Source: Adineta ricciae (Eukaryota; Rotifera; Eurotatoria; Adinetida; Adinetidae). Taken from it: a DNA stretch of 64,000 bases. Where the stretch lies: assembly GCA_905250025.1 (NCBI GenBank), contig CAJNOJ010000436.1, positions 1 through 64,000 on the forward strand. The letters run 5' to 3'. Shown here piece by piece: positions 1 to 64,000 of the stretch. Position numbers and translations under genes: made by a program. Numbering within the stretch: the stretch's first letter is position 1; every line of letters begins with the position of its first letter. A model generated the notes under the pieces. That model was not told the origin of the DNA, searched no databases, and was given only the letters and a program-made list of their open reading frames with translations.

Positions 1-425
1 TTCGGCCATAGAGAGGTGTGTATATAGGTACAGTACTCTGAAAATTTCAGCTCTAAAGAAGGCTTCCTTCTCAAGATATTAAAACTCGAAAAAATCACCC
101 ATTTCTAAGAAAATATGGTAAAATTGTTCATTTTTTCCTGATTTGATATCTTGAGAAGGAAACCTTCTTTAGAGCTGAAATTTTCAGAGTACTGTACCTA
201 TATACACACCTCTCTATGGCCGAAGTTGCAGCTCGAAATATCGATATTCGATATTCTGGTAGATGCCCTGCTATAGGCAAAAATTTTAGTAAAATATCTA
301 TAACTGTAGATAAAAGGCCCATGGGCACAAATCCTCTTGAGCTTTCTCATACCTCACTGAGGGCTACCTATCAGCAAAAGATGGGACCTAAAGGCGTTAA
401 TCACTTCGGGCGGTTCCCTCGTAAG
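1..425. repeat. Foldback (inverted-repeat) element, partial at window edge
   Basis: Bases 1-80 are nearly the exact reverse complement of 147-226, separated by about 65 bp. The sequence continues from 226 to about 425 with clear similarity to the right arms of the elements at 31579-32116 and 48591-49148: shared stretches include the segment around the words for 'cccatgggcacaa' and the terminal 'gggcggttctctcgt'-like end. The left outer arm lies outside the window. No transposase is visible, so this is a non-autonomous hairpin repeat. Confidence 0.75.
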
Positions 426-429
426 CGTG

Positions 430-2010
430 GTTATGGGTTTTTTAATTTTTTTCGCTGGCGTCCAGTGGGGACTGTTGATGTTTTCTTTGGCTTGCCATAA
501 GACATGTATGACTTACTTTTAGATGGTTTGGAAAATGAATAGCATATGAAATACACGTGCCGTATATATAGTCGTTTCGAGAAAGTGAACTTCAGTCCTC
601 TATGGTAAGGAGTGTATATGGAGAGAAATTTTTTCCACTGATTTACATGATAAAATGGTTCAAAATTGGTATTTGGGACAGACGCATGTATGAATTATTC
701 ATTTTATCATAATGCAGAGATGCGTGAGAATGAGAAAAGAATTTTAAAAGGGGGGTGCTTCTTAACTATGTTCGTGCAAAGTATCTCTATTCAATATGAA
801 GTGAAACTATTCCTTTCAATTAAGGAATGTGAAGACGGAGCAAAGTTCAATAGAAACAACTTGAATATAAGCCATAAGAAAAAGATAATCGTTTCTCATT
901 CTATTTCATAATATGCTGCATGCAGGGTGAGTTTAGCTTCCCTTTTCCTATCGCATATGATCGTGAAAACATGGAATTCAGGAAAATATCGATTGATATA
1001 CATTGCTTTCTATGTTTCGCCTTAATAACGAGAGAAACGCATTGAAAAAGATGAAATTACGTTAGTATAACCTTGAATTAGTTTTCTTAATCGTTCTTAG
1101 ATTTTTTTAATTTCTGAAATTCAATCTCACGAAAGCACATGCAATTTAATTTATACACTAGTGTCGATAAGTAAAGATGATAAAACATCTAATTTTTAAC
1201 TTACGAAAATACATTAAATCTATTTTGGCTTGTGGTATATAGAGAAAAGCGGTGATAGAACGCCTAGAAGGAAAAAATTAAATTATTGCTCATTTTTTGT
1301 TAGAAATACTGGAACTGATCATTTATATTTATCGTTTATTAGAAATTGTTAGTAGTGCTAAATCAATGATTTTGTCAATCTAGTGATAGCTGATATAACT
1401 AGGACGTTCAATAGCATGTGATATCGCCTCTTGTCGTTCTAATGCTAATTTTACAAATAATCTATGAAAAAAAGATGTAAATAAGGGTATATAGTGTTTT
1501 CTAAGTATAAAATACAATATAAAACATTTTTCCATACCATATATTAGGTTTAATAGCAGAAGTTTTGAATAATGGTGTCAATAGATTAATAATTAAGAAA
1601 AATTTCATCATTACAAGTGAATATTCATCATTGTATTCATATCTTAGATAAAAATTCTATTTTAAAAACGTATAGTTGTTCTTGTTTCAATTATTAGACT
1701 TTGCGCAGTAATACTTTGAATTTAGCATGTGTATAACAAATAAAATACTTCTCAAAAACGAAAAAGAGAAGTGTTTCGATAAGATAAATGAATAATTCTT
1801 AGAATTAAAGAAAAGAAAAATAGCAATTCAGTTTTATCCGGAAAATCATCGATTAGTGGATTGATAAATCAAAGATATATGATTAACAATTAAATAGAAT
1901 TGAACTAGATATGTGTACGAAGAAATAATCTTTTAAAGAGCAACATTTATTGTTTTAAAGCGAATCAATCAGATGTATTCTGATTGTCGAAGACAACACG
2001 GAGTAAATAA
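430..2010. other. Intergenic, no gene recognised
   Basis: AT-rich sequence in which only short, compositionally random reading frames occur on either strand. I see no conserved domain, RNA gene or transposon end. It separates the foldback repeat from the decayed acidic-protein gene. Confidence 0.4.
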
Positions 2011-2016
2011 ACTGTG

Positions 2017-3103
2017 TTAATGAAGAGGATCAGTTTGAGTTGATACATCATTTGTTTTAGTTGCATTATTAGGCTGACCATTCGTTGTTGACATATTCGA
2101 GTTATTGTTATATTGCTCTACTTCTTCATCCTCATCCTCATCCTCATCGTCGTCGTCGTCGTCTTCACTATCAGGGGTCGTTGTCCACCTTTTCAGGTAT
2201 TTCCCATACTTCGTTTTGACCATTCTCTTCAAGTGCTTTAATCAAACTATCCATTAAGTTATGCTGAATTAGTAGTTGAACATCACTTAAACGAGGAAAC
2301 ATATCATGTTTGATTAAAACACATCGTTGATAAACGTATTGGAGCAAGATCAGTTCGAATTTTAGCAGGTGTTATCATAGATATCGTTGATGATAATTCC
2401 AGAGTATTTGCTTGATCAATAGATGAAGTCATGGTAGAAGTTATGGAATTTGATGATGAAATCTAGAATATATGATAGAATATAATTCTATTAAAACAAA
2501 AATGAAGAAAAGCAATTTATTTTTAAATCAAAATGAAATTTTATAAAGATAAATGTATAATTAATCAAATAATTGGAGTCCTGCTATATCAGATTCAGTC
2601 CGTGTTGCAGAATCACGTTGTAGAAGAGTATTTGGTTTAAAACTTTTTGTAGGAAACTCATCTTCGTGTTCGTCATCTTCATCGGAAGAATGAAAAGGAA
2701 CTTCATTGAGTCGATAATTGTGTCTTTTTCGATATTCACGTTCTCCGAGAAGTACAACCATTTCATCGATCATACCAGATTGAAGTAAACGGTGAAAGTA
2801 ATTATCATTTGGAAGACAATGGTGTTTCTGCAGTCTCCATTTCTGATATTGCTCTTTTGTTGCACCTAATGGAATACGACTAGAGACAATGTCTGCTGCT
2901 GACGATGATCAATGGGATGATGAAGCCATTCCATGAAAACGTCTATGTATTAATGTAAATGTCGTCGGTTTATATAGTCCTGTAGAGACGATGGACTTTG
3001 ACCTTAGACTATGAATGAATTTTTGTCGATTCCATTTGTCTAATGGTTTATGTGAGAGAATGCTATGAGAACGTATAGTTCTACGTATGTCCTTGCAGCG
3101 CAA
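2017..3103 (-). pseudogene. Decayed gene for an acidic, low-complexity protein
   Basis: Reading the minus strand from 3103, a frame runs to 2561 with a single in-frame TGA at 2909-2911. The part after the stop is well formed and contains helical text such as WRLQKHHC and YFHRLLQSGMIDEM, then an acidic run (SSDEDDEHEDE). A second piece at about 2320-2017 starts in one frame (DMFPRLSDVQLLIQHNLMDS) and ends in another with a D/E run encoded by a GTC/ATC-type microsatellite and an Asn/Thr-rich tail, so at least one frameshift lies near 2190. Between the two pieces (2230-2560) there may be an intron. The family is not recognised. The stop plus the frame change make a pseudogene likely, but an unusual exon structure is possible. 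Confidence 0.4.
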
Positions 3104-3104
3104 A

Positions 3105-4130
3105 ATTAAATAAAGCCGCTCTTTCTAAAGTAAAAGAATGTGAGCCCTAGAAATACGATTATCCTTCATCGCAGAATATGTAACACTTCACAGTAATAAT
3201 CTTTTTGAAAAGGGACTGATAATATATCTCTATTTCATTTCAATTCAAGTATTCAAAGACAAGAGCAACTTCAGTACTAGCCACTATTATGCATTTCCAC
3301 TAACTTTCACATTTTCATCAGATAGCTTGCGTTTCAATATAATTTAACTTAAAATTTAGTTATCAAGTTAGTTTAATCTGTACGAATATAAACTTGATGA
3401 AAACAATGGATTTATCTCAAGAATGAACATCAATGAAGAATAACAGTTGTTCCATAAGTACTATCAAACATATACACATGTTTAAACTTATGAAGGTGAT
3501 AAACTTTGGTCACGTACAAGTTGAATAATATATTGTATAGTTTTATAGGAAGAAAAGAAGTATATTATTCGTGTCAGAAATAATCTGGGTGAGGGTGTGT
3601 TTGAACATAGGATAAGAAAGAAGAAACATTAGAAACCTTTTCATTTATCCACGAAATTATCGCTTACAATTCGTTCATAGTATCCACAGTGATATGCTTA
3701 GATAAATGTTATCACTAAAGATAAAGAAAAAAAGTTGAGCATTGCAGCAGAGATAAAATAGCTTTTTGAGCTTAATGAATTTTGCAAGTACTAACGATAC
3801 TGAAAATTACAATCTCTTTTATATATATATTCGAATAAGCTGAACACCTCGATTAGTTTGTGCTCCATTTGTTCTCAACTGTTTCATACAAATATATTGA
3901 AATTAAGAAAAGGGTGAATCCATGAGGACTCATTCACTTTTTGGAAAGGTTCTTTCGATTTTTTTCAGTTCAAAATATTGATATCGACTAGAAAACACTT
4001 TTGATTAAGAACATGATATAAAATGAACGAGGAAAATGCATTACAATCAAGAATACTAAAATGTCCGTTCATATTAGGGACATGCGCTGTATATTTTATT
4101 GTTATATATTAAAGATATGTCTTACAGAGA
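3105..4130. other. Intergenic, no gene recognised
   Basis: AT-rich DNA downstream of the 918-aa membrane protein gene. No coding segment, repeat or RNA gene stands out. Confidence 0.4.
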
Positions 4131-4133
4131 AAT

Positions 4134-6890
4134 TCAAACTGTAGTATCTGCTACAGTCGTGCATAGTTCAATTTTGGATGGTGCACACTTATCATGTTCA
4201 TTTTCTTGGAGTTCAGCGAATTTTTCAGAGTTTGAACGAGAGTGCTTTCGCAAAAATGTATGACAATGTTCAAATCCAATATATCGATGAAGAAATTTGC
4301 TGCATAAGCGACCAAACCATCGACAGATGGGTATGACAATAAGTTTGATCAGGAGAAAAGCTAAGGCAAAGAGTTCAATACAAAGTGAAGCAAACAATAA
4401 ATCATGAAAAACTAATTCAGCTGTTCGAACAATTGGTTGTTGAATATTCTTGATATAGAACGGTCGTTCGTCCAGTGTGATTTGTAAGATAGTCATCGAT
4501 GATGTATATCGTAGGTAACTACCAAATTCAACATAATAATCTTCATCCGACAATGAAACATCAGTAAATGTTGGCATCCATAAACCTGAATATGATGTCG
4601 AATCAGATGAACCAAGTGCGTGTGTCATATTGATATTTTTCACAAATACAATTGGAATAGACGAGTACCGACCAATTACTTGATTTGTTGTTGCATAGAA
4701 CTGGCAAAAATTAAGTTCACGCAGTGTTGTACTCGCATTTGTTTCACCTTGTCCTCGAATACATAAACGCAAAGCACCAATCCAATATGGTCCTGTCATG
4801 TTGATCTGTATTGTTGTCAAATGTCTTGGAAGAGAAAATGTTATCGATGTGATGGCTGTTTCGATATATTCTTGACAACTGGTGTACAGTGAAACATATT
4901 TTGACGCGAGAAAATTTTCTTGAACAGTGATAGATACACATGGAAAGCCAGTATTGATGAGTTCAAGCGATAGAACAAAGATTTGTTTGTCGAGAAGGTC
5001 AAAGATAGGCTGAGCATCCTCCGATTTGGGAATAGCAAGAAGTTCGAGAGCTGTCGAGAATTGGGAATTAACTAAGCTTTCATCACAAGCAAATACAGCT
5101 GGTTCATGAATATTTTCAATCGGATAACGTTTGATAAATGCGGCTGAAAACCAATAGGAAAACGCTACGAGAATAGCAATAGCCAATGTTGCTAGTCCAC
5201 CAAACCACATTTCACCTTCACCAATAATATCCATATGTTTGAAGATAATCTTGGCTTTCTGGTTGTATGCCATCCATGATTTACATTTGGCGAGATTCGT
5301 AACGATCATACCAATCACGAAGAGAAGACATAAACTGCCTATGATGATAGTCCACAGCAAAGGAGAAATCAATAAACAATGTTTATCTGTTCCAATTTGA
5401 AAGACATTCTTGATAAGAAGATCTTCAATGTTGGAAGCATCAACCGTTTCAGGATAAGCCACTACCTGACTGTAGGAAGGTACATTTGTCAGATCAACGT
5501 CTACGAGTGCTGCAAGTGGACAGAATGAGTTGGATGAGTTTGTTAAACATGGCATGCATTGGTGAACAGCATTTACAGATGTACCCGAATTTCGAGTACC
5601 TGAAGGACAAATTTGACATGGACCGAGACTTGATTGATTCTTATAAGTACCACCAATGCACAGTCTTGGTTCAAAGTAGAAGACATAGGTTCGTGCTGTA
5701 ATATCGATCCATTGTGAAGCAAAACCAGCACAACTCAGAGGAACAATGACAACATCGGCTTTGTCCGTTAGAATAGCCATGTTACCATTCATAGTGATGC
5801 TGAATCGAGCAAATGATGGGCGTGACAAACGACTTCCCAAGACTTGTTGATGATTCGGAAATGTGAATAAAGGAGAAGTCATGCTGACTGAGTTTTCATG
5901 GTAAAAGAATATTTGTGTCGTTGACCAGCTTGTATCAAAAGGATCTTGAACTAAGACAGCGATTGTTGTATCATCAGCCCAGGCGACAACACGACCAATG
6001 GAAGATGATGAAATAAATGATAAGATATATGTACTAGTGATATTCAAGAACGAGCCATGATTGTACAGAATGATAACTGATGATAGACGATGAACTCCAA
6101 CGAGAATCTTTTGACCACGAATAGTGACAGATAATTCATATAGTTCATTGTATGTCATGAGATTCGACGGTATTAGATAGGATGGGTCCGTTGCAATAGA
6201 TATACAAGATGCATTGACTATTTGCGACAAATCAACCAGGCATCCGTAGACTCCATAAGGTTTGTTGGATTGCTGTATAACATATGCATAACCAGTGACG
6301 AATGCCCATGTATCTGCTATATCGATTGCACGCGGAATAAAACCATGGCCAGGCCAAATATCGTCTGTAGTAAAGTTTGAAACAATTTGATTGGCATAGA
6401 TATCCAGCTTAAATACAAATGAATTTGTGAGTCCATAAGCAAATGTTTTATTTGTATCAACATTAATGAGAAAGTATTCTTGATGCGATCCTGCTGGAGC
6501 CACATCGGTACATGCATATGTTGAAGCACAAGTTGATTTTGTAATTATTCCGATGCAGACGATTGGAGTCATTGTGGACATTTTTTCTGCTGCGAAAACG
6601 AACATAAATTGATTTGCATCCGTACTATTTTTAGTAATGCCTATGACAACTACACTATGAACGAAACGATCAGTGGGATTGTATTTCATATTACATAGAA
6701 CAGGTTCTCCCGCGCTAATGTTTCCGAATGGATGCATAAGAACAGCGAAGTTGGAGAATGCATTCGATGCTGAGACAAACAAATCGTCATTGACAGACAT
6801 TCGAATACCTCGCACAACATCAAGTAGATCATATTGACACCAACAAACGCGATAACAAGCAGTCAATAGAAATAAAACGCCAATAAACAT
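4134..6890 (-). CDS. Secreted-head, multi-pass membrane protein with Cys-rich stalk (918 aa)
   Basis: Intact single-exon frame starting at an ATG followed by a clear signal peptide (FIGVLFLLTACYRVCWC). Residues about 20-380 form an extracellular region rich in short beta-like segments and N-glycosylation sites. Residues about 385-455 are Cys-rich, with the CQICPSGT and QCMPCL motifs typical of GCC2/GCC3 (ephrin-receptor-like) modules. Hydrophobic segments follow at about 508-530, 562-586 and 828-856, with a second glycosylated loop (590-825) between the last two, and a charged 60-residue cytoplasmic tail. The layout suggests a cell-surface receptor or adhesion protein of a kind common in bdelloids. 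The molecular function is unknown; the ephrin-like module is inferred from the Cys pattern only. No lesion is seen. Confidence 0.85.
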   Translation of the reverse strand: MFIGVLFLLTACYRVCWCQYDLLDVVRGIRMSVNDDLFVSASNAFSNFAVLMHPFGNISAGEPVLCNMKYNPTDRFVHSVVVIGITKNSTDANQFMFVFAAEKMSTMTPIVCIGIITKSTCASTYACTDVAPAGSHQEYFLINVDTNKTFAYGLTNSFVFKLDIYANQIVSNFTTDDIWPGHGFIPRAIDIADTWAFVTGYAYVIQQSNKPYGVYGCLVDLSQIVNASCISIATDPSYLIPSNLMTYNELYELSVTIRGQKILVGVHRLSSVIILYNHGSFLNITSTYILSFISSSSIGRVVAWADDTTIAVLVQDPFDTSWSTTQIFFYHENSVSMTSPLFTFPNHQQVLGSRLSRPSFARFSITMNGNMAILTDKADVVIVPLSCAGFASQWIDITARTYVFYFEPRLCIGGTYKNQSSLGPCQICPSGTRNSGTSVNAVHQCMPCLTNSSNSFCPLAALVDVDLTNVPSYSQVVAYPETVDASNIEDLLIKNVFQIGTDKHCLLISPLLWTIIIGSLCLLFVIGMIVTNLAKCKSWMAYNQKAKIIFKHMDIIGEGEMWFGGLATLAIAILVAFSYWFSAAFIKRYPIENIHEPAVFACDESLVNSQFSTALELLAIPKSEDAQPIFDLLDKQIFVLSLELINTGFPCVSITVQENFLASKYVSLYTSCQEYIETAITSITFSLPRHLTTIQINMTGPYWIGALRLCIRGQGETNASTTLRELNFCQFYATTNQVIGRYSSIPIVFVKNINMTHALGSSDSTSYSGLWMPTFTDVSLSDEDYYVEFGSYLRYTSSMTILQITLDERPFYIKNIQQPIVRTAELVFHDLLFASLCIELFALAFLLIKLIVIPICRWFGRLCSKFLHRYIGFEHCHTFLRKHSRSNSEKFAELQENEHDKCAPSKIELCTTVADTTV

Positions 6891-6899
6891 GCTTTCTAT

Positions 6900-8915
6900 C
6901 TGAAAATATCAAGCTTTTTTGATTGTATTGATTTGGATATTGTATCAGTTAAAACTCTAATGAAAATTCCACAAAATATTGTGTGCAATTTGTGTTTTCT
7001 AGGGTGTATATATGTGATTATTTATTGTGATAGACATTACTTACCCGTTCAATTGAAACACGTGAGAGGTACTTCTTTCGAATACATTTTGAAAGTAGAA
7101 TACTATTATGTTATGCAAAAAGAGCACTCATCACGTTACTGCCAGATGTTTGCTCTTGCTTGTTATTATTACAATGTGAATGATATAGATCCTTGTCAAT
7201 CGTAAGGAGAGATGAAAAATCTTTTCTCTTATTATGTGTCGTTTACTTTTTAAAGCAGAAAAAAATATCGGAAATAGATGACGAGTATTCATATAACTTA
7301 TGGGTGTCGTTTTTACTTCTATGCACAAATTTTAATACATCTAAAATGTTCATTATGTTATAGAAGCGGAAGGAAAAACTTCGTTTCTAATTATCAGAAT
7401 AAGTCAGAAATCTTTTATTCGTATCAAGATTAATCGGAAATAGATGTGATAGCTTTTTTGAGAGTGAGTTTGAACAATTAACTACCACAAATTGATTTTC
7501 ATCATAATTAAATGATGAATCATCAGGCGGTATAACAATCTGCATTATTGTAAGAGAAATATTGAAAATTAATTTGAAAAAGATAAAAAAGATCTTCCAA
7601 AATTAATTTCAACCTTTTGAATCTCATAGTGATCGAGAAAGGAATTTTGATAGCAAAGGGTCTATGTATTGTGTATATTTACTTTAGTTTTGGATAGTGA
7701 CATAAGATTCAGTTGTTAGAGTGCTTAGGTATAGGATCTTATAGGTTATCTAATTATATATTGATGTTCAGAGTCGCCTTCATGTTTTCTTGTGCTTCTT
7801 GCCTGTCGTGATTAATTTGATCATGATTCCACGGTAGGTTTTTGATGGTAAAATGAACTATGTGTTTGGACGAACATATTCTATCGTATTCTTTTGTGCA
7901 GTAGAATATGATGATCTTGATGTTGTCCTAAATATATTGTACTAGAAGATGATTTGTATTTAGTGAATTATTATATGGAATGAAAAAGAATATATGAATG
8001 AAAATGGGAAGGGCTTTTTATAGTTGTGATGAAAAATTGAAACTTTGCACTCGTCTACGCCTAAATATTTTTTTGGGACAAGCTATTTTTCGTAAGAGAT
8101 GTGTGCACGAATGCTATCCATTCCTATAATGATTATTATATAAAATTGTTTCGTTTGAACTTTCAAATACGCTATGGCATTCTTTTACCTTCTCTGGTTA
8201 TAAGTCAGAATATGTACGCGAAACAATATCTATGACAGAGAGGAGGAGGAGAGGAAGAGAGAAAATAAAAGAATGAAGATCTAAAAATATACATATTTTC
8301 TATTTTGATCTTAGTACGTGTAGGATGTTTCTTGATGGAAGATGATGAATAATATAGTGGCATTAATAATAAAATAATCTGGTATAATTCAATTTCTGGA
8401 TATATCCGGACACGTGTCGTCTGGTAATGTGATTCATATCCCTATAGTATGGGTTGGAGTTGATTAAATAAATGGTATGTACAGTAAGAACATTTTCTTC
8501 AAGTATTAATATCACGAGTTGATTTCAATTTGAATAAATAATTTTTCCCAGTTTAAGTTATATGAATGGATGATATATCTAGAAAAGAAGAAATATATGA
8601 ATTTATTTGTTATTAGATTTGAAAAGCGAAACGAAAATGACTGAAACATTTGAATAAGCCAAAGAATGATTATTTTTATGCCAAAAAAGTTTATAAACTA
8701 CAGCAAAGGATTATCCTTTTCTTTTAGACTGCCCTCAGATTCTATCATTGATTATAATGAATTGCTATCTGTACTAGATCATGATGTTAATTTATGTTTT
8801 GTGATATAGTTTGCGCGCTCAATCATATGTATTCGACGATTCTCAGTAGCATCAAGTATCATCTTCTGCCATTCCGATGTTGACTCCATAAATCTGTTCT
8901 TAATAAAAAAATGTA
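6900..8915. other. Long AT-rich intergenic region
   Basis: Two kilobases with no convincing coding frame on either strand. The small frames at 6933-7328 overlap on opposite strands and have random composition. A short purine tract (gaggaggagaggaagagag) lies at about 8240. The segment separates divergent neighbours and could hold the promoter of the 918-aa protein near 6900, but no motif is recognisable. Confidence 0.4.
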
Positions 8916-8921
8916 TTGCGT

Positions 8922-10540
8922 TCAAATTTCCAATTTTTTGTCAAGAGTTAAAATTGCATGATAAATAATATCGTTCTTCGATGATTTCAATCTCTCGATT
9001 TCATTTGATAAACAGTCATTGGATGAAGACATTTCCACAGTTTCATTCAAAGTTTTTATATTAGTACCGATATTGTCGATCATTTCATGAACTAAATTAG
9101 ATACTGATTTATATTGGAATGATGTTGATAGAAGCCGATATTGTAGCAAAGCAATCTCTTGTTTAACTATCAATTGTTCTTTTGCAGCTTTCCATATACG
9201 TCTTGCTAAGATAATCTAAAGTAAATTCAAAATAAGAAAATATACAATGAAATCAAAATACTTTATGAATTATATATTTACGTGTGTCTTATTTGGTTCC
9301 GTAATAAAAAAAACCTTTGTAATAAATACTGATCAGTTGCATCCAAGACTAAGATTTCTCTTTTATATTCGAATTGATGCCTTAATACTTGCTGCTTCTC
9401 CTGTACTAATTGACTCAGAATTAAATATAACTCCTTCATTGCATATATACAATCATCAGTATTGTCACACTTCAATAAAATATCATGTTCAAATTGTTCA
9501 ATCGCACTTTTTGTTGTTTCCATATGTTTTTGAATTTGTTTCAAACGTTGTTCAATAAGAGATTTTGACCTACCATATGTATAATTGATAGAGTATTTCT
9601 CAGCTGTTATTTTTGGCATACGACCATGCCAAATATTCCTTGTCGAACCAATATGATAATAATATTTCCATTGATAAGGTTGTTCCATCAACGATTGATT
9701 TAGTAATTGTTGACTCTTTTGGTTTCATATTTACATTAGCTGCTGATAGCTCTTCGTTGATAGATAATTGTATACATTGTTCACGCAATTTCCGATGAAA
9801 ACGTTGTAATCGTCGATGTCCACGACTTTTCTTCTTTTTCTTTTTCAATACTTCGCGTTGTAATTGCTGTGGTATTTGTTCCGTAGCTTGATTTCTATGG
9901 AAGAAACTTGAGCACAAATCTTGATAAAATGGATTATTTATTATCGACGTAATATTGAATTAATCAAAGATATTAAATCTGAAATATAAATTAATATAAT
10001 AAAAAGATTAGATTATATAAATTCACTAAATAGAAAGATGAAATGTTTTATAAGTATTGATAGATTATTTTTAGAAAGATGCAAAGAAATAATAATGAAA
10101 AGCTTTTAGACCAGAAACTAGTGCTTGTTAGATGCTGATTCTTGTTATTCCAGTAAGAGAATTGTTATTGAATTCTAGAATTTGTTTTGTACGATTTTCC
10201 GTATTTACTACATGACTTCCAATAATGGTACGCATTGCAGGATTCAATGAGTCTAGAAAAGGTACTTGGTTTCGTTCATAATTATAATCGATAGAAAGTG
10301 GATTATTTTCTTTGAACATTGACGAAAAATCTTCTTGTACTTTAATGGTTGTTTGTAAGACATGTACATCAAAATTACCGTTATTGACATCTCATCTTTG
10401 AATACCATTGGTGAGATGCTGTTGTTGTCTCAATAATTCCACAACTTCTGTTAATGTCATAAAACATTGCTGACATAAGTCAATTTGACTGGTTTTATTA
10501 TTCTTAATTGATAGTGCTTTCGTGGAATAAAAATAACTGA
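8922..10540 (-). pseudogene. Frame-broken gene for a basic, coiled-coil protein
   Basis: Four coding-like minus-strand pieces lie in order. (1) About 10540-10128: text such as CQQCFMTLTEVVELLRQQ, then an in-frame TGA at 10392-10394, then FKENNPLSIDYNYERNQVPF. (2) About 9917-9700: a lysine run followed by SRGHRRLQRFHRKLREQ, a strongly basic segment. (3) 9720-9280: after a frame change near 9700-9725, the frame continues as SQQLLNQSLMEQPYQWKYYY and a long helical region. (4) 9203-8922: a further coiled-coil segment; a possible short intron with GTAAAT donor and TTTAG acceptor lies at about 9282-9204, but the phases do not match. The stop and frame changes suggest a decaying member of a bdelloid multigene family with a basic KKxRGxRRxQR motif. 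The function is unknown. Confidence 0.45.
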
Positions 10541-10837
10541 TCCAAAAATTGATAGGCGAAGCACGATGTTATATATTATACCATAAAGCTTTATTATGAG
10601 GCTATGAGCGAGCTTCGCTCCTGTACGTAGCCGAGAAAAAAAACTGTTCTTATCAAATCGATGTGACAAAAGCGCCATATATAGAATTAGGGCACGGTCT
10701 TTTTATAACATCGAGGAACAACACTTAGAAGAAAGAAGAATGGTTTGTACAGTTAGAGAAAGTAAAGAACAGTGTATATTTGAGAGAGAAGAAAGGTGGG
10801 AACAGAAAAAAAGGAGTCTTGTTCACGTGGTCAATTT

Positions 10838-12546
10838 GTTGTAGCTGTGGCTGTTGTAGGTGTTTGCGAAGGTTCTTCGTCGTTGAGGAAGACGATCGAC
10901 AGTTTATGTTGAAGGAAATCCTCGATGACACCAGGATTTATTTCAAGCATCTTGCACGATAACTTCTCCAAGTGGATGCCCGATAATTCCTCAACTGATC
11001 GAAATTTCGGTAGATTTTCAATTTCAATATTTCTAGCATCATACCATTGATGAATGATACGATGGATTTTCCTGTTTAGTCCTTCTAATTGTTTCCTTTT
11101 TCTTTTGCTAGAAGTGGATAAATGTTCAGTATTGATTGTAGGTGTGGTCGAATGAAAGCGTGATAGAGTCGATAATTAATTTTCTCGTTCATCATACGAC
11201 TGGTCGCTAGACGTTTGAACACGTTCAGGTTTGTTCATATCTTTGATTTGATGTAATCGATATGCGCTTGGAAGGACAGTTTGGTATCAAGGATCGTTCC
11301 AAGATGCTTAATTTGATTTAGATGTTTGACTTTACGGCCTTCGCATTTGATTGTTGATACCTTTGGATTTACTTGCCGATTGAAAAGAGTCCAATAGGTT
11401 TTGTTGAAATTTATTGGTTGCTTCCACGTGATTGAATAATTTATTAGACTCCTTAGTATTCGTGCTAATTGTCTTCTTAATGATTTCATCATCTCCTTTG
11501 GTGTTAGTGCTGATGATGGTGCAATTAGAGTGGCCAAATCATCGGCAAATAAGTGTTTCCAATGAATGGTCGATAATGCTTCAAGTATATCATGATGATA
11601 TACGATAAATAATACTGGTCCTATGCAACTGCCTTGAGGAACACCTTTCGAAAGATTGAATATGGATGAGCTTGTATTTTTCATATTAATATAAGCTTTT
11701 CTTCTACATAGATACTGTTTCAACCAAGCTATTATGTATAATGGACAATATAACTTGTTTAGTTTTAGTCCTAGTCCATTGAACCATAATTGATTGAACG
11801 CTGAATTGTAATCTGCGAAGAGTGCCGCTGCAGCTGTGATCATTGACACGATGCACACGGACATGTTGTGCTTGGGCCTAAAACCAGTTTGTTCCGGCGG
11901 CAGAATTCCAAAGTTCTCGAGACATTTACGAAAATGTATCAGAAAGCATTTTTCGTATAGTTTCGAGAAGCACGGTAGAAGAGATACAGGCCTTGTTTTT
12001 GTCGATAGATGTTGTTTCGGATTTTGTTTTAGATAATAGTATCATTTTGGCAATATGCCAAGACAAACTTATTCATACATGTCAGGACAAAGGATAAATG
12101 ATTAGAAGGAAGTAACTTAATTATTTTCTTCGAGACCTAGTCGACACCTGAAGAATTTTTCCTTTTCATTGAACTAATGGCTCTGATTAATTGCCAGTAG
12201 TTTATTTCTATAGGAATGAGAGGATTATTGATCAAGATTTCATTCAGTTTCTTTTCATTTTCTTCTGCTGCAATATCAATTTCTGTTTGTGTAGATGGGT
12301 GATCCGTGAATTGATCCTCGTAATAATTTTTCGCAATGATACACATTTCTTCTGGTGTAGTAACAATGTTGGTGTTAAAATCAAATCCGTCAACTGGCGC
12401 AGATTTTGAATGAAAATTTCGTTTGGCTTTTCGCCAAAAGCTTTCGTATCGCAATCATTGAACGATCCGCAGTAATCGAGCCATAATTTTCTTTTATATT
12501 GAAAAAGCGTCTTTTGTATCAGTTTAGATATATCTCTTAACATCAT
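10838..12546 (-). pseudogene. LINE ORF2, reverse transcriptase part (broken)
   Basis: 12454-12137 encodes the region before the RT fingers (RYESFWRKAKRNFHSKSAPV, then NEILINNPLIPIEINYW). 11864-11235 contains the RT palm: KGVPQGSCIGPVLFIVYHHD (motif B), FADDLATLI (motif C, catalytic Asp pair intact) and KHLGTILDTKLSFQAHI. 11200-10838 holds the C-terminal region (LNRKIHRIIHQWYDARNIEI) ending in a Thr-rich tail and a stop. Frame changes separate these blocks. The palm is better preserved than the rest, suggesting moderate age. Confidence 0.8.
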
Positions 12547-12697
12547 TGCATAAAATGGATGAAAAGTTTAGCGAAATAGTTTCAGCAATATACGTTTTTC
12601 ATCGATTAGATGAACTACATGTTGTGATAGAGTTGGTTTGATGGTTTTCCTTAGTGTAACATTGGTAAAGCGTGCTGCACTGAGAGCTAAAAACCGT

Positions 12698-13640
12698 TCA
12701 TAAGTCGTGAAGAAAATGGTTGAGTAGTGCATATCTTCCGCCAATTTTTTCCAATAATTTCCAATGGGTTCGCTTTATTGGATATTTTCCACGTGTAGAG
12801 GATATTTTAAATGCCCGTCTCCAGATAACAGGATGGTGGTCATTTCTAATGGTCGGCAGCACTGAACATGAATTTGTTACCATATGTGTCGGTGCCATAA
12901 TTAAATCAATCGTAGCCTTTGAACGAGACGATGTTGGGATAAATTTATTTATTATTTCCAAAGCTGTTTTTGTTTGAGAAGATGATAAACAGTTGTATAA
13001 GTTTTTACCTTTGTAATTCTCTATTGAAGGAGACTATATTCTATTCTTAGCATTTAGATCTCCTGTTGTAATGGTGTTTTCGTTTCTTTGAAAGATTCGA
13101 TCAAAAATGTCGAAAGGAATTTATTGACAAGATGGTGAATAGCACGTGACCAACTGAAATTTATTGAGCCTGTACCTATTTCCTATGCTATTAGATTTGG
13201 AATACTATTAAATTCGGCTATACGTTGAGAATAAATCGATTTGTGTATCGCAATTAGTACACCACCGAATGGATTTGTGCCACTGATGGAAGGAACATCA
13301 TAATTGAAAAAGTGTTTCGAAAATAGTTTAACTGGAACATCGTCATGATGTGTTCCATTTAAAGTAATAATTGGTGGAGAGGTGGAATCGACAAGGTCGA
13401 AGATTTCGTTCTTGTACCGATTTAGACTGGATACATATAACAAGAATATCGAGAAGTTCTCATGAAAGTTTAACATTGATAGGGTTTTATCGCGGTAATT
13501 TCACCATTTGTCTAGCAGAAAATCAAGTGTTGGAGCATTTGTCCATTCTTCGAATATCTTCTTAAAAGCATTTCCCTTGTGTTTCGATAATTGATTAACA
13601 TTGATAAGAAACGGTTTCTTTTGTTTGGTTTTAAATGTCA
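12698..13640 (-). pseudogene. LINE ORF2, AP endonuclease part (broken)
   Basis: At 13476-13183 the minus strand encodes LNRYKNEIFDLVDS, then IITLNGTHHDD and NPFGGVLIAIHKSI, the core of an exonuclease-endonuclease-phosphatase fold as found in LINE ORF2. At 12961-12698, after a short disrupted interval, the C-terminal motifs TIDLIMA and NDHHPVIW (the D-H pair of the active site) are present. In the first block the expected catalytic Glu of the NET/QET motif reads Gly (LNGTH). Together with several stops between the blocks this indicates a dead enzyme that once nicked target DNA. Confidence 0.7.
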
Positions 13641-13726
13641 CTGCTGATGGATTTATTTGAGAATGATCTACACATCAACGAACCAGTAGCTTGATTCTTG
13701 TCTGTTGATTTGATCATAGCTTCAAA

Positions 13727-15069
13727 CTATTGTTTGAATTGTTGAAGTTTGGGGTGAAATTTTTCCTTTTGTTCCTTTTCTCCTAATTCTGATACAGCAT
13801 CACCTAAATTAATGAGAAATGGGGAGATCATGTTTAAAGTAAAAACCTTGATTGTATCAATATCATTTTGACACGCTTTTATCTGTGCGAAAGCATTTGC
13901 AATGTTTGAATTTGATTTAGCTTTTTCCTGTGACAGTTTTTCAATACCAGTTATAATTTGGTTCAACTTCGAATTCATATCTGACAATAGAGCACGATGT
14001 GCAGATGTCCCTTCGAATTGACTTGCGGTGTATGTTGGCGCTTGAATGTGTTGTTCATTCACATCGTTAAACCATGGATTTTGGGTTTCAGTTGGTTTCA
14101 CTTGCAAGACTTTTATACTCGACGTACTTGTCACTGCTGTTGTTTTCTTCGTTCTTCAACCTTGATTGGACAATTAGGGCTTCCAGCCATATGGTTTTGT
14201 CCACAATTTGCACATCGAAAACACTTCGGTTCATCCTTATGTGGACGATTTGCTGCAATGTGGTCGTTGTATTGTTGGCAGTTGAAACATCGAAGAATTT
14301 TTGTTGGTGGAGAATACGGCTGTATCATAAAAGATGTATTTTCATCATCAAGTAATAGTCGTTTGGTTTGAATGATTTTGCTAACTTCCTGATTCGAAGC
14401 GAAATCAATTGTAACTTTTGAAATTGGAATTCCTCTCTTGACATACAAACGTTCGACTTCGATAATTGTAGGATATTGTTTTTCAATATCTGATTCAAAT
14501 TGACCTACATTCACAGCTACAACTGAATATGCCATTGGCATTTTCATTGGAAGGAAGATTTCATAGTCGCACGAATATATCTGGATTGGCCACGTCGTTT
14601 TGTCCATCAGTCGATCAAATTGTTCAGTGGTGCCAGCATATAGAAGAAAACATTTTTTGTTTCCATTTGATAAATACCGACCGTATGAACGATCCATGCG
14701 GAAGAGCTTGTTCATATCTTTAATGATTGATAATTCCGACGGACAGCTATCACTGATAAAGTTTATACGAAAAGGTGGAAATGTTGCTTTGGGTGTGCCT
14801 GCATTCGTTTGATTTGGTTTAGAAGGAGATGTTGTACTATTTCGATATTGTTGTTTTTGGTCTGATCCTTGAACAGCGCTGTTGAAGTATTGGTTTCGTA
14901 CGTTGACCACACGATGTTCTTGTTCACATGTGTCATCACCTTCTTTTTGTCTTTTCATGACATCATGTTTATTAATTCGATTTTATGGATGGGCAGTTTC
15001 GGAGAGAGTTTTGGGATTGATACTATTCTCCATTAGATCCGTAACTGTTTGATTCGATTGATGAGACAT
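13727..15069 (-). pseudogene. LINE ORF1, gag-like protein with zinc knuckles (broken)
   Basis: The natural start appears to be the ATG at 15069-15067. This frame meets an in-frame TAA at 14985-14983, then continues in the same frame through 14958-14134. Near its end are two zinc-knuckle-like motifs: CFNCQQYNDHIAANR, where Arg replaces the final Cys, and a second C-x2-C...H...C set (FRCANCGQNHMAGSPNC). At 14133 a TGA ends the frame, but coding text resumes one frame away (from about 14134) and runs to 13727 as a helical region with KLNQIITGIEKLSQ. One premature stop and one frameshift are therefore seen. Gag-like ORF1 proteins bind the element RNA. Confidence 0.75.
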
Positions 15070-15109
15070 GACGCCACTACAACTCATCAATAACGGTAAC
15101 ACTAGTTAA

Positions 15110-15779
15110 TGACGATGAATCACCGTCACTGCGTAGGGTAAAACCAATACCTTGGACAGTGGACGTGAGACGATGTATAGCAAGAGGACAGGAGAGACAA
15201 AAGAGGTATAGTACGAAAGCGACTGACCGTGATCACTGTAAGAGGATGAATGAGGGTGTTTTTTATGGAATGATTGATGTTGCTGCTATCAATGCACTAA
15301 TCTTATGGAAAAAGAAAAATACGAATGTCGTCTATTTCTACAAGAATTAAGAACACTTCTGATATCCAATCTTTTAGATTTTCGCTCAAAAACCTCATCA
15401 ACATTGCACAAAGATATTCAAAATGCGCTAGCTCTATTTGGTTATCCGCGCATAGAAACAGAATTCGAAACATTTATCACAGATTCTGCACGTTCCAAAC
15501 GAAAACGATGTTCACTTTGCGATTATTCAAGTGTCAGAAAAGTTTCTAACACATGCTACAGATGTTCAGAGTCTGTATGCAAACAACATAGTGTGAAACG
15601 CGTTTTTTGTATTAATTGCCCTAAATAAACAAAATCTATTAGTTTAGTCATTTTTGATCGACTAATACTTAGAAACAATTCAGTTTTAATTAGATGTTCG
15701 TTGGAAAGAGAAAAGAAACCTTTCTCGGAATGTATTTTATTTTTACCGCCAAAAATAGGCTTGGGAGTACTAGGGTTAA
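15110..15779 (+). mobile_element. piggyBac-type transposon, 3' end
   Basis: The transposase C-terminus is followed by a terminal sequence that, read inwards from the right, is TTAA followed by CCCTAGTACTCCC (TTAA at 15776-15779, CTAGGG at 15770-15775). piggyBac elements insert at TTAA and their ends begin with CCC. The left half of the element is absent; the fragment begins next to the LINE. The left boundary near 15110 is approximate. Confidence 0.75.
15159..15628 (+). pseudogene. piggyBac transposase, C-terminal fragment with frameshift
   Basis: The first frame (15159-15350) carries RYSTKATDRDHCKR and FYGMIDVAAINALILW, matching the conserved segment after the third catalytic Asp in piggyBac transposases. 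The second frame (15305-15628) continues as EKYECRLFLQELRTLLIS and ends with a Cys/His-rich domain: CSLCDYSSVRKVSNTCYRC, then VCKQHSV and FCINC, the C-terminal cross-braced zinc finger of this family. The change of frame lies in the A-rich run near 15310. The catalytic domain is missing, so the fragment cannot transpose. Confidence 0.75.
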
Positions 15780-16056
15780 ATACAAACAAAATCTTGTTCA
15801 TAAAAATTGAACATGATATGCATTTTTTTTGAGTTAATTTACGCAACGCACCTAACCGACTGATGCAACATGTGGGTCTAATCTGCAATGCACGTTTGAT
15901 CAACGAGATTATTGCTTATTAAAAGTTTCTTTAATAAAAATTTTCCCATCTCATGATGCGCTCATGTGAAAAAAATAGCACAAATCTTCATTTTCCCTTT
16001 TACTAAGAGTTCCGTTATCACATTACTCAACATTCTTTACTTAAACATTTGAAATA

Positions 16057-17212
16057 CTAACCACTCACTTCAAGAACCCACATGCATAACTGAACAGATC
16101 GACGATCTAAACTGGAATAATGCGACATCATTCCCAAAGAGAGGAAGAAAGACAAAGACGAATCATAGGTGTACGTTTCTTGATAAGCCGCCAGCATTTG
16201 CATCTGTTCCTTATTCAAAACATCATCCATTCGAAAAAGCATTCCAGTTGCAATCGTTAAGTTATCCAATAACATTTCCGAAAGTAGTTTATCATCGAGT
16301 ATCAACGGACGTCTCGACGTATTGCTAGTGAAATAAACCCGTTAATAACATCAATCAGTAGAAAATGCAAACGTACGCCTACCCGTTTAAACACTGTTAG
16401 AAAAGTCGAGTGCAAAATCTTCAGAAAAATGGATTTGTAGGCAACGATATCGTTCACAAATGCAAGGTACTCATATATGAACTGTCGACGTTTTAAATAG
16501 GTATCACTTTCAACAAAATCTAGCATCTTCATCGATCACATATCCAAACACATCAAAAACATTTTATGATGATATCACACAAACAAGACCAAAAACGTAA
16601 TTGCGTCTTATGCGGGGTCATCATGGACACAGTCATCCATCAACTGACAGCATCTATAAAACCATATGAAATAAATCCTTGAACAGCAGAATGGAAAAAG
16701 TTTCTTCGCTTCAGCTAATTTGAAGAATACTATATAAGTACACATATGTATGAAACATACTAGATCCGATCAAAGAAAAGGAAAAAGAACGAGAGTGCCT
16801 TAAACCATTCTCGATGTCCATATAAATGCTGATTAAATACAAAACGTTCATCGCCTAGTACATTGTTCGCGGCATTAACTACAACGACTGTATTCCTCGC
16901 TGTGCTCATTTCAAAATATTTAATCGTGAAACCAAATCTCTTCAAAACGAACACCAATGGCTAACTTCACGCACTAAACCCAGATGACAGTTAATCAATC
17001 AAACAACTGAAACACCAAGCAAAATCACCACGCACCTATTTCGAAGAATATCTCAAATCAAATAACGAAGCCGATCAAACTCTTTCCATTAGGCCAAACT
17101 TTGCTGTAGCCATGTGAAAATTTTCACGAATGGCAGAGACAAGTAAACTTCTGACTTCTGCAAGCGCAGAAACATGTGGCAGATCGGTCGAGAATGGTAA
17201 TCTTTCATTATT
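16057..17212 (-). pseudogene. Unrecognised spliced gene, 5'-truncated
   Basis: Well-formed coding blocks lie in order on the minus strand: about 17212-17081 (LPHVSALAEVRSLLVSAIRE), 16960-about 16800 (VLKRFGFTIKYFEMSTARNT), 16532-about 16385 (MLDFVESDTYLKRRQFIYEY) and 16320-16057 (LDNLTIATGMLFRMDDVLNK, MQMLAAYQETYTYDSS). The first two are separated by a plausible 120-bp intron (GTTTGA donor at 17080, TTAG acceptor at 16961, both phase 0). The last junction has a good 58-bp GTAGGC...CACTAG candidate, but the phases disagree by one base, implying an indel or a misread junction. The upstream end stops about 15 bp from where copy B1 of the duplicated locus begins (17228), so the gene may have been cut there. 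Family and function unknown. Confidence 0.45.
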
Positions 17213-17227
17213 TCAGGGGAGTGTGAT

Positions 17228-18987
17228 TATAGAAAAGAAGTGAAAGACGTTGTGCTTTGGAAAGTGTAAGTTTCGAAGCGATAAAGCGCGATGACAGATA
17301 AATACCTAGTATTGTGTTGAGAATGAATGATGGGTGGTAAATTTCTGGTGAAAAGCAGATATCAGAACGAGAACTTTTTGCAAAATTGGTTTCAATTTGA
17401 GATTTCCCATGACCTCATACTTTTTACTGTTTTCATAAAAACGACTTCTTATCAAAAATGCAAAATAGAAGTTTAGATGACTATCCTATTCTATAATATT
17501 CTCTTATTAATGTTATTCTTCATGTATCAAAACAGATTTGAACAATTTCCACTCGTCAAATTCCATAAATCTGAAAGCTATGCAGTCTAATCCAGAAATA
17601 TTTCTATCGTATATCAAGGTAACAGTGTAGATTTTAATACATCATACGTAAAAAATCTTCTAAGATCGATTATCAAAGACAGAATGACGTTAGCAGAATA
17701 TTTTTATGCTCTCATGATTTTATTTTTTTAATTCTGTTTGTGCACTTCGAAAATGTCATGTCAAGCAGTAGAGTTATAAATAAAAAAAAACATTTGCGTT
17801 TTTCAATGTTTCTCTTCATTTTATACAACTCCTTGTGTATCTCAAAAAGTAGCAAATTTGATTATGCCTCTCTACGAAATAACACCATCAAGATTTTTTC
17901 TCTGTCTAGTAAAAGTATTTTTGTTGACATTTATTTCCAACGGAAAATTTTTATCACCAGCATTGCTTTCATCTATTCTACTCGCATTTTCTGTTAATTT
18001 GCTCCTGAGAAATAGACGAAAAAGTGAAAAGATAATTTTACATCAGTTACATAAATTAGTGAACCTACCCATCTACGTCAATGCAGAGAGAAAAAAAGAG
18101 AAGATAATTAAATTAAAAAAATTATCTTTCACTCGTGAATACTTCACTTATATGAAGCATCATTTTAGTTATCATTTCTGATTGAGTTAATCTTTATATA
18201 ACTGCGTCAATTAAGATACAAAAATGGAATTTTATCTTAACCATGAGTTTCATAAGCGAGTTTTTAAAAGTGCATTTATCAGGTCTGAGGAATCAATGAT
18301 ATATGCATTATATAAAGGTTTTGCACAAGCTTTAGTTCTCATTTATGATAATTGAACAGAATGTTTTCGTTTTGTGCTATAGGTTTCCAGTAATTTTTAG
18401 ATTTTTCAGTCGCACGGTTAGTCAAAATATATCGTCATGTTGCTCGTATACGTTTCTCAACAAGGTACGATTTGCTATGGACTCTTTATTTTTATCATCG
18501 GTGTAGTGGGTAATGCAATAAATATTTTTATCTTTGGGAGTGTTCACAAGTATCGTACAACAGTATCCACATTCTATTATCTTATTGGTTCAATTGTAAA
18601 CTTTATTTTAATGTTTACTAATGTAGGTATGCGCATTATATATGATGGATTTGTTTTTGAGCCAGGTAGTAATTCAAATGCCGTGTGTAAAATCAGACGA
18701 TTTTGCAATATTACATTCGGTATGATGTCGCTATGTTTCTCATGTTTGGCAACAATTGATCAATATTTTGCTACATCACCAAATGTTCGTATACGTAATT
18801 GTAGTAATATTAAATGGGCCCATCGTATTACAATTATTGTTATTATCATTTGTTGTTTACATGGTATTCCTTACCTTATCTTTGCTAATCTTTCACCAGT
18901 CACCGGTGTTTGTCGATATATAGATGCTATCTTCGAAGTTTACGTACCACTATTCATTGTGATTGTGCTCGTCATTATAGTTGGCAT
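17228..18987 (+). repeat. Copy B1 of duplicated receptor locus (5' part)
   Basis: This segment matches 27504-29265 base for base apart from scattered substitutions and small indels, including about 1.2 kb of non-coding DNA upstream of the receptor. The match starts at the word 'tatagaaaagaagtgaaag' and stops at the N at 18988. Its natural continuation is found at 46314 (copy B2), with 125 bp (equivalent to 29266-29390) missing between them. Confidence 0.9.
18437..18987 (+). pseudogene. Rhodopsin-like receptor, 5' half (copy B1)
   Basis: Encodes TM1 to TM5 of the receptor whose complete copy is at 28715-29686, starting at the same MLLVYVSQQG and ending in VIIVG within TM5. Protein differences from copy A are very few. 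Downstream of the N at 18988 the frame runs into mariner transposase sequence, so no functional receptor can be made as assembled. The missing C-terminal part probably corresponds to 46314-46609. Confidence 0.85.
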
Positions 18988-18988
18988 N

Positions 18989-19282
18989 TCCTATAGTCCA
19001 GACGTTGCCCCATCTGACTACGGTCTTTTCCGATCAATGCAGCACTTTATGAAAGGTCGCCGATTTGACTCATTCGACGACGTTGAAGAAGCATGTGAAG
19101 ACTTTTTCAATTCAAAGTCGAAGGAGTGGTACTTTGACCAAATCCGAAAGCTTGCAGATCGTTGGCAGAAGGTCGTGGACAATGATGGTCTTTATTTTGA
19201 AGAATAGATGTTGTTTTTAAATGAATTCATGGATAAAAAAATCATTATTTTAACACGGCGCACGAACTTTTTCCTCAACCTA
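18989..19282 (+). mobile_element. mariner transposon right end with transposase C-terminus
   Basis: Directly after the N, the frame encodes SYSPDVAPSDYGLFRSMQHF, the catalytic-domain end of mariner transposases (the third acidic residue follows the APSDY motif), then DQIRKLADRWQKVVDNDG and a stop at 19205-19207. About 50 bp further, 'gcacgaactttttcctcaacctag' is a mariner-type terminal inverted repeat ending next to TA at 19283. The N-terminal two thirds of the transposase are absent. The terminal repeat differs from the one at 46136 and 51638, so two mariner families are present. Confidence 0.85.
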
Positions 19283-19289
19283 GTAACAA

Positions 19290-22200
19290 ATCAGTTTTCA
19301 TTTGGAACACAATTTGCATTGTCTGCTGTTATGCAACTACACCATTGGACTGATAAACTAAAAGTTCATCAATTCTTTACTTTTCCCTCTCATGGCTGTT
19401 TTAATTGAAAATCTTTTACAATTATTTCTTTATCATAGTCTCTTTTTTTTATGACAATAAAATCTACATCATCAAAAGAGGCAGCCTAGAAACAATGTCA
19501 TGAAGTGACACCTAAGCGAATATTCATGTACATGATTGGCAACAGCCAATACTGAGCCCATTTGAACATAAACAAGAACTCTTCGGAAGGTAATTTATAT
19601 TCTTATTCGCTATGTCTATTACTCAGTATAATCATCGTTATCTTTTAGACACAACGATCACATTTTTTCAGCTGGAATAAATCTTCTATATAGCATACTT
19701 CAAACGTGTTTAGAATCGTTACAAAAACAATCCAACATTCATTATTTGAATGCTTATATTGAGAATCGAAAGGCATGAGCTGTGTACTCGAGTATATCAT
19801 AATCCAATGATACTACGCTATACATTACTCTAAGTTGTAGGTCATTCCAAGGTAGAACATAGCGAATGGCTTCGACCAGCACTTCTTCGTCCAAATAATC
19901 GATTTATGCGAACGAATTCGTGCCAGTTCTACAGAAAAAAACGTGCGAGATTGCTGGTTTGTGCATCAATATATTTCATGCGATCAACTGGGTGAATACT
20001 GACATAACAGCCACAAATACCTAGTATGTGCTCGATTAAATAATCTGGTTTGGAATATGGTGATCAATACAGCGCTCGAGACAGATCGAAAAGAAAAATC
20101 ATTCAGTGTGTTTTCTGACTATCCCTGACAAACAGATTAGCTCCCGGTTGCTAAATCACTCGACTTCGATTCACCACCTGTTGCTCTAATTTGTATTACA
20201 ATCATCTTCATTTACTTTCTTGATCACTGTCGAAAGCTACGTCAACCAATACAGTATACGGCAAAGTCAACTTAGTCCAGAAGTGAATAGAGGCATCTAA
20301 CTTGCTCACTTCTTCCCTTTCGTGAACTCTTTTGGTAATAGTCATCATTTATGATTGTAGAGCGCCCACAAGAAGAAGAACAAGACACAATTTACCCGAC
20401 GTCCCTAATTCGTCAGCCAACCGACCGGGCGACCAGAAATACTCCTCCAGGATCCAAGGTCAATCAAAATACTATCCAACAACACGCGATTGACAAACCT
20501 CATCTTGCAGTCGTAAGTATCAAGATCTCAAAAGAAACGCATACTTTCACTGAATTTGTCCTCGTTTCATTACTTCTTCAACACTTTAGCCACCATACTA
20601 CTACAGATGTGTGTAAGACCAAGCCATGATCACCTTAATATCCAACGGCTCAAGAAACTCGTCAAAAAAGAACTAAGCAGTTCTCGCGAATTATTATATC
20701 GATATTCATAAATCCTTCCAATTCATCTTTCTCTTCTTCATCTTCGTAGCTTTCTTTAATGTTACAATAATTCATAGAATAGAAAAACTCATTTGATCTT
20801 TTTCACCTGATCATAAACTTAACTACAGAGTATATCCCGCATTCCGAGACTACACACTGTTGCCATGCAAAATATTATGCAGTTTCTGTGACAATGCCGC
20901 TAACTCATTTACATTGATTCGCACAACTGAAGACAACGACTCTTCTACCGTGTTCTTCTCTATTATCATCCTTCGTAAAGCTATCTGATGAATACGGCCC
21001 TTGAGAAAGGTCGAAACTATAGTGGCAGTATTCTCTCTCTATAACCCACACCCACAGCCACATCCACACCTTCATCAATCATTCGACAGAGTAGATAATT
21101 TTCTCGCAAAAGTTATGCTGAACTAATCAAAGGCAAACAGAGCTCATCATAGTTTAGCGTATATTTTTGAAACCTCTGACTAATATACAAAGTCAGCAAT
21201 ACTTTGGCATGAATTCTGCCGAACAGTTAGTCGTTCTACGAATTCCTTGATAGTTTTGAATAAATTCTACCGAACCGGCGATTACTGTACGAAGCTGTTG
21301 ATATTTCCGCAGGAGTCGCACTGACCTATTGATAGTTTTGGAAAATCTCTTAACAAATCATGGGCGAGCTCACGAAAACCTTGGGCTATTTTGCTAGAAA
21401 TCTGGACAACCATAAGCCAAAGTACGACGCTAATGATGGTTCTGCAGAAGTTATGCACAACGTCTTTCTTGTGTACGAAACTATGTATCGTTCTGTGTAA
21501 TGAAAGCTAAACCTTTGTATGAGCTGCTGAATTCTAGCCGATCAGTACTGAATATACTGAGATTTTAATAATTTACAAGCTCGTTATTGATTTCGACTAT
21601 TCCACACGAAACCAAGTCTAGTTTAGTTTAAAATATTATAAACTTTTCGAAAATTGACGAACCATCGATGCGTCGGTGTGAAGTCGTCTGATCCATCAAC
21701 TTGCCTGCAAAACTAGAAATAGTTTCGTAGAAAATTGATAAAACGTACCGTCACACTCCTGAACTGCTGATGGTTCTGTAGACATGTTACAGAACTACGA
21801 ATGGTTTCGCATACCGCATGAAAAACCTGTGGATGGTTTTTACTACCAATTGTCGAACCTTCTCGACGCTACGGAACTTAAATCGTTCAGTCGAAGTAAA
21901 GGAAACCTTTTATGTTCGGTAAAGCTCCTCTTTTTCGAGTGTAACGAAAACCTCACATTTGTTACGAAAATATGTTGTAAACTATATGAAAATGAAGCAA
22001 TATGTGTGTAGAAGATTTACTTTATCTGATAACTAGAATCTATATAAAACATAAATATTTCTCTTTGTGTTATCTAAAAGAAATAAAGGAGAAAATAATT
22101 ATTATCAAAGAACAAACTGCAAATGATTTCTATGTTGAGGATTCGAATCCGTATGTAACGATATTTCCTTATCAATTGCAGACGCAACCAAAACAGTATC

Positions 22201-22570
22201 GAAAATATTATGCGTTCACTTATGCATCATAATGATGACTACACGATACCAATATTTTATTTTAGTCACTTTTACTTGTGCACTCATTTCTTTCATAGAT
22301 AGCTTTCTTACTGATTATTCTATTGATCTATCAGCAAAAAAGGTATCGTTGAGTTCATAATGATCGACTAAATGACAATCATGCATAATCATTTTTTATA
22401 CGTTTCTTAGTTCCGATCATGCAATAAAGTGAATCATCTATTCGCATAAGTGTCTCTCAATACATGATTCAAATTTTACGTTGGAAATATAATTACAATC
22501 AAATTAATGGACAGATGCTTATTTAATCAGTTAGCATATGCAATTAAAAAACGTTTTTTGTCCTCATCAT
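19290..22570. other. Long region without recognisable genes
   Basis: Mixed composition with short frames only. Between about 21180 and 21960 variants of 'gaac..tacgaa..ttctac' and 'gatggttttg/gatagttttg' recur at irregular spacing, suggesting a degenerate word-type repeat. The frame at 21784-22011 falls in this repeat and is probably not a gene. No RNA gene was found. Confidence 0.4.
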
Positions 22571-22625
22571 TAGTGTGCCTCTTTTTTGTGAATTTAATCT
22601 CCACATTTCTAAAATATTTTATGAT

Positions 22626-25600
22626 ATGCTACTTCTAGTTTGCATCCTTTGCTTAATTTTTTTTCCATTTATAATTACATTTCCACAAATTAATCTTGAT
22701 TTAACTGATTCAATCAATGAGGACGGAAATATTTCTGCTTTACAACATCATTGTCTTCATGTTGCTATTTGGAATGAACTAGGAATTGACCCTTATCAAA
22801 TAATTTCTTTTTGTATGAACGAATATTCATCAAAATGGGATCTAAAAGAAAATAATATTGATCGAAAATTTACTTTTGCTGACCTTTATCAATTGAATAT
22901 TACTATTGAACAATTATATCTTTGGTCAGCACCATTGGATGTAATTGAACGTTATTATTCATATACGAAACAACGTGTAACTACAAATCAAACATCATTT
23001 TTCACGAAAGAACAATATTTTTATAATTGTACGTCTCCTAGATTCGGTCCATATTGTCAATATTCATTTGATCTTTATAATGATGCTTATTTAACATTAA
23101 ATGAGATTATGCATGATTATTATCAACAGCCATATGAACCATCTTCATTGACATGTTATACTCATTTGCAATGTAATCGTTTTTCAACGTTAGCTTGTCT
23201 TGATTGGACTGAAATATGTGATGGAATTATTGATTGCGAAAATGGTACTGATGAAGAATCTTGCTGGCAATTAGAAATAAATAAATGTAAAGATAATGAA
23301 TTTCGCTGTGATAATGGTCAGTGTATCGATAAGTTATTTTTACATGATAATATTAATCCTCACTTTGAATGTCTCGATCAATCAGATGAAAAAGAAGATT
23401 TACGATCTTCTCATCAATTCATAACTGAACCTATATTTGCCATTGAAGACATTATTTGTCCGCGTAATCCTCCTTTAGAAATGAAATTTACTAGTTCATG
23501 TTTACTATCACGTGAAACTTTACTAAGACAAACATTATTTTCCACTAAACCAAATAATTTATCAGACGATTGTTGGGACGCATTATTCTGCCTGTTACGA
23601 TTGCCAGATCCATGGAATCCGACATGTCGTGCCCTTTGTTCTGAAATACCGTGTGAAGACATAATCAATATGACATGTCCAAGTATGATACATGTACCAG
23701 CGAAACCGATTGCCTTTGGTCATATCTATGTTGTTTACGATAAAGAGCAAACTATTAAGCAGCAACGTGGCATCATCTCACCACACTATATTTGTTATGA
23801 CGATCGGTTGTGCAACGGATTCCTCTCCAACAAATCATTATTTTCTTACAACGGTAAAACATGTCGCCGACCAGAAGATTTTCCTTTGAACTATTCTTCA
23901 TCTGGCCCTGGACGAGATAGTTGGTTAAATGCTTTTATTTTACCAATTATCAGGCAACTAAGTCAATGCAATACTATATTATACAATGATCCAACAATTT
24001 GTAACGAACAAGATTTCTATCAATGTTGGAACTCATCTAAATGTATTGCAAAGCATCGATTATGTGATAAGAGAACGGACTGTGATTATGGGGATGATGA
24101 AAAATGTAGTATAATCAATAATTCTAATTCGATATATAGTACAAATATGCTATCAGTGAGGCATCATATTTCATTTCCTACTATATGTGATGGTTTCACA
24201 GAACTATTACCCATTCTGATCGATGGACGTAATGACACAGACGAAACAGAATGTGAATATTGGCCATGTAATAATTCATATACACGTTGTGATGGTTTTT
24301 GGAATTGTTTGAATGGAGCAGATGAAGTCGATTGTAATGTACCATCATTATTGAATTGTTCATTACATCATCACATATGTGTTTCATCAAAGACAAATCG
24401 ATTTATGTGTTTACCATTAAAAAAAGCTCATGATGGTCATGTTGATTGCTTAGGTGGTACAGATGAGCCAAGCAAGTGTCGAGCAACTGATCATCAACTT
24501 ACAAAGAAAAATTTTCATTGTCTCACAGATCAAAATGAAACTTGTATTATTTCTACAGCGCTATGTTATTTTTATCAATGTAACGATGGAGCTGATCGAC
24601 AACTTTGTGACAATGGCCGAAATCTTACACAATTTACTACTATTTGTAACAAAGAGTATGATCATATTCGTACAAATGTCGAAGACTTCTTTTGTAAACG
24701 TCCAGTTGACACAAAAAAACCAGCAACTGTATATTTTTCGTTGGAAAAAGAAAACAAATTAACTAAAGATTCAACAACATCGTTGATCAATCATACATGG
24801 AATATTTCCCGATATATTCATTTTAATTCCCAACATTGTCATCGTGGTCTATCTTTAACCGTTTGGTTAGATCATCAACATAATATAACAACTAAAACTT
24901 GTCTTTGTCCGCCTAGTTTCTATGGAAATAAATGTCAATATCAAAATCAACGTGTTAGTCTTACATTAAAATTTCATACGTATTCCGATTCACGACGTAC
25001 AACGTTTCTTGTCAATGTTTTACTCATGGAAGATAGTCAAGAACGATTGATTCATTCGCATCAACAATTTAGTTATCTATACGTACGAGATTGTAAAACG
25101 AAATTCAATATGTATTTGTTATATTTATCACGACAAAAAGATCCAAACAAAGCCTATTTTATACATATCGATCTTTATGAAAAGATTTCACATACATATC
25201 GAGGTAGTTTTATGATACCATTGAAATTTTCTTTTCTACCTGTACATCGTCTAGCAGTACAACTTAATATTCCGCGTACATATGATGATATAGAAACTTG
25301 TTCAATTCTTCGGTGCGTTCATGGGCGATGTATCAAATACGCTGATTCATCTAATGGTAACAGTTTCTGTCTTTGTGATCGTGGATGGTCTGGTCGTTAT
25401 TGTACGATTTCATATCATTGCACATGTTCACCTGACTCATTATGTATTGGTATCTTGCCAAATAATCAATCATTATGTATTTGTCCACATAATAGATGGG
25501 GCTCAAAATGTAATTTTCCTGCTACAATGTGCCGTATTGAACAGAATAATACATGTCAAAATGGTGGTCAATGTATATCAACTGATCAACATGTAATATC

Positions 25601-27272
25601 GAAGCAAACAATCAAATGTATTTGTCCCAGAGGTTTTACTGGAGACCGATGTGAAATCTTAGATAACAGAATTATTATCACATTCGATAAAAAAATACGT
25701 TTACCAGACAAAATTCTTATTCATTTTGTTCAAATATTTGATAATCGTTTACCGGAGTACGGCAATACTTTTAAAACAATACCTCTCTATCAAAATAATA
25801 TTACAATCCATTGGTCACGTCCGTTTCATTTGATTTTTCTTAAAGTTTTTCATGATTACTATCTACTTCTCGCACAAAAAGTCTACGAAAAATCAACAAC
25901 CAATCACCAAATTCTTCGAACAACAGATCGTTGTCCACATATAAATGAATTATTAAATGAAACAATCACTCATTATCATTTAATTCGTCGTATTAAATAT
26001 TATCATATACCATGTCAAACTTCTTCACATCAATATTCTTGTTTCTATGATGAGAATCACTTTTGTTTATGTCAAAATTATGGAAAAACCCGTCTTGCAA
26101 ATTGTTTCGAATTTAATTCATCAAAAAAATTTGATTGTTCTGGTCAAAGTAATTGTGAAAATGGAGCAGAATGTTTACAAGACAGTATCACTTGTCCACA
26201 AACATCGATCTGTGTTTGTCCAACATGTTTTTATGGAACACGATGTCAGTTTAATTCGGGTGAATTTGGTCTTTCACTTGATGCTATTTTAGGTTATCAT
26301 ATTCAACCAAGTTTAAATATAGATTCTCAACCATTTATTGTTCAATTTAGTTTAATATTAACGATGATTATGATGATTATTGGATTAATCAATGGTATTT
26401 TATCTTTGCTGACATTTAGTACAAAAGAAATGCATCAAATTGGTTGCGGAATTTATTTGAAAAGTTCATCAATTTCGACGATGTTAACAGCAATTTTATT
26501 TACATTAAAATTTTGGATACTTTTTCTTACGCAAATAAGAAATGGAAATCATCGAATTTTTTTAAAATTTCAATGTATTACAATGGATTTTTTCTTGCAA
26601 ATCTCTTTGAATATCAATCAATGGTTAAATGCTTGTGTAGCTATTGAACGAGCACTAATGGCAATTAATGGAACATCATTTAATAAAAAGAAAAGTAAAC
26701 AAATAGCAAAATTTCTTACGACATTTGTGATTTTCTCGAATATAATTACAACTATTCATGATCCGATTTATCGTCAACTGATTGATGATGATGATGATGA
26801 TAATGACGAAACGAAGAAACGAATTTGGTGTACCGTTCTTTATCCATCTTCGGTGCAAAAATTTAATACAACTATGAATTTATTTCATTTTTTAGTGCCA
26901 TTTCTTATTAATGCGATGTCTGCTTCAATCATTGTGATCGTGATAGCCCGTCAGAAAAAAGCTTTTAATACAAAAGAAAGCTATTATGAACAATTGAAAA
27001 AAGAATTTCTACAACATCGTCATTTGATTATTACAGCAATCATTTTAGTTATATTAGCGATACCACGATTAATTTTTTCTTTTGTTTTTGGCTGCATGAA
27101 ATCTATCAGTGAACCATGGCTATTTTTAATCGGATACTTTATCTCTTTCATACCATCTATGTTAACATTTGTAGTATTTGTTCTGCCATCTACAACTTAT
27201 AAACAATATTTCAAGAAGATATGTGATCGATATAAAAGCGACATACAGAGACGATTACGTTGCCAAAATTAA
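22626..27272 (+). CDS. Chimeric receptor: LDLa and EGF ectodomain with rhodopsin-like 7TM (1548 aa)
   Basis: Single-exon frame. I take the ATG at 22626 because it gives a signal peptide (LLLVCILCLIFFPFIITF); the frame is open slightly upstream but without ATG. LDL-receptor class A modules lie near residues 176-213 (ICDGIIDCENGTDEESC), 221-255 (RCDNGQCID, CLDQSDE), 464-496 (CIAKHRLCDKRTDCDYGDDE) and 542-572 (CDGFWNCLNGADEVDC), all with the acidic calcium cluster. EGF-like modules lie near 737-772, 891-928, 968-1008 (CQNGGQC...CICPRGFTGDRC) and 1171-1206. Seven hydrophobic helices span about 1237-1525; the DRY position reads IERAL and the second extracellular loop has an Asp run. It is expected at the plasma membrane, binding ligand through its ectodomain and signalling through G proteins. 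The ligand is unknown. No lesion is seen over 4.6 kb, arguing for function. Confidence 0.92.
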   Translation: MLLLVCILCLIFFPFIITFPQINLDLTDSINEDGNISALQHHCLHVAIWNELGIDPYQIISFCMNEYSSKWDLKENNIDRKFTFADLYQLNITIEQLYLWSAPLDVIERYYSYTKQRVTTNQTSFFTKEQYFYNCTSPRFGPYCQYSFDLYNDAYLTLNEIMHDYYQQPYEPSSLTCYTHLQCNRFSTLACLDWTEICDGIIDCENGTDEESCWQLEINKCKDNEFRCDNGQCIDKLFLHDNINPHFECLDQSDEKEDLRSSHQFITEPIFAIEDIICPRNPPLEMKFTSSCLLSRETLLRQTLFSTKPNNLSDDCWDALFCLLRLPDPWNPTCRALCSEIPCEDIINMTCPSMIHVPAKPIAFGHIYVVYDKEQTIKQQRGIISPHYICYDDRLCNGFLSNKSLFSYNGKTCRRPEDFPLNYSSSGPGRDSWLNAFILPIIRQLSQCNTILYNDPTICNEQDFYQCWNSSKCIAKHRLCDKRTDCDYGDDEKCSIINNSNSIYSTNMLSVRHHISFPTICDGFTELLPILIDGRNDTDETECEYWPCNNSYTRCDGFWNCLNGADEVDCNVPSLLNCSLHHHICVSSKTNRFMCLPLKKAHDGHVDCLGGTDEPSKCRATDHQLTKKNFHCLTDQNETCIISTALCYFYQCNDGADRQLCDNGRNLTQFTTICNKEYDHIRTNVEDFFCKRPVDTKKPATVYFSLEKENKLTKDSTTSLINHTWNISRYIHFNSQHCHRGLSLTVWLDHQHNITTKTCLCPPSFYGNKCQYQNQRVSLTLKFHTYSDSRRTTFLVNVLLMEDSQERLIHSHQQFSYLYVRDCKTKFNMYLLYLSRQKDPNKAYFIHIDLYEKISHTYRGSFMIPLKFSFLPVHRLAVQLNIPRTYDDIETCSILRCVHGRCIKYADSSNGNSFCLCDRGWSGRYCTISYHCTCSPDSLCIGILPNNQSLCICPHNRWGSKCNFPATMCRIEQNNTCQNGGQCISTDQHVISKQTIKCICPRGFTGDRCEILDNRIIITFDKKIRLPDKILIHFVQIFDNRLPEYGNTFKTIPLYQNNITIHWSRPFHLIFLKVFHDYYLLLAQKVYEKSTTNHQILRTTDRCPHINELLNETITHYHLIRRIKYYHIPCQTSSHQYSCFYDENHFCLCQNYGKTRLANCFEFNSSKKFDCSGQSNCENGAECLQDSITCPQTSICVCPTCFYGTRCQFNSGEFGLSLDAILGYHIQPSLNIDSQPFIVQFSLILTMIMMIIGLINGILSLLTFSTKEMHQIGCGIYLKSSSISTMLTAILFTLKFWILFLTQIRNGNHRIFLKFQCITMDFFLQISLNINQWLNACVAIERALMAINGTSFNKKKSKQIAKFLTTFVIFSNIITTIHDPIYRQLIDDDDDDNDETKKRIWCTVLYPSSVQKFNTTMNLFHFLVPFLINAMSASIIVIVIARQKKAFNTKESYYEQLKKEFLQHRHLIITAIILVILAIPRLIFSFVFGCMKSISEPWLFLIGYFISFIPSMLTFVVFVLPSTTYKQYFKKICDRYKSDIQRRLRCQN

Positions 27273-28714
27273 CGATAAACAAGAGATTTGTTGGAGTAGA
27301 TTAAAAACGTGATACTTCTATTAGTTGAATCAGAATCTAGTCTTTTTAACTACTTGACTGTTAGCAACGTATACATTCGACATGTTCATTTTTATGCAAA
27401 AAATAAAGACTGTAATTTCTTAAAACGATTTTCTTTGTATGCTTTGGGTTTGCATTAACATTCTACATGTACTGAAACCTACCGTTCGGACTCTGATACT
27501 TCATATAGAAAAGAAGTGAAAGACGTTGTGCTGTGGAAAGTGTAAGTTTCGAAGCGATAAAGCGTGATTACAGATAAATACCTAGTATTGTGTTGAGAAT
27601 AAATGATGGGTGGTAAATTTCTGGTGAAAAGCAGATATTAGAAAGAGAACTTTTTTCAAAATTGGTTTCAATTTGAGATTTCCCATGACCTCATACTTTT
27701 TACTGTTTTCATAAAAACGACTTTTTATCAAAAATGCAAAATAGAAGTTTAGATGACTATCCTATTCTATAAGATTCTCTTATTAATATTATTCTCCATG
27801 TATCAAAACAGATTTGAATAATTTCCACTCGTCAAATGCCATAAATCTGAAAACTATGTAGTCTAATCCAGAAATATCTCTATCGTATATCAAGGTAACA
27901 GTGTAGACTTTAATACATTCATACGTAGAAAATTTTATAAGATCGATTATCAAAGACAGAATGACGTTAGCAGAATATTTTTATGCTCTCATGATTTTAT
28001 TTTTTAATTCTGTTTGTTCACTTCGAAAATGTCATGTCAAGCAGTAGAGTTGTAAATAAATAAAAACATTTGGGTTTTTCAATGTTTCTCTTCATTTTAT
28101 ATAACTCCCCGTGTATCTCAAGAAGTAGCAAATTTGATTATGCCTCTCTACGAAATAACACCATCAACATTTTTTTCTCTGTTTAGTAAAAGTATTTTTG
28201 CTGACATTTATTCCCAACGGAAAGTTTTTACCACCAACACTGCTTTCATCCATTCTCACTCGCGTTTCTGTTAATTTTCCCATGAGAAATAGACGAAAAA
28301 GAGAAAAGATAATTTTACATCAGTTATCATAAATTAGTGAACCTACCCATCTACGTCAAGGTAGAGAGAAAAAAAGAAAAGATAATTAAATAATAAAAAT
28401 TATCCTTCACTCATAAATACTTCACTTATATGAAGCATCATTTTAGTCATCATTTCTGATTGAGTTAATCTTTATATAACTGCGTCATTTGAGATACAAA
28501 AATGGAATTTTATCTTAACGATGAGTTTCATAAGGGAGTTGTTAAAAGTGCATTTATCTGGTCTGAAGAATCAATGATATTTGCATTATATAAATGTTTT
28601 GCATAAGCTTTAGTTCTCATTTATGATAATTGAACAGAATGTTTTCGCTTTGTGCTACATGTTTTCAGTAATTTTTAGATTTTTCAGTGGTACGATTAGT
28701 CAAAATATATCGTC

Positions 28715-29686
28715 ATGTTGCTCGTATACGTTTCTCAACAAGGTACAATTTGCTATGGACTCTTTATTTTTATCATCGGTGTAGTGGGTAATGCAATAAA
28801 TATTTTTATTTTTGGAAGTGTTCACAAGTATCGTACAACAGTATCTACATTCTATTATCTTATTGGTTCAATTGTGAACTTTATTTTAATGTTTACTAAT
28901 GTAGGTATGCGCATTGTATATGATGGATTTGTTTTTGAACCAGGTAGTAATTCAAATGCCGTGTGTAAAATCAGACGATTCTGCAATATTACATTCGGTA
29001 TGATGTCGCTATGTTTCTCATGTTTGGCTACAATCGATCAATATTTTGCTACATCACCAAATGTTCGTGTACGTAATTGTAGTAATATTAAATGGGCCCA
29101 TCGTATTACAGTTATTGTTATTATCATTTGTTGTTTACATGGTATTCCTTACCTTATCTTTGCTAATCTTTCACCAGTCACCGGTGTTTGTCGATATATA
29201 GATGCTATCTTCGAAGTTTACGTACCACTATTCATTGTGATTGTGCTCGTAATTATAGTTGGCATTGTGATGATCAGTTTTGGATGTTTAGCATTTCGAA
29301 ATATTGAACAAACAACTATATTGGCTGATCAAGGAGCTCAAAAACAACTAACAAGAATGATCTGCATGCAAGTGATATTAGTTGTCTTTTGTCTTGCTCC
29401 CTATGGTATTTTCAATATCTATATGTGGTGCACATCTGGAATAAGCGTCACAGCAAATCCTAATTCTATACAAGCTGTTGTCTCACAACTGTCTGGTCTC
29501 TTTATGTGGACTAATTATGCGGTATATGTAATTCATTGTATAGAAATTGTTCATAATCTTTTCTTTTAAATTTAGGGTAGTTTCTATGTTTTTCTCATCG
29601 CTTCTAGTAGTTTTCGTCGAAGAGTAAAATGTCGATTCCTTTGTTGGCGAAATAAAAGTAGAATCAAGCCAACTGATCAAATGTGA
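28715..29686 (+). CDS. Rhodopsin-like seven-transmembrane receptor (two exons, 305 aa, copy A)
   Basis: Exon 1 is 28715-29521; a 54-bp intron (GTATAT...TTTAG, 29522-29575) follows; exon 2 is 29576-29686. The intron is phase 0, and joining the exons restores the end of TM7 (TNYA/GSFYVFLIASSSFRR), the equivalent of the NPxxY segment, plus a basic cytoplasmic tail; unspliced, the frame would stop early. TM1 carries the GN motif (GVVGNAINIF), TM3 ends in ATIDQYFATS in place of DRY, and Cys residues suit the loop disulfide. Such divergent receptors form large families in bdelloids. The ligand cannot be inferred. The start gives a short extracellular N-terminus, normal for this class. Confidence 0.88.
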
Positions 29687-29759
29687 CAATTCTAGACTAA
29701 ATGTTCTCTTACATATATTTGTTGTATCGTATTTCAAATAAAACATCTAATCAGTCACA

Positions 29760-31570
29760 TTCGTGAACGCTTTTCGAGCATTGAGGCAATGAAAGTGAAA
29801 TACAATAATATCTTTTTTTCAAACAGGCCAATGTAACATTCATGATTTCGTCTCATAGACTTGGTCGCGATCAGTCGCACTCGTCCAAGTAAAAAATTAT
29901 ATAGTCTATTTTTCACCTTTTAACTCTTTCTATTCCTAACCAGTTTCATAAGTCCTAGGACCTAAAACTTGGTTTACAACATTTGGGTGTGTGTGTGTGT
30001 GTCTATCTATCTGCCGCAGGTCTTAGGTCAAAGATCAAGTTATATTGATAACAGCAAAACTTTATAAAACATGGTTTTTGAGCGGTGTTGCAGGCGGATG
30101 TTGACAGTAGTGGGCTAAGATAGGGTCGGGTCAAGGATCAAAAAAAGATATTCTTCATAATTGCCCACAACATCGAAAAACATGGATTTCGATGAAAGTT
30201 TAGCAAAAGCGCCATATATTTTCCAGATTACAAACAGAGCTGCGGCATCACGGGATAAGACTGAGAAAGTCCAAAAAGCACAGCAGCTTTGCGCTGAATA
30301 TGCCAAAAACGGTTCGGAAAACCAAGCAACGAGTTCTAAGCCAGACGGGCTGCCACACCCAAGGAAACACCGATGGACCTAAAGAATGCTCCGAATTTCA
30401 CAGACACCCAGCGTATTAAGGCACTGACACCAAAATATCCCGCATCTCAGAAAAGACGGCAGAGCTGAGACCAACTACATACCTCATAAAACATTCATAG
30501 TCCGCGACACAGAAGAAAACTATGAGTGACGATCTTCAAGACCGCAGCTCATAGATTTCACCAAACAAAACCCCCGATTAACTACCTCCGAGCGCGACAT
30601 TATTGTACCTAGCCATAAGACCCCACATACCCTCAACACACCGAGTCGAAAACCATTCCACTACACCAAACACAAAATACCAACACAATTCCCGAGCATT
30701 ACTGAATCAGGATTCAAAATACGGATCCGGTTCAGTGGAGAGTAGCCGAAGTCCGGCGTCTCAAACCTTGCACGTATTACAAATGTGATATTTGGATTAT
30801 CCATCAAAGCATATTAGTCGATCTGTATTTTTCTAAATATATTTAAACTAGAATAAGATGATTTCTTCATGTTTGAGGAATTTTCGATGCTTTTTAAGAA
30901 GTTCACTGATTTCAGCATAGGTCCACAGGAAATTCAAGTTATCCTGGTGTACATTTTCACACTTTATTCACTTCTTCAGCTCCGTCAACTTCCTTTACTC
31001 CTTTAACTCCTTTTATTCTCTTAAGTAGCTGCGATTTCTTTAGGTTTGATGAGTTGCTTACGTTTACTGACTATTTTCACTAAACATGCTGTGTCATTTG
31101 TCCTGGCTTTTTTGATACTACAAGAGAAATCGTAAAAAAGCATCGAGCTAAAAAAGGACAAAGAAAAATATATCAACATATATTACATGTAGAGGATATA
31201 TCTTATATTTCTACACCTTGTCCATGTTTTGGGGTTCGATTGGGTGGGTGGACGATATAATATTAATCACCAAAGTATTCGAGATAAGTATTAGGATAGG
31301 AACAGGAGTTGGATGTTATTTTGTGTACAAGCATTTTATGACTGTAGGTGAATAGGTGAGAAAGATCAGCTATGATCTTGATAGTGAACTCAAATCACTC
31401 TCTATGTTGCATCTTTTCTTTTTCTGCTAGTCATGAATTTTTATTTAGTCATCATTCTGCATTATTCCCTCCGCTGAAAGGAGGATGTACACAGAATTTG
31501 AACTAAAATTCGTTCGTCTATTCATGCACTCTACATTGACGAAATAACAGCCTATACTACTGACTAAGAA
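29760..31570. repeat. Non-coding block shared by copies A and B2, related to 62070-63120
   Basis: Contains a TG microsatellite at 29990 and a stretch (about 30040-30560) present in B2 (46960-47500). Parts also resemble 62150-62260 ('ggtcaaagatcaa...ttatat', 'gtgttgcaggcggatgttgacagtag') and 63058-63105 ('gatgagtgacgatc...ctcat'). It looks like an old interspersed repeat. The frame at 30161-30382 (DFDESLAKAPYIFQITNR) is open in both copies but carries no recognised domain and I do not call it a gene. Confidence 0.5.
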
Positions 31571-31578
31571 AGCTTAAC

Positions 31579-32116
31579 TAACGAGAGAACCGCCCAAGGT
31601 GATTAATGGTTTCTTTTTTGAGTCAATGCTTTATTTGTAATTAAACAAGCAGTTTACAGGAAAGGGAGAGAGAAGAAAACATACAACGGATAGACTGGTT
31701 ATAAAGCTAGCAGAAAAGAGAAGAGACGCATGATTTATGTCTTATGTCTCTTAACGGGTTTAGATCTCATCTATTGGTGGTAGATAGTCGTCGATGAGGT
31801 ATGAAATGCCTCAAGAGGATTCGTGCCCATGAGACTTTTATCTAGAGTTACTATATATGTTTTACTGAAATTTTCAGAGCATTGTTCCTATCTCGAGGCC
31901 TATCTGTACCCAAAGATTCAGTTCTAAATGCTCGTATTTGATTTGTTGGTAGATACCTAGCTATATGCAAAGATTTCAGTAAAACATATATAGTAACTCT
32001 AGATAAAAGTCTCATGGGCACGAATCCTCTTGAGGTTTTTCATACCTCATCAAGGACTATCTACCACCAATAGATGAAACCTAAACCCGTTAATCACCTC
32101 GGGCGGTTCTCTCGTA
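31579..32116. repeat. Foldback element, copy A
   Basis: The terminal 'acgagagaaccgccc' at about 31580 is the reverse complement of 'gggcggttctctcgt' at 32101-32115. Inside, about 31755-31884 pairs with about 31970-32090. The left arm is interrupted between the terminal and the internal pairing segments by about 140 bp. It has no coding content, so it is a non-autonomous hairpin element. The same family occurs at 1-425 and 48591-49148. Confidence 0.75.
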
Positions 32117-32342
32117 AGTGTAAAACGAACGTGTCAGATGCACATATTTTGTTGTGCGAAAAGCATATCTTGTTGATATATGTTAGTGTTAAAACGGATG
32201 AACAGCTACGTTTATACACATATTACAATTGTAGGCAAGATCGACATAGACGCCAAAAACAAACTTTCTATTTTAATTTATCAACTAGCCTGTTTTCAAA
32301 ATCGATCGACAGAAAGGTTTCAAGAAAGAAAATGATTGTCAT

Positions 32343-33429
32343 TCAGTTGAAGTTGAAATAACGATGTTGAAGGTGGTGAAACATTGCAAAGCAGAGCGTA
32401 CCGGTCAATGTGTAGATATAGAAAGACGTTGAATGAGTAAGATGTACCAAGAGAACAATCAGGGAATATCTCAAGTTTTCGACAGTCACACGATATTGAC
32501 TTTTCGATACATTAACCGTTACACTAGCGTGTGAACGGTAGAGTCCAAATGGCAAATCCAATACCAAAACGCACGATACCTAAAACAATCAATCCATATT
32601 ATTTTTATTTTCAGCTCTGTGAAATGTCTTGAATAATCTGAATAAATAACATTCGCGTGAGATTACGACCGTTTTTCCGTGCTAAAACTAATTGCTGTGT
32701 TGTTCGAACAGCGTGTTGAAACGAATTTATTGTTGGATGAATGATTTTAGAGCGCGTATTGCGAATAGTTAGTGTTTCAAAGATGGTGACAACGATACTT
32801 GGGAAAACGATATCTACGCCCAAGTATACCCAATCATTAATAATTCAACAGGAAAAATCTCGGCCATAGCAAGAAACAGGGACATTGGGAATTTTTGCTT
32901 CCACACAATGGAATACCCCCAGAAAAGGCAAATGTAAAGAAAATGAAAATACTCATGACAACGCATTTTGCTGGTCGATGTGTACTCAGCTGACGATAAG
33001 CAACTGATTGATGACTACACAAAAATCGATCAATATTTGCTGCAACAAGAATCCAAATAGCTGATGACCAACTAATGTTCAGTAAATACAAATGCGTTTT
33101 GCAAAGAGGCTGATTTTCATTGGGCCAATTGATGTTGTAACTACAATTCGGGTCTACCATCATACTGACATTCTCCAATTGGTTTTCTTTTAAACTTACC
33201 CTCGAAGGACTTGCGTTAATAATCCTGACAAGGTAAATACGGTAGCTGATAGTGAAGACCAACAGAGGTAGATTGTACATAGAATCTTTTTGAGAGGACG
33301 CTCTCTTAGAATACAAATGTTCAATACATTACTGACTGTGCCAAAAAGAATTAAAATTGTAGGTCCATGTCGATTGATTTGCATTGTGATGTAGTTTATG
33401 GATGACACCAGATCACTACTATTTGACAT
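32343..33429 (-). pseudogene. Rhodopsin-like receptor pseudogene (copy A)
   Basis: Blocks in order on the minus strand: 33429-33200 (TM1-TM2: ILILFGTVSNVLNICILRER, SATVFTLSGLLTQVLRG); after a GTAAGT donor at about 33202, a block with CSYNINWPNENQPLCKTHLY and ILVAANIDRFLCSHQSV (TM3 with a DRF variant of DRY); 32857-32639 (INDWVYLGVDIVFPSIVVTI, TM5); 32579-32343 (LPFGLYRSHASVTV and SFYIYTLTGTLC, TM6-TM7). Lesions: a frame change near 32870, an in-frame TGA just before INDW, and a lost donor in the last intron (CAG followed by ATTATT at 32637, where copy B has GTTAGT). The receptor class is clear; this copy should not make a full protein. Confidence 0.75.
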
Positions 33430-33439
33430 TATTCTGCTT

Positions 33440-34340
33440 TTGCTTCGAGTAACTTACAAGCGATAAAATACGATTCGACCTGGAAATGTGTCTCCTCTTT
33501 TACCTTTCGACTGTTCATAAAGTACTTTTATCATCGAATGTGTCCGCGAAGGAAAATATAAGGAAAGCTGCAGATGTCACAGTATGATAGGATTAAAAAA
33601 TTGATGAGAACGAACACATGGATCATTAGAAGAAAAGAAGTATCGCATGCCGAAAGAAAAAACTTATCTTAGTGATGATGTAACGAATTTTTTACTGGCG
33701 TGAGTTGTTAAGATTTTGCAGAATGATGACATGATATGATAGATACGAACGTCGGATATCCTTCGAATAGATCACTAGACGCCTGCTGTGTATTAGGAAA
33801 AATGAGGACGACAGTTGTATTATTTTCAGATTACGCGACGCAAATCAAATTATAAATATAGAGAGTTCGATTTCGCATAGGTACTGCTACATGTGTTTAT
33901 CCAAGCGACACTCATGCCAAACTTGCCTGGTTGAAACTGAATGACTTGACATTAATTTATGAGAAAGGTCATGTCATTGAAAAAAATGACTTCGAATCGC
34001 CAGGGCTACTTCACACTATTATTGTTTGTTTTCATGAATTTCATTACAATAACAAATTAAGTAGTGTACTTGGCCAGAGACGGACAAACCGCATATTTAC
34101 TAAATTCCGGACTGTAAACAATAGATATTTGAGCAATTTAATTTTTGAAAGCTAGTCGCATTTCCCAATTTCCCTTGGTCGTTTAACTTATCATAAATCG
34201 ATTCTCTATTAATCAGTAATTTTAATTCGAAAAACAGCGACATGGATATTCATATACATTGCATAATGCATGGAATTTGCGTAGAAGTGTGAGCTGCTTT
34301 TTTATTTTCTGATTAGTTTGGTTAAAGTTTTCACAATATT
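33440..34340. other. Intergenic between receptor pseudogene and carboxylesterase
   Basis: Shared with copy B2 (50470-51376). The frame at 33931-34155 is open in both copies, but copy differences are not concentrated at third codon positions by eye and no domain is recognisable, so it is not called. The region lies downstream of the esterase and upstream of the receptor pseudogene, whose promoter it may have held. Confidence 0.4.
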
Positions 34341-34342
34341 CA

Positions 34343-36086
34343 CTATGAAAATCTCATGAAAACAAATAATGATAAAATATATAATACCAAAGATGTTTTT
34401 ATATGATTCGACTGATTTCCAAATAATTCATGGACACCTTCCCGTTCAATTTGGTCAAATATGTCACAGTTTCCAGCCCACAAAACTGACGCGAATTCTT
34501 GGAAAGGTGTTATATAAAAATATTTCGGTGCTGAAAAATCATAAACTGACCATGATGATAACGGTTTTCCATCTTTTGCTATACTAACCCAATGCTGAAT
34601 GATCTGATTCGAAAATATCCGTGATTGATTATCCCAAGTGCAATTGAGAGAATTCGATGATTCGTAACTACTTATCGTTCCAAAAACGAACGGAATTTCA
34701 GACGTATGAGTACAAATACCCGCGCCTTGTTCAAGTGAAGATTGAGGACAAATTCCTGGATTGCAATTCAAATGATACCAGAATACATTTGGCTTTTTAT
34801 TCGATTTCAAATATGAATTTCGATAGATTCGACGTACGTTACAATCAAACATTTTATCTGTTACAATTGAATTGAATAAATCACAACAACGATTAGTTGA
34901 GTTTTGATTTGATGAGCATTTATTAACTCGATACGAATTGGTAACAACTGGTACCCATTTTTGACCCATCGATGAAACTAATAATGTATTTAACTCAGTT
35001 GAATTCATTTGAGGAAATACAAAACAAAATGCATTTTCATCATTATTATTTCCGAAAATTAAACTTAAATTTTCATTATAATTTCCATTTTCAATTGCTA
35101 AAGGTGGATAAAATGGAAAAAAGTAATCATCAATCACCGGTTTTGTTTGACGATGACCATATGCACTATCCAAATCTTCGAACGAAACTTTGCGTAAACA
35201 ATCAAGTTTCATTTGACTATCATTATTCGAACAATTAACATTTTGAACAATTTCATTTGATAAATTGAGGGCATTACTCATATTTGTATAATATAAATAA
35301 TTACCTGAACCACCTGACTGAGAAATCACATGTTGATACAGATTTGATGATCCTTTCACAGCGCCAAGATCAACAACTGCATTCGCACCTGAACTTTCTC
35401 CGAATAGAAGTACATTATCTTTATCGCCTCCAAAGTCACGAATATTCACTTTAATCCAACGTAGAGCGGATAAAATATCTTGAAGAAAATAATTTCCAGA
35501 AGTTGGCCATTCAGTTCGATTTTCTTCATTTAATTCTTTTAAATACAAATCACCCAACACACCTAATCGATAGTTAATTGTTACAACGACTATTGACTGC
35601 CGAGGCGAATTCGCGATGATATTCGTTCCATTGTACAATAATGGAATACTTTGGGAAGAACAACCAGACCGTAAACCACCTCCGTGTACCCAGACAAGAA
35701 CTGGCAATAGAGATTGACGAGATACGGATAAAGGTGTAAAAATATTTAAATAAAGACATTGCTCATCTTGTGTAGGAATATAAACATTACTGAGTCTTTG
35801 CAAACAACATGGACCGAATGATGTGGCGTCAAATGAACCATTTGGATACATGTCCAAGGAAAGATCAATTGGTGGTTGCCATCGATTAGTTTTGGCATAT
35901 TGAATTCTATTGGAACAAGAAAAATATTTAGAAATTGAAAAATTCGATGTGTTCGAACCCGAGATATTCCATTGAATATGTTGTTTTTCGACCATTGATT
36001 ATTCCTTTTCGAGTTTCAAGAGCAACACTTATTGTATTTAATATCAATATGATTATGATTGAAAAGTAAAGCGTAGAACGCTCCAT
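34343..36086 (-). CDS. Type-B carboxylesterase / cholinesterase-like enzyme (two exons, 563 aa)
   Basis: Exon 1 is 36086-35959, a 52-bp intron (GTTCGA...AATAG) follows, and exon 2 is 35906-34343. Splicing joins EYLG/IQYAKTNRWQPP, the GIPYAxPPxGxxRF segment of the family, so the spliced start is preferred over starts inside the intron. A signal peptide (LYFSIIIILILNTISVA) opens the protein. The nucleophile Ser is in LLFGESSGANAV; the acidic residue fits FGNNNDENAF; the His fits CTHTSEIPFVFG. EQCLYLNIFTP is the second family signature, and FGPCCLQ the first disulfide. The C-terminus is hydrophobic (SLVLYILSLFVFMRF), suggesting a GPI anchor as in acetylcholinesterases. It should hydrolyse carboxylic esters at the cell surface; the natural substrate is unknown. 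Confidence 0.9.
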
Positions 36087-36089
36087 TTT

Positions 36090-36735
36090 CAATTTAATCA
36101 GTGAACACTTCAATCTAAAAATGCTTTCTTCGAATAAAAGAAGGTCGATTCTATATGACGAAGAGTGATTCTTCGATCAAATCGTATGAAGGATTAGATG
36201 TAAAACGAAAAGCAAATTCATATGAATAATTTGGTATTATTCTATATTTATTCGGTGATTAAAGGATTTCGTTGGATTTTTCTTCTCAAGGTTAAGTTGG
36301 ATGTACCGAAAAACTAAATGTACAAGCAAAGATAAGTGAAACTTAATCAGAGTGAACATTGATCGTAAGAACAGGATTAAAACATTTTGCGATATTGTTT
36401 TACTATGAATCATCAACAAATTCTGACCGTTCATGAAATCTCTCCATGCAATAGAAAGTTCTTTTAATCAGCGAGAGAGTTGTTTTTTAGTTATGCATTT
36501 GCCCGTGCTTAATCATATATTTTAATGTTTATCACGGTGTAAACGGAGACTGTGATTCACACGAATTACACTTGTCAAAATGTAATTGTTCTAATGCGAT
36601 ACATCACACTCGGAAAATTTTATTGAAATTGGATTGGATTAGACAAGCATATTTGGAAAACTTTTGTCTTTTTAAACTGGATGAATAGTTTCAATAGTCA
36701 AGCTTTCGACGGTTCACATCGAGAAATCTGTTGAA
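36090..36735. other. Intergenic upstream of the carboxylesterase
   Basis: AT-rich DNA upstream of the esterase start on the minus strand; its promoter should lie here, but no TATA or other motif can be assigned. No coding frame is convincing. Confidence 0.35.
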
Positions 36736-36738
36736 TCA

Positions 36739-37014
36739 TTAGCGACATAAGTTTCTAATATTGAAAATCGATTTAATTCGATCAAATAAAGCTTGTCTAA
36801 AAAGACTTCCTCCAGTTAATGTAAAAATATAAAAATTGAATTGCACTTGCTAAATAGGTTAATAAAAGAACAATATTATAAATAAATATATCGATTGTTG
36901 CTTGTAATTGGGCATAAGATGAATCAGCAAAAACTGTATATAATCTTTGAGTTGCTTGAGGAACAGTCAAACTTCCAAGAAGACAAACTTGAACTAGAGT
37001 CATTTGAAGTAAAC
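36739..37014 (-). pseudogene. Rhodopsin-like receptor, TM6-TM7 fragment with one-base frameshift
   Basis: Minus strand: LQMTLVQVCLLGSLTVPQAT (TM6) and IFIYNIVLLLTYLASAIQ (TM7) read from about 37010. At the T run near 36836 one extra base shifts the frame. Removing one T in reading would continue as FYIFTLTGGSLFRQALF, the hallmark end of bdelloid receptors, down to a TAA at 36739-36741. Nothing of TM1-TM5 is recognisable upstream, so this is a 5'-truncated and frameshifted relic. Confidence 0.7.
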
Positions 37015-37056
37015 TGCAATCGGTTTTTCTCGATTAATTTTGAGATTCATTAAAAG

Positions 37057-37599
37057 TTGATGAGTGAAGGTTTGATATTGTTGTTGTTGTCATTTGTAAA
37101 ACACGACGCTGACTTTGACGGAGAATACATCCTATTCCGCAATGTTGAACATTTGGGAACCAGTTCCGTATCCGGAATCGATTCCAACCGATTCCGGAAT
37201 TCCATCTTTCACAACCATAGACAATTGCGACATTCGGTAATGCTACCTTCTACACAGTTGTTTTCTTCCATTTCCATACATATACATATACATATGTCTT
37301 TCTTTTACTCTTTCTTTCCTGTCGTTTTTAGTTTTCGTTTGATTATCATGTCCGTTCTAATGATGATCTCTGCGATTGTATTTCTTCTTTGTTTTCTTCT
37401 TTGTCTCAGATTATCTCCGATTTGTATATATATTGTTGGTTTTCTCTTTTCGATCAGTCTTTTGTTATCGTTTTCTTTAGTGTTTTACTCGATTTCATCC
37501 AATAAAACACCCTTATCATCTCATCCACATCCATTCGTTCGATTAGTCGATTCAGCTTACGATATCGTCGGTAGCTGGAAGTTTCATCAGATCCCCTGA
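37057..37599 (+). CDS. Possible membrane protein, not recognised
   Basis: Open frame of 180 codons. The first third crosses the low-complexity word cluster at 37140-37205 (GIDSNRFRNS), so the real start, if any, is probably further in, such as the Met in HMSFFYSFF near 37292. The rest is strongly hydrophobic (LIIMSVLMMISAIVFLLCFL, IVGFLFSISLLLSFSLVFY) and would form two or three membrane helices. No family is recognised. It could be a decayed exon of the gene represented at 37632. Confidence 0.25.
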   Translation: MMSEGLILLLLSFVKHDADFDGEYILFRNVEHLGTSSVSGIDSNRFRNSIFHNHRQLRHSVMLPSTQLFSSISIHIHIHMSFFYSFFPVVFSFRLIIMSVLMMISAIVFLLCFLLCLRLSPICIYIVGFLFSISLLLSFSLVFYSISSNKTPLSSHPHPFVRLVDSAYDIVGSWKFHQIP

Positions 37600-37631
37600 T
37601 ACAAGAGACTCACATTATTAAGCAAATTCTG

Positions 37632-37900
37632 ATGGTAAATCTTCGTCGTTTGGTATCTTTCGATTTCATTAAAGAAATAATTGTTTGTCGTACAGAAAAT
37701 GAAATAATTCATCGATTACACATTATTTTAGTTGTAGCCATTCTTAGCATGTGTTACATATTTTCGACTTTTACTCCACGTATAATAACTATTTCAACGG
37801 ATAAACCTTCATTGAAAAGTTACGAAGATTTATCTAAGCAATCATACTATACATTCGAATGTCCATGTTCACATTTATATGAGTACCCAGGTTATTATGG
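37632..37900 (+). pseudogene. N-terminal fragment of a bdelloid single-pass membrane protein family
   Basis: Starts with MVNLRRLVSFDFIKEIIVCR, has one membrane helix (LHIILVVAILSMCYIFSTF), then TISTDKPSLKSYEDLSKQ and FECPCSHLYEYPG. A short cytoplasmic head, a signal anchor, a 'T-I-x-x-P-S-x-x-x-Y' segment and a CPC-type motif are features I associate with a large bdelloid family of surface proteins; this attribution is from memory of the pattern. The family-like text ends at about 37900, where GC-rich repeat sequence starts, so the gene appears interrupted. Confidence 0.45.
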
Positions 37901-38110
37901 CACGGTCTGTTCCAGCCGGTTAGGTCCGTTTTCTGATCATTTTCTTGGCGCCGGATTCCGGCCGGAAGTTCAAACGTACGTTCCAGTCATTTACTGACCG
38001 TTTCCTGCAAACTTCGAGCTGCAAACGGTCAGGAACTACTCGGATATTTTCTGTGCAATTCCGGCCGGAATCCGCGAAAACTCTGCCGGAATCGACTCAG
38101 ATTTCAACGG
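37900..38110. repeat. GC-rich palindromic word cluster
   Basis: Variants of 'attccggccggaa' and 'aaacggtcag/ctgaccgttt' recur in both orientations within about 200 bp, in sharp contrast to the AT-rich surroundings. A smaller cluster with 'ggaatcgattcc' and 'gattccggaattcc' lies at 37140-37205. They look like subterminal repeats or hairpins of a miniature transposon, but I could not identify ends or a target duplication here. Confidence 0.5.
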
Positions 38111-38642
38111 ATCCATTCGCCAGAATGATCGACCTGGGTCTTCTTATTATTATTCTAGATGCATCAGATACAATTGACATTCGCACAATAGTGAGAATAT
38201 TACACTGCATCAAAGAGACGCTAGACAACTCCATGTGAGTATCATTGCCCAAACTTTCACATATAGTTCTTTAACATAATATTCATCTAAAGTACATACG
38301 TCATTTCATACAACTTCTGAAGCGCAAACTAAACACTATGGCTAAATTCTGTTGAAATCTTTATAATTTCTTCTACTTAAATTTCCAAACAGCGTAAAAA
38401 TCCTATATGCTGATTCAGATGCTTGAATAAGGTCAAAACTTTACTCGTAGCAATCTGAATTTATAGAATACCCCACCGTCACCTAGCATATGTTAAGCAT
38501 AATTTATTTCTTAAAAAGTCAAAAGAAACAATTTCTTGCTGAAACTTCTTGTCTGAGTTTATGCTACGACTCATAAGCGAATAGTCTGATCCTTTGGCAT
38601 GTGTTCCTGAAACTATCATTTCCAAGAATGCGTCATCTACAC

Positions 38643-39970
38643 TTAGCACTGTGCACTAACGCCGACACTGCTTGCACCGGAGTTAGCGGTAACTATATCG
38701 GGTCTATTGTCATCGTTCACATCGACGACTACCAATGAGAATGGAGCACTGCCAGTTACATAAGTAGTTCGACAACAAAAGGTCCCAGTGCCTGTGCTAA
38801 GCAGAACACTCGCAGTGTTTGTATCCACGTTAGCGGTAACTATATCGGGTTTGTTGTCATTATTTACATCGATGACTGCTACTGAGTATGGACTACTGCC
38901 AGTTGCATACGTAGTTTGAGCAGAAAAGGTCCCGTTGCCGGTATTGAGAAGAACACTGACATTGCTTGCACCATAGTTAGCGGTAACAATATCGGGCTTG
39001 CTGTCATTGTTCACGTCGACGACTGCTACTGACACTGGACCATTGCCAGTTGCATACGTAGTTTGAGCAGAAAAGGCCCCGTTGCCGATATTGAGAAGAA
39101 CACTGACATTGCTTGCACCATAGTTAGCGGTAACAATATCGGGCTTGCTGTCATTGTTCACATCGACGACTACCACTGAGTTCACTTGAGTGCCAGTTGC
39201 ATAAGTAGCTTGAGCAGAAAAGGCCCCATTACCTGTATTCAGAAGAACACTGGCAGTACCTGCAGCATAGTTAGCAGTAACAATATCGGGTTTGCTGTCA
39301 TTATTCACATCGACGACTGATACTGACACTGGACCATTCCCAGTTGCATACGTAATTTGAGCAGAAAAGGTCCCATTACCTTTATTCAGAAGAACACTGA
39401 CAGTACTTGTAATGTAGTTAGCCGTAACTATATCGGGTTTGTTGTCATTATTTACATCGGCGACTGCCACCGAGCGTGGACTACTGTCAGTGGCATAAGT
39501 AGTTTGAGTAGAAAAGGTTCCAGTGCCTGTATTAAGAAGAACACTGACAGTGTTTGCACCGGAATTAGCGGTAACTATATCGGGTTTATTGTCACTATTC
39601 ACATCGACGACTGCTACTGAATATGGACTACTGCCAGTTGCATACGTAGCTTGAGCAGAAAACGTCCCGTTGCCGATATTGAGAAGAACACTAACAGTAC
39701 TTGCACCGGAATTGGCGGTAACTATATCGGGTTTATTGTCACCATTCACATCGATGACTGCCACCGAGTATGGACTACTGTCAGTTGCATAAGTAGTTTG
39801 AGCAGAAAACGTCCCATTACCTGTATTCAGAAGAACACTGACAGTACTTGCACCGGTGTTAGCGGTAACTATGTCGGGTTTATTGTCATTGTTTACATCG
39901 ATGACTGCCACTGAGTACGGTTGAGTGCCGGTTGCATAAGCAATTGCGGTGATGAACTTGTTGTTAGACC
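38643..39970 (-). CDS. FG-GAP/VCBS tandem repeat protein (5' exon not found)
   Basis: Nine repeats of 49 residues (147 bp) with the core SVAVxDVNNDNKPDIVTAN followed by SVLLNTGNGTFSAQ. The D-x-N-x-D-x-K-x-D cluster is the calcium-binding loop of FG-GAP/VCBS blades; seven or more blades build a beta-propeller as in integrin alpha heads. The exon begins at 39970, after a convincing acceptor (TTCTTTCACTTATAG at about 39985-39971), so the ATG at 40025 is probably intronic and the signal peptide is on an upstream exon; a GTAAGT donor at about 41058 is one candidate. The frame ends in GVSAQC at 38643. A secreted or surface role is inferred. Repeats are nearly identical in DNA, indicating recent tandem expansion or conversion. 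Confidence 0.85.
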
Positions 39971-40029
39971 CTATAAGTGAAAGAACGTTTTTATTAGTTA
40001 AAAATATGTAGAAATGAGCGTGCATCAGA

Positions 40030-43000
40030 GTTGTCTTTTGCAGTTGTGAGTGTTTTATAGTTTTCCTCGTCTCATCGTTTGAGAAAGTTCGTGTACAGTG
40101 AATTATAGAACTAAATGATCGTATAACGTACCAACAAAGTTACGTTTTCGAGCTCTCAGTCTGTTGTAGATTGATGCATCATTAGTTGAAATAAGAAGCA
40201 GTCTCAAAAGTCCGCTTTGTTTCATCTATAACGAATAGCCACTTCTGGCATTCATAACCGTTTGTATGAGTTGCAACTCTAGTCTAAAAAATTTTCTCGC
40301 GGACGCTTAGTTTGAAGAAACTCTATAGTCCTTTTCACACATACACAGCTCCAGTTACAGTGTGAGATTAGTTGTAGACGGCGAACTTGGCTTAAATGGT
40401 AGAGTCGTTAAGTCGTGTGCGCAAGCGAATGGAATTAGAAATGGCTCTCAGATGTACGACTGAAACTGAGAAAATGTATCCTTTTCCTTTGCTTCTTTAA
40501 GCTAGTTTGTCACTAAAGTTATGGGAACGCTAGTATTTTTGTGTTGGGAAATACCAGCACACCGTTGTGAAAAATGTTTTAGCTTGGCTTTGGCTGTAGG
40601 ATTGATAGTTTTCGTGTAAAAACAAGTAACATGTGATAATTGCTTTGGTAATGTTATTTCTATGCCACTGTTTCAGAGTCGTGTTAGTTGTTGAATTAAT
40701 AATGATTCTAATTACACTTTCATATTAATGCTCGAAGTACAAGAGAGATTCTAAAAACTGTCGCCGTAGCCTGTTGACAACTTCGTCATGAATTATGAAG
40801 ATTTTCTGAATCTCTTGTAAATAGCCGCCTATGAATGTGAACACACTTTTTTGTCTATCTTGTGCAGCAAAATAAATCGATAAAACTTCTTAATTGGCTT
40901 TGAAAAGTTACTGTTTGATTAGATTGATATTTAGAACGAATCGAGTGATGTTTTTTCGAATAGGTATTTACCCGTTATTTTGGAGTACTAAGCAACAAGT
41001 CAGAGCGAAACAGTGCTAGCTCTATCCAGCTTAGTTTAGGTTAACTATACATTACTTACCTGATGTGATGACGATAGAACAGCGAATATTAGAAAGCCAT
41101 AGTGGAGTAGAGAAAAAGAAATCTATCCATAACCTTGTTCTGCAACTACTATTAGTTAACTCCACAATCTGCTTATTGGTGAGTTATGAACGTCATGACA
41201 AACTAATCTTCTGCTTCCTAATAAAATCTCATCTACAGATTATGCGCATCTTGCTCATTTCCATTATGATTTTCATGCACTTCGTTCATCTACAATCGAT
41301 ATACAATACTCATAGGGTTCATTTGAGAAAGCGGAACATTTTCACAGATACTTAACGATGGAATCATCCGAAATGAGTGGCAACATATTAGACTTTGACC
41401 CTATTACATTAAATAAGTCTTAGCTGAGTATAAAAAATTGAAAAAATATATATGTTCATGGTTTTCCCTATAAATTTATGTACGCCTCACTGAAGTTTCA
41501 GTTTACAATATTCAACATGTCCAAACATTAAATGATTGTACGACAAGAACAAGATTTATTATCAGATACTTCGCTTTGGTAAAAATTTCCATATTTCATG
41601 AAACACAAAATAGACCCATGCTTAGTTTAAAAGTCTGAGATCTGTGATTTTGCAGACATTCGAATTATCATTAGAAATATAGAGACATATCTGAAAAAGA
41701 CAATAATGCTCTGACTTTCTATACTATCTGATATTACTTCAATTGATATCGAAATAATAGAAGCTGGGTACGATCTGATATTTTATGTTATGTAACCGTT
41801 ATGCTAACATCTATTTATTCGAGTATTTTATCAATAAGTTTGGAGCGAAATTAGACAAATACCTTCAACTATTACGATTAGAAAGCAATGAGGAATATAC
41901 ATAGAATGACGTACTGTATATTTTTCTAAATGTTATTTACTATTTCTTCAATAATTGTTTCCAATATTAAAAACAAATTTCGTGTCATATGAACTGTCAA
42001 CAGAAAAATTACTTCTGATCTTATCTACGGTATCTATGACTTCTGAAGAACTGATAACATATATGTAAGTTTTCCAAGCTTTTATCTGTTTTATATAGGC
42101 GATTTAAATATATATATATATGACCATTGAGACTTCATTGCAAATACTTCACAGAATAGATTGGTTTTGAAAGGGAACAAATGGCATCTTCAATAGACCA
42201 TGTAGATGAGTCCACAATATTCGATCGTTACCATTCGATGTATGTATGTAAACAAGGTGACTCGTTCAGGATTTTTTTCTCATATCACGTAACTTAGGTG
42301 AAAATTCATGCAAAAATAATACACATTATATGCTGTTTACATAGAAATATTTGACGCAAACATTATGAACACCGCAGTTTACTTATACTATTGTAAAATG
42401 TCACTCGCGAGATTTGACTTGTCTATAGTTTTTCGACAATCGTTCTTACGGCGTAGAAAAAGAAAAGCTAGTGATTACCATCAGTTAGGCTATCTTCGAT
42501 ACGCCTTTCAAAGATTATCGAATGCCGTCAAAATATCCACGATTTTCTCATTTTTGCGATACATTTGAATTACTCCACTGACAACGCGCAACTTTATTCC
42601 TAGCACTAATGCTACTTAAGATTGTATTTGAAATGGACTTAGAGGGAGATTTTTAACTCGAGTTGTTCATTTCTGATATGCAAGACAGAATATTGTTGCC
42701 GTGACAGATGCAAAACTTTCAAGTACATATCTTTCTACATTTCATACCGTTTCTTAACCCGAGGACATTGTGTGAACCGTTATTAAACGAAGCAATAAAA
42801 TATTACACACGAAAGCCGCTATTTTCTACGATAAACATAGTCTAATTGATTGTACAATGAGGAAACAATTATAGACGTAATAACAAAATGCTTTGGCTCC
42901 AGAGATATTTGATCATCGCTGTCAAGGATATTTTGAATTTTTCTCTGAATAACAGGTATAAGATATACTGAAATATTATCGGAGTGAACCTTTTGTTATT

Positions 43001-43350
43001 CTAAATCTTATCAGAGATCACTGCAACCGACAAATTAAGGAGATCGTATACTACCCAGCTTTCCTCGGTGGAAAAAACTTTCCGTGTCACTCAGTAGTTT
43101 TAACTGCAGTATGTGTATAATGAATCCAGAATCTCTGTTTCAATGATTGGTCCCTCCTCAAGTTCTTCAAAACTCAATTCGGCTTTTGAAGAATTAATCA
43201 GTATTTTTGTGCACAAAAACGGACTTTTTTTTATTGTTTTTAGCGATGGAGATCCGTGAAGGTAGGGTAAAAAGCTGTTTCTATGCTATGGCAATCTTAA
43301 AAACATCATGCGAATTCCGAAAATAAATTTTGCTCCCGAGAAAACGTTTT
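40030..43350. other. Long region without recognisable genes
   Basis: About 3.3 kb between the VCBS gene and the PAN-like gene. Short frames at 41065-41355 and 42365-42568 have no features. The missing 5' exon of the VCBS gene should lie here on the minus strand. No repeat or RNA gene was recognised. Confidence 0.4.
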
Positions 43351-43353
43351 AGG

Positions 43354-44800
43354 TTAATAATTGCAGAAAAAATTGGGAGCACTAGAAGAACTCTGAGAGA
43401 TTTCATATGTAAGATGATTCAAAAGATCCAGATCTTCTATTGTGTAAGGAACTTATGATAACTCATTGTTCAGCGCATAGAAAATGATAATTATTTCGTT
43501 TGTTACGTACCACAAACTGATACATCTGTTGATATCGAGGATACTGAGGCCGAACTAGTTGATGTCGAGCTTGATGTTGTCGATGTTGAGCTTGTTGTAG
43601 TTGATGTGGAACTTGTTGGTGTTGAGGTCGAACTAGTTGATGTTGAGCTCGTTGTAGTTGAGGTTGAACTTGTTGATGTCGTGGTTGCTGACGTAGTACT
43701 TCCTGATGTCGAGGTTGGTTCTTTTTTGTATGAAAAATAAATATCAAAATGAGAAGAAAGGATTCAGCAAGGCATAATTACAAACTATAGTATGGTTTAT
43801 TTAGACACTATGAATATCTCTCACTTTTAGTGAATAACGGTAGCTTCTCATGTTTACCTCAATGTCTTCGACTCCTCCTTTTCTACAAGAATGTGGGTGT
43901 AGATTAAGACAACGACAATACCTGCCCACACCCATACTGCACTGACAGTATAGAGTGTGAAAGTCCTTTTCTTGAGAATCAAAATAGTCGTTTCACATGA
44001 GTTTGGGTTTTAGTTTACTCACGAAAAACGTATTGATCTAGCCTCTTGAGTATAATTAAATCTAACTGTCTCTCAAAACGAGAATAAATGATCCGTGAAA
44101 ATATAGTTCTAGTAAAAAATAAAACAGTGAAAACGATTTGGAAATACGTGTCATGGATTTCATCAAAGCCAAAATAGAGATTAAATTGCAATCTTCTATT
44201 TCTCATTTATCAATAGACGTAGGATGACGAGCTGGAGGTGTTTAATGTGAATGTCCGCAAACTCCTAAACTTTCAGTAATCTTTTTGCCCGTCACTATTT
44301 TAGACTACACTCATATCTAGTTCTAGGCAAGCTTTATCGAAGGTTTGACATATCTGCAAAGACCTTCATGAGGCGACCCAAAGTCGCCACTAGCTAAGTG
44401 CGAATCAATCTATATGCGATGCGACTATTATATGTCTTATCTATGATTAATTATAACTTTACTAACCTGGTGGCATTCGTGTTCCAGAGATGGCTATCAT
44501 TGTTGTGGCCTCTATGTTTACTTGGAAGTTGTTATTTTGATCTACGATGTTGATAAACGATTGACATTTCCCTGTTTTCTCTTGAAAAGTAATTGCTTTA
44601 CATTGAAGTTGCTGTAAACAGTGGATTTGACATTCGAGGATGTTTAGTGTAGTAGTAGTAACGAATGGTAAACAAGTTGAGTTAGCACATTGAAATTCCA
44701 ATCCGTTCATGGCTGTCATTGTAAACGACTTGATATCTTGCATGAGCGATTGTTCGAAAAGACCGAACAAAAGGAATATTGAAATTCTTATCCAGCCCAT
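43354..44800 (-). CDS. Secreted PAN/Apple-like protein with Ser/Thr-rich stalk (three exons, about 208 aa)
   Basis: Exon 1 (44800-44467) begins at the ATG of MGWIRISIFLLFGLFEQS, a signal peptide, and holds six Cys with CQIHCLQQLQCKAITFQEKTG, a pattern typical of PAN-like domains in rotifer secreted proteins. It ends at a GTTAGT donor. Exon 2 (43720-43511, acceptor AAAAAAG) is almost pure Ser/Thr (TSTSSTSTTTSSTSTSS), a mucin-like O-glycosylated stalk built from a degenerate 6-9 bp repeat; it ends at GTACGT. A small exon 3 (43436-43354, acceptor ACAATAG) ends the frame (EDLDLLNHLTYEISQ...). All three phases agree (1-1). Intron 1 is long for this genome (746 bp). Exons 1 and 2 are well supported; exon 3 is less certain. 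Confidence 0.6.
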
Positions 44801-44849
44801 AACTATTGTAGTCAAACTTTCACTTGACAACAACAACAATTGTATTTAA

Positions 44850-46130
44850 AATAAAATGAATACCATCTGCTACTAGTAGCTGCTTTTTATTCTGTTTTTT
44901 TTCTCTCTCTTCCGTAATAAAAATCTACTGTTTCTCTGCACCAATAGTTTTAAAAAAGTCATGCCTTGGTCTAATATTCAAAATTACCATATGAAAAATT
45001 CATGATGAGAACGATGTGCGAATTTCTTTCAATCATTTTGAATAAGTCATGCGCTCAAAAACCACTGTTGCTTCATAGTAGCTGCACAGTTAGTGGGCGA
45101 AACTGCACATCCATTTTCTTTCTGTTCAACGTAGGAGAAAAAAAAGGAATGAGTCAACATAAAGGAGAATGTGTTATTATAATGAATATTTATCTAACGT
45201 AAGACATTTTTGCAACAGATTCGACTCTTCCAGGATTTATTTGTTATGATATGCAATCTAAATCTGTTTTCATGCGTTTCAAGTCAGAATTCGACGAGTT
45301 CTATCGATTCCAAACAAAAATATTCATAGATCCACGAAAAAATGTTTTTATCATTGTGTATCTTTATGCTACTAGGCTATTAATATTAAAAAAGATGTAA
45401 TATACAATGATAAATACCAGATAACACATAAATAGAGTAATACTGAATTAATCAGCATAACGGCATCCATTATTACACAAAAAGCACGCATGGTGTTATT
45501 CAATTAAAATTCCAACTAACTTTTTTAAAATGCTTGTAATTGTTCCTTATGACGACTATGTTTTCTATTGTTGATTTTTCCGAAAGTTTGACGTACATTT
45601 CCAAATTAAATTATGACACAACACAAAAGGAGTTGTTTTTCCGAATATAAAAAATCAACAGTACTAATATTATTACTTTAATAGTCTGTCCTTAACTAAT
45701 TCTGATCACAGCCATTATATGATTAAAAGTAGTGCGTTATTCCCAAGTGCATTATATATTGTCTACCACACCATACACCACATAAAAATCTTTTTGGACA
45801 GTCCTGATCTGTGCTCGTCTCTGGTTTCATAGTATTATATTGAACTATATAATTTCCTTTAAAAATTATATTGAATGTCAGTATTTTATTATTTTTATGT
45901 CGAGATATTGGCAATATTTAACGGTCCATCACAATAGCTGACTTTTTGTTTTCATTGTCTAAAGTTATGTTTTATTCATAGCAAATATTTTTCATAAAAA
46001 AAGTGTTCAATAAGGAAAGTGATCTACTGCGTGATAATATAGTTCTATCAGGTTTTTTTTATTAGTTTATGAGCAACATACATAAAAAATTTTCAGCGCA
46101 ATCCCTAACGGGATAAAATTGTAAAACACT
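44850..46130. other. Intergenic upstream of the PAN-like gene
   Basis: AT-rich. The minus-strand frame at 45914-45723 ends with CPKRFLCGVWCGRQYIMHLG, which has some Cys/Trp character, but no start, signal peptide or family can be supported. Nothing else is recognised. Confidence 0.35.
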
Positions 46131-46313
46131 ATTTACTTAGGGCAATCCAAAAGTAGTGAGGGAGGTATGTTATTTTCTTAGGCAGAGACGTAAAGAAATT
46201 TCTTTTTTTACCAAAAGATAGAGCGTGTTTCACTCTATTTTTCTATGCTATTTGATCATTATTAAACTGTTATCATAATAGTAAAATTTCCATAAAATCT
46301 GTTTTTGTCACAN

Positions 46314-46609
46314 GTCTTGCTCCCTATGGTATTTTCAATATCTATATGTGGTGCACATCTGGAATAAGCGTCACAGCAAATCCTAATTCTATACAAGCTG
46401 TTGTCTCACAACTGTCTGGTCTCTTTATGTGGACCAATTATGCGGTATATGTAATTTCTTGTATAGAAATTGTTCATAGTCTTTGCTTTTAAATTTAGGG
46501 TAGTTTCTATGTTTTTCTCATCGCTTCTAGTCGTTTTCGTCGAAGAGTAAAATGTCGGTTCCTTTGTTGGCGAAATAAAAGTAGAATCAAGCCAACTGAT
46601 CAAATGTAA
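46314..46609 (+). pseudogene. Rhodopsin-like receptor, 3' part (copy B2)
   Basis: Begins directly after the N at 46313 in TM6 (LAPYGIFNIYMWCTSG) and matches 29391-29686. The 54-bp intron is present at 46445-46498 with intact GTATAT and TTTAG sites, and exon 2 ends with ATG TAA at 46604-46609, the same length as in copy A. It is the missing C-terminal part of the B1 receptor at 18437-18987, lacking 125 bp between them. Confidence 0.85.
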
Positions 46610-48590
46610 CAATTCTAGACTAAATATTCTCTTACATATATTTGTTGTATCGTATTTCAAATAAAACATCTGATCAGTCATATTCGTGAACGTTTTTCAA
46701 GCATTGAGGCAATGAAAGTGAAACACAATAATTTCTTTTTTTCAAACAGGCCAATGTAACATTCATGATTTCGTCTCATAGACTTGGTCGCAATCAGTCG
46801 CACTCGTCCAAGTAAAAACTTATATAGTCCATTTTTCACCTTTTAACTCTTTCTATCTCTATCCAGTTTCATAAGTCCTAGGACCTAAAACTTGGTTTAC
46901 AACATTTGGGTGTGTGTATGTGTATCTGCCGCAGGCCCTAGGTCAAAGGTTAAGTTATATTGATAACAGCAAAACTTCATAAAACATGGTTTTCGAGGGG
47001 TGTTGCAGGCGGATGTTGACAATAGAGGGGTAGGATAAGGGTCGGGTCAAGGATCAAAGATCAAAAAAAGATATTCTTCATAATTGCCCAAAACATCGAA
47101 AGACATGGATTTCGATGAAAGTTTAGCAAAAACGCCGTATATTTTCCAGATAGCAAACAGAGCTGGGGCATCACGGAGTAAGACTGAGAAAGTCCAGAAA
47201 GCACAGCAGCTTTGCGCTGAATATGCCAAAAACGGTTCGGAAAACCAAGCAACGAGTTGTAAGCCGGACAGACTGCCACACTCAAGGAAACACCGATGGA
47301 CCTAAAGAATGCTCCGAATTTCACAGACACCCAGCGTATCAAGGCACTGACACCAAAATAACCCGCATCTCAGAAAAGACGGCAGAGCTGAGACTAAGTA
47401 CATACCTCATAAAATATTCACAGTCCACGACACAGAAGAAAGCGATGAGTGACGATCTTCAAGACCGCAGCTCATCGATTCCACCAAATAAAATCCCCGA
47501 TTAACTACCTCCAAGCGCGACATTATCGTACCTAGCCATAAGACCCCAAAATACCCTCAACACTCCGAGTCGAAAACCATTCCGCTACACCAAACACAAT
47601 ATACCAACACAATTCCCGAGCATTACTGAATCAGGATTCAAAACACGGATCCGGTTGCAGTATCCCGATAGCGTTTCCGTATTTTATTTACGAGCTTCCA
47701 GATACGGCTCATATCCAATGTTTTCCGGTCCAGTGGAGAGTAGCCGAAGTCCGGCGTCTCAAACCTTGCACGTATTACAAATGTGATATTTGGATTATCT
47801 ATCAAAGCATATTAGTCGATCTGTATTTTTCTAAATATATTTAAACTAGAATAAGATGATTTCTTCATGTTTGAGGAATTTTCGGTACTTTTTAAGAAGT
47901 TCACTGATTTCAGCATAGGTCCACAGGAAATTCAAGTTATCCTGGTGTACATTTTCACACTTTATTCACTTCTTCAGCTCGATCAACTTCCTTTATTCCA
48001 TTAACTCCTATTATTCTCTTAAGTAGCTGTGATTTCTTTAGGTTTGATGAGTTGCTTACGTTTACTGGCTATTTTCGCTAATCATGCTGTGTCATTTGTC
48101 CTGGCTTTTTTGCTACTACAAGAGAAATCGTAAAAAATCATCGAGCTAAGAAAGGACAAAGAAGAACAAAGAAAAATATATCAACATATAGTACATGTAG
48201 AGGATATATCTTATATTTCTACACCTTGTCCGTGTTTTGGGGTTCGATTGGTGTATGGACGATATAGTATTAATCACCAAAGTATTCGAAATAAGTATTA
48301 GGATAGGAGCAGGAGTTGGATATTATTTTGTATACGAGCATTTTATGACTGTAGGTGAATAGGTGAGAAGTATCAACTATGATCTTCATAGCGAACACAA
48401 ATTACTCTCTATGTTGCATCTTTTTTTATTCTTGCTAGTCATGAATTTTTATTTAGTCATCATTCTGCATTATTCCCTCCGCTGAAAGGAGAATGTACAC
48501 AGAATTTGAGCTAAAATTCGTTCGTCTATTCATGCACTCTACATTGACGAAATAACAACCTATACTACTGACTAAGAAAGCTTAACTAAC

Positions 48591-49148
48591 GAGAGAACCG
48601 CCCCGCAAGGTGATTAATGTTTTTTTTTGGAGTTAATGCTTTATTTGTAATTAAACAACCAGTTTACAGGAAAGGAATAAAGAAAAAAAACACAGAACGA
48701 AAGGAGAGAGAAGAAAACATACAACGGATTTTTGACTGGTTATAAAGCTGGCAGAAAAAAGAAGAGACGCATGATTTATGTTTTATGTCTCTTAACGGAT
48801 TTAGATCTCATCTTTTGGTGGTAGATAGTCCTCGATGAGGTATGAAAAACTTCAAGAGGATTCGTGCCCATGAGACTTTTATCTAGAGTTATACATTTTT
48901 TACTGAAATTTTCAGAGCATTGTTCTTATGTCTAGACCTATCTGTACCCAAAGATTCAGTTCTAAATACTGGTATTTGATCTGTTGGTAGATGCCTAGCT
49001 ATATGCAAAAATTTCAGTAAAACATCTATAACTCTAGATGGAAGGCCCATGAGCACGAATCCTCTTGAGGCTTTTCATACCTCATCGAGGACTATCTACC
49101 ACCAATAGATGGAACCTAAACCCGTTAGTCATCTCGGGCGGTTCTCTT
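48591..49148. repeat. Foldback element, copy B2
   Basis: Orthologous to the element at 31579-32116 and at the same place relative to the flanking genes, so insertion predates the A/B split. The terminal 'acgagagaaccgcc' pairs with 'ggcggttctcttgt'. It has extra A-rich sequence (about 48680-48710) within the left-arm interruption. Confidence 0.75.
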
Positions 49149-49377
49149 GTAAGTGTAAAACGAACGTGTCAGATGCAGATGTTTTGTTGTGCGAAAAGCA
49201 TGTCTTGTTGATATATGTTAGTGTTAAAAGGGATGAACAGCTACGTTTATACACATATTACAATTGTAGGCAAGATCGACATAGACGTCAAAAACAAACT
49301 TTCTATTTTAATTTATCAACTAGCCCGTTTTCAAAATCGATCAACAGAAAGGTTTCAAGAAAGAAAATGATTGTCAT

Positions 49378-50463
49378 TCAGTTGAAGTTGAAACAACGAT
49401 GTTGAAGGCGGTGAAACATTGCACAGCAGAGCGTACCGGTCAATGTGTAGATATAGGAAGACGTTGAATGAGTAAAATGTACCAAGAGAACAATCAGGGA
49501 ATATATCAAATTTTCGATAGTCACACGATATTGACTTTTCGATACATTAACCGTTACACTAACGTATGAACGGTAGAGTCCAAATGGCAAATCCAATACC
49601 AAAACGCACGATACTTAAAACAATCAATCCATATTATTTTTATTTCCAGTTCTGTGAAATGTCTTCACTAACCTGAATAAATAACATTCGCGTGAGATTA
49701 CGACCGTTTTTCCGTGCTAAAACTAATTGTTGTGTTGTTCGAACAGCGTGTTGAAACGAATTTATTGTTGAATGAATGATTCTAGAGCGTGTATTGCGAA
49801 TAATTAGTATTTCAAAGATGGTGACAACGATACTTGGGAAAACGATATCTACGCCCAAGTATACCCAATCATTAATAATTCAACAGGAAAAATCTGGGCC
49901 ATAGCAAGAAACAGGGACATTGGGAATTTTTGCTTCCACACAATGGAATACCCCAGTGAAGGCAAATGTAAAGAAAATGAAAATACTCAGGACAACGCAT
50001 TTTGCTAGTCGATGTGTACTCAGCTGACGATAAGCAACTGATTGATGACTACACAAAAATCGATCAATATTTGCTGCAACAAGAATCCAAATAGCTGATG
50101 ACCAACTAGTGTTCAGTAAATACCAACGCGTTTTGCAAAGAGGCTAATTTTCATTGGGCCAATTGATGTGGTAACTACAATTTAGGTCTATCATCATACT
50201 GACATTCTCCAATTGGTTTTCTTTTATACTTGCCCTTGAAGGACTTGTGTTAATAATCCTAACCAGATAAATACGGTAGCTGATAGTGCAGACCAACAAA
50301 GGTAGATTGTACATGGACTCTTTTTGAGAGGACAATCTCTTAAAATACAAATGTTCAATACATTACTGACTGTGCCAAAAAGAATTAAAACGGTAGGTCC
50401 ATTTCGATTGATTTGCACTGTGATGTAGTTTATGGATGACACCAGATCACTACTATTTGACAT
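49378..50463 (-). pseudogene. Rhodopsin-like receptor pseudogene (copy B2)
   Basis: Same blocks and same internal lesions as 32343-33429 (frame change and TGA before the IINDWVY segment). The last intron here has an intact donor (CAG/GTTAGT at 49672) but its acceptor has changed from TTTTAG to TTTTAA (49615), so the lesion differs from copy A. TM1 reads NGPTVLILFGTVSNVLNICI. Confidence 0.75.
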
Positions 50464-51376
50464 TTTTCTGCTTTTGCTTCGAGTAACTTACAAGCAATAA
50501 AATACGATTCGACCTGGAAATGTGTCTCCTCTTTTGCCTTTCGACCGTTCATAAAGTACTTTTATCATTGAGTGTGTCCGCGAAGGAAAATATAAGGAAA
50601 GCTGCAGACGTCACAGTATGATAGGATTAAAAAATTGATGAGAACGAACACATGGATCATTAGAAGAAAAGAAGTATCGCATGCCGAAAGAAAAAACTTA
50701 TCTTAGTGATGATGTAACGAATTTTTCCCTGACGTGAGTTGTTAAAATTTTGCAGAACGATGACATAATATGGTAGATACGAACGTCGGACATCATTCGA
50801 ATAGATCAATAGACGCCTGCTGTGTATTAGGAAAAATGAGGACGACAGTTGTATTATTTTCAGATTATGCGACGCAAATCATGTTATAAATATAGAGAGT
50901 TCGATTTCGCATAGGTACTGCTACATGTGTTTATCCAAGCGGCACTCATGCCAAAATTGCCTGGTTGAAACTGAATGACTTGACATTAGTTTATGAGAAA
51001 GGTCATGTCATTGAAAAAAGTGTCTTAGAATCGCCTGAGCTACTTCACACTATTATTGTTTGTTTTCATGAATTTCATTACAGTAACAAATTAAGTAGTA
51101 TACTTGGTCAGAGACGGACAAACGGCATATTTACTAAATTTCGGACTGTGAACAATAGATATTTGAGCAATTTAATTTTTGAAAGCTAGTCTCATTTCCC
51201 AATTTCCCTTGGTCGTTCAACTTATCATAAATCAATTCTCTTTTAATCAGGAATTTTTAATTCGAAAAACAGCGGCATGGATATTCATATACATTGCATA
51301 ATGCATGGAATTTGCGTAGAAGTGTGGGCTGCTTTCTCATTTTCTGATTAGTTTGGTTAAAGTTTTCAAATATTCA

Positions 51377-51540
51377 CTATGAAAATCTCATGAAAACAAA
51401 TAATGATAAAATATATAATACCAAAGATGTTTTTATATGATTCGACTGATTTCCAAATAATTCATGGACACCTTCCCGTTCAATTTGGTCAAATATTTCA
51501 CAGTTTCCAGCCCACAAAACTGGCGCGAATTCTTGGAAAG
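51377..51540 (-). pseudogene. Carboxylesterase, C-terminal fragment (copy B2)
   Basis: Equivalent to 34343-34506, encoding the last 54 codons including the hydrophobic tail. The frame is cut at the N at 51541, beyond which mariner-type terminal repeat begins. The catalytic part is not in this window. Confidence 0.85.
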
Positions 51541-51802
51541 NTGAAACACGCTCTATCTTTTGGTAAAAAAAGAAATTTCTTTACGTCTCTGCCTAAGAAA
51601 ATAACATACCTCCCTCACTACTTTTGGATTGCCCTAAGTAACTAGCGACTTTGCTCTTGTAAAATATTTCCGAGAAAGCAGAAATCAATTCGACGAAATG
51701 TAGTTATACAAATCATTTATACAAACCAAGTAGAGAACCGTTGTAAAAATGGTATTCTTAAAGGATGCTAAAGTATGATTGAAACGAGATCAGTTAGGTT
51801 AT

Positions 51803-51895
51803 TAGCGGCGACGTCAGGGGGTGGGGCTGAGCACCCTCAGAATTTTTTGGAGGGGGCTTCGCCTCCTTTAAATGAAAATCCTGGCACCGCCTCTA
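51803..51895. mobile_element. Miniature hAT-type element (93 bp)
   Basis: Ends TAGCGGCGACGTCAGG and, in reverse, TAGAGGCGGTGCCAGG are imperfect inverted repeats. They are bordered by TAGGTTAT (51795-51802) and TAGGCTAT (51896-51903), a 7-of-8 match expected for an aged 8-bp hAT duplication. The interior is GC-rich with 'ggagggggcttcgcctcc'. It has no coding capacity. Confidence 0.65.
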
Positions 51896-52183
51896 TAGGC
51901 TATCCGATCGAGTTCGCGATTGGTAATGAAATCTAAGTAAAAGTCTGGTCTTGAGAAGAGGCTTATAAGAAATGTTGTTTTTCGGCAGATTCGCATATAG
52001 CCGGACGATTGTTGTTTATCATACCTATACAATGCACATAATCAATTATTGAATAGATAAATAGCAATTTGAAAACTAGCTAAGATAGCAAGTATGAGCT
52101 TTATTTGCACAGGTCGTTTTCTAAAAACACAGAATGCAAAACAAATTCAATAGTTCCAATGATTCATAGTGAGAGAATTCGTG

Positions 52184-52435
52184 ATGTATGGCAAAAGAAA
52201 AATTATTGTTATGTTTATGAAACTATTTGTGATTGATAATAGTTCCAGGAAAAGTGTTGAAACGTTCTGCTTTTCTTATGATTACACCAACCATCAATAC
52301 TATCTGAATCTTTTGTCATGTGCGGAAATGTTGCAAAGAATTTTAAATCGGATAGTGATACATTTAGATGAGCAAAGACGTTTTGTAAAGAAACGACGAA
52401 CAAGTCGTGAAACTGTGCATGACGAAGTATTGTAA
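52184..52435 (+). CDS. Short open frame, possibly an exon
   Basis: Starts at ATG (MYGKRKIIVMFMKLFVIDNS) and contains RKSVETFCFSYDYTNHQYYL and MLQRILNRIVIHLDEQ, ending in a basic stretch. Composition looks coding, and VETFCFSYDY is loosely like the core of HORMA domains, but I would not assign it on this alone. A GTATTG donor overlaps the stop, so further exons are possible though none was found. Confidence 0.25.
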   Translation: MYGKRKIIVMFMKLFVIDNSSRKSVETFCFSYDYTNHQYYLNLLSCAEMLQRILNRIVIHLDEQRRFVKKRRTSRETVHDEVL

Positions 52436-52499
52436 GCTTTTCCGTGTAGCAATTATGACGAGAATGAAAAGTGATTGAACACATAATTGAGTGTATCGT

Positions 52500-53275
52500 T
52501 AATGTCGATGGCTGTTACAATAAAAGATGTTTTAGAAGTTTGTATATATATTTTGTTTCGACTAGAATTGTGTTAACATGATTGTCAGGTGCTAAACAAT
52601 AGTCGGAGTGTTGATGTTCACATGATCATGAGAAAAGGTTAGGAAAAACATATGGCAATCAGTTCTGGACACAAATGTGATCCTGGAGAGAAGTAAAAAA
52701 GGCGATAATTCTATGGAATAAATTAATCAAAAAGAAATAATCCCGGTGTAATTGATAAGGTTAGGTAACTTACACATGGGTAAGATTTCCGTATTTGTGC
52801 GATTAACAGTGAAAGATGTTTCGAAACAGTTTAGTTGACATTAGATATTCGTTCTTCATTAGCTTGTCGCGATTAACACAGACGCTTTGATTCTATATTC
52901 CACATGCTGTGGACATTTATATTTGTACGAGAAAATCCGGCAGACTTGTTCGGGTTTATGGAACGTGAAGTATTAATCATTCATTCTTTAGATGAAGTGA
53001 ATATGTGTACTTATATGGATGCCGTCTTCAATTGAATGAAGTATGAATTGCACTGACAAAAGGAAGACGTGCTGGATAATAAAGAATATATATTATAAGA
53101 AACAGACTGGATATTCTATATCAAGTTTATTTGTGAGTATTCTGACTAAAGAGCTCAATAACGAAATGTCTGAATTTAGGGAGATTATTTCGTTGATATC
53201 AACATAGGTGAAAACACAATTAGTTTAATCTGGGAAAGGTGTCTAAGTGATAGTTTCTTGGAACACTTCCAAGAG
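52500..53275. other. Intergenic, nothing recognised
   Basis: AT-rich without coding frames, repeats or RNA genes that I can support. Confidence 0.35.
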
Positions 53276-53280
53276 ATTTT

Positions 53281-53550
53281 TTATTGCTCATGAGCGTGTT
53301 TGATTTCGATGCTTATAATGTTTTTCGTTCGTGCATTGAAATTTACACAGATCGGATTCGAAGTTAAGACAATAATAACTTCTTCGTGTTTGACTAAATC
53401 TCGTTCGGAGAGGTCTGAACGATTCGACTGTTGCAATAAACGTTTGACTTTGTTTGGTTCACCGACAAGATCGAAGCATTCTTTACTTTCAGTCCAAACG
53501 GTGATGTTGATTTTCTTGTGATTGTTGGTGGACGGACAATTCGTCGCCAA
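53281..53550 (-). CDS. Short hypothetical coding segment
   Basis: The frame carries INITVWTESKECFDLVGEPN and KVKRLLQQSNRSDLSERDLV, ending in IEIKHAHEQ. Mixed polar composition and regular hydrophobic spacing look like real protein, but the first codon is not ATG, so it may be an exon of a larger gene. Family unknown. It lies 130 bp downstream of the FLYWCH-like frame on the same strand. Confidence 0.3.
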   Translation of the reverse strand: MATNCPSTNNHKKINITVWTESKECFDLVGEPNKVKRLLQQSNRSDLSERDLVKHEEVIIVLTSNPICVNFNARTKNIISIEIKHAHEQ

Positions 53551-53678
53551 TATAATTAATTAGAGGATGTTAATCATGTATGTAAGACAGATGAGTTTCT
53601 ATACAAAGTCGTCTCGTAATTGATTGTGATTAGTTTTATTGAAAGAAAAGACGACACACAAGAAATATGCAAAAATAT

Positions 53679-53915
53679 CTACAACGACTCATTTGCAGCT
53701 AGACCTGCCAAGTATTCACCTAGATCGACGTTGTTGTAATCACTAACTAATCGCGTAACTTTTTCGCCGAGTTTGCGATAAACTACTTTTTTCGGTTTTG
53801 GTTCGTGGCCTTGTCGAATTTGGGTAACATCGAACTCGAATTTCGATTGTTCAGTACGGATTTTGTCGTCTTTGGTTTTTTCGACGGTATAAAGGTAACC
53901 TTTGTAGCCTAGCAT
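53679..53915 (-). CDS. Small protein, FLYWCH-like N-terminus (78 aa)
   Basis: Begins with ATG and MLGYKGYLYTVEKTKDDKIR, which resembles the first strand of FLYWCH zinc fingers as seen in many bdelloid proteins. The rest (KFEFDVTQIRQGHEPKPKKV and VTRLVSDYNNVDLGEYLAGL) lacks the Cys/His ligands, so only a FLYWCH-like start is visible. It may be a fragment joined to unrelated sequence. Confidence 0.35.
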   Translation of the reverse strand: MLGYKGYLYTVEKTKDDKIRTEQSKFEFDVTQIRQGHEPKPKKVVYRKLGEKVTRLVSDYNNVDLGEYLAGLAANESL

Positions 53916-54209
53916 TGGTTTCTTTTTTTACTCATTGTTTTTGTGTAGTCAATTATGTAGATAAGGTTTATTTTATGAATTTGTTCTGTTTTTAAGATCA
54001 TTTTATACTTTATTTTTTTGGATTAATTGCTTTTTCTTGATCTTTTCGAAATATTTTTAGAGAATTGGTTTTTGCCATCAACAGATAACACAGTGATTTA
54101 GCTCGCAATACTTTATTCATTAATAAAAGTACAAATTCAGTCAATTCAATTAAGAAAAACACAAGTTCATGTATAGTAATTACATGGCGACGAATTGTCC
54201 TAGTGCCGC

Positions 54210-54770
54210 TCATTGTTTCACGAACGTTTGAGATAGAAAAGTGAATATTTGACAGGAAAGCACAATTGGTTCTACTTTGTGCGTGAGAATTCATTACGAG
54301 AGTTAGGAGAAGTTTCAGATAAAGTTATAAACGTTTAACATCGAATTCGAACGTTTGAGACTAGTTTCAGAAAACGAAGGAAGTAGTGATAATTTATATT
54401 CATTACAAACATTTGTAATAGATAAAGGTAGATTTACTAAGGTTTGAGATAGAATTGAAACGTGTTTGACAAATGAGTACAATAAACGAGAACATCAATT
54501 GTTATGTCCATTACGAACGTTAGGTAGATATACGTTCGATCGCACGAACTTTTGATGTGCAAATCAAACCTTTGAAAAAGAAATAGAAGTTTTACTAAGA
54601 TAAAACCATCACAAATGCTATTAAACAATTTTATAGACTTTTCCGATAGTTTAATGTGCAAACAGAACTTTTGACAATGATCTCACACCAAGAAATACTT
54701 GACAGTTGCATATATTCACGAACGTTAATATTGATTTATATGAGTTCTACGAGCGTTTGATATATAAACT
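54210..54770. repeat. Dispersed degenerate 'acgaacgtttgagat' word array
   Basis: Variants of 'attacgaacgtttgagatag' occur near 54220, 54330, 54350, 54400, 54440, 54510, 54540, 54705 and 54750 at irregular spacing of 20-150 bp, mostly in one orientation. This is not a simple tandem array; it resembles an eroded satellite or a cluster of binding sites. No gene overlaps it convincingly. Confidence 0.45.
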
Positions 54771-55099
54771 AAATCTTAGAGAAGACAATGAGAAAATTTT
54801 CAGGATTTTTATTTTTCATTGTGATCATTATTCAATTATATTTAACCATATAACTTACATTGAGAATGAGAGATTGATGCAAGAAAAGACTTCGAAATTT
54901 TGTAAATAAAAAGAAAATTTGTAAAAACATATTGTTTCCGGTGATAAAGACTACGGAAGTAAATCTTGTAATCCTTTCGTTACACCTATGTCCTCTTAAT
55001 TGAAGCATTTTTGTAAGAACGAAGCAGACAGAAAAGAAGAATAAGAAAAAAAAGCAAAATAGAAAGTGATAAGGGAAAGAAAAAGATAAAAAAGACTGC

Positions 55100-56130
55100 A
55101 GCAACTAAGTTGTACTCTTCTATTTTTTTCTCCTGTGTATTTCTTTTGTCTAATAAATGAAGCTGGGCGATTTTATCTTTATTTGAAAGTTGTTATTTAC
55201 TTTCATTCTAACATTTTTCTTTTCTTGGTTACTGGGAATTAATGAATGCGTGAGTAGCAACAAATAACGGACTTTGATTAATTAATTTAAAGTGTCAAAA
55301 TCCATGTTTTTTTAAACTTTTTTTAGGTTGAGAAGTATTTTAGATTGTCGTGCATGTTTGCGAATAGTTAAGCTGATTACCAGGAATGAATAATGCATTT
55401 GTTGTGAGAAATCAAAGCCAATTTATGTTTCTGTTGACGCTAAACCGAAACTATAAGATTCCGGTAAAAATTTTCACTTGAAGTAAACTGAATTGAGTCA
55501 AAACTTCTAAGAGTTTAACAAATGTATTAGAATATTACTTTTTAATAGAAGTGGTTCGCCTTGATCTCGAATCGAACTGATGTCATTTTTCAAAAAGGAC
55601 GGGGGCGGATAAGATCACGAATCAGCCCATTTGTATTTTGCCTACTAGCCCCTTATGAATTTTATACCTTCAGAAAGAGCTCGTTAAGACGAGCATTTTG
55701 ATATGAAATTGTTGGGGTTTCGAGCAATTTTTCGTTACAAAAGGCTACCGGCAAAAGACATCACTTTTCGACAATTTACTGAAATTTACCTTTTCTTGCA
55801 AGCTCTATTTCATAGACAAAGCGCAAGGTTAAACAATGATTAGTTAGTAACTTCGATAGCTCTTGATCAGTGCTCTAATTCTATGTATAAATCATTAGTT
55901 CAACATTTATTTTCATAGAAGAAAAATTCGATACAATGAGCATCACTACAAAGATATTCGAAAAGAAAAATTGAAAAGTACCAAAATTCTCATTCAACAC
56001 GTTCGATAGCCCGTGAAAAAAAACTACTTTTTCCTTGTGTTTCTTTTGGTAAAAAATATGGACACATAGAATTTTTTACGCAGAATTTTCTGAGTATCAC
56101 CATTTTGCCACCCTTTCCGCTCTTTTACTG
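55100..56130. other. Intergenic, nothing recognised
   Basis: AT-rich DNA without coding frames over 70 codons and without clear repeats. Confidence 0.35.
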
Positions 56131-56139
56131 CTTATCTCA

Positions 56140-56365
56140 GGAGAGAACTTTTCCAACTGGCTAACTGGTATTTTAATAAAACATGATGGACCTAGGGGGT
56201 ATTGACCATATTGATCTCGAATATGGATACGAGAAATTCCCATATACTCTTAGAGGAAGAATTTCTAAAAAACCATGCTTCTGAAGAACTAATTCTTTCC
56301 CCAAGTATTGCCTTTTACTAGCTCACATTGTAGAACACATCGAGTTGTGTATAAAATAATGACGG
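56140..56365 (+). repeat. Interspersed repeat, copy 1
   Basis: Aligns with the reverse complement of 60415-60610: shared words include 'acttttccaactgg', 'ttttaataaa.cat..tggacct', 'ttctaaaaaa', 'gagaac/gaagaac' and 'agctcacatt.tagaacacatc.agttgtgtataaa'. The two copies are strongly diverged, so the family is old. No coding capacity is evident. Confidence 0.6.
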
Positions 56366-57239
56366 TTTATATTTCGGATCGACCTTTTATACGAGATGTA
56401 TTCATTGTAATTGATATCAACAATAGATACCATGATATTTTGACATAAAAATGAATAAGTTCATGTTATTTTGCTATAGTACATACACTGGAGAAGTAAA
56501 ATAACGCTCGTCGAGACTGACTCGCTTGACCCTCGACTGAAATAGTAACTCATCGTATAATAGTTTGCATCCAGATTTCATACCAAAAAAGCTAAAATAT
56601 CTAATTAGGTTTAGCTTCTCGAGAACTATCCTCCTTTGTCAAAAATTTTATCAACTAATTTCAGGATCATTATCCTTTTTTTTATTTACCGTGCATTTCT
56701 AAATCAAGGTCACCGCGAAAACGAAATGATAATTCGCTAAGAGAGTGGGTAATCTGAACTTTGCACCTATGAACGTGTTTTAGTCTTTAACAAAATGATC
56801 AATACTGCGAAAGAAGATAGGGTTGTCTATAGATTTGAAAATCAAACTGGCTTGGTATTTCTCATTTGTACAATATAATATGTTACCGGGAGCAGCTCGT
56901 CGCTCCGCAGTCCTCGCAAATTCCGATTTTAATAATTTTATTTTATTCATGACGAAGTTAAATTTCACAGTCTTTTGTGGAATAATCAATAAGCACAGGA
57001 GTGACGGTCATCCTTTCGTTTCGCTGGCCTATTTCTGAAAGAGCTGTAGCAGTTCTTGAAACAACTCTCAAACTACACCCGGTCTCAATAGGAACCTGGA
57101 TCAAGGGAAACGTTTTGCATAAAACTTCTTGTATATGTTTTTCGTCTCTTCATCACTTCGAAATATCTTTAAATCATTTTTTGAAAGGGAAAAGTAAGAA
57201 AAAGCACTGTTGGTAAAGCTTCACAGATTTAATCGCTTG

Positions 57240-58395
57240 GTACTGCTAAAAAAGGCATCACTCACAGCTCTTTTTGTTCGTACAAGCCTCTTAAACCAAC
57301 GCCAAAGCGCTCGCCGGCCTCCCTCGGATCGGACACTCACGGCTAGTCGCTTATATGCACGCCTTCACTGTTTTATCTCTTTTTGATTCATTTTCGAAGC
57401 GAATAAATGAAATTCATTTTAACTACTTTTTGAAAAAGAACTCACTTTGGGTTAATGTGATTATAGGAAGGGAACTGTAGAGACTTTATGCTGTTTTCTG
57501 AACTGCTATAGCTCGAATAGGTTAGTTTTTCAAATGTTCGGAATACTATTTACATATTTTATGCTTAGCTGAGTCCAACAGTAGGACTACGAACATGCAC
57601 TTGTTTTTTTTTCATGTAGATCTATTGAAACCTCAATGAGATAATCTAACATATAGTGATCACCGATACAGAAACTACTAAGCAGTACTCGTATAAGTCT
57701 CATACTTATTCTATAGTTTACTTAAAGTGCGTTTTTTTAACCAATTTATCACTAAGTTTTATATTAAGATGTCGTAAACGATTCTGTTTGCGCACAAAGA
57801 CGAAACACCAATCAGTTCATTAGCTTCCATTACAAGAGCAGAAAGCCAAAGGGTCTTGGAAGAATCAAACAGAGAGAATTGTGGTCAGATTTGAGGCGAT
57901 TGCTATCGATAACTATTGATCAAATTCAAACAGATGCTCGTGCATTTTAAGGTTCTTGATGGAAACAGAAGGACCAATATAGGCCATGGAAAATGATTCA
58001 CAAAAAACTAATACCTGATTCTAGATCCTTGACATCGATTACCTCTTGTTTCACTTCTTCACGTCACCTAGATTATTTTTCACTATTTTAGTGAGCACTG
58101 ATTTTTCATTGGATAGGAGAGGCAAACTTTTTGCATGTCAAGCTGGTGGTTTTAACGTTGCATAAATTTTTGTTTCAGAAAAGGGAATGAACTTATCATG
58201 GCAGTGTCATTCCACAATTCTATGACCATAATTTCTTTTCTCTCCATTTACACAACAAAGGTCAGCTCAAGTCACTCTTCATCCTTAACGTGTGGTTTGT
58301 GACACGAAGTCATAAAGATAACTTAGACAGTATTTTCATTCTTTATATTTCATTGTTGAAATGGATAGTGCGATGATTCTTGATGCAAAAGATGT
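57240..58395. other. Intergenic, nothing recognised
   Basis: Contains a short GC-rich island near 57300-57345 and otherwise AT-rich DNA. No gene or element could be supported. Confidence 0.35.
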
Positions 58396-58401
58396 GTACG
58401 C

Positions 58402-58926
58402 CAGGGTCCGGCGGGACTGTCCCAATCCCATCGGGTTCGGGTCTAGGATCCCGAGCCAGACGGGATAGAGATCGGGACGAGGATGAAAATTTTCCGGACA
58501 TACTTATTCATTTCATATCGAAGTATAGCATTCTTTTAAAAAGTTTTGTTATAATCTTCAGTGTCAAATACTATTAGAAAGAGGTCGGACGTGGAGGAAA
58601 AATAACTTCTGCCTGGATAATAAAGACGTGTATAGTGATACGAACTAAATGTTAGATATCATGAGAAGAGTGTAATATATATTATTCTCGGTGGTTTGAT
58701 CTTTCTTTCCTGGTCCATATTCATTCGTTCTTATTGATCTTGTCTTAGTTCAATGTTGATCAAAAATTCATAATAACATGGAATGATATCGAATGATGTC
58801 TCATTTGATCTATATTTGAAAAATATGCCTGACAGATTCGAAAAAACAGGTTTAAGCGGGACTGGGACGGAGCTCGTCCAGTTGTAACAGGGTCGGAACA
58901 AAAAGTCTTCGTCCCGCTGGACTCTA
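58402..58926. mobile_element. Decayed hAT-type non-autonomous element (525 bp)
   Basis: The left end CAGGGTCCGGCGGGAC and the reversed right end TAGAGTCCAGCGGGAC match at 13 of 16 positions. Flanks GTGTACGC (58394-58401) and GTGTATAC (58927-58934) match at 6 of 8, consistent with an aged 8-bp target duplication. Both subterminal regions are packed with 'gggac/gtccc' words, as seen for transposase-binding subterminal repeats of hAT elements. The centre is AT-rich and non-coding. Confidence 0.6.
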
Positions 58927-59191
58927 GTGTATACTGATAGCACAACGTTTTAATTTATTTCTTCCTTCCAGACCGCAGCGCCTTTGTAGAAAACACGCGT
59001 TTAGATACTTCTCCATTGATAAAAAAACAAAAAGAAAAAGAATGCTAAAGTGCATTAATATCTAGTGAAGTATGGTCACATAGTATGTGTACTCCGCATA
59101 TACGTGAGACTGTCACAGAGAGGCACTCAGAAAAACATCTGCATTTCTATCATCTGATATTGCTCACATTCAAGAATACTGATAATCAATT

Positions 59192-59280
59192 CAGAGATGG
59201 GAACTCAGGGAGTATCCAGCTCTAACTCCACTCTAACTCCGGTCAAAAATTCGCCAACTCTGGAGTTAACTTCATCTCTG
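59192..59280. mobile_element. Miniature hAT element (89 bp) with perfect 8-bp target duplication
   Basis: Ends are CAGAGATG and CATCTCTG, exact inverted repeats with the CAGAG start common in hAT transposons. The 8 bases AATCAATT occur directly on both sides (59184-59191 and 59281-59288). The interior is made of 'ctctaactcc' and 'aactctggagtt' words. No coding capacity; mobilisation in trans is inferred. The perfect duplication suggests a recent insertion. Confidence 0.85.
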
Positions 59281-59299
59281 AATCAATTATTGATTTCGA

Positions 59300-60410
59300 A
59301 GCAAACTTCTGCCGCAAGGAGATTCTTATATCATAATCCCCTCTACACGTTTCGCAAAACACTCTTATGGAAAGAGTACACAACTAAAAACTACTAAATT
59401 ATGACCGACATATAAGCTGCTACAATACGCGAGTCTGATGGAAACATAGAAGCACGAGAACGGATAGAAGTCTAAATTCAAGAGAGATCTAATCTACTTT
59501 TAAACTTTCTTTAGAATGAAATGCTATCGGGAACAGCTAGTCATTCTTCGTGGCCCTTGTGGGACGCCACTCATGACCAGCCGCTCCGAAACCGTCATTC
59601 CCATCATGCAACCGAGCGTCTTCGTACTCTAACGACAACGAAAGTGATTTTCTCTTTTTCGACCTCATTCGCAAATTTCAAAGTCGTCAATACTCGGTTT
59701 GCTCCGCTTACAGCTGGAAAATCCGGCAGCTAGAGATTTTCACCATACTGCTCGATTTACCCACGCAGTAATATGTTTTTAGTAAATTGATGGAGCAACT
59801 TTTAATACAAAAGCCAAAAATATCACTTGATGTACAGCTTAAAAGGGTATAGGTAGCGCCTAACGAAGATCTTCAAAACACTAGGACAGCTTCTTAGCCC
59901 TTCACGACGGTATTGTTTTCGAGAGTATCTTATGCGAAGAACAAATTTTCACAATATGTATATTCTTCTACTTTATTATGTCTTGTATTTGTTCCTATCA
60001 TAGCCAAGTACTTGGAGAGGCGTGTCATTACCACAATTATATTAACACACATATCCAACTGTATCTGATTCTTAGCGACAAACGTTCCTTCGTCAATAAA
60101 CAACCAGTGGCCATTATAGCATCCACCCATCCTGGAAAAGTGAAAGCAGCATAGAAACGCTAAAAGAGCCTGCGTTGTATGTGAATGATGTTTCATTAGC
60201 GCTAAGGAAGTATCTCGTCTTTTTAACCAGTTAGAAATCACCTTCTCTTGAGAATTCAATGGTATCCGTGATACAGGACTTGAACACTCAGGAGCACTAC
60301 TATAGCCACTAGAGGGGCATACTATGACGAGCGACCGACAAACGCATATGTATTCGATTTTTCCGTGACCTTTTTGGATATGACCCTCCTCTCAGTCGAG
60401 GTAACAAAAG
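59300..60410. other. Region without recognised genes
   Basis: The plus-strand frame at 59521-59733 and the minus-strand frame at 60259-59930 are open but show no domain, signal peptide or repeat conservation. A phrase near 59525 ('atcgggaacagctagtc') resembles 56885 ('accgggagcagctcgtc'), suggesting another minor repeat. Confidence 0.35.
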
Positions 60411-60414
60411 ACTA

Positions 60415-60610
60415 TTGATTTATACACAACTTGATGTGCTCTATAATGTGAGCTAATAAAAAAGAATACTTGTAACAACAATTGGTTCTCCAGAGTCATG
60501 CTTTTTTTTTAGAAAATCCCACTTTAAGAGCCTATAGGGGTAGTTTCGATATGGGTAGGTCCACTATGCTTTATTAAAATATCGATTAACCAGTTGGAAA
60601 AGTGTCCCCG
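60415..60610 (-). repeat. Interspersed repeat, copy 2 (inverted relative to 56140-56365)
   Basis: Reverse-complement partner of 56140-56365, diverged and with small gaps. No terminal repeats or target duplication were recognised, so its class is unknown. Confidence 0.6.
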
Positions 60611-60788
60611 TCAGAATAAATAGTGAATCTTATACCAAAACAGATTGCAGATTCGGATTTAGCGAAAAAAAACTGAGTAGGACCATATATATTTCAAGCG
60701 ATTTGCAAATGTTTCATTTTCTCCAGTTATCAAAACTAGCGTTATTCAGAAATATTCAATCCGTCATATTTCAACAGCATGACTGGCG

Positions 60789-61124
60789 GGCATCGGTGTG
60801 AAGCTAGCGCCATTTGGCTATCACCACGAAACTAAGAATATTGCGAAAATGAAATTCCGTCCGTAAAAACTAGTCTATTCGATTCAGAATTTAGTTTTGT
60901 ATTGAACGGTGCCGCTTTTATTCATGGACAAACGAATGGAAATATGTACTTATTGAACAAAAACTAAAAATCGAGGGAAGCTCCGCCTCAACCGTTTGTG
61001 CGTGAATAAAAGTGGTACCGTTCGATGTAGGATTCAATTCTGAATCGAATGGACTATTTTTGATGGACGGGAATTCATTTTCACAAAATTCTTAGTTTCG
61101 TGGTGTCACCTTCACACTGATGCC
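60789..61124. repeat. Foldback element (about 336 bp)
   Basis: The left arm (60789-about 60935) and right arm (about 60985-61124) are inverted copies at roughly 80% or better, from the outer 'ggcatcggtgtgaag' through 'ccacgaaactaagaat' and 'ccattcgattcagaatt' to 'cgaacggtaccacttttattca'. The spacer is about 50 bp and carries a small 'gaggc..gctccgcctca' hairpin. No clear target duplication is visible. It lies about 270 bp upstream of the ATRAID gene. Confidence 0.75.
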
Positions 61125-61388
61125 TGTTTGAACCTCTGATACATACGTAAAACTAAAATCACAAGTAAATTTATTCTCGTAATCTATTTTCTTTTTTTTT
61201 CAACCTATCTCGATCATAATCGAAAGTCATATGTATTTTTCTGTTTATTGCGATTTAAGTTGCGTTGTTTTTTGCTGTGTACATATGTATAGAAAACAAA
61301 GAGCAAGCCATTCATTGCATTTATTATATTAAAAGAACACTGGTTTTATTCAACGTATTCATTGAGTGAAATAATTCTATTTCAGATA

Positions 61389-62054
61389 ATGATTTCTATT
61401 CTATATACCATCTTATTTCTTCTTGGTAAATTCCGAATAGATGCAGAGATATCTGTATGTGCTGGAAAAAATGCAACTAGTTCATATGTTGTTAACTATT
61501 GCGCAGAACAAGGTGGCGAAATTAAACTTCGATGCTGTCTTTCATCTGAAAACGATACATTTATAGCGATTGATTCGACAGACTCAGATTACACTTCAGT
61601 TCCTGATTTCTTTCAAGATATAAATTTCAATTTAAGTGTGGTTGATTTGCGTTCAAATCCTGAACTTACACCAGCAAATAAAACTGATTTTCTTACTTTG
61701 CAGTATCTTAATACGCTTATTTTACCTGAACAATTTGATTGCCCAGGCGGATATGATGTATGGGAGAACATTACGAAAACAAATACAAATGATTCATTGC
61801 CAGTTGGGAATCTTTGTATTGGGCAAAAAAATTATTGCTCAAATGCAATAGATGTATGTGTTCAAGAAAACTCAGATTGTATTCCAAATGGACCAAATTT
61901 TTTTCTATGTTTATGTAAAATTAATTATCACGGTTACAAATGTTTGCGATATGGAAACTTTCCAAGTGGAATATTTTTTGGCACAACTGCTTGCGTAACT
62001 ATTGTTGCGAGTGCCTTGCTTTATTGGACACAACGACGACATGTTAAAAAATAA
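61389..62054 (+). CDS. ATRAID: ATRAID (all-trans retinoic acid-induced differentiation factor) orthologue
   Basis: The ATG at 61389 starts a signal peptide (MISILYTILFLLGKF). The 221-aa length is close to vertebrate ATRAID. Conserved landmarks in order: LRCCLSSENDTFIAID (the RCC motif), VVDLRSNPELTPANKTDFLT, LQYLNTLILPEQFDCPGG, NLCIGQKNYCSN, an EGF-like module with ENSDCIPNGPNFFLCLC and YHGYKCLRYG, and one C-terminal membrane helix ending WTQRRHVKK. In vertebrates this lysosomal/secretory-pathway membrane protein is linked to differentiation and bisphosphonate response; its basic role is not settled. A TTTCAG acceptor just before the ATG could mean a 5' untranslated exon. No lesion is seen. 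Confidence 0.92.
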   Translation: MISILYTILFLLGKFRIDAEISVCAGKNATSSYVVNYCAEQGGEIKLRCCLSSENDTFIAIDSTDSDYTSVPDFFQDINFNLSVVDLRSNPELTPANKTDFLTLQYLNTLILPEQFDCPGGYDVWENITKTNTNDSLPVGNLCIGQKNYCSNAIDVCVQENSDCIPNGPNFFLCLCKINYHGYKCLRYGNFPSGIFFGTTACVTIVASALLYWTQRRHVKK

Positions 62055-62069
62055 ATTTTCGTTTTTTTT

Positions 62070-63120
62070 CACTTGGCACACACACAATGCAATCCCAGAA
62101 CTTTTTATTCCCTCGACTGAAAGGAGGTTCATGTCGATAAAAAAATGGTAAAAAAACTAAAATTCGTTTGAGAGTGTGTGTTTGTCGCTGGTCAAAGGTC
62201 AACTTTTAGTGATATGATGAAAACTATATCAAACATGCATTGGGAGGGGTGTTGAGGGTTGATATTCGTTGTAGAAAGCATCGATGTTAGCGGCAATAGC
62301 GAAGGCGGTCGAAGGACGTCTGAGCGATCGAAGAGAATTATGCACACGTGGTATACATTTATGAGTGTTACAGTAGCTACAGAGAATCGATGTAGTCAAT
62401 CAAAAGCGATGCAGGATTTGAAAACATTGAAAACGACCTCGAAGGTGGATCAGAGTGAAAGGATGAGTAAACGAGAAGATATAATATATAGGCTGACGTG
62501 TGAGAGTGGCAATGAAGTCTATAAATGAGCGACTGGAATGGAGAATAAATATCGGAGTAAACAAAAATTAATCAAACTCCTATTGCAGAAATCAGATTCA
62601 GTAACATCTTTGCATAGAAAACTGCAACCGAAGCTACCGTGTTGTGCAATGGAAAACCGAAAAGATAAGGAGCGCAAGTGTAGAAATTTTAAGCATATTG
62701 ATTTTTCTACCCAGTAGAATTTCTCCGTATGTCATGCGTTCGTCATAGATATTTCGTATTTGTCATCGAATACCCACGCTAATGGCATATAATGAAAGCG
62801 CCTAAATACCTGCACCAGAATTCCTGCTTTAAGCAAAATCTCAACTGTCGCTCAGAAAGCTCTTTAAAACCATTCCGTATCACAACCGAATGTCCCCGCA
62901 GTTCCAATCGCTCGGCAGCCTGAACGAGTAATACCTGCATATTCATGAAAAACCCTCTCTTATACAACCACTGCTTACTATGTCGGCCATCATCTCTTAC
63001 AAATGCATGAGAAATAGCACAGATCTTGATTCGCATGGAACCAGACGATCACACAAGAGAAGCGATGAGTGGTGATCCGCAGAATCGCCACTCATCGCTT
63101 GCATCACACAACCTTTGACA
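62070..63120. repeat. Repeat block related to 29980-30560, with strong hairpin at the end
   Basis: 62150-62260 ('ggtcaaaggtcaactttt', 'gtgttgagggttgatattcgttgtag') resembles 30020-30110 and 46940-47030. At 63061-63100 'gcgatgagtggtgat' is followed by a short loop and its complement 'aatcgccactcatcgc'; a decayed form is at 30523-30560 and 47444-47480. The family is unclassified. The minus frame 63036-62779 (MRIKICAISHAFVRDDGRHS) lies inside and may be a relic of a coding part, but no domain is seen. Confidence 0.5.
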
Positions 63121-63376
63121 AGGGCTATTGTATGAAGAAATATCCTCAAGATAATTCGGAAAAACCAAAACTTCTTGCAATCTCAAAATCAACCCAATTC
63201 CAAAACACTCGAGCAGATTCCTACATATACACGATCAAAACAAAATCTTCATTCATATCCAAAGAGTAAAAGCAACGATCCTCACAGTTCCTCGCTGTCT
63301 CATTCAATGAGCACAGCAATTCCTTATTCACTGATAAAAAAAAGCGTAGAATGATAAACCTTTTTACCATTTATCA

Positions 63377-63556
63377 AAATGCAACGATAGAAATACCCTT
63401 CGGCACCGTTTATCACACTATGTTAAACTCTTTGATCTACTAATTAAAACAGTGAATAAAACGGTTTATCAAAACCAAATACTCGTTACAGAAGAGTTTA
63501 TCGAGCCGTTTATACGTTTCAAAAACTATCAAAGGGTATTTCTATCGTTGCATTTT
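63377..63556. repeat. Palindromic element
   Basis: 'aaaatgcaacgatagaaat' followed by 'accctt' at 63377-63401 is repeated exactly inverted at 63532-63556. The region between also holds 'aaaacggtttatcaaaac' and 'gccgtttata'-like words in both orientations. It may extend to about 63355-63580. Probably a miniature inverted-repeat element; no target duplication was assigned. Confidence 0.6.
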
Positions 63557-63692
63557 CCTAAACTCTTACGAAGGGTTTTTCATATTCCAAAACCATTTTA
63601 TTTTGGAACACATATTCGTTCATCAAGGGGTATATGAAAATTAGATGCTGTTATTTTACCGTCGGTGTAACTGATCAACTCCAAAAAGGTCA

Positions 63693-63860
63693 GACCGAAG
63701 GGTATATCAGACGGTTAGTCACTTCCATGTGCTGGACAAAGGTAGACCGAAGAGTATATCAGACGGTTGGTCACTTCCATGTGCTGGACAAAGGTAGATC
63801 GAAGAGTATATCAGACGGTTGGTCACTTCCATGTACTGGACAAAGGTAGATCGAAGAGTT
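63693..63860 (+). repeat. Tandem repeat, 52-bp unit, 3.2 copies
   Basis: Units at 63693-63744, 63745-63796 and 63797-63848 share 'cgaag.gtatatcagacggt' and 'cacttccatgt.ctggacaa' with 2-3 substitutions each, followed by 12 bp of a fourth. The unit length is not a multiple of three, so the open frame across it is not evidence of coding. Confidence 0.9.
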
Positions 63861-64000
63861 GTTTCGAGCATTCAACACGATGAATGCATTATATCAGAAT
63901 TGCACTGGCGCATCTGCTCCTCTATAAACACATGGAGCAAAAAGGTAGAAAAGAAAGAACGGCAAAGCCGAAGCTAGGAATTGCAATCAACGCAATAGCT

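Follow-up and report, generated by a model that had tools for sequence, protein, structure and literature searches.

The closest described relatives of the element analysed here are the mariner transposons (Tc1/mariner superfamily) and their short non-autonomous derivatives, which it resembles in the flanking TA dinucleotides, in the inverted ends and in a fragment matching Mos1 in a related copy on contig C655. In contrast to mariner, the only near-identical copy that can be read as a whole (C375) is a long-armed foldback that lacks a mariner transposase and is interrupted by a hAT element. Gene pieces located between transposon ends, as they appear in the present window, are described in the accessible parts of reports on Pack-Mariner elements (PMC8903248) and on transduplication by Turmoil-1 (PMC2572040), whereas both junctions between element end and gene segment in the window are Ns and neither is sequenced. 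A different kind of likeness exists to the false heterotype (haplotype) duplications treated in an accessible section of PMC9516828, which share with the window the presence of both copies on a single scaffold, their separation by gaps, an allele-like divergence and gene pieces cut at the edges; the stray copy described here differs in that it lies within a transposon gap and mimics gene capture. Homologous blocks on one scaffold also recall the linked homologous blocks of bdelloid rotifer assemblies, in which, according to the part of the study consulted, scaffold gaps coincide with many of the breaks in collinearity, some of which may stem from errors in scaffolding (PMC5916493). Among the matches listed in a literature search on bdelloid mariner and foldback elements, no title, the titles alone being examined, names the element of the window.

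The window, i.e. the whole stretch of 64,000 nucleotides of the Adineta ricciae genome that was analysed, has a GC content of 34.6%, the value stated for the species in the portion of PMC5916493 consulted being 35.6%. The appearance of its receptor proteins suggests a bdelloid rotifer. Matches to an array of a telomere unit of bdelloids numbered 12 in forward and 26 in reverse orientation, as against 14 and 30 for a control consisting of the same repeat in a different phase, so that this comparison carries no weight. It contains a pair of transposon ends, two copies of a gene-bearing segment (B1 and B2) and two copies of a piece neighbouring this segment (A1 and A2), which are arranged as follows:

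17228..18987, forward strand: A2, second copy of the neighbouring piece, 95.1% identical to A1 over 1764 columns, ending at the N at 18988
18988, no strand: single N read from the sequence, the third assembly join of the window
18989..19283, forward strand: 3' part of another mariner (Mos1-like C-terminus, by Mos1 match), beginning right behind the N, its right end set by eye
27504..29265, forward strand: A1, primary copy of the neighbouring piece, by alignment
29391..34509, forward strand: B1, the cargo's primary copy, continuous with the adjoining sequence, by alignment
46134..46135, no strand: left target-site TA, as at all 25 ends examined at other loci
46136..46312, forward strand: left foldback arm, extending 177 bases to the N and 100% identical over this length to C375 and C285
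46313, no strand: single N read from the sequence, left assembly join
46314..51540, forward strand: B2, apparently misplaced contig, about 95% identical to 29391-34509 by sequence comparison
51541, no strand: single N read from the sequence, right assembly join
51542..51638, reverse strand: right foldback arm, extending 97 bases to the N, by arm comparison
51639..51640, no strand: right target-site TA, read from the sequence

The inverted arms at 46136-46232 and 51542-51638 are 100% identical over 97 bp, and if both TAs and a few flanking bases are included, the ungapped alignment covers 104 bp at 99% (46129-46232 and 51542-51645). Chance is far too small to account for the perfect pair, and terminal inverted repeats were also found in two-armed copies elsewhere. 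Accordingly, the initial annotation, which had described 97-bp inverted ends, a TA bordering each of them, and one N each at 46313 and 51541, was accurate in all these features. The perfect match of the 97-bp repeat holds, but 97 bp is not the real length of the arms, since the right arm is truncated at its N and the arms of C375 are longer. At paralogous sites on C693, C442 and C580 that are devoid of the element, the flanks of the window are joined directly, the best of these sites being that on C693 (228 of 255 columns). The adjacency of the flanks 46135 and 51641 at these sites fits one insertion at one TA.

To characterize the element family, 40 end matches were scored in the window's own genome (130.5 Mb in 1,033 contigs), 12 of which show 98-100% identity over at least 97 bases. 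The target-site TA is present on both sides in the window and at all 25 ends in 19 of 20 loci elsewhere, the remaining locus, L027, having been left out of the count as a 37-bp partial match. Two of the 12 near-identical ends belong to the gap-free C375 and the other ten break within 97-447 bases, either at a single N (seven ends, at distances of 97, 116, 149, 177, 201, 204 and 307 bases) or at a contig end (three ends, at 116, 189 and 447 bases). Thus, each of the eight near-identical ends beyond the window and C375 is interrupted, either by an N or by the end of the contig, the background rate being 4 Ns per 88,157 bases at 26 other loci, some of which overlap. The usual body of the element, a foldback measuring about 0.9 kb, is seen in C375, which comprises 914 bp plus a nested hAT (124-5111) that contains hAT domains and is flanked by an 8-bp target duplication, and whose arms match each other to 98% in a stretch of 123 bp and to 87% in a further 206 columns. 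Among the near-identical copies, the foldback interior is complete once (C375) and partial once (C188, 94% over 328 bases up to the contig end), which fits a collapsed repeat.

Two-armed relatives free of gaps were found on five contigs (C375, C655, C585, C26 and C413), the four besides C375 measuring 729-1659 bp, and long imperfect inverted arms are present in C375 and C585. The C655 copy is a diverged relative of 1.66 kb, from which one of two fragments compared with the PDB set matched the Mos1 transposase (E 1.6e-05) and the other matched nothing, and for which a Pfam comparison of four fragments gave sub-threshold matches only, including HTH_48 of Mos1 and DDE_3. The open stretches of the others were judged by comparison with shuffled sequence: the longest was reached by 55 (C585), 53 (C26) and 62 (C413) of 200 shuffles, and a stretch of 93 residues in the outer right part of C375 was equalled in only 6 of 200, so that the foldback is no more than putatively non-coding. 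No host gene was seen among the five relatives, C585, C26 and C413 being judged by these shuffles, and no mariner-type transposase is readable in the window copy, which is cut by Ns. These data indicate that the window element is a real and ordinary TA-targeting, mariner-type foldback, probably of about one kilobase, which may have been mobilised by the transposase of a relative and whose missing interior would resemble that of C375 in size and content. A search for other copies of the 97-bp end, from which the initial annotation had hoped to learn the true interior, did reveal it in C375; the expected size of 1-2 kb was nearly right, given a foldback of about 0.9 kb, but the expected transposase is represented by fragments in C655 only. 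A further two-armed copy, on C89, is interrupted by an N at L012:2088 and holds a piggyBac-like frame of 558 residues (DDE_Tnp_1_7, the piggyBac domain) between perfect 19-bp inverted ends beginning with TTAA (3011-5338). Elements of the piggyBac type follow a TTAA rule.

The segment enclosed by the ends, B2, coincides exactly with the stretch from N to N, and its homology to 29391-34509 (95.1% identity over 5,098 aligned columns) runs from the first base after one N to the last base before the other. Moreover, A2 and B2 together are collinear with 27504-34509 and only 125 bases are missing between them, as expected of one second-haplotype copy that was cut in two; a copy bridging these 125 bases was not found. 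The divergence between B1 and B2 is fairly even along the length, with about 5% outside indels, and a comparison of A2 with A1 over 549 bases gave a dS of 0.085 and a dN of 0.007. The first 121 bases of B2 are identical to the other copy, and the last 116 bases of A2 show 99% identity to theirs. Single Ns separate the copies on the one scaffold (46313 and 51541, and 18988 for the neighbouring piece), as in false haplotype duplications. Right of B1, nothing above 84% identity was detected except the end of B2, and hence no second copy at allelic identity. The sequence directly beyond the N that ends A2 belongs to another mariner (18989-19204 against Mos1, E 1.4e-17; no Pfam match). The copy divergence of about 5% is close to the heterozygosity of 5.5% given for Adineta ricciae in an available part of PMC7953838.

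Considered together, the sequence is very likely explained by a foldback insertion combined with a misplaced contig of 5.2 kb, most likely from the second haplotype, and the joining of B2 into the element is very probably an artefact of assembly. According to this model, a mariner-type foldback of about 0.9 kb without a transposase of its own would have inserted at one TA between the present positions 46135 and 51641. The assembly would then have broken within both arms, at 46313 and 51541, because the interior is a near-identical repeat, and the 5.2-kb contig 46314-51540 would have been put into the gap by single-N joins. This contig would most likely be the second haplotype of 29391-34509, with its left neighbour 17228-18987 placed at another N. 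A single N may represent a gap that the scaffolder estimated as zero or negative; in the literature consulted on SSPACE and negative gaps, no statement on single-N joins was found. The initial annotation had considered a scaffolding artefact at least as likely as gene capture, and the present data favour it more strongly, with the cargo being a contig from N to N and near-identical ends breaking elsewhere as well.

The pattern recurs on C285, where the same element end is followed by a single N and then by a 95.2% copy of the element's own left flank; this match ends at the target TA even when the query continues through the arm. Among the five other N-bounded near-identical copies that were examined with 800-950 bases of outer flank each, C285 is the one in which the flank is repeated beyond the N. 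Nothing of the kind was detected in C509 or C753, and C111 and C254 gave short matches only (70 bp at 81% and 32 bp at 91%). The sequence beyond the N of C254 is a dispersed repeat with its best other copy (95%) on C93, and the many partial copies that the sequences beyond the N of C254 and C753 have elsewhere decide nothing.

A genuine capture, in which the foldback moved a 5.2-kb neighbouring gene segment as one unit, would account for the perfect arms, the TA on both sides and the single original target site, and the uptake of gene pieces is reported, in the sections consulted, for rice Pack-Mariner (PMC8903248) and for Turmoil-1 of C. elegans (PMC2572040). Both junctions are Ns, however, so that host sequence is not contiguous with either end in the assembly, and the arms end at unequal depths (177 and 97 bases) in a repeat for which C375 provides the interior. 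Searches with the end regions of B2 (46314-47800 and 50100-51540) yielded B1 as the single further match longer than 1 kb with an identity above 90%, and no additional copy of these two regions between element ends; the element-end matches listed on C436 are the two at B2, with none at B1. The five gap-free relatives likewise revealed no host genes, as judged for C585, C26 and C413 by the shuffles, but a nested hAT in C375 and transposase fragments in C655. If real, the capture would represent, to our knowledge, an unusually large cargo for an animal mariner-type element. That a real segment of several host genes lies within an animal foldback, with the Ns being hairpin-induced gaps in a correct join, is thus very improbable, and the host-gene capture that the initial annotation had considered for the case of a contiguous segment is not supported, since its junctions are Ns and eight other near-identical ends break in the same way. 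Still less probable are two separate insertions that flank a genuine segment and have each lost one of their ends in a gap: single-armed copies beside Ns are common in this assembly, yet the outer flanks 46135 and 51641 are adjacent at the element-free sites on C693, C442 and C580, which fits one insertion.

A more serious alternative, although unlikely, is that B1 has a true, non-allelic duplicate nearby on the same chromosome, namely B2, whose contig was set into the wrong gap. The position of B1 at a distance of 17 kb on the same scaffold and in the same orientation argues for this possibility, as does the left boundary of A2 at 17228, which is free of an N and is therefore either a real junction or an unmarked misjoin, together with the finding that no homology was detected between the sequence left of A2 (1-17227) and that left of A1 (20001-27503). 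On the other hand, the even divergence and the dS and dN values are those expected of alleles in a heterozygous genome, and the ends of A2 and B2 adjoin near-identical stretches, as when an assembly graph collapses alleles. B2 is therefore probably an allele of B1 rather than a nearby duplicate.

For the annotation of this genome, these data imply that supporting reads are needed before the gene fragments of B2, or the receptor/mariner fusion frame at 18422-19207, are entered as genes, pseudogenes or duplications. In more general terms, the window illustrates how the recent spread of a foldback element through a heterozygous genome can give rise to a convincing but false case of gene capture.

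The two 97-bp element ends in the window form perfect inverted matches to each other, each is bordered by TA, and single Ns lie inside them, all as described in the initial annotation. The left arm can be followed for 177 bases of element sequence before its N, and the right arm for 97. The ends are those of a real insertion of an ordinary element, while the multi-gene segment that they enclose is very probably an assembly artefact.

Element ends and enclosed segment in the window
46136-46232: left end, 97 bp, perfect inverted match to the right end, TA-bordered
46313: single N
46314-51540: enclosed segment (B2)
51541: single N
51542-51638: right end, 97 bp, perfect inverted match to the left end, TA-bordered

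Two further inverted-repeat (foldback) stretches of the window lie at 1-224 and 60822-61105.

The flanks left and right of the element were joined into one query, and the joint was crossed by element-free paralogous sites in contigs C693 (228 of 255 columns) and C442 (131 of 167) and at one of the two C580 places (129 of 167). Since the insertion point reads AA instead of TA in these alignments, the sites are diverged relatives of the target and not its allele. They establish that 46135 and 51641 lay side by side before the insertion.

Searched with the left end's first 100 bases, the window's own 130-Mb genome yielded 49 candidates and 40 scored matches, 12 of which showed 98-100% identity over at least 97 bases. 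Twenty loci were fetched and the ends were examined in 19, L027 being excluded as a 37-bp partial match; TA bordered all 25 ends. Five copies combine two arms with the absence of any N.

Copies with two arms
C375: 5910 bp, no N
C585: 912 bp, no N
C413: 1416 bp, no N
C655: 1659 bp, no N
C26: 729 bp, no N
C89: 4693 bp, one N

The C375 copy is a foldback with an outer body of 914 bp, into which a hAT element encoding a BED zinc finger and a hAT dimerisation domain is inserted at 124-5111, flanked by an 8-bp target duplication. At this locus (L009, C375:214-6127) the hAT element is about 5 kb long, its 22-bp ends differ at one base, and the target duplication is TATTTGAT. The C89 copy (L012, C89:171926-176618) is a foldback with a nested piggyBac-like transposase (558-residue frame) that has its own ends starting with TTAA; for about 1.5 kb to the left of this element, N included, no explanation was found. 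The C655 copy carries antisense transposase fragments spread over several frames, one of which matched the Mos1 mariner transposase in the PDB set (E 1.6e-05). A second fragment matched nothing in that set, and the Pfam matches of the fragments were all below threshold. This coding region has more relatives in the genome, the longest matches reaching 66-84%. Given the TA borders, the foldback body of C375 and the Mos1-like fragment, the ends can most likely be assigned to a mariner-type family with foldbacks of about 0.9 kb as its near-identical members, and we infer that these were moved by the transposase of a relative. The search for other copies of the end, as proposed initially, thus revealed the interior through C375, but the near-identical body is the short foldback and the transposase fragments reside in C655. 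Shuffling gave a mixed picture of whether the foldback lacks coding capacity altogether: the longest open stretches of C585, C26 and C413 were equalled by 53-62 of 200 shuffles, but a 93-residue stretch of C375, in its outer right part, by just 6 of 200.

Two of the 12 near-identical ends sit in the gap-free C375, and the other ten are all broken off: seven run for 97-307 bases into a single N, and three reach the end of their contig at 116, 189 and 447 bases. As background, the 26 other fetched loci, some of them overlapping, contain four Ns in a total of 88,157 bases. The foldback interior looks collapsed in the assembly, since the near-identical copies provide it completely once (C375) and partially once (C188, 94%) against ten near-identical ends outside C375.

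The segment B2 fills the entire stretch from N to N and matches the primary copy B1 (29391-34509) with 95.1% identity over 5,098 aligned columns; from the left N onward it is identical to B1 for 121 bases, and the final base before the right N still belongs to the match. A neighbouring piece, A2 (17228-18987), stops at the third N of the window (18988) and is 95.1% identical to A1 (27504-29265). In the primary copy the A and B pieces follow one another directly, save for 125 bases of which no other copy was found.

Content of the contiguous primary copy
rhodopsin-type receptor, open frame of 289 residues
second receptor-like frame of 162 residues, below the Pfam cut-off
carboxylesterase end

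The receptor gene of the second copy is split at Ns into two parts 27 kb from each other, and its A2 part differs from A1 at 13 of 549 bases (dS 0.085, dN 0.007). An open frame at 18422-19207 joins the first part of the receptor, across the N at 18988, to 72 residues matching the Mos1 C-terminus (E 1.4e-17); this frame, too, is probably a false chimera. Elsewhere in the window, a 498-residue frame of tandem repeats (38643-40139; units about 80-84% alike in DNA) has what we take to be a VCBS/FG-GAP look.

With a single original target, an interior seen in C375 and a cargo that is an N-to-N copy of B1, the scaffolding artefact, initially considered at least as likely as host-gene capture by a mariner-like element, is strongly favoured, and genuine capture is highly improbable, both junctions of the cargo being Ns. 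In the simplest reading, A2 and B2 would be one second-haplotype copy that may have been broken where the haplotypes turn nearly identical, its pieces then being dropped into gaps. Alternatively, B2 could be a genuine local duplicate that was wrongly placed in this gap. The left edge of A2 at 17228 has no N and adjoins unrelated sequence, with a retrotransposon-like region (judged by eye; minus-strand frames at 11235-14982) to its left, and the sequence left of A2, also beyond that region, does not match that left of A1, so this edge would be a real junction or an unmarked misjoin; moreover, a continuation of the second haplotype to the right of B1 was searched for and not found. The duplicate is therefore retained, as an unlikely reading.

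A parallel to the artefact was detected in C285 (L016), where the same element end runs for 204 bases to a single N (L016:1150). Beyond it the left flank of the element is repeated with 95.2% identity over 949 columns, stopping at the target TA even when the query was extended through the arm, the pattern of an apparent element-free allele joined beside the element-bearing one. Four other N-bounded near-identical copies were tested likewise with 801-952 bases of flank, of which C509 and C753 showed no flank repeat beyond the N and C111 and C254 short flank matches only; C285 is therefore one clear parallel and not a rule.

Linked homologous blocks in bdelloid assemblies are discussed in PMC5916493, which points out that many of the breaks in collinearity cross gaps in the scaffolds. 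DNA transposons, mariner-type elements included, are already known to capture pieces of genes, as the Pack-Mariner elements of rice (PMC8903248) and Turmoil-1 of C. elegans (PMC2572040) illustrate. A capture in A. ricciae, if true, would thus add a member or variant to this known kind and would not open a new category.
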